Shown piece after piece: positions 1 to 49,066 of a DNA stretch of 49,066 nucleotides. The number at the start of each line of letters is the position of its first letter. Position 1 is the stretch's first letter. Origin of the DNA: Chitinophagaceae bacterium (lineage in GTDB: Bacteria > Bacteroidota > Bacteroidia > Chitinophagales > Chitinophagaceae); NCBI GenBank assembly GCA_947380605.1, contig CANCRO010000010.1, positions 1-49,066 of the forward strand. Reading direction: 5' to 3'. The position numbers and the translations under genes were made by a program. The notes beneath the pieces are model-generated. The model saw only the letters and a list, made by a program, of their open reading frames with translations. It did not search any database and was not told the DNA's origin.

Positions 1-1
1 A

Positions 2-421
2 GTGACTGAATATCCTGAGCAACTTTTATTAGGACTAGGAATAAAGGAACCCTTGGGTGTTTATAAAAGCCGGGATTATGTGGTGGAAGTTGCTACCGAA
101 AAAGAAGTGATGAATTTGAAAATCGATTTGTCTTTTATTAATCAAATTGATGTCATAGGAATTATTGTAACTGCTCCAGGCAAAGATTGTGATTTTGTTT
201 CTAGATTCTTTATGCCTAATTGCACTATTGTTGAAGATCCTGTTACTGGATCGGCTCATTCAACCCTTATACCATTTTGGGCTGAAAAGTTGGGTAAGAA
301 TTCTTTGCATGCAAAACAGCTCTCCAAAAGAGGCGGTGAATTATGGTGTCAAAATGCAGGCGACAGGGTACTAATGAGCGGTAATTGTGTATTTTTTATG
401 AAAGGTGAAATCCAAGTATAG
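2..421 (+). CDS. PhzF family isomerase/epimerase-like protein, C-terminal part
   Basis: This is the C-terminal part of a PhzF-family protein, the diaminopimelate-epimerase-like fold named after the phenazine biosynthesis isomerase. The reading frame is open to the window edge, so the true start lies outside; the GTG at position 2 is probably internal. The visible 139 residues include the family signature EDPVTGSAHSTL, which forms part of the second half-domain's ligand site. Family members are usually about 260-300 residues, so roughly half is missing, including the N-terminal catalytic Glu region. The substrate cannot be told from sequence; most bacterial PhzF homologues have no known physiological reaction. 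It converges on yebC with an 18-bp gap. Confidence 0.85.
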   Translation: MTEYPEQLLLGLGIKEPLGVYKSRDYVVEVATEKEVMNLKIDLSFINQIDVIGIIVTAPGKDCDFVSRFFMPNCTIVEDPVTGSAHSTLIPFWAEKLGKNSLHAKQLSKRGGELWCQNAGDRVLMSGNCVFFMKGEIQV

Positions 422-439
422 GATGGATTTTTAATTCTC

Positions 440-1150
440 CTATTTCATGTTGTGATACACTTTCTGAACGTCTTCGTCTTGCTCTAGTTTATCAATCAAT
501 TTAAATACGTCTTGAGCCGATTCTTCATCTAACTCGGTGGTATTCGTTGGAATTCTAGTAAGTTCTGCAGAGATTACTTCAATCTTTCTTTCTTCTAGGG
601 CTTTTGCCATATGGCCAAATTCTGTAAAAGTTGCCCTGATAATAATATTACCTTCACTGTCCTCACCAATTTCTTCAAGGCCAAAGTCAATCAACTCTAA
701 TTCTAACTCTTCAATATTTAGACCAGAATTTTTAACCTTAAATTCTCCTAATCTGTTAAATGTAAATGCCACACTACCACTCGTACCTAAACTGCCACCA
801 CTTTTAGTGAAATGCATTCTCACATTTGCAACCGTTCTAGTTGCATTGTCGGTAGCGGTTTCTACTAACAATGCTACTCCATGGGGTGCATATCCTTCGT
901 AAGTAATTTCCTCATAATTGCTAGTGTCTTTACCCATCGCCCTTTTAATAGCCGCTTCCACGCGGTCCTTAGGCATACCACAAGCCTTTGCATTGATATA
1001 GCACCTTCTAAGCGCAGGATTGTTATCTGGGTCGGGACCACCATTTTTTACCGCAATAACAATTTCTTTTCCAATTCGGGTAAAATTTTTAGCCATTTTA
1101 TCCCAACGAGCAAACATGGAACTTTTTCTTACTTCAAATATCCTTCCCAT
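440..1150 (-). CDS. yebC: YebC/PmpR family protein (TACO1-like)
   Basis: This 236-residue protein matches the YebC/TACO1 family over its full length. It has the N-terminal segment with [18 protein letters not shown], the NPALRR stretch, and the central [14 protein letters not shown] region with [12 protein letters not shown]. The family was annotated as DNA-binding transcriptional regulators (PmpR in Pseudomonas); TACO1 and bacterial YebC members have since been linked to translation of difficult peptide stretches. The N-terminus differs slightly from the textbook AGHSKW motif (SSMFARWD), which is a common Bacteroidota variant as far as I recall. It starts with ATG, and a TAAATTTG box lies upstream at 1237-1244. 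It stands alone between the PhzF-like gene and the ABC ATPase. Confidence 0.95.
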
Positions 1151-1236
1151 AAATTAAATTGAGGTTGATTGATTGGCTACTGACTTAAATGATAAATCAA
1201 AACTTTCTTGTAATACTATTTAAACCATTAGCAATG

Positions 1237-1244
1237 CAAATTTA
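1237..1244 (-). promoter_or_regulatory. Possible yebC promoter -7 box
   Basis: On the minus strand this reads TAAATTTG, an exact match to the Bacteroidota -7 consensus TAnnTTTG, about 87 bases upstream of the yebC ATG. No TTTG-type -33 element is visible at the expected 19-21 base spacing, so the call is weak. Confidence 0.35.
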
Positions 1245-1426
1245 GGGAAAATCATTTTTTTGTAATCATTATGCGTTTTTATAATAAGGCGGGCTTGATT
1301 TACTATGGGAAAGTGCTTTGTGTTTATGACTTTTGGAAAAGCTGATTTTGAATCTTCTTTTCTATCTATAATTTCAAAAAACAATTTTGGTGATTACCGC
1401 TACTTTATTTCCTAATTTTATTATTC

Positions 1427-3157
1427 ATGAGCCAACCATTATTATCTGTCCAAAATTTATGCATTGATTTTAATACTGCAGATAAGGGAGTGACTGCTGT
1501 TAAAAACATTTCATTTACTGTAGCTGAAGGTGAAATGGTTGCTATTGTTGGAGAATCAGGCTCTGGGAAATCCGTTACTGCTTTATCGTTATTGAAATTA
1601 TTACCCTCAAAAACTTCGGTAAAAGGCAAGCTGTTTTTTTTAAGCAAGGGCAAAGAAAGGCTTGATCTACTAGAAGCTACGGGTAAAGTAATGACTACTA
1701 TTCGTGGCAAAGAAATTGCAATGATTTTTCAGGAACCAATGTCTAGCCTAAATCCTTTGTTGACTTGCGGGTATCAAATGATAGAAGCTATTCAATTGCA
1801 TGAGCATATTTCAAGAGAAGCGGCCAAAAACAAAGCCATCGATTTATTTAAAAAAGTGAATTTACCATTTCCTGAAACTATCATCAATCGTTATCCTCAT
1901 CAGTTAAGTGGTGGACAAAAGCAGCGAGTGATGATTGCAATGGCTATTAGTTGTAATCCTTCTTTATTAATTGCTGATGAACCCACCACTGCATTAGATG
2001 TAACTGTACAGAAAACTATTCTACAACTCATCAAAGAGTTACAATTGCAAATGGGATTAGGAGTTGTTTTTATAACGCATGATTTATCAATGGTATCTGA
2101 AATTGCAGATAGCGTGATCGTAATGTACCAGGGAGAAATTGTAGAGCAGGGAATGGCATCCGAAGTCCTACAAAATCCCAAACATCCGTACACGAAGGCT
2201 TTGATGGCTTGTCGACCTTCCTTACACCAAAAAGGGGAGCGGCTTCCAGTGGTAAGTGATTTTTTAGTTTCTCAGAATAAAAGCAATGAACAACCGATAT
2301 TACTTGAATCGCATTCTATAGGATTAATGAATTCCAACCCTGATGAAATTGTTTTGCAAGTAGAGGATCTCACTATGCATTACTTCGAAAAAAAGAGTTG
2401 GTTTAAAAAATCTACTCCGATAACCAAGGCGCTAGATGGGATAAATTTAACGATAAAAAAAGGGGAAATTGTTGGTTTGGTGGGAGAGAGTGGTTGTGGA
2501 AAAACAACGCTGGTTAAGGCTATCCTTCAATTGATAAAACCCAGTTCAGGTAAAATTGTTTTAAATGGAATGAATTTAACTGAATTATCGAAATTGGCTA
2601 TGCGGTCTATAAGAAAAGATTTGCAAATCGTTTTTCAGGATCCTTATGGTTCTTTAAATCCTCGGCTTACCATTGGTGCCGCAATTGAAGAGCCCTTGAA
2701 AGTACATGGCATTTTTAAAACTCAGGAGCAAAGAAAAAACAGGGTGTTGGAATTACTGGATAAAGTGAAATTGCAACCCGAACATTTTAATCGATATCCT
2801 CATGAGTTTAGTGGCGGGCAGCGACAGCGGATTTGCATTGCTAGAGCTTTGGCATTGAACCCTTCCTTTTTAATATTTGATGAAAGCGTTAGCGCTTTAG
2901 ATGTAAGTGTTCAGGCTCAGGTGCTTAATTTGCTCAACGACTTAAGGCTTGAATTTGGATTTACTGCTATTTTTATTTCCCATGATCTGTCGGTAGTTCG
3001 GTATATCAGTGACAGAATTTTGGTTATGGAAAAGGGTAAAATCATTGAAGCCGGTAATTCGGATGACATCTGGTTTTCACCCCAAAATGAGTATACTAAA
3101 AAGTTAATTTCCGCCATACCCGGCAATTTGGCCATTGGAAAGCCAAGTATTGAATAA
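1427..3157 (+). CDS. ABC transporter ATPase with two nucleotide-binding domains, oligopeptide/dipeptide type
   Basis: This 576-residue protein fuses two ABC ATPase domains, as in YejF/GsiA (equivalent to DppD plus DppF). Domain 1 has Walker A GESGSGKS at residues 42-49, signature LSGGQKQR and Walker B LLIADEPTT. Domain 2 has GESGCGKT at 353-360, signature FSGGQRQR and the Walker B variant FLIFDESVSALD. The segment HPYTKALMACRP after domain 1 is the oligopeptide-type C-terminal extension; domain 2 ends with a matching EYTKKLISAIP. Such ATPases power uptake of peptides or glutathione through paired permeases. No permease or binding-protein gene lies nearby, so partners must be encoded elsewhere. 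In domain 2 DES replaces the usual DEP after the Walker B Asp. Confidence 0.93.
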   Translation: MSQPLLSVQNLCIDFNTADKGVTAVKNISFTVAEGEMVAIVGESGSGKSVTALSLLKLLPSKTSVKGKLFFLSKGKERLDLLEATGKVMTTIRGKEIAMIFQEPMSSLNPLLTCGYQMIEAIQLHEHISREAAKNKAIDLFKKVNLPFPETIINRYPHQLSGGQKQRVMIAMAISCNPSLLIADEPTTALDVTVQKTILQLIKELQLQMGLGVVFITHDLSMVSEIADSVIVMYQGEIVEQGMASEVLQNPKHPYTKALMACRPSLHQKGERLPVVSDFLVSQNKSNEQPILLESHSIGLMNSNPDEIVLQVEDLTMHYFEKKSWFKKSTPITKALDGINLTIKKGEIVGLVGESGCGKTTLVKAILQLIKPSSGKIVLNGMNLTELSKLAMRSIRKDLQIVFQDPYGSLNPRLTIGAAIEEPLKVHGIFKTQEQRKNRVLELLDKVKLQPEHFNRYPHEFSGGQRQRICIARALALNPSFLIFDESVSALDVSVQAQVLNLLNDLRLEFGFTAIFISHDLSVVRYISDRILVMEKGKIIEAGNSDDIWFSPQNEYTKKLISAIPGNLAIGKPSIE

Positions 3158-3226
3158 GTTCCTCGAAGTTGAGATGGCCTGTTTATTAAATGCCGTCCTT
3201 TTTTATTAAATCTGGCTAAAAATTAC

Positions 3227-3303
3227 TAACTTCGCGCTCTTTAAAATCATGCCGTAACATGATAAGTGCCTTAATAGGCTACATATCTCTGTAATACTTA
3301 CAG
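3227..3303 (+). promoter_or_regulatory. queA leader with three tandem short hairpins
   Basis: A promoter-like TAACTTCG (3227-3234) is followed by three consecutive short inverted repeats. These are ATCATG/CATGAT (3246-3251 with 3258-3263), GTGCCT/AGGC-AC with one bulged base (3266-3271 with 3276-3282), and CTGTAA/TTACAG (3289-3294 with 3298-3303). They end about 40 bases before the queA ATG. No known riboswitch consensus was recognised. Confidence 0.3.
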
Positions 3304-3341
3304 TACAAGGTCTGATTATCACTTAAAAATTATTGATCAAT

Positions 3342-4391
3342 ATGAAATTAAGCCAATTTCGATTCGACCTTCCCCTTAATCTAATTGCTCAAAATCCCAC
3401 TAAAAGAAGGGAAGATAGCCGAATGATGGTGGTGCATCGTAAAACTGGTGTGATTGAAGACCGTAATTTTCGTGATATTATCGAGTATTTCGATGATAAG
3501 GATGTGATGGTTGTAAATAACACCAAAGTATTTCCAGCTAGAATGTATGGCCGTAAAGAAAAAACGGGTGCTAAAATTGAGGTGTTTTTGTTAAGAGAAC
3601 TGAATAAACCCAATCGTTTGTGGGATGTAATTGTTGATCCAGCCCGTAAAATTCGTGTGGGTAATAAATTATATTTTGGAGAAAATGATGAGCTAGTTGC
3701 AGAGGTAATTGATAATACCACTAGTCGTGGTCGTACAATTCGTTTTTTATGGGATGGTACTGAAGATGAGTTTAGAGTAATGCTTGATTTTATGGGTGAA
3801 ACTCCGTTGCCAAAATATATCAAGCGTAAGCCAGATGAAGAAGATAAGGAACGGTATCAAACAGTCTATGCAAAACATGAAGGTGCTGTAGCAGCGCCCA
3901 CTGCAGGTTTGCATTATAGCAAGGAGTTAATTAAAAGACTCGAAATTAAAGGGATTCGTTTTGCAGAAGTTACCCTTCACACTGGTTTGGGTACATTTAG
4001 GCCGATAGAAGTAGAAGATTTGAGTAAGCATAAAATGGATGCTGAATATTATGGCATTGATGATACCGCTTGTCAGATAGTTAATAAAGCAAGATCAGAA
4101 GGAAGAAGAATTTGTTCAGTAGGAACCACTACAATGCGTACAATGGAATCTTCTTTTACTGCACAAAAATTATTAAAGCCTTCTGAAGGTTGGACGAATA
4201 TGTTTATTCATCCTCCTTATAATTTCTCTATCGCAGATGCTTTAGTGACTAATTTCCATTTACCTAAAACCAGTTTATTGATTATGACCTGTGCTTTTGC
4301 AGGGTATGAATTGATGATGGAATCTTATAAAAAAGCAATTAAAGATAAATATCGCTTCTTCAGTTATGGAGATGCCATGTTGGTTATTTAG
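3342..4391 (+). CDS. queA: S-adenosylmethionine:tRNA ribosyltransferase-isomerase QueA
   Basis: QueA transfers and isomerises the ribosyl part of S-adenosylmethionine onto 7-aminomethyl-7-deazaguanine at tRNA wobble position 34, giving epoxyqueuosine in queuosine synthesis. The 349-residue protein has the family's N-terminal [14 protein letters not shown], the [17 protein letters not shown] segment, and the hallmark [10 protein letters not shown] and [11 protein letters not shown] motifs. I chose ATG at 3342, which gives [11 protein letters not shown], instead of the in-frame TTG three codons earlier. Length is normal. No other queuosine gene is adjacent. The leader has three small hairpins, and a strong terminator follows at once. 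Confidence 0.96.
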
Positions 4392-4408
4392 AAGCTAACC
4401 TAATGTAT

Positions 4409-4437
4409 AAACTCCCCAAATTTGGGGAGTTTTTTTT
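4409..4437 (+). terminator. Rho-independent terminator after queA
   Basis: A perfect palindrome spans 4409-4432, with arms aaactccccaaa and tttggggagttt. It runs into an eight-T tract (4430-4437) 18 bases after the queA stop. Because the arms meet without a spacer, the real hairpin loop is made of the central A/T bases. Confidence 0.88.
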
Positions 4438-4550
4438 GTGCCTTATGCTATAGTTTCTCCATTGAAAACTTTCGGAAAATTTGTTTTTGCAATAATCTTA
4501 GGTCTTCAATTAAAATGAATTTTAGTAACTTGATTTTTAAACTTAGTATT

Positions 4551-5015
4551 ATGACAAAGATTCAGCAATTGCTTTCTGCCTATGGAGAGAGTCATACCAA
4601 TAGCACCAATAAAGCAATCCATTGGATTTGCGTACCTACTATCTTTTTTTCGATTGTTGGATTTTTTTATGGGATAGAGCTACCTTATCAAATTGCTGGA
4701 ATTCAGCTAAACCTTGCCATGGTAATGATGTTGGTTTTAGTTGTTTACTATTTTCTACTTAGTAAAACCCTTTGGATAGGGATGCTCTTTTTTGGAATAC
4801 TTTGTTTATGGATTTGTTATTACTTTCAGACGAATGGATGGATACCTCTTTTGAAGTTTTGCTTGATACTTTTTGCTATTTCTTGGGTGGCACAGTTTTA
4901 TGGGCATAAGATTGAAGGCAAAAAACCGTCCTTTCTAAAAGATATACAGTTCTTGCTAATTGGTCCCGCCTGGCTGATGAGTTTTATTTATAAGAAAATA
5001 GGAATACCCTTATAA
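4551..5015 (+). CDS. DUF962/Mpo1-like membrane protein
   Basis: This 154-residue protein resembles the DUF962 family (yeast YGL010w/Mpo1, an Fe-dependent dioxygenase acting on 2-hydroxy fatty acids). Visible family features are the N-terminal LLSAYGESHTNSTNKAIHW with paired histidines, and the C-terminal AQFYGHKIEGKKPSFLKD with the HK..E.KKP core. About four hydrophobic stretches lie between and after them (near residues 28-45, 53-72, 75-92 and 97-115). ATG 4551 was chosen because the frame upstream runs into the queA terminator; ATG 4515 is a less likely alternative. A role in 2-hydroxy fatty acid breakdown is inferred from the yeast member only. It converges on aspartate kinase with a 2-base gap. 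Confidence 0.8.
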   Translation: MTKIQQLLSAYGESHTNSTNKAIHWICVPTIFFSIVGFFYGIELPYQIAGIQLNLAMVMMLVLVVYYFLLSKTLWIGMLFFGILCLWICYYFQTNGWIPLLKFCLILFAISWVAQFYGHKIEGKKPSFLKDIQFLLIGPAWLMSFIYKKIGIPL

Positions 5016-5017
5016 AT

Positions 5018-6340
5018 TTACTCAAGACCAAATAAATCAATATTCAAAGATTGTAAGGTTTGAATTTTATGACTGGTATCAATCAAAATAGAAATATTGT
5101 GATGACTACCTCCATAGCTAACCATTCGAACTGGAATTTTCTTAATTGATTTAAACAATTTTTCCATCACATCTTCAGTTTGCATTATTTCATTACCTAC
5201 AATCGAAACAATACTTTGGTTGGTATCTATTTCTACTGTTCCAAATGGCTCCAACTCTTTTATGATTGCTGATAAATAAGTATCGTTATCAATAGTAAGT
5301 GATACGGCCACTTCTGAAGTAGTAATCATATCAATAGAGGTGCGATATTTTTCAAACACTTCAAATATTTTCCTTAAAAATCCATAAGCAAGAAGCATTC
5401 TACTACTTTTTATTTTGATAGCAGTAATTCCATCTTTTGCTGCAACCGCTTTTATACCAACGCTTCCAGCTTGTTGAGTGATCAAAGTGCCTTTGGCTTC
5501 TGGCTGCATTGTGTTCAATAATTTCACAGGTACATTATACATCTGTGCGGGCCAAATACTTGCAGGGTGTAAAATTTTGGCACCAAAATAAGCTAGTTCA
5601 GCAGCCTCGTCAAAACTCAATTGTTCAATCGCTACGGTTCTTTTTACAATCCTTGGATCATTATTATGCATACCGTCAATATCAGTCCAAATTTCGCATA
5701 CACTAGCATTGATGGCAGCTGCAATTAATGAGGCACTGTAATCACTACCCCCTCTCTTTAAATTATCTACTTCACCTTTTGAGTTGCGACTGATATAGCC
5801 TTGGGTAATGAATATTTTTTTATCCTGATTGCTTTGTAAAAGCTGAGAAAGTTTTGTTTTAATAATGCTAATCTGCGGTTCGTCATAATTATCAATCGTC
5901 ATAAAGTCAAGTGCAGGTATCAGCAAGTGGTCTATACCTTTTTCAGTTAAGTATATGGAGAATAATTTAGTGCTGAGTAATTCACCCTGGGCTAAAATAT
6001 CCTTATTGAGCGCTTCACTAAAAGAGATTTTTAAAATGATATGTAAAAATTCAAAATGTTCTTGGATAATAGCCGCTGCTTTTTCAGTTCCGGATGGAGT
6101 GCTCACTAATTCGCTGCAAAATTTTTTGTAATGATCTTCAAGCGCAGTGATTTGAGATTTTGCACTTTCTCGATCACCTTGTGATAAAGCGTTACTGATA
6201 GAAACGAGTGCATTGGTAGTACCACTCAATGCGGACAATACTACAATTTTGGACTCTTGGTCCTTTGTAATCAACATTGCAACTTCGTGCATCCTTTCCG
6301 GCTTCCCAACACTGGTGCCGCCAAATTTCATAATTTTCAT
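5018..6340 (-). CDS. lysC: Aspartate kinase (monofunctional, ACT-domain regulated)
   Basis: This 440-residue aspartokinase phosphorylates L-aspartate, the first step toward lysine/diaminopimelate, threonine and methionine. It begins with the canonical nucleotide-binding KIMKFGGTSVG and has the GGSDYSASLIAAAI and EIWTDIDGM segments of the kinase fold, followed by FDEAAELAYFGAKILHP. The last about 150 residues form a regulatory region with two ACT-like repeats (FEKYRTSIDMITTSEVAVSL and a second near SIVSIVGNEI), suggesting feedback control by an amino acid. It is not fused to homoserine dehydrogenase. I use the symbol in the generic sense; which end product inhibits it cannot be seen. A good promoter lies just upstream. 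Confidence 0.95.
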   Translation of the reverse strand: MKIMKFGGTSVGKPERMHEVAMLITKDQESKIVVLSALSGTTNALVSISNALSQGDRESAKSQITALEDHYKKFCSELVSTPSGTEKAAAIIQEHFEFLHIILKISFSEALNKDILAQGELLSTKLFSIYLTEKGIDHLLIPALDFMTIDNYDEPQISIIKTKLSQLLQSNQDKKIFITQGYISRNSKGEVDNLKRGGSDYSASLIAAAINASVCEIWTDIDGMHNNDPRIVKRTVAIEQLSFDEAAELAYFGAKILHPASIWPAQMYNVPVKLLNTMQPEAKGTLITQQAGSVGIKAVAAKDGITAIKIKSSRMLLAYGFLRKIFEVFEKYRTSIDMITTSEVAVSLTIDNDTYLSAIIKELEPFGTVEIDTNQSIVSIVGNEIMQTEDVMEKLFKSIKKIPVRMVSYGGSHHNISILIDTSHKIQTLQSLNIDLFGLE

Positions 6341-6398
6341 AATAACTAATTCGTTTCTAGTGAAGCAAACTTTTAACGTGAAACAATCTTTCAGCGGG

Positions 6399-6429
6399 CA
6401 AAATTACCGCATAAAAATCCCCTTTCAAA
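6399..6429 (-). promoter_or_regulatory. Promoter for aspartate kinase
   Basis: On the minus strand TTTG (6426-6429), a 19-base spacer and TAATTTTG (6399-6406) match the Bacteroidota TTTG-N19-21-TAnnTTTG promoter. The ATG of the kinase lies about 58 bases downstream of the -7 box. Confidence 0.6.
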
Positions 6430-6464
6430 AAAAAAGGGAATATGTTTACAACTAATGAATAGTA

Positions 6465-7547
6465 CTATTGTAATTCAAGATTATATTTTTCGCCTAAAAT
6501 TTTCAAATCTTCTATAACGGCTGGCAGTAATGGGATACCCTTATTCCTTCTTTCAGCTTCCATTTCTCTTTCTGGTTCACCAGGAATAATTACACTCCTT
6601 TCGCCTGGTACTGTTTGGGCCGATCGAAAACGCTGTATCCATTTATCCATATGTACTTTAAACTCCTCTGCAGGTCTAAAAGCGTCAATGCGCATTGCCC
6701 CAAAAAAATGGCCTATTCCTTCGCCTGGTAAATTTTCAGGCATCGGTACATAGGCCGGAAAGGGAGGGACCCAAGGGCCATAATTGGCACCACTTAAAAT
6801 AGCTGAAAAAATATCTACTATAGATCCTAGCATATACCCTTTATGGCTTCCATGCTCTTTATCACCTCCTAAAGGCAGTAACGCACCACCATTTTTTAAT
6901 TCGTTGGCGTTTTTACTGGAAGCACCTTCTTTTGTTTGCACCCATCCTTCTGGCGCATCTTCATTTTTACGTTGAAGAATTTCTAATTTTCCATTGGCTG
7001 CAGTGGTGGTAGCAAAATCGGCTACAAAAGCAGGTTCGGTACCTGCAGGAATGGCTACTGCAATCGGATTAGTGCCTAGTAATCTTTCTACAGAAAAAGT
7101 AGGAGCTACTAATGCCGATGCATTGGTCATTGCAATACCAATCATATCATTATCAAGTGCCATCATAGCATGATAACCAGCAATGCCAAAATGATTACTA
7201 TTCTTAACACTTACCCAGCCAGTACCTACATTTTTTGCTTTATTAATTGCTACTTGCATTGCTGCAGGAGCAACTACTAATCCTAATCCTTTATCTCCAT
7301 CTATCACTGCTGTGGAGGGCGTTTCATGTACCACTTGAATAGAAGGGTTAGCATTGATTCTTCCTACTTCCCAAAGTCTCACATAGCCTGTTAATCTTGC
7401 AATGCCATGGCTATCCACTCCTCTTAAATCAGCGGATAAAAGCACTTCAGCAGCTGCTCCTGCATTCGCTTCACTGGAACCTATTTGTAGGAAAATTTTT
7501 TTTGCAAAAAGATAAAGTTGTTGATAGGAATATATTGTTTGCTTCAT
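6465..7547 (-). CDS. Ldh2/MDH2-family NAD(P)-dependent oxidoreductase
   Basis: This 360-residue protein belongs to the malate/L-lactate dehydrogenase family that lacks a Rossmann fold (MdH2, L-sulfolactate, ureidoglycolate and 2,3-diketogulonate dehydrogenases). Recognisable parts are SHGIARLTGYVR near residue 47, VSVKNSNHFGIAGYHAM around 117, LLGTNPIAVAIPAG, DFATTTAANGKLE and the glycine-rich GSHKGYMLGSIVDIFSAILSG. The Ser-His pair near residue 47 and the His of NSNHFG are typical active-site positions. The exact 2-hydroxy acid cannot be assigned. It lies 117 bases downstream of the AMP nucleosidase on the same strand and may share its transcript. A small hairpin at 6419-6440 could end its message weakly. 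Confidence 0.9.
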   Translation of the reverse strand: MKQTIYSYQQLYLFAKKIFLQIGSSEANAGAAAEVLLSADLRGVDSHGIARLTGYVRLWEVGRINANPSIQVVHETPSTAVIDGDKGLGLVVAPAAMQVAINKAKNVGTGWVSVKNSNHFGIAGYHAMMALDNDMIGIAMTNASALVAPTFSVERLLGTNPIAVAIPAGTEPAFVADFATTTAANGKLEILQRKNEDAPEGWVQTKEGASSKNANELKNGGALLPLGGDKEHGSHKGYMLGSIVDIFSAILSGANYGPWVPPFPAYVPMPENLPGEGIGHFFGAMRIDAFRPAEEFKVHMDKWIQRFRSAQTVPGERSVIIPGEPEREMEAERRNKGIPLLPAVIEDLKILGEKYNLELQ

Positions 7548-7664
7548 AAAGTGATCAATGGATTTAAAGTAGGGATGGTAGCGATTATTTTAGCATCAAT
7601 TTTGTACAATAGATGACCAGTTGAACCAATCTTGAATTTCAATGAATAAATAGGAGATGAAAAA

Positions 7665-8435
7665 TTAAAATTGAAGATGTCTTACTGTTAGTCCATTATT
7701 AATAAGTTGTTTTAAAGAATCCACTCCAATTTTTAAATGTCGCTCTACAAATTCTGAGGTGACCTTATTATCACTGGCTTCTGTTTTTACTCCCTCTGGT
7801 ACCATTGGACTATCACTTACTAATAAAAGAGCTCCGGTTGAAATTTTATTAAAAAACCCAACTGAAAAAATGGTAGCGGTCTCCATGTCAATTGCATAGG
7901 CTCTAATACGTTGTAGGTATTCTTTAAATACATCATCATGTTCCCAAACACGACGATTAGTTGTGTATACAGTGCCTGTCCAATAATCACATGCATAATC
8001 GCGAATGGTAGTGGAGATGGCTTTTTGAAGCATAAAGGAGGGTAAAGCAGGTACTTCAGGTGGAAAATAATCATTGCTAGTTCCTTCCCCTCTAATCGCA
8101 GCAATGGGTAAAATTAAATCACCAATGGTATTTCGTTTTTTTAGGCCACCGCATTTTCCCAAAAATAATATTGCTTTGGGCGATATGGCAGTCAGTAAAT
8201 CCATGATCGTTGCAGCGCCTGGACTTCCCATTCCAAAATTGATGATCGTAATATTGTTGGCAGTAGCACATTGCATAGGTCTATCAGTACCGACTACTGC
8301 TACATTATTCATTGATGCAAAAAGTTGAACATAATTAGAAAAATTGGTCAATAAAATATATTGTCCGAAATTTTCTAATTTCTCGCCAGTGTATCGAGGT
8401 AGCCAATTTTCTACGATGCTTTCTTTTGTTTTCAT
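7665..8435 (-). CDS. amn: AMP nucleosidase, short Bacteroidota type
   Basis: This 256-residue protein is in the purine nucleoside phosphorylase/AMP nucleosidase superfamily. It fits the short AMP nucleosidase of Bacteroidota, which splits AMP into adenine and ribose-5-phosphate. Visible superfamily parts are NFGMGSPGAATIMDLL, the phosphate/ribose-site LFLGKCGGLK, the IGDLILPIAAIRGEGTS stretch, and AIDMETATIFSVGFF, whose Met-Glu pair contacts ribose. A later LLLVSDSPMVPEGVKT carries the base-site Asp. It is only about half the length of E. coli Amn because the N-terminal regulatory domain is absent. Another nucleoside-cleaving specificity is possible, but the motif set favours AMP nucleosidase. 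Confidence 0.85.
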   Translation of the reverse strand: MKTKESIVENWLPRYTGEKLENFGQYILLTNFSNYVQLFASMNNVAVVGTDRPMQCATANNITIINFGMGSPGAATIMDLLTAISPKAILFLGKCGGLKKRNTIGDLILPIAAIRGEGTSNDYFPPEVPALPSFMLQKAISTTIRDYACDYWTGTVYTTNRRVWEHDDVFKEYLQRIRAYAIDMETATIFSVGFFNKISTGALLLVSDSPMVPEGVKTEASDNKVTSEFVERHLKIGVDSLKQLINNGLTVRHLQF

Positions 8436-8573
8436 TAATTAAAAATTTTTTCAACTAATTATTTGTCTTAAGGTTTCAGTAATTCAATTATTTTCGTAAT
8501 TCAATAGTTGTTTTAATTAATTCCTGTCAACAAATATTCATTGTTAAAAGTACAAAATCTTTTCTGCTAGCTT

Positions 8574-9014
8574 ATGATTAAGATTGAATATCCTTCCTAT
8601 CAGCCCAAAATAAAAAATCAGCAGGGAAAGGAATATATCTACGATGAAATTCGAAAGCAGTGGATTATGCTTACCCCAGAGGAATGGGTGCGACAAAATT
8701 TTTTGCAATATTTGATTCAGGTAAAAAAATATCCCGCTACCCTTATCGCAGTTGAAAAGGAAATTCAGTTGGGAGAGCTTGCTAAGCGATTTGATGTGGT
8801 AGTGTATGATCAAAACACTCAACCTTGGATGATCATTGAATGTAAAGAAATGGCAGTGACCTTAAATGAACAGGTATTAAACCAAGCCCTTCGTTATAAT
8901 ATTACTTTACAGGTTCCTCATATTGTGATTACCAATGGAACGCACTGTTTTGGTTTTTCAGCAAAACTGGGGGTATTGGAGGAGCTGAGTAATTTGCCTG
9001 AATTTAATCTTTAA
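8574..9014 (+). CDS. Stand-alone HsdR N-terminal (PD-(D/E)XK fold) protein
   Basis: This 146-residue protein matches the HSDR_N_2 type, the N-terminal nuclease-fold domain of type I restriction R subunits, but has no helicase part. A plausible PD-(D/E)XK core is visible: RFDVVVYD around residue 80, with the Asp, followed by WMIIECKEMAV (E-x-K) around residue 88-95. Small proteins of this type are common in Bacteroidota and their function is unknown. No methylase or specificity gene is adjacent; neighbours are housekeeping genes. It converges on frr with a 17-base gap that contains a 5-bp CCTGA/TCAGG hairpin. Confidence 0.8.
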   Translation: MIKIEYPSYQPKIKNQQGKEYIYDEIRKQWIMLTPEEWVRQNFLQYLIQVKKYPATLIAVEKEIQLGELAKRFDVVVYDQNTQPWMIIECKEMAVTLNEQVLNQALRYNITLQVPHIVITNGTHCFGFSAKLGVLEELSNLPEFNL

Positions 9015-9031
9015 GGCCTGATTGATTCAGG

Positions 9032-9598
9032 TTAGATTACCATGATTTCTTTTTCTTTTGCTTCTAGGTGTTTTTCAACCATAGCGGTGAATCGGTTGGT
9101 AAATTCTTGAATTTCGGCCTCAGCATCTTTTGCTGCATCCTCGCTGATGACCGCATCCTTTTGTAATTTTTTTATTTGTTCAATTCCTTCTCTTCTGATG
9201 TTGCGTATCGAAACTTTTCCTTGTTCGCCTTCTGCATTACATTTTTTTACAAGCTCCTTTCTTCTTTCTTCAGTAAGTGGCGGAAGATATAAGCGGATAA
9301 AATTTCCGTCATTTTGCGGATTGATACCAATATTGCTAGCAATGATTGCCCTTTCAATAGGTTGAAGCATTTTCTTTTCCCAAGGTTGAACAGAAATTGT
9401 TCTTGCATCCAGTACTGAAATATTGGCTATTTGGGCTAATGGAGTAGGAGCTCCATAGTAATCAGCAACAATGCCATCCAGCATATTTGGATTAGCCTTG
9501 CCTGCCCTTATTTTTATAAGTTCGGTCTCCAGGTGATTGATCGCCTTTTTCATTAATGATTCTGTATCCAGTTTAATTAATTCCAATTCTTCTGACAT
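9032..9598 (-). CDS. frr: Ribosome recycling factor
   Basis: RRF acts with EF-G to split the 70S post-termination complex. The 188-residue protein is full length (family about 185). It has the three-helix bundle start with ETELIKIRAGKANPNMLDGI, the domain II stretch YYGAPTPLAQIANISVLDARTI, and the conserved RLYLPPLTEERRKELVK. It starts with ATG and has a well-formed promoter directly upstream. In many bacteria frr follows pyrH; pyrH is not here, so the gene appears to be transcribed alone. Confidence 0.97.
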   Translation of the reverse strand: MSEELELIKLDTESLMKKAINHLETELIKIRAGKANPNMLDGIVADYYGAPTPLAQIANISVLDARTISVQPWEKKMLQPIERAIIASNIGINPQNDGNFIRLYLPPLTEERRKELVKKCNAEGEQGKVSIRNIRREGIEQIKKLQKDAVISEDAAKDAEAEIQEFTNRFTAMVEKHLEAKEKEIMVI

Positions 9599-9620
9599 AA
9601 AATAAAAATTAAGGTATCTG

Positions 9621-9653
9621 CAAAACTAAAGAAAAGAATATTAGGCAGGCAAA
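9621..9653 (-). promoter_or_regulatory. Promoter for frr
   Basis: On the minus strand TTTG (9650-9653), a 21-base spacer and TAGTTTTG (9621-9628) match the Bacteroidota housekeeping promoter. The -7 box is about 22 bases from the frr ATG, giving a very short leader. Confidence 0.6.
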
Positions 9654-9709
9654 TTATCCCTTTTTATCTCTAAATTTTTATTGGTCTTGTTTTGAAGGGG
9701 GTTGGGGGA

Positions 9710-10837
9710 TTAGTTTATTTCAACTATTTTAAGGGCAAGTAAAAGGGAGGAATAGGAGGGTCTTGAACTTTCATTGTTGAGGAGCTTTTCGGTGGTTGGG
9801 GTAAGCAACCGCTTTCTTTTATATTTAACTAAAATCATTAAGGACAATGCTACCGTCATTAAGATACTTATCAGCAGGGTCGTTCCTACAATTTGAAGAA
9901 AAAAAGAGATCGTAATAAATCCTATATTGGTTAGTACACAGGTAATCGTTACTCTGCTATGGCTGTAACCTAGATCGAGTAAAAAATGATGTATGTGAGT
10001 CCTGTCAGGACTAAAAGGAGATCGCTTGTTAAGAATGCGCATTATAAAAACTCGAAGGGTATCAAAAATAGGGATGATTAAAATAGCCATTGCCAATGCA
10101 GGTGCTGAAGCTAACGGTAAAGCAGATGACTTATTGCCAGCGACTGTTATAAATTTAATTGCCATTACTGAATTCACAATTCCAATTAAAAGGGATCCTG
10201 TGTCTCCCATGAATATCTTAGCAGGTGAAAAGTTGAAAATCAAAAAAGCTAATAAGCTTCCAGCCAGAGCAAAACCTAATATGGAATAGAAAGTTTGGCC
10301 TGCTAATAAAAAGTAGCCACCAAAGAATAAAGAAGTTACTATTCCAATGGATCCTACTAATCCATCTACTCCATCAATCAGGTTAAATGAATTGATAATA
10401 AATACAATAGTCGTAAAAGTAAAAGGTATCGATATAAAAAGGGGGATTTCAAATACGCCCATAAAGCCATTTAAATTGGTGATTTGTAAACCCCCAAAAT
10501 GAATAAGAATGAATGCTGCAATGAATTGTCCAATTAGTTTTTTTGCGGGTGATATGGTTAAAATATCATCCTTGATACCAAGAAAAAAAATAGTAATGGT
10601 AGCCGCAACAAAATATTGTAATTCTCTATTACTATTGGAAGTCATTAAAAGTAGCGAAAGTATAAAGCCTGCAAAAACACCTAGTCCCCCTAGAGTAGGT
10701 ATTCCAATTGTATGAATTTTTCGTTCATCCGGTTCATCAAATAATTTTTTCTCTCTAGCAACTTGAATGATAGTAGGTATGGCTAAAATAGTCACTAAAA
10801 AGGAGAGGGCTACACTAAAAAGGATAGTATACATCAT
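9710..10837 (-). CDS. Polyprenyl-phosphate N-acetylhexosamine-1-phosphate transferase (WecA/TagO-like)
   Basis: This polytopic membrane enzyme of the MraY/WecA superfamily transfers a sugar-1-phosphate, typically GlcNAc-1-P, from a UDP-sugar to undecaprenyl phosphate, starting surface polysaccharide synthesis. Diagnostic motifs are DEPDERKIHTIGIPTLGG in the first cytosolic loop, FLGIKDDI with the Asp pair, [24 protein letters not shown] and the terminal HIHHFLLDLGYS histidine motif. About ten transmembrane helices are visible. I prefer the ATG at 10837 (MMYTILFSV, 375 residues) to a TTG eight codons upstream. It is distinct from the MraY of this window and lacks MraY's insert. Its divergent upstream region holds a 12-bp inverted repeat. 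Confidence 0.92.
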   Translation of the reverse strand: MMYTILFSVALSFLVTILAIPTIIQVAREKKLFDEPDERKIHTIGIPTLGGLGVFAGFILSLLLMTSNSNRELQYFVAATITIFFLGIKDDILTISPAKKLIGQFIAAFILIHFGGLQITNLNGFMGVFEIPLFISIPFTFTTIVFIINSFNLIDGVDGLVGSIGIVTSLFFGGYFLLAGQTFYSILGFALAGSLLAFLIFNFSPAKIFMGDTGSLLIGIVNSVMAIKFITVAGNKSSALPLASAPALAMAILIIPIFDTLRVFIMRILNKRSPFSPDRTHIHHFLLDLGYSHSRVTITCVLTNIGFITISFFLQIVGTTLLISILMTVALSLMILVKYKRKRLLTPTTEKLLNNESSRPSYSSLLLALKIVEIN

Positions 10838-10908
10838 TGTGGGAGCATTCAAAAGGTTCAAGAAATAAATTCGGTAAACGTAGTTCAGCGGAGGCTAACA
10901 CTTCAATC

Positions 10909-10939
10909 AAATACAACATAATTAAAATATGTTGTATTT
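10909..10939. repeat. Perfect 12-bp inverted repeat between divergent genes
   Basis: Arms aaatacaacata (10909-10920) and tatgttgtattt (10928-10939) are perfect reverse complements around a 7-base spacer. No T tract follows, and the site lies between the divergent WecA-like and transketolase starts. It therefore looks more like an operator or structured leader than a terminator. Confidence 0.55.
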
Positions 10940-11108
10940 AAAAGTAAACTGCAGAAAATTTTAGTATAACATTATAATAAAATTAAATATAGAATTCACT
11001 GTTTTGATTGGAATGGACAGTGTTTTTAGAAAATAATCAATGACTTATAATTTTTACTTTGCTTATGTAGGTATTTAAAGTAGGTTTGCATTGCATAAAC
11101 AAATAAAA

Positions 11109-11945
11109 ATGAGTGATTTAAAAGGAATAGCAAGTCAAGTACGTAGAGATATCGTACGGATGGTACATGGAGTTCAAAGTGGGCATCCAGGCGGATCTTT
11201 GGGATGTGCTGATTATTTAACTGCACTGTATTTTGACATTATGAAACATGATCCTAAGTTTGATATGAATGGTGTTGGAGAAGATTTATTTTTTCTAAGT
11301 AATGGTCATATTTCACCTCTTTTTTATAGTGTATTGGCAAGAAGCGGTTATTTTCCTGTGGCGGAACTTTCTACCTTTCGTAAGTTGGATAGTCGACTTC
11401 AAGGGCATCCCACTACACATGAGCATTTACCAGGTGTAAGAGTGGCGAGTGGTTCATTGGGTCAGGGGATGAGTGTAGCTTTAGGTGCAGCGATGGCCAA
11501 AAAGCTGAATAAAGATGCAGGAATTATTTATTCATTGCATGGTGATGGAGAATTGAATGAAGGACAAAATTGGGAAGCAATTTTATTTGCTGCACATAAA
11601 AAAGTAGATAATTTAATTGCTGCTATCGATTGGAATGGACAGCAAATTGATGGTCCAACTAGTATGGTAATGGATCTAGGTGATCTTGCATCTAAGTTTG
11701 AATCTTTTGGTTGGACGGTACTAACCATTGAAAAAGGAAACGATATGGATGAAATAGTTGCTGGTCTTCGTCAAGCCAAAACCTTTGTTGGTAAGGGAAA
11801 GCCTATTGTTATTTTGATGAAAACTGAAATGGGTAAGGGTGTTGATTTTATGGAAGGTAGCCATGCTTGGCACGGTATTGCACCCAATGATGAGCAATTA
11901 AAAACGGCACTTGCTCAATTACCTGAAACCCTGGGTGATTATTAA
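11109..11945 (+). CDS. Transketolase, N-terminal subunit
   Basis: This 278-residue protein corresponds to the thiamine-diphosphate-binding N-terminal half of transketolase, which moves two-carbon ketol units in the pentose phosphate pathway. It has SGHPGGSLGCADYLTALY near the start, FFLSNGHISPLFYSVLA, PGVRVASGSLGQGMS and the ThDP motif GDGELNEGQ from residue 145, closing with IDWNGQQIDG about 28 residues later. The pyrimidine-binding C-terminal subunit, commonly encoded next to it in split systems, is absent. The gene is followed by a strong terminator and a convergent gene. ATG 11109 was chosen over an upstream TTG. The catalytic partner must be encoded elsewhere. Confidence 0.93.
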   Translation: MSDLKGIASQVRRDIVRMVHGVQSGHPGGSLGCADYLTALYFDIMKHDPKFDMNGVGEDLFFLSNGHISPLFYSVLARSGYFPVAELSTFRKLDSRLQGHPTTHEHLPGVRVASGSLGQGMSVALGAAMAKKLNKDAGIIYSLHGDGELNEGQNWEAILFAAHKKVDNLIAAIDWNGQQIDGPTSMVMDLGDLASKFESFGWTVLTIEKGNDMDEIVAGLRQAKTFVGKGKPIVILMKTEMGKGVDFMEGSHAWHGIAPNDEQLKTALAQLPETLGDY

Positions 11946-11961
11946 AAAAAATATTCAAGAT

Positions 11962-12000
11962 AAACAAAAAACGCTTTCTACTAGAAAGCGTTTTTTGTTT
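11962..12000 (+). terminator. Strong, probably bidirectional terminator
   Basis: Arms 11962-11980 and 11982-12000 are a perfect 19-bp inverted repeat around a single base; the core is acgctttcta with tagaaagcgt. The A-rich left and T-rich right flanks let it end both the transketolase message and the convergent LolC/E-like permease message. Confidence 0.9.
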
Positions 12001-12014
12001 TGGCCTTACTAATA

Positions 12015-13238
12015 CTATCTTAATTCAATGAGTTGAACAGCTGCTTTGCGAGCAGGAAACCAGGCTGCTAAAAATGAAATGAATGTTACGGTTGATAAGA
12101 CCAATATAAAATCTGCCGCCTGCATTTTTACAGGAAAATAATCAATTAAAAAAGAGCCTCCTTGTAATTTAAAGAAGTGGAATTTTATTTGTAAAAAACA
12201 AATCAATAAAGCCATCAGTAATCCAGTAAATGCTCCGATGGCAGCTAAAAGTAGCCCCTCACTAAGGAAAATTTTTAGTATCATGGCTTTATCGGCCCCC
12301 ATACTTTGTAATACACTAATGTCTTTTTTCTTTTCTAATACTAACATCGTTAAAGCACTAATCATATTGAATGCTGCAATAAATAGAATGAGTGTTAGCA
12401 CTGCATAGATCGCCCATTTTTCTATTTTCATCGTATTATACAGACTACTATTTTGTTCGTACTTTGATTGCACTTTAAAATTGCTTCCTAGTAAATCAGC
12501 AAGTTGCTTTTGAATAGTTGATAAATTAGAAGGGTCATTTAGTTTTATTTCAACAGCGCTATATTCATCGATTGCAAAACCAATTTGATTTTTTACAAAG
12601 TTCAGATTAGTGATCGCATATTTATTGTCAAAGTCTTGTTGAATAGCGAAAACCCCCGTTGCTTTTATTCTTCCTTCACTCAGCGATTGGAGAGGATCGG
12701 TTACTGAAACTTTTCCTTTTTTGGGTAAAATAATGGTTAGTTCGGAAGCACTTGAATTATTGGAAACGTTTACTCCTGCAGCATTTTGAATGCCAGCACC
12801 CAATATTAACCCAGGTTCATTTACATCACCGATATTAAATTTTCCTACAAAGGTTTTTTCTGCTACCCCACATACTTGATGGTAATTTTCGTCTACCCCT
12901 TTAAGGTATACGATGGTTTGTAAATCCTTGTTTTGGAGTAATGCCTTTTCCTCTGCTATGAGTGAAACAACTTGGACTCCTGAATTTTTTTTTATTTGCT
13001 GAATTTGATCGTTCGTTAGTAAAAATGTTTTCCCTTTTTGAGGAATAATTTTAATGTCGGTGTAAAAAGAAGAATACAGAGATTTTACTAATCCTTCAAA
13101 GCCATTGAAAACACTCAAAACGAGAATCTGGCAGGCAGTTGCAAATGCGATTACCCCTACCGTTACCCAGGAAATCCAATTAATGGCATTGGCGCTTTTT
13201 TTTGCTTTAAAATATCTCCAGGCAAAGGTTAGATACAT
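12015..13238 (-). CDS. LolC/LolE-like ABC permease (FtsX/MacB fold)
   Basis: This 407-residue inner-membrane permease resembles the LolC/LolE lipoprotein-release proteins. It has one N-terminal transmembrane helix after MYLTFAWRYFKAKKSANAINW (about residues 22-45), a large periplasmic domain (about 50-265), and three C-terminal helices (about 275-300, 323-350 and 370-392) in the FtsX-type core. The N-terminal YFKAKKS..AINWIS segment is typical of lipoprotein-releasing permeases. Its ATPase (LolD) is not in the window. It lies 71 bases downstream of rbfA on the same strand, probably as one operon. Substrate assignment rests on family resemblance only. Confidence 0.88.
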   Translation of the reverse strand: MYLTFAWRYFKAKKSANAINWISWVTVGVIAFATACQILVLSVFNGFEGLVKSLYSSFYTDIKIIPQKGKTFLLTNDQIQQIKKNSGVQVVSLIAEEKALLQNKDLQTIVYLKGVDENYHQVCGVAEKTFVGKFNIGDVNEPGLILGAGIQNAAGVNVSNNSSASELTIILPKKGKVSVTDPLQSLSEGRIKATGVFAIQQDFDNKYAITNLNFVKNQIGFAIDEYSAVEIKLNDPSNLSTIQKQLADLLGSNFKVQSKYEQNSSLYNTMKIEKWAIYAVLTLILFIAAFNMISALTMLVLEKKKDISVLQSMGADKAMILKIFLSEGLLLAAIGAFTGLLMALLICFLQIKFHFFKLQGGSFLIDYFPVKMQAADFILVLSTVTFISFLAAWFPARKAAVQLIELR

Positions 13239-13245
13239 ATCCTAA

Positions 13246-13306
13246 ACCCCAAGGGGTGTTTTGAAAATAGGTGAGGTAACGGTGACTATTAATCTATTCT
13301 TGGGGT
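13246..13306 (-). repeat. Competing inverted repeats upstream of the LolC/E-like gene
   Basis: The segment accccaag (13246-13253) can pair locally with the adjoining ggggt (13253-13257) or with cttggggt at 13299-13306. It ends 8 bases before the permease start codon, in the rbfA-permease gap. The two pairings exclude each other. Confidence 0.3.
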
Positions 13307-13309
13307 ATT

Positions 13310-13684
13310 TTATTTTGATGAATTACTATCTTCCTTTTTTATTTTTTCGAATAGCTCTTCCATTTTAAAAACATAATCTAAGGTGTCATCTATAAAAAAT
13401 CTCAGTTCAGGAATACTGCGAAGCTGATGGCGAACCCTTACCCCTAGTTCCTTACGGATTTCTTTATTTTTTTCTTCAAATTTCAATAAGGCCCCTTGCG
13501 TATCCTTTATCTGAAACATGCTCAGATAAACTCTTGCTTCAAATAGATCGGGCGTTATTTTTACAGTAGAAATGGAGATCATGCCTCCATCCATCATCAA
13601 TAGGTTAAAACGGCGAAATATGTCATTCAGCTCTTCATTGATCAACCCTGCAACCTGTTTCTGTCTTTTAGTTTCTGTCGTCAT
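13310..13684 (-). CDS. rbfA: Ribosome-binding factor A
   Basis: RbfA is a small KH-fold protein that helps mature the 5' end of 16S rRNA in the 30S subunit. The 124-residue protein has the normal length. It starts with TKRQKQVAGLINEELNDIF, then ISISTVKITPDLFEARVYLSMF, and ends with the conserved RHQLRSIPELRFFIDDTLDY. A charged Lys/Glu tail follows. It is followed on the same strand by the LolC/E-like permease. A TAATTTTG box is visible 20 bases upstream of its ATG. Confidence 0.96.
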   Translation of the reverse strand: MTTETKRQKQVAGLINEELNDIFRRFNLLMMDGGMISISTVKITPDLFEARVYLSMFQIKDTQGALLKFEEKNKEIRKELGVRVRHQLRSIPELRFFIDDTLDYVFKMEELFEKIKKEDSNSSK

Positions 13685-13703
13685 ATAATTTATTACTATA
13701 GGG

Positions 13704-13711
13704 CAAAATTA
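13704..13711 (-). promoter_or_regulatory. Possible rbfA promoter -7 box
   Basis: On the minus strand this reads TAATTTTG, an exact TAnnTTTG match 20 bases before the rbfA ATG. A TTTG-type -33 element is not visible at the right spacing. Confidence 0.4.
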
Positions 13712-13721
13712 CTTTTTTATT

Positions 13722-15439
<1,718 letters not shown>

Positions 15440-15526
15440 ATCTTTTCTAAAACTTTTTTAAGTAGTAATTGAAGTCGATAAATAATTATTCACCAATAAA
15501 CCAGGTTCTCTTTTCGAGATAAGGGT

Positions 15527-15778
15527 ATGATTTTAGAAATATTAACTCCTGAAAAAAAGATATTTAGTGGCGAGGTGTACGGTGTACAGTTACCTGGAAT
15601 CACTGGCTCTTTCGAAGTATTAGATAAACATGCTCCGATGGTAGGTGCGTTGAAGGCGGGCAAACTTAAAGTACTTACTGATAAAGTTGCTACCACTTCT
15701 TATTCCATTCTAAGTGGTTTTGTGGAGGTATTGAATAATAAAACGATCGTACTAATAGAAGGTGCTGAAGAACTTTAA
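15527..15778 (+). CDS. atpC: F1Fo ATP synthase subunit epsilon, short form
   Basis: Epsilon sits on the central rotor stalk of F1. This 83-residue protein covers only the N-terminal beta-sandwich domain: EILTPEKKIFSGEVYGVQLP, then GSFEVLDKHAPMVGAL, with the conserved PG.TG.F and H.P patterns. The usual C-terminal helical hairpin, which inhibits ATP hydrolysis in E. coli and Bacillus enzymes (total about 130-139 residues), is absent. The gene ends at a clean stop before a terminator, so this is a natural short form. It follows atpD by 87 bases. Confidence 0.94.
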   Translation: MILEILTPEKKIFSGEVYGVQLPGITGSFEVLDKHAPMVGALKAGKLKVLTDKVATTSYSILSGFVEVLNNKTIVLIEGAEEL

Positions 15779-15800
15779 TACTTTCTACTAATAAAATATT

Positions 15801-15824
15801 AGCCCCTCCTGTAGGGGCTTTTTT
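15801..15824 (+). terminator. Rho-independent terminator after atpC
   Basis: The stem agcccct/aggggct (15801-15807 with 15813-15819) has a five-base loop and is followed by a run of six T ending at 15824. It starts 22 bases after the atpC stop. Confidence 0.87.
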
Positions 15825-15870
15825 AATGCTATCATTTTTTAGAAAGAGATAGTTTGATACTAATCTTTCA

Positions 15871-16833
15871 TTAGCCTATTTGTTTTTTGAGTTGTAAATG
15901 AGACCAAGCTGTGAAGGGAAATAGTAATAGCAGCCCCCAAAAAATGAGTTGACTACTAAATAAAATCAATGAGAGAGTAATGCCTACAACATAGAGTGGG
16001 TAAATAAAAAACAATAGCACTACAATGATTGAGTCGAAATGATCTGTATCCTTTGATTTTTTTGAAATGATTGCTCTTAAAGGATAGTAGAGTGGAGCAT
16101 GTAAAAGCCATCCAGTAATAGAGGGCAGGAAGAGTATCATTTTTTTTAATGTAGATATTGGGATAAAAAAATGTTTATGTAATTTTTCTTTATCTGATTT
16201 TTCAATTTCAACTACAAAGCTTGAAAGTTGTTGTTGAGCTAGGTGATTAAAGGATTGGATGGCTTTCCCATAACCTTCTTTTAAATTGATCTCTTTTGCA
16301 GTAATAAAGTCACCTAAAAATAGATGAATATTTTTTCCAAACTTTTTGAATGAACTATAATTTATCCCAATGGGTAACACTTTTAGCGGAATACCTTCTT
16401 CCCAGCTGCTTATGGCTAATCTTGCTGTTCCTTTCATTAACGGTCGAAGGTGCCATTCATTGATACATTTACCTTCAATAAAAATTAGTACAATACCATT
16501 TTGATTAAATATTTTTTTGCAACGATCAAAAGTGCTGTAGTTATCAGTTAAATTTTCTGCTCCTTCACTGATTCGATAGACAGGTAATATTTTAAGCGAT
16601 ACCAAAATTTTAGTAATCCATTTTCCATTAAATGCATCTCCTCTTGCAAGGGAGTAAATCGGTTGCTTGAATAAGGTGCATAAGATAATTGCATCTAGAA
16701 AAGAATTTGGATGGTTGACAGCAAGAAGGAGTGGACCATCAGTTTTGAATAATTCCTTTTTATTGATTTGAATATCTCTGCAATAGAATTTGATAGCAGC
16801 TCTTGCAATAATTTTTACAAATTGGTATAGCAT
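15871..16833 (-). CDS. PlsC-like glycerolipid acyltransferase
   Basis: This 320-residue membrane protein belongs to the lysophospholipid/glycerol-phosphate acyltransferase family. The catalytic motif is NHPNSFLD (His41, Asp47), an H-x5-D arrangement in place of the usual bacterial H-x4-D. A later FIEGKC, near residue 118, takes the place of the FPEGTR motif, followed by MKGTARLAI and LPIGINYSSF. The C-terminal 100 residues hold two or three hydrophobic segments. It probably acylates a glycerol-3-phosphate or lysophosphatidate-type acceptor, but the substrate is not certain. It lies 97 bases downstream of yqgE on the same strand. A TACATTTG box lies 53 bases upstream of its ATG. Confidence 0.85.
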   Translation of the reverse strand: MLYQFVKIIARAAIKFYCRDIQINKKELFKTDGPLLLAVNHPNSFLDAIILCTLFKQPIYSLARGDAFNGKWITKILVSLKILPVYRISEGAENLTDNYSTFDRCKKIFNQNGIVLIFIEGKCINEWHLRPLMKGTARLAISSWEEGIPLKVLPIGINYSSFKKFGKNIHLFLGDFITAKEINLKEGYGKAIQSFNHLAQQQLSSFVVEIEKSDKEKLHKHFFIPISTLKKMILFLPSITGWLLHAPLYYPLRAIISKKSKDTDHFDSIIVVLLFFIYPLYVVGITLSLILFSSQLIFWGLLLLFPFTAWSHLQLKKQIG

Positions 16834-16885
16834 TCGTTCGAGATAAGCATTGGATTGAGCCCTATTGATTGATCAGATTGTTCAA

Positions 16886-16893
16886 CAAATGTA
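16886..16893 (-). promoter_or_regulatory. Possible promoter -7 box for the acyltransferase gene
   Basis: On the minus strand this reads TACATTTG, an exact TAnnTTTG match in the yqgE-acyltransferase gap. No good -33 element is seen. Confidence 0.35.
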
Positions 16894-16930
16894 AGTCAAA
16901 ATATATCAGTTTATAAAGTCGCAGAGTGGC

Positions 16931-17482
16931 TTAATTGAGTTGAGGGTCGATAGGAAAGTTGACCATCATTTCATACTCTCCACCAAGTTGAAGCAGGCTG
17001 TCTTTCCATATTTTTTCAGGAATTGGGTGAAAAATTAAATTACTGGTAGCCTTTGCCGTTATCCATGTTTTTTCTTTTAATTCATCTTTGAGTTGACCTT
17101 TACTCCAGCCGCTATAGCCAATAAAAAAAAGAATTTTACTAAGATCTAGCTGATTTTTTTTGATGAGTTGGGTGACGATTTCAAAATCTCCTCCCCAATA
17201 AATCCCTTTCATTATTTCTTGCCCACCTGGAATTAAATCAGGGTATTGGTGTAAAAAATGGATTGTATTTACCTGAACGGGTCCCCCGTAGAATACAGGA
17301 ATGGGGAATCCTTCGAAATGGGGCATTAAAGCATCGAGCTTTTCTTCGAAGGGTTTATTTAAAACAAAACCAACTGTACCCTCTTTGTCGTGTTCACATA
17401 GTATTACAACCGACCTTATAAAATGGGGATCCTTTAAGAAGGGTTCTGCAATTAATAATATTCCTGGAGCAGGTGAAATCAT
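16931..17482 (-). CDS. yqgE: YqgE/AlgH family protein
   Basis: This 183-residue protein matches YqgE/AlgH (DUF179) throughout. It has PAPGILLIAEPFLKDPHFIRSVV at the start, then CEHDKEGTVGFVLNKP, PVFYGGPVQVNTIHFLH, and the C-terminal FFIGYSGWSKGQLKDEL with TWITAKA. AlgH was first tied to alginate regulation in Pseudomonas, but the biochemical role is unknown. Length is normal. It begins with ATG 17482 and lies divergent from the histidine kinase with 142 bases between starts. Confidence 0.95.
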   Translation of the reverse strand: MISPAPGILLIAEPFLKDPHFIRSVVILCEHDKEGTVGFVLNKPFEEKLDALMPHFEGFPIPVFYGGPVQVNTIHFLHQYPDLIPGGQEIMKGIYWGGDFEIVTQLIKKNQLDLSKILFFIGYSGWSKGQLKDELKEKTWITAKATSNLIFHPIPEKIWKDSLLQLGGEYEMMVNFPIDPQLN

Positions 17483-17515
17483 CTTTCTAAATTAATTGAT
17501 TATTGCTCACCCCAC

Positions 17516-17523
17516 TAATTTTG
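17516..17523 (+). promoter_or_regulatory. Possible histidine kinase promoter -7 box
   Basis: TAATTTTG exactly matches TAnnTTTG, 101 bases before the kinase ATG, with a TTG 17 bases further upstream that is a little too close. Confidence 0.3.
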
Positions 17524-17624
17524 TCGAAAGTTTTTTTTGACAAAGATTCTAAAACCTTCGTTAAAATATTTTTTTAGAGATTAAAAATTAATTTAGTAGC
17601 TATTATTGATTTACTTTTATAAGA

Positions 17625-18947
17625 ATGAAACGTATTTTCCCGGTCATAACGGTCTTGATTTTGCTTTCCCTCTTAGGAATTATTTTTTTTCAGATTTTAT
17701 GGATTAAGGGAACCCTCGAGTTAGAAGAGCAAAAATTTTATGAGCACGTAAGTCTGGCTACTTCTCAGGCAGCTACTGACCTGATGGAGGAGAAGGGTAA
17801 TCTGATGCCTTTGAAAAGAAAAAGCGAAGCTTTATTTAGAAGTGAAAGTCAGCTAGAAATTTTTAGGCCTACTGTAGCGCAAAAATATAGTGGGGATGAA
17901 ATTTATCGTATCATCAGAAAAGCATTCGATAAAAAAAATCTAAGAAATATTCCTTTTGAATTTGCCATTAGTCCTACCTCATTAATTGGAGAGGAAGTTC
18001 AGTCAGCCAATTTTTATAAATTATATTCAGATTCAGCCAATAATAAACTTCATGTGATTCAATTAGAATCGCCAGCAGGAAGCCTTGCGGAAGGTATCTC
18101 TCCACAGGAAGTTTTAATCGTAACAGTGCCGCATGCAAGAAAACTCATTTGGCAATCACTTACTTGGTTTATCATTGGAGCAATTATTTTTCTTTTGATT
18201 ATTATTACTGCCTTCTTTCTTACGGTGAGGGCTTTGTTAAAGCAAAAAAAGCTGAGTGAAATAAAATCTGATTTTATCAATAATATGACCCATGAATTTA
18301 AAACACCGCTAGCTACTATTTCTCTTGCTGTGGATGCTTTAAAGAACGAAAAAGTAATCAATGATCGTGACAAAATGAGTTACTTTACAGGGATTATCAA
18401 GGAAGAAAATAAGCGAATGAATAGACAAGTAGAAACTATTCTTCAAGCTGCATTGCTTGATAGGCAGCTGGTTCAGTTGAATCTTAAAAAAATGCATGCA
18501 CACGATTTAATCAATAGTGCCTTAAGTAATATCAATCTTCAAGTAGATGAGATTCATGGCCGATTGGAAGTGAATCTGAAGGCCGCTGATGATTTTATTT
18601 TAGCAGATGATGTACATTTTACTAACCTCATTAGTAACCTGTTGGATAATGCCGTGAAGTATTCAAAAGATGATCTTCGGATTATAATCAGTACTCAAAC
18701 TGAAGGCAACCGATTTAAGGTTAAAATTGAGGATAATGGAATTGGTATGACTAAGGAAACAGTGAATAGAATATTTGAAAAATTTTACCGTGCTCACAAC
18801 GGCAATCTTCATAATGTAAAAGGCTTTGGGCTTGGACTTAATTATGTAAAAATGATGGTTGATTCACATCATGGCAACATAAAAGTTGAAAGTGTTTTGG
18901 GTAAAGGAAGTAGTTTTTTACTGAGCTTCCCATTGGTGAAAAATTAG
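17625..18947 (+). CDS. Membrane sensor histidine kinase, orphan
   Basis: This 440-residue two-component sensor has a transmembrane helix at about residues 5-25, an extracytoplasmic domain to about 180, and a second helix at about 184-206. A HisKA domain follows with the phospho-accepting His223 in MTHEFKTPLATIS, then an ATPase domain with NLISNLLDNAVKYS (N box), KIEDNGIGM (G1), a KFYR F box and GFGLGLNYVK (G2). No HAMP domain is obvious; the second helix runs into the dimerisation helix through about 15 residues. No response regulator lies beside it. The stimulus cannot be inferred. It sits directly before the DnaA-box/mraZ region, separated by a weak terminator. Confidence 0.94.
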   Translation: MKRIFPVITVLILLSLLGIIFFQILWIKGTLELEEQKFYEHVSLATSQAATDLMEEKGNLMPLKRKSEALFRSESQLEIFRPTVAQKYSGDEIYRIIRKAFDKKNLRNIPFEFAISPTSLIGEEVQSANFYKLYSDSANNKLHVIQLESPAGSLAEGISPQEVLIVTVPHARKLIWQSLTWFIIGAIIFLLIIITAFFLTVRALLKQKKLSEIKSDFINNMTHEFKTPLATISLAVDALKNEKVINDRDKMSYFTGIIKEENKRMNRQVETILQAALLDRQLVQLNLKKMHAHDLINSALSNINLQVDEIHGRLEVNLKAADDFILADDVHFTNLISNLLDNAVKYSKDDLRIIISTQTEGNRFKVKIEDNGIGMTKETVNRIFEKFYRAHNGNLHNVKGFGLGLNYVKMMVDSHHGNIKVESVLGKGSSFLLSFPLVKN

Positions 18948-19078
18948 CACCCCCTCTTGTTATTTCCTGATAGATTTTGATGGTTCAACTGTTCCAATTT
19001 TTGGACAGGAATTTGCTTTGTACTTCTTTTATTTTTACAATTCTTACCTACATTTTAGTGCCCTTGGTTTGATGGCAT

Positions 19079-19104
19079 AGGGCATTGTTATTAGCCCTTT
19101 TTTT
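19079..19104 (+). terminator. Weak terminator after the histidine kinase gene
   Basis: A 5-bp stem agggc/gccct (19079-19083 with 19094-19098) with a 10-base loop is followed by seven T. It would separate the kinase transcript from the mraZ region. Confidence 0.45.
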
Positions 19105-19117
19105 ACTGCCTTTTTCG

Positions 19118-19158
19118 TAATCCACAGGTTATACACTTCTATTCACAGCTTATTCACT
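19118..19158 (+). promoter_or_regulatory. Tandem array of four DnaA-box-like sites
   Basis: TAATCCACA (19118), TTATACACT (19129), CTATTCACA (19139) and TTATTCACT (19150) each differ from TTATNCACA at one base. All have the same orientation, with starts 11, 10 and 11 bases apart, which is one helical turn. Such phasing suits side-by-side binding of DnaA or another protein. The opposite strand reads as GTG-core repeats, so MraZ is an alternative ligand. Confidence 0.55.
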
Positions 19159-19210
19159 CCTACAACACCACATATACTGCTTAAACTTATACTGAGTGGG
19201 CATTTCCGCT

Positions 19211-19219
19211 TGTGGATAA
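19211..19219 (-). promoter_or_regulatory. Perfect DnaA box TTATCCACA
   Basis: TGTGGATAA on the plus strand is the exact complement of the high-affinity DnaA box TTATCCACA. It is opposed in orientation to the four-site array 52 bases upstream and is followed by an A/T-rich stretch. Confidence 0.6.
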
Positions 19220-19245
19220 AAATGTTTATATCATTTTAGATGTAA

Positions 19246-19277
19246 AAGTGGGAAAAGGTGTTATTTTGTGGTAATAA
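19246..19277 (+). promoter_or_regulatory. Likely MraZ operator: three GTG repeats at 10-bp spacing
   Basis: GTGGGAAAAG, GTGTTATTTT and GTGGTAATAA follow one another exactly every 10 bases, ending 26 bases before the mraZ ATG. MraZ of E. coli binds TGGGN repeats spaced by 5 bases, and Mycoplasma MraZ binds AAAGTG-type repeats. The first unit here (AAAGTGGG) fits both. This suggests autoregulation of the dcw cluster. Confidence 0.65.
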
Positions 19278-19303
19278 TTGATACATATTAAACAACTTAT
19301 TAA

Positions 19304-19771
19304 ATGATTGGTTTTTTAGGCGAATATGAGGCTACTATGGATGCCAAGGGGCGTTTCCTTTTGCCAGCAGGCTTTAAAAAGCAGCTGTCGGAGGAGGGTG
19401 CAAGCCAATTTGTGATCAATCGGGGCATTGAAGCTTGCCTAAGTTTATATCCCATGCAAAGTTGGGAGCCAATTTTTGCTGAAGTAAGTAAGTTGAATGA
19501 TTTTGACCCTAAGGTTAGACAGTTTCGTAGATATTTTTTAAATGGGGCTACCCAACTAGAGTTGGATACAGCTGGAAGGTTATTAATTCCTAAGGCCTTA
19601 ATGGAATATGCTGGATTAGAAAAAGATGTAGTGCTGGTATCTGCCGTAAATAAAATTGAAATCTGGGATGCAAGTAAGTATAAAATGTTCTTTGAATCTT
19701 TTTCACCAGAGTCCTATAGTAATCTGGCTAATGAAGTGATGAACAAAAATGATGAAAAACTGAAAAGCTGA
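19304..19771 (+). CDS. mraZ: Transcriptional regulator MraZ
   Basis: MraZ is a DNA-binding protein that heads the dcw cluster and represses its own promoter in E. coli. The 155-residue protein has the two expected SpoVT-AbrB-like repeats, each with the D-x-x-G-R motif: MDAKGRFLLP at about residues 12-21 and LDTAGRLLIP at about 86-95. MraZ forms ring-shaped oligomers that bind spaced repeats, and such repeats lie just upstream. Its stop is one base from the rsmH start, so the two are surely co-transcribed. Confidence 0.96.
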   Translation: MIGFLGEYEATMDAKGRFLLPAGFKKQLSEEGASQFVINRGIEACLSLYPMQSWEPIFAEVSKLNDFDPKVRQFRRYFLNGATQLELDTAGRLLIPKALMEYAGLEKDVVLVSAVNKIEIWDASKYKMFFESFSPESYSNLANEVMNKNDEKLKS

Positions 19772-19772
19772 C

Positions 19773-20732
19773 ATGTTGAAAAAAATGCCTACTGACGAAA
19801 GCAATTTACCTCTCCATTCATCAGCGGATCAGTTGGATTATCATATACCCGTTCTACTTCAAGAAACTATCGATGGATTACATGTAAAGGCGGATGGAAT
19901 TTATGTGGATTGCACTTTTGGTGGAGGTGGACATAGCAGGGCTTTATTGGCACAATTAGGTGAAAAGGGAATTCTTGTTGCCTTTGACCAAGATGAAGCG
20001 GCTAGAAAAAACCTTCCCACTGATAGTAGAGTAATTTTTGTTCCACAAAATTTTCGTCATTTGCAACGCTTCTTGCGCCTAAATAAAATTACTCAGGTCG
20101 ATGGCATTTTGGCTGATCTAGGGGTTTCTAGTCATCAATTTGATAAGGCCGATCGTGGATTTTCCATTCGTTTTGATGCCGCACTGGATATGCGAATGGA
20201 TCAGCGACAAAAAACTACCGCAGCAGATATTCTCAAGCAATTTACTGAACTACAGTTACACAAAATGTTGGAACAATATGGTGAAGTTACCAATGCAAAA
20301 ACATTGGCAAAGACAATTGTTCAGCAAAGGGGATTGATGCCCATCAAAACTATCCAACAATTTAAACAAGCTGTGGAGTCTGTAGTTAAAGGGAATCCTC
20401 AAAAATATTTCGCTCAAGTTTTCCAAGCATTAAGAATAGAAGTAAACGATGAAATGGGTGCATTAAAAGAATTATTGCAGCAAACCCCCAGTTTGTTAAA
20501 ATCTGGTGGGAGAATAGCCATTATTACTTTTCATTCATTAGAAGATAGAATGGTGAAGAATTTTTTTAAAACAGGAAGTTTTTCTGAAGAAGTAATGGAT
20601 GACTTATACGGAGATAAACCAGAAAGTCAATTTAAAATCCTTACAAAAAAACCAATCTTACCGACTGATATTGAAACAAGGAGAAATAAAAGATCTAGAA
20701 GTGCGAAACTGAGATTGGTAGAAAAAAAATAG
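19773..20732 (+). CDS. rsmH: 16S rRNA (cytosine-1402-N4)-methyltransferase RsmH
   Basis: RsmH (MraW) methylates N4 of C1402 in the 16S rRNA decoding centre using S-adenosylmethionine. The 319-residue protein shows HIPVLLQETIDGL, the SAM motif DCTFGGGGHSRALL, DGILADLGVSSHQFD, the dimerisation-side FSIRFDAALDMRMD, and the C-terminal ITFHSLEDRMVKNFF. Its length is normal. ATG 19773 directly follows the mraZ stop; a second ATG four codons on is possible. Fifty-three bases separate it from ftsL. Confidence 0.97.
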   Translation: MLKKMPTDESNLPLHSSADQLDYHIPVLLQETIDGLHVKADGIYVDCTFGGGGHSRALLAQLGEKGILVAFDQDEAARKNLPTDSRVIFVPQNFRHLQRFLRLNKITQVDGILADLGVSSHQFDKADRGFSIRFDAALDMRMDQRQKTTAADILKQFTELQLHKMLEQYGEVTNAKTLAKTIVQQRGLMPIKTIQQFKQAVESVVKGNPQKYFAQVFQALRIEVNDEMGALKELLQQTPSLLKSGGRIAIITFHSLEDRMVKNFFKTGSFSEEVMDDLYGDKPESQFKILTKKPILPTDIETRRNKRSRSAKLRLVEKK

Positions 20733-20785
20733 TCACTGTAATAGTTTTTCAACCACTAGTAACTAGTGATGCATATTTAATAAAA

Positions 20786-21130
20786 ATGTTTGAAGATAAG
20801 TATATACAGAAGGAAGAGCCGATTGCGGTGAAAAGGGATTGGAAAATTATTCTAAGCCATAAGTGGGTGGTTAAGAATATTCCCTTCTTTCTTTTCTTGG
20901 CTGTTTTAGCGGTGTTGTATATCTATAATGGCCATCATTCTGACAAGTTAATTAGAAAGATGGGGGAAACAGAAAAGCATATTAAGGAGTTAGAGTTTGA
21001 ATTTAAAACAATTAAGAGTGAGGTTATTTTCAGAAGTAAAGCGAGTGAATTAATAAAAGCAGTAGAGCCGCTGGGGTTAAAAGAAATGACAACCGCCCCA
21101 GTTATTTTATTGCAAGGTAAATCAGAGTAG
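20786..21130 (+). CDS. ftsL: FtsL-like cell division protein
   Basis: This 114-residue bitopic membrane protein sits where ftsL is found in dcw clusters. It has a basic N-terminal cytosolic segment, one transmembrane helix at about residues 33-51 (IPFFLFLAVLAVLYIY), and a periplasmic coiled-coil-like stretch (MGETEKHIKELEFEFKTIKSE). FtsL bridges FtsQ/FtsB to the FtsW-FtsI synthase. Sequence similarity to E. coli FtsL is too low to see; the call rests on position, size and topology, as for the Bacteroidota FtsL-like family. Confidence 0.88.
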   Translation: MFEDKYIQKEEPIAVKRDWKIILSHKWVVKNIPFFLFLAVLAVLYIYNGHHSDKLIRKMGETEKHIKELEFEFKTIKSEVIFRSKASELIKAVEPLGLKEMTTAPVILLQGKSE

Positions 21131-21228
21131 TAGAGGTTGTGAGGCAATTGTATTAAATGAAATGCCAAGCGGTATAGTAAAATTAAAAAGTATTCTAAAA
21201 TAATAAGCGAGCTAAAAATATAAAGGTA

Positions 21229-23355
21229 TTGGATATTAAAAAAGACATATTGTGGCGAGTATATCTCTGTTTTATAGGGATCATATTACTGGGTGCAGTT
21301 GTATTAGGCAGAGCTTTTTTCTTACAACAGGTTCAAGGAGCTTATTGGAAAAGTATGGGAGATAGTCTGCATTTAAAATATGTTCCACTTGTTGCTGAGA
21401 GAGGAACTATTTTTAGTGAGGATGGAAATATGTTAAGTACTTCTATTCCAATTTTTGATGTTTACGTAGATTTTGGGGCGGATGGCCTAAGAGAAAAGAA
21501 TGGAAAACGTTTCAAACAATATTCGGACACCTTGAGTAGCTGTTTGGCCAATCTTTTTAAAGATAAAACTAAGGAAGACTATTTGAATGAACTTCAATTG
21601 GCCTATAAGAATGTAGATCGTTATTATACACTTAAGAAGAAAATTACCTTTTTAGAATATGAGCAGTTGAGAGAATTTCCTTTAGTAAAATTGGGAAGGA
21701 ATAAAAGTGGTTTTATGATTGACCCGCGTGATAAGCGAATCAATCCATATGCATTGTTGGCTAGTAGAACCATCGGTTTATCAAGAGATAATGCGAAGTT
21801 GAATGTGGGTCTTGAACAGAGTTATGACAGTTTATTACGTGGTAGAACTGGTCAGCGATTGATGCGTTATATCGCGGGGGCTTATATGCCAGTTGAAGGT
21901 GCTGAGGTAGAGCCTGAAAATGGAAAAGATATTATCACCACGCTGGATACTTACATACAGGACATTACTGAAAGTGCATTGATGAAGATGATGGTGGATA
22001 ATAATTCTAATCATGGTACTGCCATAGTGATGGAAACCGCAACTGGTAAGATTAAAGCAATAGCAAACCTAGGTAAACAACCCGATGGGACTTATGTAGA
22101 AGATTTAAATTATGGTATTGCGAAGGCTACTGAGCCGGGTTCTATTTTTAAACTCGCTACCTTATTAAGTTTGATTGAAGATAAGTATGTGACTAAAAAT
22201 TCAATCGTGGATTGTGAGGGTGGTGCTAAATCTTTTTACGGATTAAAAATTAAAGATGCGCATTTGGGAGCAGGTTCAATTACTGTTAAAGATGCATTTT
22301 CTGCAAGTAGTAATGTTGCTTTTGCAAAATTAGCCGATCAGTATTATCATAATGACCCTTCAAAATTCTTAGCTCACTTACATCATTTACGTTTAGATAC
22401 TTTAACAGGTATTGATATTACTGCTGCCTCTGCAAGACCAACCATTAAAAGTCCAAAAAATAGAAGCTGGTCAAAAACTACTATTCCTTATATGGCGCAT
22501 GGGTATGAGGAACTACTTACTCCTTTGCACCTTCTGATGGTATACAATGCTGTTGCTAATAATGGAACTATGATGCAGCCCTATTTGGTTAATTCAGTGA
22601 ATCAATATGGAGTAGAAGTAAAAAGAATTTTACCAAAGGTGTTGGTAAATAAAATATGTAGTGATGAAACGCTTGCACAATTAAAAGAGTGCTTGAAAGC
22701 AGTGGTAGATAGTGTGCACGGAACAGGACATAAAGTATTATATGATACGAATTATTCTATTTCTGGAAAAACCGGAACTGCAGTAACTGCATTGGATAAT
22801 CGTGGGTATAATAAAGGCAATAAAATTTATCAAGCCTCTTTCATGGGCTATTTCCCGTCAGAAAAGCCAGCTTATACCATCGCTATAGTTATTCAAAATA
22901 GTGCCCAATCAAAATTGATATACGGTGCAGATGTTTCTGGTAAAGTATTTAAGGAAATAAGTGATAAGATTTATGCTCGTTATTTAAGTCATCAAAAATT
23001 TAAAAGAAGTCTAACTCCTGATACTTTACAATATCGTTATTATGGAATGAAAAATGAATTGAATTCAATTTTCAGCCAATTGAATTTGCCCTTTGTAGAT
23101 TCTGCCATTGGAGGATATTGGAGAACGATGCAGATGAAAGATAATGCAGCAGTTTTCAATTTGCCAGAATCAGCTAATACCGATGCTTTAGTTATTCCTA
23201 GTGTAGTGGGTATGGGTTTAAAGGATGCGGTGTACTTAATGGAAAACAAGGGATTGAAGGTAATGGCTACAGGAAGAGGAAGGGTTTTTAGTCAATCAAT
23301 AGAAGCAGGCACTTCATTTATTAAAGGACAAACCGTAACACTATTTTTAAATTGA
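21229..23355 (+). CDS. ftsI: Septal penicillin-binding protein (FtsI/SpoVD type) with C-terminal PASTA domain
   Basis: This class B transpeptidase crosslinks septal peptidoglycan with FtsW. The 708 residues include an N-terminal transmembrane anchor (about 9-32), a dimerisation/pedestal domain, and a transpeptidase domain with S305-x-x-K308 (GSIFKLATL), S360-S361-N362 (ASSNVAFAK) and K514-T515-G516 (SGKTGTAVT). One PASTA domain covers about residues 645-708 (IPSVVGMGLKDAVYLMENKG). The start must be a TTG at 21229: no upstream in-frame ATG exists before a stop, and the next ATG would remove the membrane anchor. An AAAGG lies just upstream. It overlaps murE by 4 bases. Confidence 0.95.
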   Translation: MDIKKDILWRVYLCFIGIILLGAVVLGRAFFLQQVQGAYWKSMGDSLHLKYVPLVAERGTIFSEDGNMLSTSIPIFDVYVDFGADGLREKNGKRFKQYSDTLSSCLANLFKDKTKEDYLNELQLAYKNVDRYYTLKKKITFLEYEQLREFPLVKLGRNKSGFMIDPRDKRINPYALLASRTIGLSRDNAKLNVGLEQSYDSLLRGRTGQRLMRYIAGAYMPVEGAEVEPENGKDIITTLDTYIQDITESALMKMMVDNNSNHGTAIVMETATGKIKAIANLGKQPDGTYVEDLNYGIAKATEPGSIFKLATLLSLIEDKYVTKNSIVDCEGGAKSFYGLKIKDAHLGAGSITVKDAFSASSNVAFAKLADQYYHNDPSKFLAHLHHLRLDTLTGIDITAASARPTIKSPKNRSWSKTTIPYMAHGYEELLTPLHLLMVYNAVANNGTMMQPYLVNSVNQYGVEVKRILPKVLVNKICSDETLAQLKECLKAVVDSVHGTGHKVLYDTNYSISGKTGTAVTALDNRGYNKGNKIYQASFMGYFPSEKPAYTIAIVIQNSAQSKLIYGADVSGKVFKEISDKIYARYLSHQKFKRSLTPDTLQYRYYGMKNELNSIFSQLNLPFVDSAIGGYWRTMQMKDNAAVFNLPESANTDALVIPSVVGMGLKDAVYLMENKGLKVMATGRGRVFSQSIEAGTSFIKGQTVTLFLN

Positions 23356-24815
23356 TATTAGCAGATCTACTATATAAAGTTAGCATTAGAGCGGTATTGG
23401 GTAATACTAATATCGAGGTGAATGATTTACAAATCGATTCAAGAAAAGTTTGTGACGCTAGTTGTTTTATAGCCATCAAGGGTAGCGTTATTGATGGACA
23501 TCAGTTTATTGATACTGCAATTAAAAATGGTGCAAAGGCGATTTTATGTGAGGTGCTTCCTAGTGAAGTGAGTGACAAAGTTACTTATGTACAGGTTCAA
23601 AATAGTGCTATAGCTATTGGTTTTATTAGTCATAATTTTTATGGAGCGCCTTCAGAAAAGATCAAGTTGGTAGGGGTTACAGGTACTAATGGTAAAACAA
23701 CTATTGTTACGCTGTTATGGAAATTATTTAGTGCATTAGGAAATAAATGTGGCTTGATTAGTACTATACAAAATCAAATTGGAGATACCGTTTTAGTTTC
23801 TACTCATACTACTCCGGATGCCATTAGCATAAATTCATTATTGCGTAAAATGGTAGATGCAGGCTGCCAATACGTTTTCATGGAATGTAGTAGTCATGCT
23901 ATTCATCAGCATCGTATTGCAGGATTACAATTTGCTGGAGCACTTTTTAGTAATATCAGTCACGACCATCTTGATTATCATTCAACTTTTGATGAATATA
24001 TCAGCGTAAAAAAATCTTGGTTTGATGGACTTTCTTCTACTGCATTTGCTATTAGTAATGCAGATGATAAAAGAGGAAGAGTAATGCTACAGAATACCTT
24101 AGCGAAGAAATATTATTATAGTCTTACAACAATGGCAGATTGTAAAGGAAAGATTCTTGATAATAGTTTGAGTGGTTTACATATGGTGGTAAATGATATC
24201 GACGTTTATTTTAGAATGATTGGTGAGTTTAATGCGTATAATTTATTAGCAGTATTTGAAGCTGCAGTTTGTTTGGGACAAGATAAAAATTTGATTTTAC
24301 AATTGCTGAGCAGTTTGGATGGTGCTGAAGGAAGATTTGATTATATGGTAAGTAGCCGGGATAAAATAATTGGCATTATAGATTATGCTCATACGCCTGA
24401 TGCTTTATTGAATGTATTGGCTACGATTAAAAAATTACGTCAGGGTAATGAGCGAATTATAACAGTAGTGGGATGTGGTGGTGATAGAGATAAAACCAAG
24501 CGTCCAATGATGGCGGCAGTGGCCTGTGAATATAGTGATCAAGTAATTTTTACATCTGATAATCCAAGAACTGAAGATCCTCTTGAAATTTTACATGAAA
24601 TGGAATTAGGCGTAAATGTAGTAGCTAGAAAAAAGTATATCACTATCGCCGATAGAAAGGAAGCGATCAAAACAGCTGTAAGGCTTGCTTTAAAAGAAGA
24701 TATCATTTTAGTGGCAGGGAAAGGACATGAGAAATACCAGGAGATTCAATCAATAAAATATGATTTTGATGACAAGCAGTTATTGAATGAAATGTTTGAA
24801 TTGATGGAGAAATAG
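23352..24815 (+). CDS. murE: UDP-MurNAc-tripeptide synthetase MurE (meso-diaminopimelate adding)
   Basis: MurE adds the third stem-peptide residue to UDP-MurNAc-L-Ala-D-Glu, using ATP. The 487-residue protein has the N-terminal binding segment NDLQIDSRKVCDASCFIAI, the P-loop GVTGTNGKTTIVTLLW, SSHAIHQHRI and SNISHDHLDYH. DNPR at residues 403-406 (SDNPRTEDP) is the motif linked to meso-diaminopimelate selection, so the peptidoglycan is probably of the mDAP type. The start is TTG within TTGA, overlapping the ftsI stop, a sign of translational coupling; no nearby ATG could replace it. Confidence 0.96.
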   Translation: MILADLLYKVSIRAVLGNTNIEVNDLQIDSRKVCDASCFIAIKGSVIDGHQFIDTAIKNGAKAILCEVLPSEVSDKVTYVQVQNSAIAIGFISHNFYGAPSEKIKLVGVTGTNGKTTIVTLLWKLFSALGNKCGLISTIQNQIGDTVLVSTHTTPDAISINSLLRKMVDAGCQYVFMECSSHAIHQHRIAGLQFAGALFSNISHDHLDYHSTFDEYISVKKSWFDGLSSTAFAISNADDKRGRVMLQNTLAKKYYYSLTTMADCKGKILDNSLSGLHMVVNDIDVYFRMIGEFNAYNLLAVFEAAVCLGQDKNLILQLLSSLDGAEGRFDYMVSSRDKIIGIIDYAHTPDALLNVLATIKKLRQGNERIITVVGCGGDRDKTKRPMMAAVACEYSDQVIFTSDNPRTEDPLEILHEMELGVNVVARKKYITIADRKEAIKTAVRLALKEDIILVAGKGHEKYQEIQSIKYDFDDKQLLNEMFELMEK

Positions 24816-24889
24816 TTGAGTTAGTTGAACAAAGAGAGGTGGAGTGTAGAAATAAATTTTAAAAGTAATAAAAGAGCAAATTTAAAAAT

Positions 24890-26206
24890 ATGCTGTATCA
24901 TTTATTTCATTGGCTTACTGAATCGGGATATAAATTTCCTGGAAGTAAATTATTTGCCTTTATTACTTTTCGTGTGATGTTGGCAGTTATTTTAAGTCTA
25001 TTCATCACGACAGTATATGGTAAAAAATTAATTGCGTTTCTTCAAAAAAAGCAGTTAGGAGAAACGGTTAGAGAATTAGGTTTAGCGGGTGAGCAGCAAA
25101 AAAAAGGAACTCCTACAATGGGAGGACTCATCATCATTTTAGCTATTTTAATACCTACTTTATTATTGGCAAACCTCGACAAAGTATACATCCGCTTGAT
25201 GTTGCTTTGTACTGTTTGGTTAGGAACGATTGGGTTTATTGATGATTATTTAAAAATTCGCTCTAAGCGTCTTGCACTTGCTAAAGGCGCTGATTACAAA
25301 AAAAGCAATAGTGACGGATTGGCTGGACGATTTAAAATATTTGGTCAGGTTATGTTGGGAATCATTGTGGGTGCTACGCTATATTTTACTCAAAGTGTAG
25401 TGGTGCAAAGAGAAGTGTATAATCCTGATTTTTCTTTAGTGAAAGACTCTGTATTGAGACCAGGTGAAAAATTAATGAGCGATAGTTTTAATGTAGTAGC
25501 GATCGATGGCAAAAAACATCTTTTTGTAAAAGTTAAATCTCCTATCACTACTATTCCTTTTGTGAAAACGCATGAATTTAACTATGCCAAATTATTACCT
25601 AAGAACCTTCAAGACTATACCTATATACTTTATATCCTTATTGTAATATTTATTGTAACTGCGGTAAGCAATGGTGCTAATATAACTGATGGCTTAGATG
25701 GTTTAGCAACCGGTGTAAGTGCTATTATTGGAATTAGTCTGGGAATTTTTGCATACGTGAGTGGTAATATAAAGTTTGCAGAATACCTCAATATAATGTA
25801 CATCCCTAATCTAGGAGAGTTATCAATTTTTATTGCTGCATTTGTTGGTGCATGTATCGGTTTTCTTTGGTACAATTCTTATCCTGCGCAAGTTTTTATG
25901 GGAGATACGGGTAGTCTTGCCTTGGGTGGCATCATCGCTGCATTAGCAATTATTGTTCGTAAAGAATTATTGATTCCAATTTTTTGCGGAGTTTTTTTGA
26001 TAGAAAATTTAAGTGTAATGATTCAGGTAGCCTATTTTAAATATACGAAGCGAAAGTATGGCGAAGGGCGAAGGGTATTTTTAATGAGCCCACTGCATCA
26101 TCATTATCAAAAGTTAGGGTATCATGAAAGTAAAATTGCAGTTAGATTTTGGATTGTTACAATTCTATGTGTAGTAGTAGCAATAGTTACATTGAAATTG
26201 AGATAA
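24890..26206 (+). CDS. mraY: Phospho-N-acetylmuramoyl-pentapeptide transferase MraY
   Basis: MraY moves phospho-MurNAc-pentapeptide onto undecaprenyl phosphate to form lipid I. The 438-residue polytopic protein has [24 protein letters not shown] (Asp pair), [27 protein letters not shown] and the [13 protein letters not shown] histidine motif. It is longer than E. coli MraY (360). The extra part is an about 75-residue segment at roughly residues 175-240, between transmembrane helices after [14 protein letters not shown]. This insert appears typical of Bacteroidota MraY, though its role is unknown. Six bases separate it from murD. Confidence 0.97.
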
Positions 26207-26212
26207 AAAAGG

Positions 26213-27553
26213 ATGAAGAAAAAATTAGTCATATTAGGAGCGGGTGAAAGTGGTGTTGGCACTGCTCTATTGGCTATGAAGCAAGGGTATGAAGTATTTG
26301 TAAGTGATGGTGGGAAAATAAAAGAAGAGTATAAAAATGAATTGAAAACCAATGGGATTGACTTTGAAGAATTAGGGCATGCAGAAGAAAAGATTCTCAA
26401 TGCAGATGAAGTAATGAAAAGTCCAGGTATTCCCGAAAAAAATGAATTAGTAAAAAAAATAAGACAAAAAGGAATTTCTATTATCAGTGAAATTGAATTT
26501 GCTTTTAGGTATAAGGGGGATAGTAGAATAATTGCTATAACGGGTAGTAATGGAAAAACCACCACCACTTCACTTACATGGCATATTTGTAAAAATGCAG
26601 GAATGGATTGTGCAATGGTTGGAAATATTGGATACTCTTTTGCAAGACAATTGGCTCTTGATCCAAAATCTTTATATGTGATAGAGATTAGTTCTTTTCA
26701 ATTAGATGATATAAAAACTTTTCGTCCAGATGTGGCGATACTGACCAATATCACTGAAGACCATTTGGATAGGTATGATTATAAAATGCAAAACTATGTA
26801 GATAGTAAGTTTAGGATAGTAGAAAATCAGCAGGTCAACGATGTGTTCATTTTCAATTTAGATGATACAATTACTAATCAAAATATAAATAAATATTCCA
26901 TTCAATCAACTTTATATCCCATTACAATGAGTAAAGAACTACCACAGGGTGCGTACCTGACAAACGCTCAGATGTACTTAAAATGGAAAGCGGAGGAAAT
27001 GCATATGAGCATAGAAGATTTTGCTTTGAAAGGAAAACACAACCAGTATAACAGTATGGCTGCAAGTTTAGGGGCTACGGCTGTTGGCATTAAAAAAGAA
27101 ATTATCAGAGAGTCTCTACAAACTTTCCAAAGTTTAGAACACCGCATGGAGCCAGTGGCTAAAATAAAGGGGGTCCAATTTATTAATGATTCAAAAGCTA
27201 CTAATGTTAATAGTACTTGGTTTGCATTAGAGAGTATTGATAAGCCAACCATTCTAATATTGGGTGGAGTAGATAAGGGTAACGATTACTCGCTTTTAAA
27301 TGATTTAGTTAAAGAAAAAGTTAAAGCCATCGTTTGCATGGGGGTTGATAATCGTAAGATACATGAAGCTTTTGGAGATATTGTTTCATTAATTGTTAAT
27401 GCAAGTTCTGCTGAGGAGGCGGTAAAAGCGGCATTTCATTTTTCGGATAAGGGAGATGTTGTTTTGCTAAGTCCAGCCTGCGCAAGTTTTGATCTTTTTA
27501 AAAACTATGAGGATAGAGGAAATCAATTTAAGCATGCTGTAAAAAATTTATAA
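26213..27553 (+). CDS. murD: UDP-MurNAc-L-alanine:D-glutamate ligase MurD
   Basis: MurD adds D-glutamate to UDP-MurNAc-L-Ala. The 446-residue protein has the N-terminal Rossmann start KKLVILGAGESGVGTALLA, the ATP-binding ITGSNGKTTTTS (P-loop about residues 111-117), EISSFQLDDI, NITEDHLDRYD, the NDSKATN motif and the C-terminal LLSPACASFDLFKNYEDRG, which is diagnostic for MurD. An AAGG lies six bases before its ATG. It lies tightly between mraY and ftsW. Confidence 0.97.
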   Translation: MKKKLVILGAGESGVGTALLAMKQGYEVFVSDGGKIKEEYKNELKTNGIDFEELGHAEEKILNADEVMKSPGIPEKNELVKKIRQKGISIISEIEFAFRYKGDSRIIAITGSNGKTTTTSLTWHICKNAGMDCAMVGNIGYSFARQLALDPKSLYVIEISSFQLDDIKTFRPDVAILTNITEDHLDRYDYKMQNYVDSKFRIVENQQVNDVFIFNLDDTITNQNINKYSIQSTLYPITMSKELPQGAYLTNAQMYLKWKAEEMHMSIEDFALKGKHNQYNSMAASLGATAVGIKKEIIRESLQTFQSLEHRMEPVAKIKGVQFINDSKATNVNSTWFALESIDKPTILILGGVDKGNDYSLLNDLVKEKVKAIVCMGVDNRKIHEAFGDIVSLIVNASSAEEAVKAAFHFSDKGDVVLLSPACASFDLFKNYEDRGNQFKHAVKNL

Positions 27554-27631
27554 GAAAATCTAGTTCGATGCCTATTGGCAAAGAATAAAAATAAAAAAGT
27601 CAATCAATCTCCAACTAGTAGGAGAAAAAAT

Positions 27632-28942
27632 ATGTCAGAGCAAAAGTCCATATTAAAAAAATTGTTTGGAATTCCGCCAATCGAAGAAGGGGTATTTAAT
27701 ACTTCTATACGAGGAGTTGAAGGGATGAGTGGAAATCTTGTGCGGAAGACTAGCGGAGATAAAGTAATATGGGCGATTGTGATTATCCTTTCATTGATTA
27801 GCTTGTTGGTGGTTTATAGTAGTACTGGCTCATTGGCTTATAAATACAGTAAGAGTACAGAGAGTTATCTTTTTAAACAATTTGCATTAATTATTTCAGG
27901 TGTAATCTTTATATATTTTGCGCATCGGGTCAATTACACTTTCTACTCTAGGGTGGCCAAAATATTATTTTTAATTTCTATTCCTTTATTAATCTATACG
28001 TATTTTTTTGGTACAACTTTAAATGAAGGTAGTCGTTGGATTAAACTTCCTGTAATTAATCAAACTTTTCAAACATCTGATCTTGCCAAGTTAGCGCTGT
28101 TTATGTATTTGAGCCGACAATTGAGCAGAAAGCAATTGGTCATTAAAGATTTTAAGAAAGGATTTTTACCCATTATTATTCCGATTCTCGTTATATGTAT
28201 TTTAATTGCTCCAGCTAATTTATCTACTGCTATGTTAGTAGCGGGTACAAGTTTTATGCTAATGTTTATTGGCCGGGCAAACGCTAAACATCTGATATTA
28301 ACGATTACTATCGCAATTATTCCAATTATACTACTATCTCTGGTAGCGGTTAAATATTATGATAAGGCAGAAGGGAAATCAAAAGATTTACCCGCCATTT
28401 TTTCTTCTGGTAGAATTCCTACTTGGATTAGTCGTATTCAAACATTTATTTACACAGGTAAGGGAGATGGTGGAGAAAAGACTTATCAGATTAATCAAGC
28501 TAAGATTGCAATTGCCAGTGGGGGTTGGTTTGGAAGAGGACCAGGTAATAGCAATGCTCGTAATTTTTTACCTCACTCCTATAGTGATTTTATTTTCGCT
28601 ATTATATTAGAAGAGTACGGATTATTGGGAGGAGCGTTTATAGTTTTTATTTATTTATTGTTTTTGTATCGATGTATTAGGTTGTATAGAAAATGTCCAT
28701 TTGCATTTGGTGCTTTTCTCGCATTAGCCTTGAGTTTTACATTGGTAATTCAAGCATTTGCTAATATGGGGGTGAATGTAAACGTATTTCCTAACACAGG
28801 GGTTACCCTACCGTTAGTAAGTATGGGTGGAAGTAGTTTTCTTTTTACTTGTTTGTCTATTGGAATTATATTAAGTGTAGCTCGAAATGTAGAACAGCAG
28901 GAAAGTCCAGCTTCACTTGCAATAGATAAAGAAGAAGCGTAA
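27632..28942 (+). CDS. ftsW: Septal peptidoglycan polymerase FtsW
   Basis: FtsW is the SEDS-family glycosyltransferase that polymerises lipid II at the septum together with FtsI. The 436-residue protein has about ten transmembrane segments. It shows conserved SEDS stretches: LNEGSRWIKLP, SDLAKLALFMYLSRQL, a GRGPGNS loop and HSYSDFIFAIILEEYGLLGG, then PNTGVTLPLVSMGGSS. I prefer ATG 27632, preceded by an aggag ribosome-binding-like run. A TTG at 27575 would add 19 lysine-rich residues and would put the start 21 bases after murD. An unusually long about 45-residue cytosolic N-terminus precedes the first helix. Confidence 0.95.
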   Translation: MSEQKSILKKLFGIPPIEEGVFNTSIRGVEGMSGNLVRKTSGDKVIWAIVIILSLISLLVVYSSTGSLAYKYSKSTESYLFKQFALIISGVIFIYFAHRVNYTFYSRVAKILFLISIPLLIYTYFFGTTLNEGSRWIKLPVINQTFQTSDLAKLALFMYLSRQLSRKQLVIKDFKKGFLPIIIPILVICILIAPANLSTAMLVAGTSFMLMFIGRANAKHLILTITIAIIPIILLSLVAVKYYDKAEGKSKDLPAIFSSGRIPTWISRIQTFIYTGKGDGGEKTYQINQAKIAIASGGWFGRGPGNSNARNFLPHSYSDFIFAIILEEYGLLGGAFIVFIYLLFLYRCIRLYRKCPFAFGAFLALALSFTLVIQAFANMGVNVNVFPNTGVTLPLVSMGGSSFLFTCLSIGIILSVARNVEQQESPASLAIDKEEA

Positions 28943-28965
28943 AAAAAATTGAGTGTATAAAAGTA

Positions 28966-30120
28966 ATGAAAGAACAAGTAGCCGATAGTATTTTAGGAAA
29001 TTCCACTTTTGGAAGCCGGATTGCCCGTATCATTATTGCAGGTGGGGGAACTGGCGGACATATTTTTCCAGCTATTGCTATTGCTAAAGCTATTGTCAGA
29101 TTGCAACCACAAACACAAATTTTGTTTGTAGGTGCTTCGGGTAAAATGGAAATGGAAAAAGTGCCCTTAGCTGGATTTCGTATCGAAGGATTAACAATAG
29201 CCGGATTTAATAGAAGCTCTTTGATTAAAAATATTAGTTTACCCTTTAAGTTGTTTAAGAGTTTTTTTCAAGTCAGTAACATTTTTAAATCGTTCAAACC
29301 AACTGCAGTTATTGGGGTGGGAGGGTATTCAAGTTTTCCTGTTCTTCGTTATGCTCAAGCAAAAGGGGTAGATACATTTATTCATGAAAGTAATTCTTAT
29401 GCGGGGAAGTCGAATCGAATGTTAGGGAAAAATGCTACTAAGATTTTTGTTGCCATTGATGGAATGGGTAAGTTTTTCCCTTCCAATAAAATTATTCAAA
29501 CTGGTAATCCAGTTAGAGAAGCTATCGTTAACAGTAAGCTTTCGAGAGAAGAGGCAATTTTATTTTTCGGACTCGATCCTAATAAGAAAACAGTTCTTGC
29601 TATCGGAGGAAGTTTGGGGGCTAAAAATATCAATGAAGCCTTGGCTAAGGGTATCAGTGAATTTGAAAAAAATGACTTACAACTTATTTGGCAAACTGGA
29701 AAACCCTTTGTGGAAAAAGGTAGAGCGATAGCGAATGGCAAATCAAATATTTGGATAAATGATTTTATTACTCAAATGGAAAATGCTTATGGGGCTGCAG
29801 ATATAGTAATTAGTAGAAGTGGCGCGATGTCGATTGCTGAATTAGCGGTGATGAAAAAGCCAGCTGTATTAGTTCCTTTTCCATTTGCAGCAGAAGACCA
29901 CCAAACAGTGAATGCGCATAGATTGGTTGACAAAAATGCAGCAATAATGATACCTGATTCGGCGGCGTTGGATCAATTAGTATCGACGGTAGTTGACCTT
30001 TCAAAGAATAATGATAAGCAGCAAGCGTTAAAGGAAAATATTAGTCAGTTGGCAGTGAATAATGCCGATGAAGTAATTGCTAAGGAAATATTAAACGCTC
30101 TAAATAAGACAAACGAATAA
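28966..30120 (+). CDS. murG: UDP-GlcNAc:lipid I N-acetylglucosaminyltransferase MurG
   Basis: MurG adds GlcNAc to lipid I on the cytosolic membrane face, giving lipid II. The 384-residue protein has the N-terminal glycine loop IIAGGGTGGHIFPAIAIA (from about residue 23), the VIGVGGYSSFPVL and FIHESNSYAGKSNR stretches. In the UDP-GlcNAc domain there is GGSLGAKNINEAL, and SRSGAMSIAEL followed by VPFPFAAEDHQTVNA. A 22-residue N-terminal extension precedes the first beta strand; no later ATG fits as well. It lies 23 bases after ftsW and 24 before murC. Confidence 0.96.
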   Translation: MKEQVADSILGNSTFGSRIARIIIAGGGTGGHIFPAIAIAKAIVRLQPQTQILFVGASGKMEMEKVPLAGFRIEGLTIAGFNRSSLIKNISLPFKLFKSFFQVSNIFKSFKPTAVIGVGGYSSFPVLRYAQAKGVDTFIHESNSYAGKSNRMLGKNATKIFVAIDGMGKFFPSNKIIQTGNPVREAIVNSKLSREEAILFFGLDPNKKTVLAIGGSLGAKNINEALAKGISEFEKNDLQLIWQTGKPFVEKGRAIANGKSNIWINDFITQMENAYGAADIVISRSGAMSIAELAVMKKPAVLVPFPFAAEDHQTVNAHRLVDKNAAIMIPDSAALDQLVSTVVDLSKNNDKQQALKENISQLAVNNADEVIAKEILNALNKTNE

Positions 30121-30144
30121 AGAAATATATTATTAAAAATATCA

Positions 30145-31596
30145 ATGAAAATATTTAATCAATTGTTATCATTTTTAGGAGCATCTTCTCCCCTTAAGGA
30201 AGGAGTTGAACCGGCAGTCTATTTTCTGGGTATCGGAGGTATAGGCATGAGCGCATTGGCAAGATATTTTCAATCACAGGGTGTTAAAGTAAGTGGATAT
30301 GATAAAACAGAAACTGTTCTTACCAGACAACTTTCTGCTGAGGGTATCGCTATTCATTATGAAGATAAAATCGAATGGGTTAACAAAGATGCTCAATTGA
30401 TTATTTATACACCGGCTGTACCAAAAGATAGTATCGAATTAAATTTTTATCAGCAAAATAATTATACGGTTGTTAAAAGAAGTGAAGTATTAGGTGCCAT
30501 TACCAATGCAGCTTTCAATATTTGTATTGCAGGTACACATGGTAAAACAACTACCAGCACTATGGTTGGACATATTCTTCGTCATAGCAAGTATGGTTGT
30601 AATGCTTTTCTTGGGGGCATTTCAGTTAATTATGGTACTAATTTCTGGAGTGATAATAAAAATGTTTGCGTTGTAGAAGCGGATGAATATGATAGAAGTT
30701 TTTTGAAATTAAGTCCAGATATCGCCATTATTAGTTCAATGGATGCGGATCATTTGGATATATATGGAACAGCGGAAAATATGGAGCAGGCGTTTATCGA
30801 CTTTTCAAAAAAGGTTAAACCAGGCGGCTTGTTGATAAGTAAATATGGGTTGAATAGAGCGGCAGATTTAGGTGCGGACCAAATGTTAACCTATCATTTA
30901 ACCGACAATAAGGCCAATGTTTTTGCAAGCAATATTATTATTCAAAATGGTAGTTATCAATTTGATATTGAACTGAATGATTCTAACGGTGGTAATTGGA
31001 TGCTAAAAGGTGTGGTGTTAAATATGGGGGGTAAACATAATATCGAAAATATGCTTGCAGCAATTACTGTTGCCCATCATATTGGAGTGGAGGATAAAAA
31101 GATTATCGATGCGGTAGCTGATTTTAAAGGTGTGAAACGACGCTTTGAGTATATTTTAAAAACGAGTCATCAAGTTTTCATAGATGATTATGCGCATCAT
31201 CCCGAGGAGTTAAGGGCATTGATAACTGGTGCAAAGAATTTATTTCCAGATAAAAAGTGTACCGTGGTTTTCCAGCCGCATCTGTTTAGTAGAACTAGGG
31301 ATTTTGTGGATGGTTTTGCTGAAGTCTTAGACCTTGCTGATGAAATCATTCTTTTACCAATTTATCCGGCAAGGGAATTACCAATGGAAGGGGTCAGTAG
31401 TCAAATGATTTTGGACAGGATGCATAGTGAAGATAGAATGTTATTGAGTAAGGAAAATCTATTAAAGCATTTTTTATTAGAAAAAGATGCGCATGTAGAA
31501 GAGGGCTTTACGGGCAATATGGTGATTACAGCTGGTGCTGGAGATATCGATATGTTGGTTGAACCAATTAAAGAAATATTAATCAATAAAAATTAA
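30145..31596 (+). CDS. murC: UDP-MurNAc:L-alanine ligase MurC
   Basis: MurC attaches the first stem-peptide amino acid, L-alanine, to UDP-MurNAc. The 483-residue protein has FLGIGGIGMSALARYFQSQG, the P-loop AGTHGKTTTSTMVGHI (about residues 129-144), VVEADEYDRSFLKL, the GKHNIENMLAAI motif, and the C-terminal DDYAHHPEE diagnostic of MurC. Roughly 20 residues precede the first beta strand. MurB, which usually makes its substrate and often lies beside it in other phyla, is not in this cluster. Confidence 0.97.
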   Translation: MKIFNQLLSFLGASSPLKEGVEPAVYFLGIGGIGMSALARYFQSQGVKVSGYDKTETVLTRQLSAEGIAIHYEDKIEWVNKDAQLIIYTPAVPKDSIELNFYQQNNYTVVKRSEVLGAITNAAFNICIAGTHGKTTTSTMVGHILRHSKYGCNAFLGGISVNYGTNFWSDNKNVCVVEADEYDRSFLKLSPDIAIISSMDADHLDIYGTAENMEQAFIDFSKKVKPGGLLISKYGLNRAADLGADQMLTYHLTDNKANVFASNIIIQNGSYQFDIELNDSNGGNWMLKGVVLNMGGKHNIENMLAAITVAHHIGVEDKKIIDAVADFKGVKRRFEYILKTSHQVFIDDYAHHPEELRALITGAKNLFPDKKCTVVFQPHLFSRTRDFVDGFAEVLDLADEIILLPIYPARELPMEGVSSQMILDRMHSEDRMLLSKENLLKHFLLEKDAHVEEGFTGNMVITAGAGDIDMLVEPIKEILINKN

Positions 31597-31639
31597 TCAA
31601 AATATCCTTTTAAAGAAATAGCAATAGAGGGTTGATTTT

Positions 31640-32734
31640 ATGGTAAAAAAGAAAATTATAATAAATGTTTTGCTAGCCATTTTTTGGACTGCCTTAGGTA
31701 CGGGAACTATTGTTTTGCTTGCTGCAGCAATACGTATTAAGGATTCAAAAAAATGTACTGGAGTAGAGATTACTATCAAAGCAGTGAGTAATAACTTTTT
31801 TGTTGACAAAGCTGATATACTTAAAATTATAGCTTCTAATACGAATGGTGACTTGAAAGATAATAAAGTGAGTTCTTTTGATTTGAAAGAAATTGAGTTA
31901 GAGCTTGAAAAAAATATATGGATTAAGAAAGCACAATTGTTTTTTGATAATAATGAGAAGTTGCAAGTAAACGTTACAGAGAGAGAGCCGGTCGCAAGAG
32001 TGTTTAGTAGTTATGGAACCACCTTTTATGTGGATAAAGAGGTTTCGATGCTTCCATTGAGTGATAAGTTTTCTGCTAGACTGCCGGTTTTTACCAATTT
32101 TCCATCTGATAAAAAGGTGCTCTTGCCGTCAGATAGCAGTTTGTTAAGGGATATTATTTCAATCAGTCAAGCGATTCAAAAAGATTCATTTTATATGGCT
32201 ATGATTGAGCAAATTGATATAACCCCGCAACACACTTTTGAAATGTTACCCAAATTAGGTAACACACTTATTGTAGTTGGAGATGCAAAAAATATAGATA
32301 AAAAATTAGCTAAACTCCGTATGTTTTATAAAGAGATTGTAGTAAAGGCTGGGTGGAGTAAGTATAGCGAAATTAATATTCAGTACAATAATCAAGTGGT
32401 AGCAAAAAGAAAGGGTGTCGAAGATGTGCGGGCTGATTCATTGCGCACTTTGCAATTAATTCAGTTGATAGCTGAGAATGCTAAAAAGTTATCAGAAGAC
32501 TCTTTACAAACGATTATTCAGGACACAGAGAAAAATTCGCCCAATAGCAATATGATTTTGCAGTCAATTGAGCGAGATGAAAATAGTGATTCTATCCCAG
32601 CGTTGGAGCCGGGTTTTTTAAAAGAAAATATTGAAAATAAAAAGCCAGCAGCAGTAGTAAAACAAAACTTAGATAAAACTAAAAAGGCAAATCAAGCATT
32701 ACCAAAAACAGTAGTAAAAAAACATTCATTATAA
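31640..32734 (+). CDS. ftsQ: Cell division protein FtsQ/DivIB with long C-terminal tail
   Basis: This protein sits between murC and ftsA, the usual ftsQ position. Of its 364 residues, a transmembrane helix covers about 7-28, followed by a POTRA-type segment (VSNNFFVDKADILKIIAS), then WIKKAQLFFDNNEKLQVNVTE, REPVARVFSSYGTTFYVDK and the beta domain ending around INIQYNNQVVAKRKG. The last about 105 residues (from about 260) are low-complexity, rich in Lys, Glu, Asn and Ser, and look disordered. Ordinary FtsQ ends soon after the beta domain, so this tail is additional. It should lie in the periplasm. Confidence 0.92.
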   Translation: MVKKKIIINVLLAIFWTALGTGTIVLLAAAIRIKDSKKCTGVEITIKAVSNNFFVDKADILKIIASNTNGDLKDNKVSSFDLKEIELELEKNIWIKKAQLFFDNNEKLQVNVTEREPVARVFSSYGTTFYVDKEVSMLPLSDKFSARLPVFTNFPSDKKVLLPSDSSLLRDIISISQAIQKDSFYMAMIEQIDITPQHTFEMLPKLGNTLIVVGDAKNIDKKLAKLRMFYKEIVVKAGWSKYSEINIQYNNQVVAKRKGVEDVRADSLRTLQLIQLIAENAKKLSEDSLQTIIQDTEKNSPNSNMILQSIERDENSDSIPALEPGFLKENIENKKPAAVVKQNLDKTKKANQALPKTVVKKHSL

Positions 32735-32771
32735 AGTATCAATTTTTATAAACACACACAAACATACAATT

Positions 32772-34199
32772 ATGACTCAAGAACAAAACACAACAAATGA
32801 TAGCGGAGTGGTAAATACCAATCCTGTTATTGTTGGCCTTGACATTGGCACTACTAAAATAGCTGCTATTGCTGGTCGGAAAAATGAATACGGCAAACTA
32901 GAAATTCTTGGTTTTGGCCGTGCCAATAGTAATGGCGTTCAGCATGGAATGGTGTTAAACATTGATCAAACCATTAAGGCAATTGAAATGGCTTTGAAAA
33001 ATTGTTACGATTCTAATCCTAATTTATCAATTGAAGAAGTGTATGTTGGTATTGCAGGCCATCATATTAAAAGTTTGCAAACTCGTGGTGATATTGTTCG
33101 TCAGGCTACTGAAGAAGAAATTCGCCAGGAGGAAGTTGATCGCTTGGTTGCTGATCAATATAGAACTTACATTCCTGCAGGAGATCAAATTATTGATGTC
33201 ATTCCACAAGAATTTACAGTGGATAATTTCCAAAATATTCCTAATCCTATAGGGTATAGTGGAGTGAAAGTGGGTGCCAATTTCCATATAATTACTGGCG
33301 ACAAAAACGCTATTCGCAATATTAATAGAAGTGTAGAAAAAGCAGGATTATCTACTAAAGATTTGGTTTTACAACCTTTAGCATCAGCTGCTGCAGTGAT
33401 GTGTGAACAAGATTTAGAGGCAGGTGTAGCGATAGTAGATATTGGAGGTGGTACTACGGATCTAGCCGTATTCTACGAAGGAATATTGAAACATACCGCT
33501 GTTATTCCTTTTGGAGGAGAAAATATTACCAATGATATTAAGAATGGTCTAGGTGTTTTAAAAACACAGGCGGAACAAATGAAAATTCAGTTTGGAAGTG
33601 CCTTGAGTGATGAGGCAAAATCCAATGCATTCATTACAATACCTGGATTACGGGGTATGCAATCAAAGGAAATTAGTGTAAAAAATCTTGCAGCTATTGT
33701 TCAGGCTAGAATGAGTGAAATCATGGATTTTGTTAGCTATCATTTAAAGCAGGTAGGTTTAGATACACGTTTATTGAATGGTGGAATTATTTTAACCGGT
33801 GGAGGATCACAATTGAAACACTTGATTCAGTTAACTGAATATGTTACTGGACTCAATGCAAGAATTGGTTATCCAAATGAACATTTAGCTGGTGGACATA
33901 TTGATGAGTTAACCAAGCCAATGTACAGTACTTGTATTGGTTTAATATTAAAAGGGTATAATGATTATGAAAATAAAAATAGGCCTTTAGATGAATCATT
34001 TCATAAAATATCTGTCCCTAATTCATTAAGAAGAAAAACTGCTTCAGAAGATTTGGAAGCGTCAATAGCTGGTGAAGAGTTTGATCAACTATCAAGTAAT
34101 AAAAAAATAAATGAGCGTAAATCTTTAAAGGGATTTATGGATTCTTTCAAAATTGGCTTGATTGATTTGTTCAAAGAAGAGGAAGACGGAAAATTATAA
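32772..34199 (+). CDS. ftsA: Cell division protein FtsA
   Basis: FtsA is an actin-like ATPase that tethers FtsZ filaments to the membrane. The 475-residue protein has the phosphate-1 motif GLDIGTTKIAAIAG (about residues 23-36), the 1C-domain stretch VYVGIAGHHIKS, phosphate-2 AIVDIGGGTTDLAVF and GGIILTGGGSQLKHL. The C-terminus carries an amphipathic segment (GFMDSFKIGLIDLFKEE), which fits the membrane-targeting helix. An acidic/lysine-rich linker of about 60 residues precedes it. ftsZ starts 106 bases downstream, the largest gap in the cluster, leaving room for a separate ftsZ promoter, although none with a full consensus is visible. Confidence 0.97.
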   Translation: MTQEQNTTNDSGVVNTNPVIVGLDIGTTKIAAIAGRKNEYGKLEILGFGRANSNGVQHGMVLNIDQTIKAIEMALKNCYDSNPNLSIEEVYVGIAGHHIKSLQTRGDIVRQATEEEIRQEEVDRLVADQYRTYIPAGDQIIDVIPQEFTVDNFQNIPNPIGYSGVKVGANFHIITGDKNAIRNINRSVEKAGLSTKDLVLQPLASAAAVMCEQDLEAGVAIVDIGGGTTDLAVFYEGILKHTAVIPFGGENITNDIKNGLGVLKTQAEQMKIQFGSALSDEAKSNAFITIPGLRGMQSKEISVKNLAAIVQARMSEIMDFVSYHLKQVGLDTRLLNGGIILTGGGSQLKHLIQLTEYVTGLNARIGYPNEHLAGGHIDELTKPMYSTCIGLILKGYNDYENKNRPLDESFHKISVPNSLRRKTASEDLEASIAGEEFDQLSSNKKINERKSLKGFMDSFKIGLIDLFKEEEDGKL

Positions 34200-34305
34200 G
34201 TCGTTACAAATTTTTTAAATAAATATACTAACCCATTAACAACAGTACTTTCAATTTACTGCCTTACTAACAGCAAATACAGAACGTACTTAAATAGTAA
34301 CCATT

Positions 34306-36216
34306 ATGATACATTTTGATTTACCTAAAGAGCAATCATCCATCATCAAGGTAATTGGTGTAGGTGGTGGCGGAAGCAATGCTGTAAACCATATGTTTTC
34401 GCAAAACATTGAAGGCGTAAATTTCATCATCTGTAATACAGATGCACAGGCGATTGCTCAAAGTAAAGTGCCCAATAAAATTCAGTTAGGACCCCATCTG
34501 ACGCAAGGTTTGGGCGCTGGTGCAAATCCTGCAATCGGTCGTCAGGCTACTGAAGAAAGTCTGGAAGAGATCAAGCGAATTTTGGAAGTAAATACCAAAA
34601 TGGCCTTTATAACTGCCGGTATGGGAGGTGGAACAGGTACTGGCGGCGCTCCTATTTTAGCAAAAATTTGTAAAGATTTAGGAATTCTAACAGTGGGTAT
34701 TGTAACGACTCCATTTGCTTATGAAGGAAAGAAACGTTTGGCACAAGCGGAGGAGGGGGTTAGAATGATGAAAGATCATGTAGATACTTTACTAGTTATT
34801 AGTAATGATAAACTACGTCATCAGTTTGGAAATTTAAAGATGAAAGAAGCTTTTGAAAAAGCTGATAATGTATTAGCTACAGCTGCAAAGTGCATTACGG
34901 ACGTAATTAATAGCACTGGTCAAATCAATGTCGATTTTGCGGATGTGTGCACTGTAATGAGTAATGGCGGCGTGGCAATTTTGGGTAGTGCCATCGCAGC
35001 AGGTGAAAATAGAGCACAGGTAGCTATTGAAAATGCATTGAATTCACCTTTATTAAATGATAGTGAAATACGTGGTGCAAGATGGATTTTAATCAATATT
35101 AATTCTGCAGAAGGAGAACATGAGTTTACCATGGATGAAGTGGAGATCATACAAAATTATTTGATTAGTAAAGCAGGAGAAGACAGTGATGTAATTTTAG
35201 GATTAGGATATGACAATACTTTAGCAGAAGGAATTAGTATCACCTTGATTGCTACTGGTTTTGAACATAAAGATCCTTTTGCAAAAAAGAGTAGTATTTC
35301 TAAAGAGGAAAAAAAGGATGAAAAAATAGTAATGACTTTGGAAATGCCTGTAAAGGAAGAGAAAAAAATACTTCACCAACATAGTTTACCATTTGAAGAA
35401 AATTTAGCACCTGAAGTAGCTGAAGCGCCGGTGGTAGAAATACCTAAGGCACCTGAACCAGTTATTTCAGAATCAATGATGCCTACCTTAGTGGTTGAAC
35501 CTATTCAAGAACCAATAGTTGAACCAGTAGTTGAAATTGCACCAGCAACGAATGATACACAAAAAGTATTTTTTGAAATTTCTTCTGTTGCAGATCAGGC
35601 TCCAGTGATTGAATTTGATATTCCTGTAAGTATGCCTTTGCCAGAGAAAAAATCAACCACCAATGCTGATGAAATTACTGCCATTAGGAAACAAAATGAA
35701 GTTACTGCTACTAATATAACTGCGGGTGGGTATTTAGAAAAACCTGTCAATATTTATAATTCTGAACCCAAAAATCCAGCACCACCAGTTCAAGATTTGG
35801 CTATCACTTCATTAGAAGATGAGGAAGAAGTGGAGGAAGCAGCTTCAATGGAAATGCAAATGGTAATTAAAGAGGAGTATTTGATGGAGGAGCAAATGGA
35901 AAATGTAGTTGAACCCCAACAAATAATTATGGCTAGAGCAGAAGAGCCATCGATACCTGATGAAACGGAAGAGCTAAGACGCCGTGCAATGGATCGCATA
36001 GCTAAGTTGCGTAATCTATCTTTTAATATCAATGCGGCTGATCCAAATAATGAGTTTGAATCAGTGCCGGCTTACCTTAGAAGAAATATGGAGCTTCATA
36101 ATTCTATTGCAGATGTTGAAAGTTTTTATAGTAATTACACGGTTAAATCCGATGATAATAATTTGATAGAACCGGGCTCTATTAATTCTTTTTTAGATGG
36201 TAAAAAGCCAGATTAA
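34306..36216 (+). CDS. ftsZ: Cell division protein FtsZ with long C-terminal linker
   Basis: FtsZ is the tubulin-like GTPase forming the Z-ring. The 636 residues comprise a GTPase core (about 1-320) with [13 protein letters not shown], the tubulin signature [10 protein letters not shown] (residues 107-116) and NTDAQAI. A roughly 230-residue linker rich in Glu, Pro and Val follows, with [14 protein letters not shown]-like repetition. Then come a basic-hydrophobic patch ([18 protein letters not shown]) and the conserved peptide [11 protein letters not shown] near residue 587. About 38 more residues follow this peptide, which in many phyla lies at the very end. E. coli FtsZ has 383 residues, so the linker is very long. 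Confidence 0.97.
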
Positions 36217-36276
36217 AATATCGATAATTTTTTGTGATTAGGATTTTTGATTTGTTTTTAATTTGTATTGTTTGTG

Positions 36277-36304
36277 AAGCCCCTTGCTGAAAAGTGAGGG
36301 GCTT
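36277..36304 (+). terminator. Probable terminator after ftsZ
   Basis: An 8-bp stem aagcccct/aggggctt (36277-36284 with 36297-36304) with a 12-base loop lies about 60 bases after the ftsZ stop. The following sequence is T/G-rich, not a clean T run. It would end the dcw transcript. Confidence 0.6.
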
Positions 36305-36375
36305 GTGTTTTGGGGAGTATTATTTATTGAATCATTCTCTTGATGCCGTTTCTATTGCCTATTTTTGCTTTCACT

Positions 36376-37554
36376 ATGCAACTCTTTAAAATTACCAGCC
36401 GAATAATTGTTACTTGTAGCAATCGGCTATCGCCATTTTTACAACAAGAAATTGTTGAGCTAGGTTTTACTCCTATTCGTGTTTTCAAAACAGGCGTAGA
36501 GTTAAAGGGAACTTTAGAAGATTGTATGCGGCTAAATTTAAATCTTCGTTGTGCTAGTCAGGTTTTATTTTCTATCAATGAATTTGCTGCTCGAAATGCT
36601 GAAGAATTATATAATCATTTATTACATTTAGAATGGGAAGATATTATTGCGGCGGATGGATATTTTTCTATCACTAGTAATGTTGATAACGATACGATTA
36701 ATAATTCTTTGTTTGCCAATGTGAAAGTAAAGGATGCGATTGCAGATCGATTTAGGAATCGAACAGGCCAGCGTCCTAATTCTGGCCCTGAGTTGGATAA
36801 AGTGGTGATTCATTTATATTGGAAAGAAGATGTAGCTGAAATATTTATTGACACTTCAGGTGAAACGCTTTCTAAACACGGCTATAGAAAAATTCCCGGA
36901 AAGGCACCCATGTTGGAGGCACTAGCTGCAGCTACTTTATTAGCTACTAAGTGGGATAGAAAATCTCCCTTCATTAATCCAATGTGCGGTTCTTCTACCT
37001 TAGCGATTGAAGCTGCATTGTTAGCTACCCATCGAATGCCTGGATTATTTAGAAATAATTATGCATTCATGCATTTAGTTGGATTTGATTTTAATAGGTA
37101 TGCAGTACAAAGAAAAAAAGTAGACGAAGCCATTATCAATGTGAGGGATTTAAAAATTATTGCCACTGATATTAGTAGTGATGCAGTAAATATTTCAAAG
37201 ATTAATGCCGCTGCTGCAGGCGTAGAGGATTTGATTGAATTTGCAACAGGTGATTTTGCAACGACTACTATTCCAGCGGATCAAAATGGCGTTATTTATT
37301 TTAATCCAGAATATGGAGATCGCTTGGGTGTAGAAGCTGAACTAGAAATTACTTATGGTAGAATTGGAGATTTTATGAAGCAACAATGTAAAGGGTATAC
37401 CGGTTATATTTTTACTGGTAATTTAGAACTTGCCAAAAAAATTGGACTCAAACCAAAAAGGCGCATCGAATTTTATACCAGTAAAATTGATTGCAGATTG
37501 TTTGAATATGAGTTGTATGCAGGTACAAAAAGAATTGACATTACTCAAAGTTGA
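36376..37554 (+). CDS. THUMP-domain class I SAM-dependent RNA methyltransferase (RlmL/YpsC-like)
   Basis: This 392-residue protein combines an N-terminal ferredoxin-like/THUMP region (about 1-165; RIIVTCSNRLSPFLQQEI, LRCASQVLF) with a Rossmann methyltransferase domain. The latter has FIDTSGETLSKHGYRK, then PFINPMCGSSTLAIEAAL as SAM motif I, and an NPEYGDRLG catalytic motif. This matches the N-terminal half of E. coli RlmL and Firmicutes YpsC, which make N2-methylguanosine in 23S rRNA. The catalytic motif reads NPEY instead of NPPY. ATG 36376 was preferred to ATG 36343, which would add a hydrophobic extension that homologues lack. Confidence 0.9.
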   Translation: MQLFKITSRIIVTCSNRLSPFLQQEIVELGFTPIRVFKTGVELKGTLEDCMRLNLNLRCASQVLFSINEFAARNAEELYNHLLHLEWEDIIAADGYFSITSNVDNDTINNSLFANVKVKDAIADRFRNRTGQRPNSGPELDKVVIHLYWKEDVAEIFIDTSGETLSKHGYRKIPGKAPMLEALAAATLLATKWDRKSPFINPMCGSSTLAIEAALLATHRMPGLFRNNYAFMHLVGFDFNRYAVQRKKVDEAIINVRDLKIIATDISSDAVNISKINAAAAGVEDLIEFATGDFATTTIPADQNGVIYFNPEYGDRLGVEAELEITYGRIGDFMKQQCKGYTGYIFTGNLELAKKIGLKPKRRIEFYTSKIDCRLFEYELYAGTKRIDITQS

Positions 37555-37571
37555 GTCTAGCAATTTTTTTC

Positions 37572-38573
37572 TTAAGAAGCGGTATCGTAAGCCCATTCAA
37601 CTAATGTAGCGCCCCAAGTAAATCCACCTCCAAACGCAGCTAACACAATTTTATCTCCCTTATGTAATTGCTTTTCCCATTCCCATAAACACAAGGGTAT
37701 GGTAGCAGCAGTAGTATTACCATATCGTTGAATATTCAACATTACTTTATCATGAGATAATCCCATTCTATTGGCAGTTGCATCTATGATTCTTTTATTG
37801 GCTTGATGTGGTACAAGCCAAGCAATATCTTCGCCCGTTAAGTGGTTGCGTTCTAGCAAATCATAAGCAGCATCGGCCATACCTGTAACAGCGGCTTTAA
37901 ATACTTGCTGACCTGCTTGGTAAATGTTATGCTCTTTTGCTAATATAGTTTCCATGCTTGCAGGCTTTAATGAACCACCTGCTTTCATATTTAAAAAATC
38001 TTTTCCGCTACCATCACTTTTTAATAAACTGTCTTTTACTCCATTGCCATCGGTAGAAGGTTCCAGTAAAACTGCACCTGCACCATCTCCAAAAAGTATA
38101 CAAGTGGTTCTGTCGGTATAGTCGACAATAGCACTCATTTTATCTGCACCCACCACCACTACTTTTTTATATCGTCCACTTTCAATCAATGAAGAACCGG
38201 TGGTTAGTCCAAATAAAAATCCAGAACAGGCAGCACTCAAATCGAATCCCCAAGCATTTACTGCTCCTATTTTATCACAAACAATATTAGCAGTAGCAGG
38301 AAAAACCATGTCAGGAGTAATCGTTGCTACAATCAAACAGTCGATTTCATCGGGTTGAATGCCTCTTTTTTTACACAATTCTAATACAGCGGGTGCGCAC
38401 ATATCTGAAGTGGCCAGACCTTCACCCTTTAAAATTCTTCTTTCTTCTACACCTGTTCTTGTCTTGATCCATTCGTCATTGGTATCAATCATCGTCTCCA
38501 AAATAGCATTGGTAAGTCTATATTCAGGAACATATCCACCTACTGAAGTAATTGCCGCTGTAATTTTTTGCAT
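37572..38573 (-). CDS. fabH: 3-oxoacyl-[acyl-carrier-protein] synthase III FabH
   Basis: FabH condenses acyl-CoA with malonyl-ACP to start fatty acid synthesis. The 333-residue protein has NDEWIKTRTGVEERRI, the nucleophile Cys116 in DLSAACSGFLFGL, the catalytic His in WLVPHQANKRII and the Asn in QRYGNTTAATIPL, plus the terminal AFGGGFTWGATL. All three catalytic residues are present. It stands alone, converging on the RNA methyltransferase and divergent from ruvA. In Bacteroidota FabH often uses branched acyl-CoA starters, but this cannot be read from the sequence. Confidence 0.95.
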   Translation of the reverse strand: MQKITAAITSVGGYVPEYRLTNAILETMIDTNDEWIKTRTGVEERRILKGEGLATSDMCAPAVLELCKKRGIQPDEIDCLIVATITPDMVFPATANIVCDKIGAVNAWGFDLSAACSGFLFGLTTGSSLIESGRYKKVVVVGADKMSAIVDYTDRTTCILFGDGAGAVLLEPSTDGNGVKDSLLKSDGSGKDFLNMKAGGSLKPASMETILAKEHNIYQAGQQVFKAAVTGMADAAYDLLERNHLTGEDIAWLVPHQANKRIIDATANRMGLSHDKVMLNIQRYGNTTAATIPLCLWEWEKQLHKGDKIVLAAFGGGFTWGATLVEWAYDTAS

Positions 38574-38625
38574 ATAAGAAAAAAGGTTTATATTTTAGTG
38601 GGTGTAACTTACCCTCTCAAAGGGG

Positions 38626-38633
38626 CAAAAATA
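38626..38633 (-). promoter_or_regulatory. Possible fabH promoter -7 box
   Basis: On the minus strand this reads TATTTTTG, an exact TAnnTTTG match 52 bases before the fabH ATG. A -33 element is not evident. Confidence 0.38.
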
Positions 38634-38710
38634 CGTTAAAAAGCGCTAGGTTGGATTTTGTCGCTTTGCTCACGAATAATCCTTATTTTCGCATAAGATT
38701 TAAATTAATT

Positions 38711-39295
38711 ATGTACGCATATTTACAGGGAAAATTTTCACTTAAAAACCCCGCTCAGGTTTATATTGATGTAAATGGAGTTGGGTATGAAGTAAATATT
38801 AGTTTAAATACGTATACTTACATACAAAATTCTGATGCTGGTAAGCTCTATACTTATCTTCAAATTAAGGAAGATGGCCACACTTTGTTTGGCTTTTATG
38901 ACAGGGGTGAAAAGGAGATGTTTATTCAATTAATCAGTGTTTCGGGTGTGGGAGCATCGACTGCTAGAATGATGTTATCGCATTTAAAACCAGACGAATT
39001 GAGTACTGCTATTCAGCAGGGCAATGTAAGATTGCTGGAAAGTATTAAAGGAATAGGAAAAAAAACAGCGGAAAGATTAGTGTTGGAGTTAAGAGATAAA
39101 GTCAATAAAATTGAAAGCATTGTTCATTCTCAAGAAACACCGAGTAGTAGTTTTCAGCAGGATGCGCTGAATGCCTTGGTGGCTTTGGGAATTACAAGAG
39201 CGCAGGCTGAAAATGCCATTAAAAAAATTACAACTACTGATACTAATATCCTCAATCTTGAAGAATTAATTAAAAAAGCACTTAAAGCCATTTGA
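38711..39295 (+). CDS. ruvA: Holliday junction DNA helicase subunit RuvA
   Basis: RuvA binds Holliday junctions as a tetramer and loads RuvB for branch migration. The 194-residue protein has the OB-fold start MYAYLQGKFSLKNPAQVYID with GVGYEVNIS, two helix-hairpin-helix motifs (LISVSGVGASTARMML and LLESIKGIGKKTAERLVLEL), and the C-terminal RuvB-binding domain (DALNALVALGITRAQAENAI). ATG 38711 was chosen over a TTG 60 bases upstream because it matches family N-termini. It lies 27 bases before sprA; the ruvA-sprA linkage is known from Flavobacterium. Confidence 0.97.
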   Translation: MYAYLQGKFSLKNPAQVYIDVNGVGYEVNISLNTYTYIQNSDAGKLYTYLQIKEDGHTLFGFYDRGEKEMFIQLISVSGVGASTARMMLSHLKPDELSTAIQQGNVRLLESIKGIGKKTAERLVLELRDKVNKIESIVHSQETPSSSFQQDALNALVALGITRAQAENAIKKITTTDTNILNLEELIKKALKAI

Positions 39296-39322
39296 TAGAA
39301 CTCTACATTAACTAATTACTGG

Positions 39323-42300
39323 ATGTTTCGTAAAGGAAATTTAACGACCGAATTGATTGGCCTTAGATCATTGTGCTTTATATTCTTCTTGTCTATTTCT
39401 CTGTCGCTTACTGCAGAAAATAATAAGTTGCCTGTTACTGCTTTACCTATACTAGTCAATTCAAGAGATACGATGCCATTTCCATTTCCTCTTTATGAGC
39501 GGAAAGGTGATGGGTTGATTGATTCCCGAAAGAGCACCTTCGATTTTAAAAATCCTCCCAATATTAAAGATTCTGTAGCCTATGATTTTAGAACACGTTT
39601 ATATACGGTGTATGAAAAAATAGGGAATAAATATTATAGGACTCCCACTTCTTATACGGCTGCTGAATATTGGCAACTGCGAGGTAAGCAGACAGAAGTA
39701 GACTATTTTAAAAAGAGAGCCAATACCATGAATTTGCTTAATCGCAAATTAACCAAACCACGGTTATCCTTGTACGATAATTTGTTTAATCGTCTTTTTG
39801 GAAATGGAAAAACTCTTGTTAATTCACTGGGAAAAGTTGATATTAATTCATTCGGGAAAATCGATATTACTCCTCAAGGAAACGTGGATATAACTGCTGG
39901 CTATCAAGGACAGAATGTACTGAATCCTACACTTCCAGAACGAGCTAGAAAAAATGGAGGTTTTGATTTTGACATGAACGCCCAAGTGAATGTAAACGCT
40001 AACATTGGTGATAAATTAAAGTTCCCTATCAATTATAATACGCTTGCTAATTTTGGTCAGGAAAATCAATTGAAATTAGATTACAGTGGCATTGATGATG
40101 AAATTATAAAGCGAGTAGAAGCTGGTTCAGTTCAATTTCCTTCTCGCAGTACTTTAATTCCTGGAGCACAACAACTGTTTGGATTAAAAACGCAATTACA
40201 ATTTGGCAAACTAAATGTAACGGCTGTATTGGCTAATCAAAAATCGCAGCGACAATCTGTTAATTTACAAGGTGGAGCGGCTGCTCAGGTAATAGATATT
40301 AAAGCAGATGAATATGAAGAGAATAGACACTTTTTATTAGGACAATATTTCAAGGATAATTATAATAAAGTATTGTCCAAATTACCTGCTGTAACTACTC
40401 CTGTTCAAATACTTCGTTTGGATGTGTGGGTTACCAATCGCAATGGAAGTACTACTAACACTAGAGATATTGTTGGTTTGATGGATTTAGGAGAAAAAAA
40501 TCCCTACCTAAGTTCACTCATTACTTCAGGTAATCTACCGGACAATAAAACCAATAATCTTTATGCTCAAATTATTTCTAATACAGGAAATAGAAATCCT
40601 GCATTGGTGGTAAGTAATTTACAAATGCTAGGTCTTTCACCTGTTCAAGATTTTGAAAAAACATTTGCAAGAAAATTAGACTCTACACAATATATTTTTA
40701 ATAAGCAAGCAGGGTATATTTCATTGAGTCAGCCTTTGCAAGCAGATGAAGTATTGGGAGTAGCTTATCAGTATTCTTACAATGGAAAAATATATACGGT
40801 AGGTGAATTTTCGCAAGATTTACCTCCAGATAGTACCTCTGCTACACAAAAAGTTTTATTCCTAAAATTATTAAAAGCTACTTCTCAAAGAACCGCCCTT
40901 CCTATCTGGAAGTTGATGATGAAAAATGTTTACTCCGTGGGATATGGTACATTGACTGCTACCGATTTCAAACTAAATGTTTTGTATCAAGAGCCTGGTC
41001 TAGGGTGGAAGCGCTATGTTCCTTTTGGAAATAAAAATGTGGGTACGCCTATTATCTCATTGGTAAATTTGGATAGGTTAAATAGTCAATTGGATCCACA
41101 GCCAGATGGAGTTTTTGATTATGTGGAAGGCTTTACAGTTATCTCTCCTTATAGTAGAATTGTATTTCCAGTATTGGAACCCTTTGGCCGAGATTTGGCG
41201 AGTCAAGTTTATTCTTCTCCCCCTGCTTCTGCGAAAGATACCTTGTATTATGCCTTGTATGATTCTATTAAGGCAGTAGCTCAGCAATATCCTAATCTGA
41301 ATCGTTTTGTTATGAAAGGTTCAGCTCGTACCTCTGGATCTTCTGATATCAGCATCGGTTATAATATTCCTCGTGGTAGCGTTACCGTTAGTGCCGGAGG
41401 ACAAACATTGATTGAGGGAGCTGATTATGATATTAATTATGATCTTGGAACGATTAAGGTAACCAACCAAGCAATACTCAATGCAGGTTTACCAGTGCAA
41501 GTAAATTTTGAGAACAATGCTGCTTTTGGAATGCAGCAAAGAAATTACATGGGCTTGCGCTTGGATTATTTAGCCAAAAATAAATTGAAAGAGCAGTTGG
41601 CTATTGGAGGAACAGTGGTTCGTTTAGGAGAGCGTCCATTTTTTACTAAAAATAATTTGGGCGAAGATCCTATTAGAAATTCAATGTATGGTTTGGATGT
41701 AAATTATAAAAAAGAAACGCCTAGAATAACTAAATTGTTGGACAAACTTCCTTTTTATTCAACAACTGCAGCTTCTTCAATTAATGCCTACGCAGAAGGT
41801 GCTTTTCTCCAACCAGGTCATGCGCCTCAAATTGGAAAGGGCGCTGCAGGAACTGTTTATATTGATGATTTTGAAGGAAGTAAATCGGGTATTGATCTTC
41901 GTTTTCCTGCTATCAGTTGGGCAATGGCTTCTGTACCTCAAAAGGCTACGGATGCTGGCGGTAATCTACTTTTCCCAGAGGGGATCTTAAATAATAATAT
42001 TGATTACGGTAAGAAAAGAGCAAAGTTAGCTTGGTATCAAATTGAGCCAGCCTTGCAAGGTTTTAAGGGAGTTAATAATCCTTTAAGTGATAATAGAGCT
42101 GAGTTAAGTGATCCAAGAGTTAGGCTGGTGAAACAGAGTGAAATATTTCCACAAAGAACAACCGATTTTGGACAAAATCAGTTGATTACTTTTGACCTTG
42201 CTTTTTATCCTACAGAAAAGGGCCCTTATAATTACGAATCTTCTGCTTTGGCAATTGATGCTAACAATCGGTTAAAAAATCCCAAACAAAAATGGGGTGG

Positions 42301-45300
42301 ATTGATGCGCAATATTGATCAGACAGATTTTGAAACAGCTAATATTGAGTTTATTGAATGTTGGATACAAGATCCTTTCATCAATACTGCTCAGCGACCA
42401 AATGCAGATAAGTCAACTGGGGGTAAATTGTATTTTAATCTTGGAAATATTTCTGAAGATATTCTTAAAGATGGAAGAAGATTTTATGAAAATGGATTGC
42501 CTACTCCTACGGCTTCTTCTCAAGTAGATAATGCATCTGTTTGGGGAAGAGTGCCGCTTAATCCTATTCAAGTTACCAACTCATTTAGCAATAATGCAGA
42601 TGATAGAAAATTTCAGGATCTTGGATTTGATGGAAATAATGATGATTCTGAAAAAGTTAAGAGAGCCCCTTATTTAGCGCAACTGCAAGGAACCCTTAGT
42701 GGCGCTGCCTATCAAACTGCATCGAAAGATCCTTCTTCCGATGATTATATACATTATCGAGATGCTGCTTTTACAGGATCGGATGGAATAGTGAAACGCT
42801 ACAAAAATTTTAATAACCCAGAAGGGAATTCAAAAGTAAATGACGGTTCTGCATTTTCTTCTGCGGCTACTCTATATCCTGATGCAGAAGATTTGAATAG
42901 GGATAATACCATGAATGAATCGGAAGAATATTTTCAATACATAGTGGATGTCAAACCTTCTACTGATCCATCCATGCAAATTGGTGTAAATTATATTGTA
43001 GATAAAAAAACCGTTAATGTTACTGGATTGCCAGATGGAACGAGTCGACTAGAAACTTGGTATCAATTTAGAATTCCAATTGGTGCCTATACCAACAAGA
43101 TTGGAAATATACCTGATTTTAAATCCATTCGATTTATGAGAATGTTTTTAACAGGTTTTGAAGAAGAGGTGGTAATGCGTTTTGGTAAATTAGAATTAAC
43201 TAGAAATATGTGGAGGAAGTTTCCTAATAAAATTGATTCTTCTGGAATTTATTCTCCTATCAATACGAGTGCTTCCTTAAATATAAACGGAGTAAATATA
43301 GAAGAAAATGATAAGCGAACTCCCCTCGCTTACCGGACTCCAAGGGAAATTAAACGCCAACAAATACTCAGTAATAATGGTGTAAATCTTTTGCAAAACG
43401 AGCAGAGTATGTCATTGCAATTTTGTGGTTTAGGTAAGGGAGATGCAAGAGGGGTACAACAAACATTTGCTAATAGAGATATAAGACAATATGGAAAATT
43501 GTCAATGTATATTCATGCTGAAAATAATGTAAAAACTGCTAACGGTATTAAGGATCGTGATTTAAATGCAATCATCAGAATAGGAACTGATTTTGTAAGT
43601 AATTATTTCGAAATAAAAATACCTTTATACATCACACCCTTATCAGCTAATATATTAGATCCTAATTCTGATAAATATAATGATACCCTTTGGAGGGCTA
43701 TCAATAGTTTAAATCTAGACCTTAGTATTTTACCAAAACTAAAACAGGAAAGAAATATTAGAGGCGTATCAACAACCATGTATAGGAAGTTGCAATCTAA
43801 TGGGCAGACTTATTCCATATTAGGTGATCCAAATTTAGGAGAAGTAAGAGGCATATTAATTGGAGTAGAGAACACTAGTAATAGTTCCGCTTGTGGTGAA
43901 ATGTGGGTCAATGAATTGCGCCTTAATTCGATTGATGAAAATGGCGGATGGGCTGCCATGGCAAAAATCAATATGTCACTAGCGGATCTAGGAACTGTAT
44001 CCGGATCTATTTCAAATCACACTGCTGGTTTTGGTACGCTGGAGCAGCGTGTTAATGAAAGGTATCGAGATAATTTTACTCAAATGGATGTAGCAGCAAA
44101 TATTGAGTTGGGTAAATTATTGCCCAAGCAAGCAGCTGTATCTATTCCTATGTTTGCTAGTTATTCTCAGGCGATCAGTAAACCTGAATATGATCCTTAT
44201 GATATGGACATTCGCCTAAAAGATAAGATAGGTGTATCTCCTGCAAGTAAAAGAGATTCTATTAACAATGCTGCTATTGATTTTACCAGTACTAAAACAT
44301 TGAATTTTACGAATGTTAAAAAAACTAGGACTAGTAAAAAAAGTCCAAAGCCATATGACCTTTCTAATGTGGATGTCAGTTATTCCTACATTAATATTAC
44401 GGCCCACAATCCATTGATTGAAAATAATGAAATCACTCGTCATCGAGGAGGCCTTGGTTACAATTTTGCTCCACAGCCTAAGTACTTAGAACCACTTAAG
44501 AAGATTCCTTTTTTAGTTAAAAGAAAAACCCATTGGTTTGATTTATTGAAAGATATAAATCTTAATCCTATGCCATCACAATTAAGTTTCAGAGCAGATA
44601 TTCATCGGCAGTTTGGCGCAGTAAGACCAAGGTCTGTGGGTTCTGATAAATATAAAATTCCAGAGACTTACGATAAATATTTGACCTTTCAGCGCGACTT
44701 TATTTTTCGTTGGGGTTTAACTCGTTCTATTAATGTTGATTTTACTGCTAATAATAATTCTAGGGTAGATGAGCCTGCAGGTAGATTAGAAACGGCTCTT
44801 CAAAAAGATAGTCTTTGGTCTAATTTGTTAAAGGGTGGACGTAATACCTTGTACAGCCATTCTGCTAATGCTTCTTATACATTGCCTACTGCAAAGTTTC
44901 CTTTACTTGAATGGACAACTTTTAATGTAAAATATCAAGCAACTTATCGTTGGATCGGCGCATCAAGATTAGCGGTTGAGTTAGGAAATATTTTAGAAAA
45001 TGGTCAAAGTCAAGAGGCAACTGCTCAGCTAGATTTTACTAGATTGTATAATAAATTAAGATTTTTCCGCGCAATTGAACAGCCTAATTCAGGACAAAAA
45101 AAGAATCGAGAAGTTACTAGAGATTCTATTTTTAAATCTATTACGAAGGCAGGCGTTACTACTAAAAAGTTTAAGCGCATTAAAGTGACCAAGCTAAAGG
45201 ATCCTAATTATTTACCAGATATTGGAACAGTTGGAAGAGTCTTTGGTAAATTGATTAGCAGTGTTAAGCAAGTGAATATTTCTTTATCTGAAAATGCAAA

Positions 45301-46672
45301 TACTCGTTTACCAGGCTATTTGGATAGTACGCAATATGTTGGTCAAAATTTCAGAAGTATGCAACCTGGTTTTGATTTTATTTCAGGACAACAGCCAGAT
45401 ACTAATTGGCTGAATAACGCTGCAAGAAAGGGCTTGATTAGTGCAGATACTTTATTCAATAGTATTTTGCAACAAAGTTTTGATCAACGGTTAAATCTAA
45501 CTGCTCAGGTAGAGCCATTTAGGGATTTAAATATTAGTGTGAGTTTGAATAAAACTTTTAATAAAAATTATTCAGAATTATTTAAAGATACCACTGGTAC
45601 TGGAAGACAATTCAGTCACCTGAGTCCTTATGGTGGTGGTGGATTTGATGTGAGTTATATTTCCTACAAAACATTATTTGGAAAATTTGATCCCAATCAG
45701 ATTTCTGCAACCTTCCTTAGTTTTCAAAACAGCCGAAAGACTATTTCTCAAAGATTAGGCGCATTGAATAAATATAATGATGGTAGACCATTAGAAGCAA
45801 ATGGCTATGCTTATGGATATAATAAATACGCGATTGATGTATTGATTCCAGCATTTATAGCTGCCTACTCTGGACAAGACCCCAACAGTGTTGCTTTAAT
45901 CAAACAAAGCAATGCGAATATCAAGTCCAATCCATTTAGTAAAATTATGCCAAGGCCTAATTGGAAATTAGATTATAATGGATTAAGCAGGGTGAAGGGG
46001 TTAGAAAAGATTTTTACCAATGTTACTTTATCCCATGGGTACAATGGAAGTTTGAGTATGAATGGATTTACCTCCGCATTATTATACCAAGATGTATCAC
46101 GCTATGGTTATCCATCTTTTTTTGATACCATTTCAAAAAATTATATTCCTTATTTCATGTTACCTAACATTACTATCCAAGAGCAGTTTGCTCCATTGGT
46201 GGGGCTTGACATGACCTTTACCAATCAGTTTCAGTTTAAGATTGATTATACCAAACAAAGAACGCTCAGTTTAAGTCTGGTAGATTTTCAATTAAGCGAA
46301 ACAAGGAGTACCGAATTTGCTATCGGTGGTGGTTATCGTAAACGAGGACTTAAATTATTAGGTGGATTAAAATTGCCTAAATTTTTAAGTAAGGAGGGAG
46401 GTAGCAAGTTAGATAATGAAATTAATTTTAGATTTGATTTAAAGGTTAGAGATAATGTAACAGTAAATAATCGCTTAGATCAAAATTCTACTTTACCAAC
46501 CGGTGGTAGTAAAGAGATTACCCTTTCACCTACCATTGATTATTATTTAAATAGTCGGATCAATATCAAACTCTTTTTTGATCAGCGTAGGGTGAACCCC
46601 TATATTTCTTCCAGTGCGCCCATGACCAATACCAGGGCGGGGGTTCAGTTAAGGATTTCGCTGGCTCAGTAA
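39323..46672 (+). CDS. sprA: SprA/Sov, type IX secretion system outer-membrane translocon
   Basis: SprA (Sov in Porphyromonas) is the giant 36-strand outer-membrane barrel through which type IX secretion substrates pass. The 2449 residues begin with a signal peptide (about 1-31, ending near SLTAENN), and the body is rich in beta-strand patterns with alternating hydrophobic and polar residues. Recognisable family stretches include GQNVLNPTLPERARKNGGFDFDMNAQVNV (shown only in part: FDFDMNAQVNVNANIGDK), AGTVYIDDFEGSKSGIDLR and SACGEMWVNELRLNSIDENGG, and the protein ends in a strand-like RISLAQ. Length fits the family (about 2300-2500). In Flavobacterium gcvH often follows; here it does not. The cell should secrete proteins by this route, possibly with gliding. 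Confidence 0.96.
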   Translation: MFRKGNLTTELIGLRSLCFIFFLSISLSLTAENNKLPVTALPILVNSRDTMPFPFPLYERKGDGLIDSRKSTFDFKNPPNIKDSVAYDFRTRLYTVYEKIGNKYYRTPTSYTAAEYWQLRGKQTEVDYFKKRANTMNLLNRKLTKPRLSLYDNLFNRLFGNGKTLVNSLGKVDINSFGKIDITPQGNVDITAGYQGQNVLNPTLPERARKNGGFDFDMNAQVNVNANIGDKLKFPINYNTLANFGQENQLKLDYSGIDDEIIKRVEAGSVQFPSRSTLIPGAQQLFGLKTQLQFGKLNVTAVLANQKSQRQSVNLQGGAAAQVIDIKADEYEENRHFLLGQYFKDNYNKVLSKLPAVTTPVQILRLDVWVTNRNGSTTNTRDIVGLMDLGEKNPYLSSLITSGNLPDNKTNNLYAQIISNTGNRNPALVVSNLQMLGLSPVQDFEKTFARKLDSTQYIFNKQAGYISLSQPLQADEVLGVAYQYSYNGKIYTVGEFSQDLPPDSTSATQKVLFLKLLKATSQRTALPIWKLMMKNVYSVGYGTLTATDFKLNVLYQEPGLGWKRYVPFGNKNVGTPIISLVNLDRLNSQLDPQPDGVFDYVEGFTVISPYSRIVFPVLEPFGRDLASQVYSSPPASAKDTLYYALYDSIKAVAQQYPNLNRFVMKGSARTSGSSDISIGYNIPRGSVTVSAGGQTLIEGADYDINYDLGTIKVTNQAILNAGLPVQVNFENNAAFGMQQRNYMGLRLDYLAKNKLKEQLAIGGTVVRLGERPFFTKNNLGEDPIRNSMYGLDVNYKKETPRITKLLDKLPFYSTTAASSINAYAEGAFLQPGHAPQIGKGAAGTVYIDDFEGSKSGIDLRFPAISWAMASVPQKATDAGGNLLFPEGILNNNIDYGKKRAKLAWYQIEPALQGFKGVNNPLSDNRAELSDPRVRLVKQSEIFPQRTTDFGQNQLITFDLAFYPTEKGPYNYESSALAIDANNRLKNPKQKWGGLMRNIDQTDFETANIEFIECWIQDPFINTAQRPNADKSTGGKLYFNLGNISEDILKDGRRFYENGLPTPTASSQVDNASVWGRVPLNPIQVTNSFSNNADDRKFQDLGFDGNNDDSEKVKRAPYLAQLQGTLSGAAYQTASKDPSSDDYIHYRDAAFTGSDGIVKRYKNFNNPEGNSKVNDGSAFSSAATLYPDAEDLNRDNTMNESEEYFQYIVDVKPSTDPSMQIGVNYIVDKKTVNVTGLPDGTSRLETWYQFRIPIGAYTNKIGNIPDFKSIRFMRMFLTGFEEEVVMRFGKLELTRNMWRKFPNKIDSSGIYSPINTSASLNINGVNIEENDKRTPLAYRTPREIKRQQILSNNGVNLLQNEQSMSLQFCGLGKGDARGVQQTFANRDIRQYGKLSMYIHAENNVKTANGIKDRDLNAIIRIGTDFVSNYFEIKIPLYITPLSANILDPNSDKYNDTLWRAINSLNLDLSILPKLKQERNIRGVSTTMYRKLQSNGQTYSILGDPNLGEVRGILIGVENTSNSSACGEMWVNELRLNSIDENGGWAAMAKINMSLADLGTVSGSISNHTAGFGTLEQRVNERYRDNFTQMDVAANIELGKLLPKQAAVSIPMFASYSQAISKPEYDPYDMDIRLKDKIGVSPASKRDSINNAAIDFTSTKTLNFTNVKKTRTSKKSPKPYDLSNVDVSYSYINITAHNPLIENNEITRHRGGLGYNFAPQPKYLEPLKKIPFLVKRKTHWFDLLKDINLNPMPSQLSFRADIHRQFGAVRPRSVGSDKYKIPETYDKYLTFQRDFIFRWGLTRSINVDFTANNNSRVDEPAGRLETALQKDSLWSNLLKGGRNTLYSHSANASYTLPTAKFPLLEWTTFNVKYQATYRWIGASRLAVELGNILENGQSQEATAQLDFTRLYNKLRFFRAIEQPNSGQKKNREVTRDSIFKSITKAGVTTKKFKRIKVTKLKDPNYLPDIGTVGRVFGKLISSVKQVNISLSENANTRLPGYLDSTQYVGQNFRSMQPGFDFISGQQPDTNWLNNAARKGLISADTLFNSILQQSFDQRLNLTAQVEPFRDLNISVSLNKTFNKNYSELFKDTTGTGRQFSHLSPYGGGGFDVSYISYKTLFGKFDPNQISATFLSFQNSRKTISQRLGALNKYNDGRPLEANGYAYGYNKYAIDVLIPAFIAAYSGQDPNSVALIKQSNANIKSNPFSKIMPRPNWKLDYNGLSRVKGLEKIFTNVTLSHGYNGSLSMNGFTSALLYQDVSRYGYPSFFDTISKNYIPYFMLPNITIQEQFAPLVGLDMTFTNQFQFKIDYTKQRTLSLSLVDFQLSETRSTEFAIGGGYRKRGLKLLGGLKLPKFLSKEGGSKLDNEINFRFDLKVRDNVTVNNRLDQNSTLPTGGSKEITLSPTIDYYLNSRINIKLFFDQRRVNPYISSSAPMTNTRAGVQLRISLAQ

Positions 46673-46686
46673 AAAGAATTTTATTA

Positions 46687-46712
46687 AAATGAGCATTTAT
46701 CAAAGCTCATTT
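46687..46712 (+). terminator. Possible terminator after sprA
   Basis: The stem aaatgagc/gctcattt (46687-46694 with 46705-46712) starts 15 bases after the sprA stop and could be lengthened by inner A-T pairs. A clean T tract is missing. Confidence 0.5.
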
Positions 46713-46900
46713 ATTACTAATCATCCAATTAGCTTCTATTCTTTTGAATACAATTAGTAGTAGATTGTTAAAATTTATTGTGATAAGTGACTTGAAATTA
46801 GATCACTATTATGAATTTGAGAAAAGTTACAGCTGTTTCAGACTCACTAATTGTTATTTAGTTTGTATTTTCGCTACTCTTAAACTTTACTTTTTATTCC

Positions 46901-46924
46901 TAATACAAACCATCATGAAAACCA
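46901..46924 (+). repeat. Left copy of a 24-bp exact direct repeat
   Basis: This is identical to 48715-48738. It contains an untranslated leader of 15 bases followed by ATGAAAACC. Here the frame ends after nine codons (MKTIFFESK), whereas the right copy opens a signal-peptide gene. Confidence 0.8.
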
Positions 46925-47059
46925 TTTTTTTTGAATCTAAATGAAATTATCTTGCATTTCATAATGGGAAATTATTCTATTTTAGGATGGGAATTAAGAA
47001 TTACTTAAAAATAGATGAAAGAGGTGAATATACTTTTATGAATAAATCATTGATTCTAC

Positions 47060-48238
47060 ATGTTTGAAGTACTATATATAGGAAGTATCTTTTGTGCATT
47101 ATTAACCATTTACTTATTATTGTTTAAAGAAAATGCAATAAGGTCTTATTCTAATTATATTTTTTCTGTCATATTATTTGTAGAGATATACTCTGTTATA
47201 ATATATTTGTTAATCTATACAGGCCTGATCAATGATTTCCCGCTACTCTATAAAACAGCAGCTCCATTTAATTTCTTAATAGCTCCACTGGCTTATTTGT
47301 ATGTAAAATCCGTTTTATTTAATAAAAAGGGGCTATCGCCCATTGATTTTTTACATTTTCTTCCATTTGTTTTTGCAGTAGTAAATTACTTGCCCTTCTT
47401 TTTGATGCCGATTGCTGAAAAGAAGTTAATTGTTCTATTAGCAAGTTATGATTTGAGTTATTCTTTTAGATATCAGGCAGGTTATTTTCCAGAGTACTTA
47501 ATTTTTGCTATTAAAATTTTACAGTCTATACTATACTTAATTGTTCAATGGAAATTAATAGGTGGTTTTAAAAAGGAAAATAAAAACATTCCCATTCAAT
47601 CACAAATAAAGAAGGTGGTGAAGTGGTTAAAAATATTTACATGGATATTTACGAGTATACTAATTGGATTTTTATTTTTGGCATTCTTCTTTAATGTATT
47701 ACCTGTAGATAGGTACTTCGAATTTATCAATTTAGTTCAAAGCCTTCTACTTTCAGTAAGTTTTTTTACATTAAGTACCTACATTTTATTAAACTCTGCT
47801 GTACTCGATGGTCTACCATTTATTAAATATAGGCTTCAAGAGTCGAGTATCTCTAACAAACAGGAAAGAAGGCTATTTATAGTTGAAAATTATGAAAAGG
47901 AAATTGCTCAAATTGAAACTTATATGAAGGAGCAAAAAGTTTTTTTAAATCCTAAAATAACCTTGACTCAAATTTCTGCAGGACTTGAAATTCCGATTAA
48001 AGATTTGTCTTATATAATTAATAATCATTTCCAGGTTAGATTTAATGATTATATTAATCAATACAGAATTAGTTATATTACACTGATTTTAGATGAGGGC
48101 TATTTAAGTAATTTTACGATTGATTCATTAATAAAAAAAGCAGGCTTCTCCTCAAAAAGCACTTTTAATGCTGCCTTTAAAAAAGTTCATGATTGTACCC
48201 CTAGTCAATATATTTCTAAAAAAAATACTACTCTTTAA
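47060..48238 (+). CDS. Membrane-anchored AraC-family transcriptional regulator (7TM plus HTH)
   Basis: This 392-residue protein has seven predicted transmembrane helices (about residues 3-21, 31-54, 68-90, 96-118, 145-170, 188-217 and 224-252). After a linker, a C-terminal AraC-type DNA-binding domain covers about 295-390: LTQISAGLEIPIKDLSYIIN is the first helix-turn-helix and IDSLIKKAGFSSKSTFNAAF the second, followed by the family ending FKKVHDCTPSQY. This arrangement would hold a transcription factor at the inner membrane, perhaps sensing a membrane or extracellular signal. Target genes are unknown; the secreted-protein gene 490 bases downstream is a candidate. The gene is flanked by the 24-bp repeats. 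Confidence 0.88.
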   Translation: MFEVLYIGSIFCALLTIYLLLFKENAIRSYSNYIFSVILFVEIYSVIIYLLIYTGLINDFPLLYKTAAPFNFLIAPLAYLYVKSVLFNKKGLSPIDFLHFLPFVFAVVNYLPFFLMPIAEKKLIVLLASYDLSYSFRYQAGYFPEYLIFAIKILQSILYLIVQWKLIGGFKKENKNIPIQSQIKKVVKWLKIFTWIFTSILIGFLFLAFFFNVLPVDRYFEFINLVQSLLLSVSFFTLSTYILLNSAVLDGLPFIKYRLQESSISNKQERRLFIVENYEKEIAQIETYMKEQKVFLNPKITLTQISAGLEIPIKDLSYIINNHFQVRFNDYINQYRISYITLILDEGYLSNFTIDSLIKKAGFSSKSTFNAAFKKVHDCTPSQYISKKNTTL

Positions 48239-48729
48239 TTTGTTTTATTCTCATATTTAATGGGACTTAAGCTTTCAGAACCTTTTTTTATTCATATTAA
48301 AGGCAATTTCAACTTCCTAATTAATTATACTGTAAATAATTTCTATATGAAAATAAATTATAGTATCTCCAGCATTTTTTGCTTATTTTAACATAATAAT
48401 AGGGTGTTAAAAACTTATCTTCCTATCTATTATCAATTAGGGCGTTTGATTTTACTAGTTATCAATAAATGTAATTTTAGATCAACCAATCCTAGCCCGC
48501 TATCCAAACTTTTCTAGTTGTTTTTTTACTTTTTTGCAATTCCTTTTTGCTAAAAGCTTTAATACATTACAATATTTTACAATAAAATAGTGCGATTGGT
48601 ACGAACTTCTGATAATCGAACTGATTGATAGCCTTATTAGGGTTTTACAGAACTGCTCTTGACTATTTTTGGGTAATTTTTTTAAAAAACCTTCGTAGGC
48701 TTATTGTTCAATTTTAATACAAACCATCA
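48239..48729. other. Gene-free AT-rich leader region
   Basis: These 491 bases contain no convincing gene or strong terminator. The right 24-bp repeat overlaps the end, and a CCTTCG box (48690-48695) about 35 bases before the start resembles the downstream half of a -7 element. The length suggests a regulated upstream region for the secreted-protein gene. Confidence 0.5.
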
Positions 48730-48738
48730 TGAAAACCA
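48715..48738 (+). repeat. Right copy of a 24-bp exact direct repeat
   Basis: This is identical to 46901-46924. It holds the last 15 leader bases and the first nine coding bases (ATGAAAACC) of the secreted-protein gene. Confidence 0.8.
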
Positions 48739-49066
48739 AGTTGCTATTTTTGACTTCATTCATACTGCTTGCAGTAGCTAGTTCTTTTGCTCAAATCACC
48801 ACTACGGGTGTTGCAATTCAAGGTATTGTCCGAGAGGCCACTACCAACAATGCAATCACCAATAGCACCATTGGTTTAAAATTCACAGTTTATTATGGCA
48901 TAACGCCTGTAAACGCTATTACACCTGTAACTGCAACCGTAACAACAGATGCCTTTGGGGTGTTTTCTTATACATTGGATGTATCGGCAATTGAAAATAA
49001 GATTATCTACGACAACCAGTTAATGCTTAAAATAGAGCAAACCAGCCCCAGTACTGGGGTTATTTC
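48730..49066 (+). CDS. Secreted protein, N-terminal part (truncated by window end)
   Basis: This open frame runs off the window edge, so 112 codons are visible. Residues 1-22 form a clear signal peptide (MKTKLLFLTSFILLAVASSF, cleavage after AQ). The next about 90 residues (GVAIQGIVREATTNNAI, TVTTDAFGVFSYTLD) resemble the N-terminal beta-rich module of many Bacteroidota secreted proteins: a QG.(A/V)R module followed by a TN..G.F pattern. Those proteins often end in phage-tail-fibre-like or type IX sorting domains, but the C-terminus cannot be seen. No function is assigned. The start and leader are duplicated 1.8 kb upstream. Confidence 0.75.

Follow-up and report, generated by a model that had tools for sequence, protein, structure and literature searches.

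Upstream of the division genes of a bacterium of the family Chitinophagaceae lies a row of short repeats resembling DnaA boxes, which raises the question of whether the row marks a replication origin or a site at which DnaA acts on transcription of mraZ to ftsZ. The stretch of DNA analysed, here called the window, has 49,066 nucleotides. An earlier note, made from the sequence alone, had described four same-strand 9-mers with starts 11, 10 and 11 bp apart, and these were found as described, all on the + strand: TAATCCACA (19118-19126), TTATACACT (19129-19137), CTATTCACA (19139-19147) and TTATTCACT (19150-19158), each one base off TTATNCACA. The box scan also recovered the inverted, perfect box that the note had reported, TTATCCACA, on the - strand at 19211-19219; 52 bases separate this box, the anchor, from position 19158. 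The AT-rich stretch of 29 bases with 25 A/T was confirmed by base count at 19217-19245, between the anchor and the MraZ boxes, and its first 3 bases overlap the anchor. The window carries no dnaA, as the note had stated; the sole dnaA match of the genome is on contig C15.

The intergenic region with the array extends from the stop codon of a gene for a sensor histidine kinase (17625-18947, +; Pfam HisKA and HATPase_c) to the start of mraZ (19304-19771, +; Pfam PF02381 at 9.4e-36, NCBIfam TIGR00242 over the cut-off), the first gene of the dcw cluster. The rest of this division and cell-wall cluster follows at 19773-36216 (+; Pfam and ORF list), with Pfam matches for mraW, an ftsL-like gene, a penicillin-binding transpeptidase, FtsW/RodA, FtsA and FtsZ and for a glycosyl transferase of family 4 at the mraY position. 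The Pfam scan left out the ORFs at 23352, 26213, 28966 and 30145, and the ORF at the ftsQ position (31640-32734) had no Pfam match. A further perfect TTATCCACA lies inside this last ORF (32029-32037, -); ftsQA of E. coli likewise carries DnaA boxes. An ORF of 2449 aa is located downstream of the cluster (39323-46672). A candidate terminator of the histidine kinase gene, seen by eye and likely to be one, is located at 19084-19107 (GGGC-10-GCCC, then a T run); the loop limit of the hairpin scan was 8, and the stem-loop is not among its results. With a likely terminator after the histidine kinase gene, mraZ would need its own promoter. Promoters of the host phylum differ from the sigma-70 type, and a scan of 18900-19400 for promoters of that type found 0, with 1.4 expected.

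MraZ boxes are spaced at 10 bp. Three repeats resembling them, GTGGGA, GTGTTA and GTGGTA, start at 19248, 19258 and 19268 (19248-19273, +), in exact 10-bp steps, and are probably the mraZ operator. Such GTG repeats recur upstream of mraZ in 78 relatives (from the best 80 of at least 482), although the finder was scored for GTG, which favours GTG by construction, and gave little or no weight to the flanking AA and A. According to the available part of PMC8475190, the MraZ boxes upstream of dcw in Mollicutes are AAAGTG[T/G] repeats. The GTG repeats of such dcw MraZ boxes are thus found here too, whereas the DnaA row is a separate element with the opposite orientation and a different motif.

Weak boxes are common, and a row of them could in principle be a product of chance, or of common descent without function. 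One-mismatch DnaA boxes were not enriched in the window (61 seen, 74.7 expected). The phased same-strand row, on the other hand, was absent from 120 copies of the window simulated with a first-order Markov model, which yielded 0 triples and 0 quadruples. An earlier, stricter triple pattern gave 0 matches, and ATNCAC repeated three times at intervals of 10-11 bp was used as a core pattern instead. The genome-wide scan for box clusters suggested by the earlier note confined this looser pattern to the region upstream of mraZ, both in the 2.88-Mb draft genome of the window (G000), with two overlapping matches, and in a single-contig genome of the same genus (G039). The region 19100-19300 had no match in a phage collection.

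Conservation upstream of mraZ, which the note had regarded as informative, was found in the genus and in named relatives alike. At 45 same-genus mraZ loci, including that of the window, an inverted box within one mismatch was present in all 45, 75-112 bp before mraZ. At least one row box accompanied it in 43 of the 45 loci and at least two in 37; the two loci without a row box are L128, which has 139 bp of upstream sequence only, and L133 (G026), which truly lacks the row and has the anchor. The phased triple was searched for in 93 same-genus genomes and gave 46 matches in 39 of them, compared with 0 for a reversed-pattern control. Among those with a located mraZ, 19 of 23 triples were directly upstream of mraZ, as were both matches in G078. 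One triple away from mraZ, in G013, is located 107 bases upstream of nadA. Two genomes of the genus (G016, contig C73; G079, contig C21) share an identical phased triple, ATGCACGAGTTATTCACGGTTATTCAC, and the G016 copy is off the mraZ contig.

The named relatives are the best 80 of at least 482 by MraZ similarity, a set that leans to near relatives and in which several loci are genomes also counted under G handles. Among the matches listed, the nearest records by MraZ were Ferruginibacter, Chitinophaga, Flavitalea, Paraflavitalea, Puia, Niastella and unspecific Chitinophagaceae or Bacteroidetes. Two loci with too little upstream sequence (L212, L234) were dropped, and 78 loci with 300 bp upstream were used. 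Within this best-80 set the inverted box, some one-mismatch forms being allowed, was near -95 in 76 of the 78 loci, and it was a perfect TTWTNCACA in 70. Row boxes were counted in the 76 loci that remained after the 2 anchor-less ones had been dropped. The row zone, 50-130 bp upstream of the anchor, held 169 boxes on the + strand and 3 on the other, the expected number of + boxes from 500 mononucleotide shuffles being 6.8 on average and 15 at most; at least one box was present in 74 of these 76 loci and at least two in 64. A motif-free count of 7-mers in the row zone of the same 76 loci from the best 80 of at least 482 gave ATCCACA 66 times in 47 loci (0.82 expected; reverse complement 0), followed by TATCCAC 59 times (reverse complement 1) and ATTCACA 52 times (reverse complement 1).

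Row boxes sit on different helical turns in different species, and their spacing is periodic. In the 76 loci, drawn as above from the best 80 of at least 482, the period had a broad peak at 10.5-11 bp (R 0.64-0.66, with the maximum at 10.75), compared with an R of 0.51 at 10.0. After loci with similar spacers had been collapsed, the 59 remaining loci with 133 boxes gave an R of 0.64 at 10.5. The median ungapped identity in this best-80 set was 0.30 for the spacer between row and anchor and 0.89 for the anchor. Because spacer identity is low while the boxes persist, shifting by whole helical turns, the boxes look held by selection. Chance was rejected by the Markov windows, the shuffles and the reversed-pattern control, and an origin of the row by chance or by descent without function is hardly credible.

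How far the row reaches was assessed with 198 genomes drawn from the order. The phased triple matched in 27 of these, namely the window's own genome, 12 of 31 genomes from other genera of the family and 14 of 163 from other families; the reversed control gave 9 matches in 6 genomes, one of them among the 31 and five among the 163. At the loci that were fetched, the triple lay at mraZ in 11 of the 12 family genomes from other genera, compared with 1 of the 14 outside the family; for the twelfth family genome, G282, the locus fetched for one of its matches was a simple repeat. Because of this difference in placement the row is, on the evidence of sequence, a family trait, and the matches outside the family are largely background. 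The number and quality of the boxes vary, strict phased triples being present in only 39 of the 93 genus genomes and 12 of the 31 other-genus family genomes. At one locus of another family (L173 on contig C15 of G072, the same region as L105), a phased triple is found upstream of mraZ in the opposite orientation, either of independent origin or rearranged. In the order's other families, 30 loci had one-mismatch boxes equally often on both strands (31 + and 31 -), so that no row was seen. At 8 of these 30 loci, with 0.04 expected, the MraZ boxes are preceded at 20-50 bp by a perfect inverted TTWTNCACA, and the lone anchor box may be older than the row. Eight loci with dnaA promoters had scattered boxes, one of them perfect (L033), and no phased row.

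Of the two readings offered by the earlier note, the first takes the array for the chromosomal origin of replication. In its favour are the phased boxes next to AT-rich DNA, as in the box clusters of oriC, a row that is unique genome-wide in G000 and G039, and a gene orientation that diverges somewhat around the array. The GC-skew check that the note had proposed was run on single-contig relatives, the window's own genome being a draft of 161 contigs, and in two of them the minimum lay away from mraZ. In G039 (one contig of 3.76 Mb), 40 stretches of 20 kb gave a single skew minimum, at the ends of the contig, with the maximum near 1.9 Mb. Fine sampling of 208 kb narrowed the minimum to a few kb from these ends, next to nadA, which is preceded by an AT-rich gap with DnaA-like boxes. 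This minimum is 533 kb from mraZ, and dnaA lies about 564 kb from it on the side opposite mraZ. In G078 (same genus, one contig of 3.46 Mb, 20 samples with place labels up to 1 kb off), the sign change of the skew fell between the samples at 0.864 and 1.037 Mb. This interval ends at nadA (1.039 Mb), a gene 494 kb from mraZ (0.546 Mb), and the skew was negative on both sides of mraZ. An oriC at mraZ is thereby ruled out in these two relatives. In G139, of another genus, the skew was too weak to favour either gene, its cumulative minimum being near 2.8-3.05 Mb, away from both mraZ at 2.21 Mb and nadA at 3.71 Mb.

Within the window, raw skew had no uniform sign to the left, was largely positive to the right and followed gene orientation. 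Skew at fourfold sites kept its sign across the array: it was 0.07 to the left and 0.05 to the right in + genes, with -0.09 in the stretch 34-49 kb, and 0.24 to the left and 0.37 to the right in - genes, where sites are few. Together with the box-rich and AT-rich DNA upstream of nadA, which in the window's genome lies on another contig, these results make the origin reading very improbable.

A search of 20 genomes located nadA in 19, and 18 of these loci were read. At 17 of the 18, the upstream region had 5 to 11 box-like 9-mers in AT-rich DNA, a count made without shuffle control; the remaining locus, L155 of another family, had one. In the window's genome nadA is on contig C29 (L150, upstream of 26478), where the upstream GC is 0.22 and five box-like 9-mers are present. 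The oriC of the group is probably the AT-rich gap upstream of nadA (L039 1-622, which is the start of the G039 contig, and L150). This gap is flanked on its other side in G039 by a gene resembling peptidyl-prolyl isomerase, and the degenerate boxes TTATTAACA, TTATCCACC and TCATCCACA occur at recurring places in several of the nadA-upstream loci. The distances of mraZ and dnaA from nadA were similar, at about 533 and 564 kb in G039, 852 and 887 kb in G044 and 382 and 443 kb in G026. In G039 and G044 nadA lies between the two genes, whereas in G026 both are on one side of it, an arrangement like that left by inversions around the origin.

Which protein the row would serve was judged from its motif. 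Row units, which had been preselected at one mismatch to TTATNCACA but not at the N position, have a free fifth base (C.54, T.25, A.12, G.09), and a motif of this form is, by its base preferences, that of DnaA. The DnaA of the window's genome scored over the NCBIfam DnaA cut-off, has the canonical DnaA signature GGRDHTTVIH within domain IV and could be aligned to DnaA chains of solved structure, among them 1j1v, the E. coli complex of DnaA domain IV with DNA, at 2.4e-19. The anchor forms TTATCCACA and TTTTCCACA are both inside the DnaA-box sets given in the accessible part of PMC5835720.

The row might instead be a further operator for MraZ, or a site that MraZ and DnaA share, since GTGNAT recurs every 10-11 bp on its antisense strand and resembles the GTG repeats of MraZ boxes. 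Sharing of sequence between the two proteins is possible, as the E. coli MraZ site overlaps a DnaA box of mioC in the portion available of PMC4446571, which cites Eraso 2014. Because of this overlap, the likelihood assigned to MraZ at the row was raised a little and that of the preferred reading, DnaA-responsive regulation of mraZ, was lowered from about 0.78 to 0.76. The base frequencies of the row (TTATNCACA) nevertheless differ from those of MraZ box 1 (AAGTGGGAAA), its orientation is opposite to that of the MraZ boxes, and its period in loci from the best 80 of at least 482 is 10.5-11 (R 0.64-0.66) and not 10.0 (R 0.51). Direct MraZ-box repeats at 10 bp were thus not found in the row, as motif, period and orientation all differ, and MraZ as its ligand is quite unlikely.

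A DnaA titration or nucleotide-exchange site, like datA or DARS, could have been placed before mraZ by happenstance. The cluster does lie away from oriC, and the distance between nadA and mraZ amounts to 0.142 and 0.143 of the chromosome in the two single-contig genomes of the genus. A titration site would, however, have no need of a mostly fixed distance to the MraZ operator, and the anchor was 37 bp from the first MraZ box in 62 of the 76 loci from the best 80 of at least 482. In 9 of these 76 the distance was 27 bp, which is one turn less or reflects another repeat taken as the first. The lone perfect anchor at the same place outside the family (the 8 of 30 loci above) also argues against this explanation, which is unlikely.

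The array is best explained as a predicted DnaA-responsive regulatory region of the mraZ (dcw) promoter rather than an origin, with a probability of roughly three in four. Of the two readings in the earlier note, the origin thus fell to the skew data, and the DnaA switch of mraZ-ftsZ stands as a prediction favoured by conservation, phasing and the mostly fixed position relative to the MraZ operator, with TTWTNCACA-type boxes present near the promoter. The layout resembles that of E. coli oriC, where strong nucleating boxes and rows of weak boxes in the same orientation are filled by ATP-DnaA oligomers, where oppositely oriented sets face each other and where whole-turn changes in spacing are tolerated and part-turn changes are not (PMC4285127 and PMC10316083, in the parts available). 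The mraZ element shares the strong box and the weak phased row and differs in lying off the skew minimum, next to a promoter. Sites, conservation, orientation, phasing, spacing, the absence of oriC from mraZ in two relatives and the DnaA domain IV signature were computed; from this oriC-like box grammar beside a promoter we infer, by analogy, DnaA at the anchor, ATP-DnaA in the row and a modulated promoter, and thus the binding, cooperativity, ATP preference and transcriptional effect proposed here. DnaA would be bound at the strong inverted box, mostly at a fixed distance upstream of the MraZ operator. ATP-DnaA would then fill the weaker same-orientation boxes cooperatively, on one face of the helix, and a single nucleoprotein complex of anchor and row would arise beside the promoter. 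Through this complex, transcription from mraZ to ftsZ would change with the DnaA state of the cell, alongside repression by MraZ. With a start site near 19275, itself a guess, the anchor would be at about -60 and the row at about -117 to -157, and the upstream position leans slightly to activation over repression, at little better than even odds.

Several observations weigh against a DnaA switch. Among the named loci from the best 80 of at least 482, 2 of 78 have no anchor and 2 of the 76 anchored ones have no row box, and the row boxes are mostly one base off the consensus. The missing row of L133, the limited share of genomes with strict phased triples and the 27-bp distance to the operator in 9 of the 76 loci count against it as well. 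In E. coli, DnaA boxes inside ftsQA were irrelevant for ftsZ, as far as the available part of PMC8203912 goes, and the delay along mraZ-ftsZ in cell-cycle transcriptomes was explained by locus replication and operon position rather than by DnaA, in the section available of PMC10081379. In B. subtilis under arrest of replication initiation, RsmH and PbpB of the ftsL operon were near wild-type levels and FtsL was undetected (PMC11019786, partial text).

DnaA at division-gene promoters is already known, and what appears to be new is a phased layout common in the family. The ftsL operon of B. subtilis is one such case, and we take it to be led by mraZ (yllB). RsmH (MraW) and PbpB share this operon with ftsL (PMC11019786, in part), and DnaA was bound in vivo at its promoter (Goranov et al. 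2005, as cited in the parts available of PMC8203912 and PMC11019786). The likeness to the present locus is DnaA at the promoter of a division operon; the difference is the phylum, and the physiological weight of the binding is doubtful in the text available from PMC11019786. The ftsZ, gcrA and mipZ promoters of Caulobacter are likewise under DnaA, according to the available part of PMC8203912. DnaA is tied to division-gene transcription in Caulobacter as well, whereas it acts there at ftsZ and not upstream of mraZ. To our knowledge, no conserved phased row is present at the DnaA-controlled promoters of Caulobacter. For both B. subtilis ftsL and Caulobacter ftsZ, the weight of DnaA for division timing is doubtful on the partial text of PMC8203912 and PMC11019786. 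At the E. coli mioC promoter, DnaA boxes repress a division-tied gene and an overlapping MraZ site is present (PMC4446571, in the portion available). DnaA and MraZ thus meet at one promoter there too, but mioC adjoins oriC, has two boxes without a phased row and is not part of the dcw cluster. A search of titles and abstract beginnings in the open-licence literature found no description of a phased DnaA-box element upstream of mraZ.

A bolder version of the preferred reading, and an unlikely one, is that an orisome-like DnaA filament forms outside oriC, running from anchor to row on one helical face, and bends or opens the AT-rich DNA before the MraZ operator, so that dcw would be gated by ATP-DnaA in a dedicated replication-to-division checkpoint common in the family. 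If true, this checkpoint would share the filament chemistry of the initiator with the origin. The link between replication initiation and division in bacteria is still an open question. At the start of the division cluster, many related species have retained a promoter element with its helical phasing. This element offers a defined site to mutate, and in cultured Chitinophaga such a site would make the link between replication and division directly testable.
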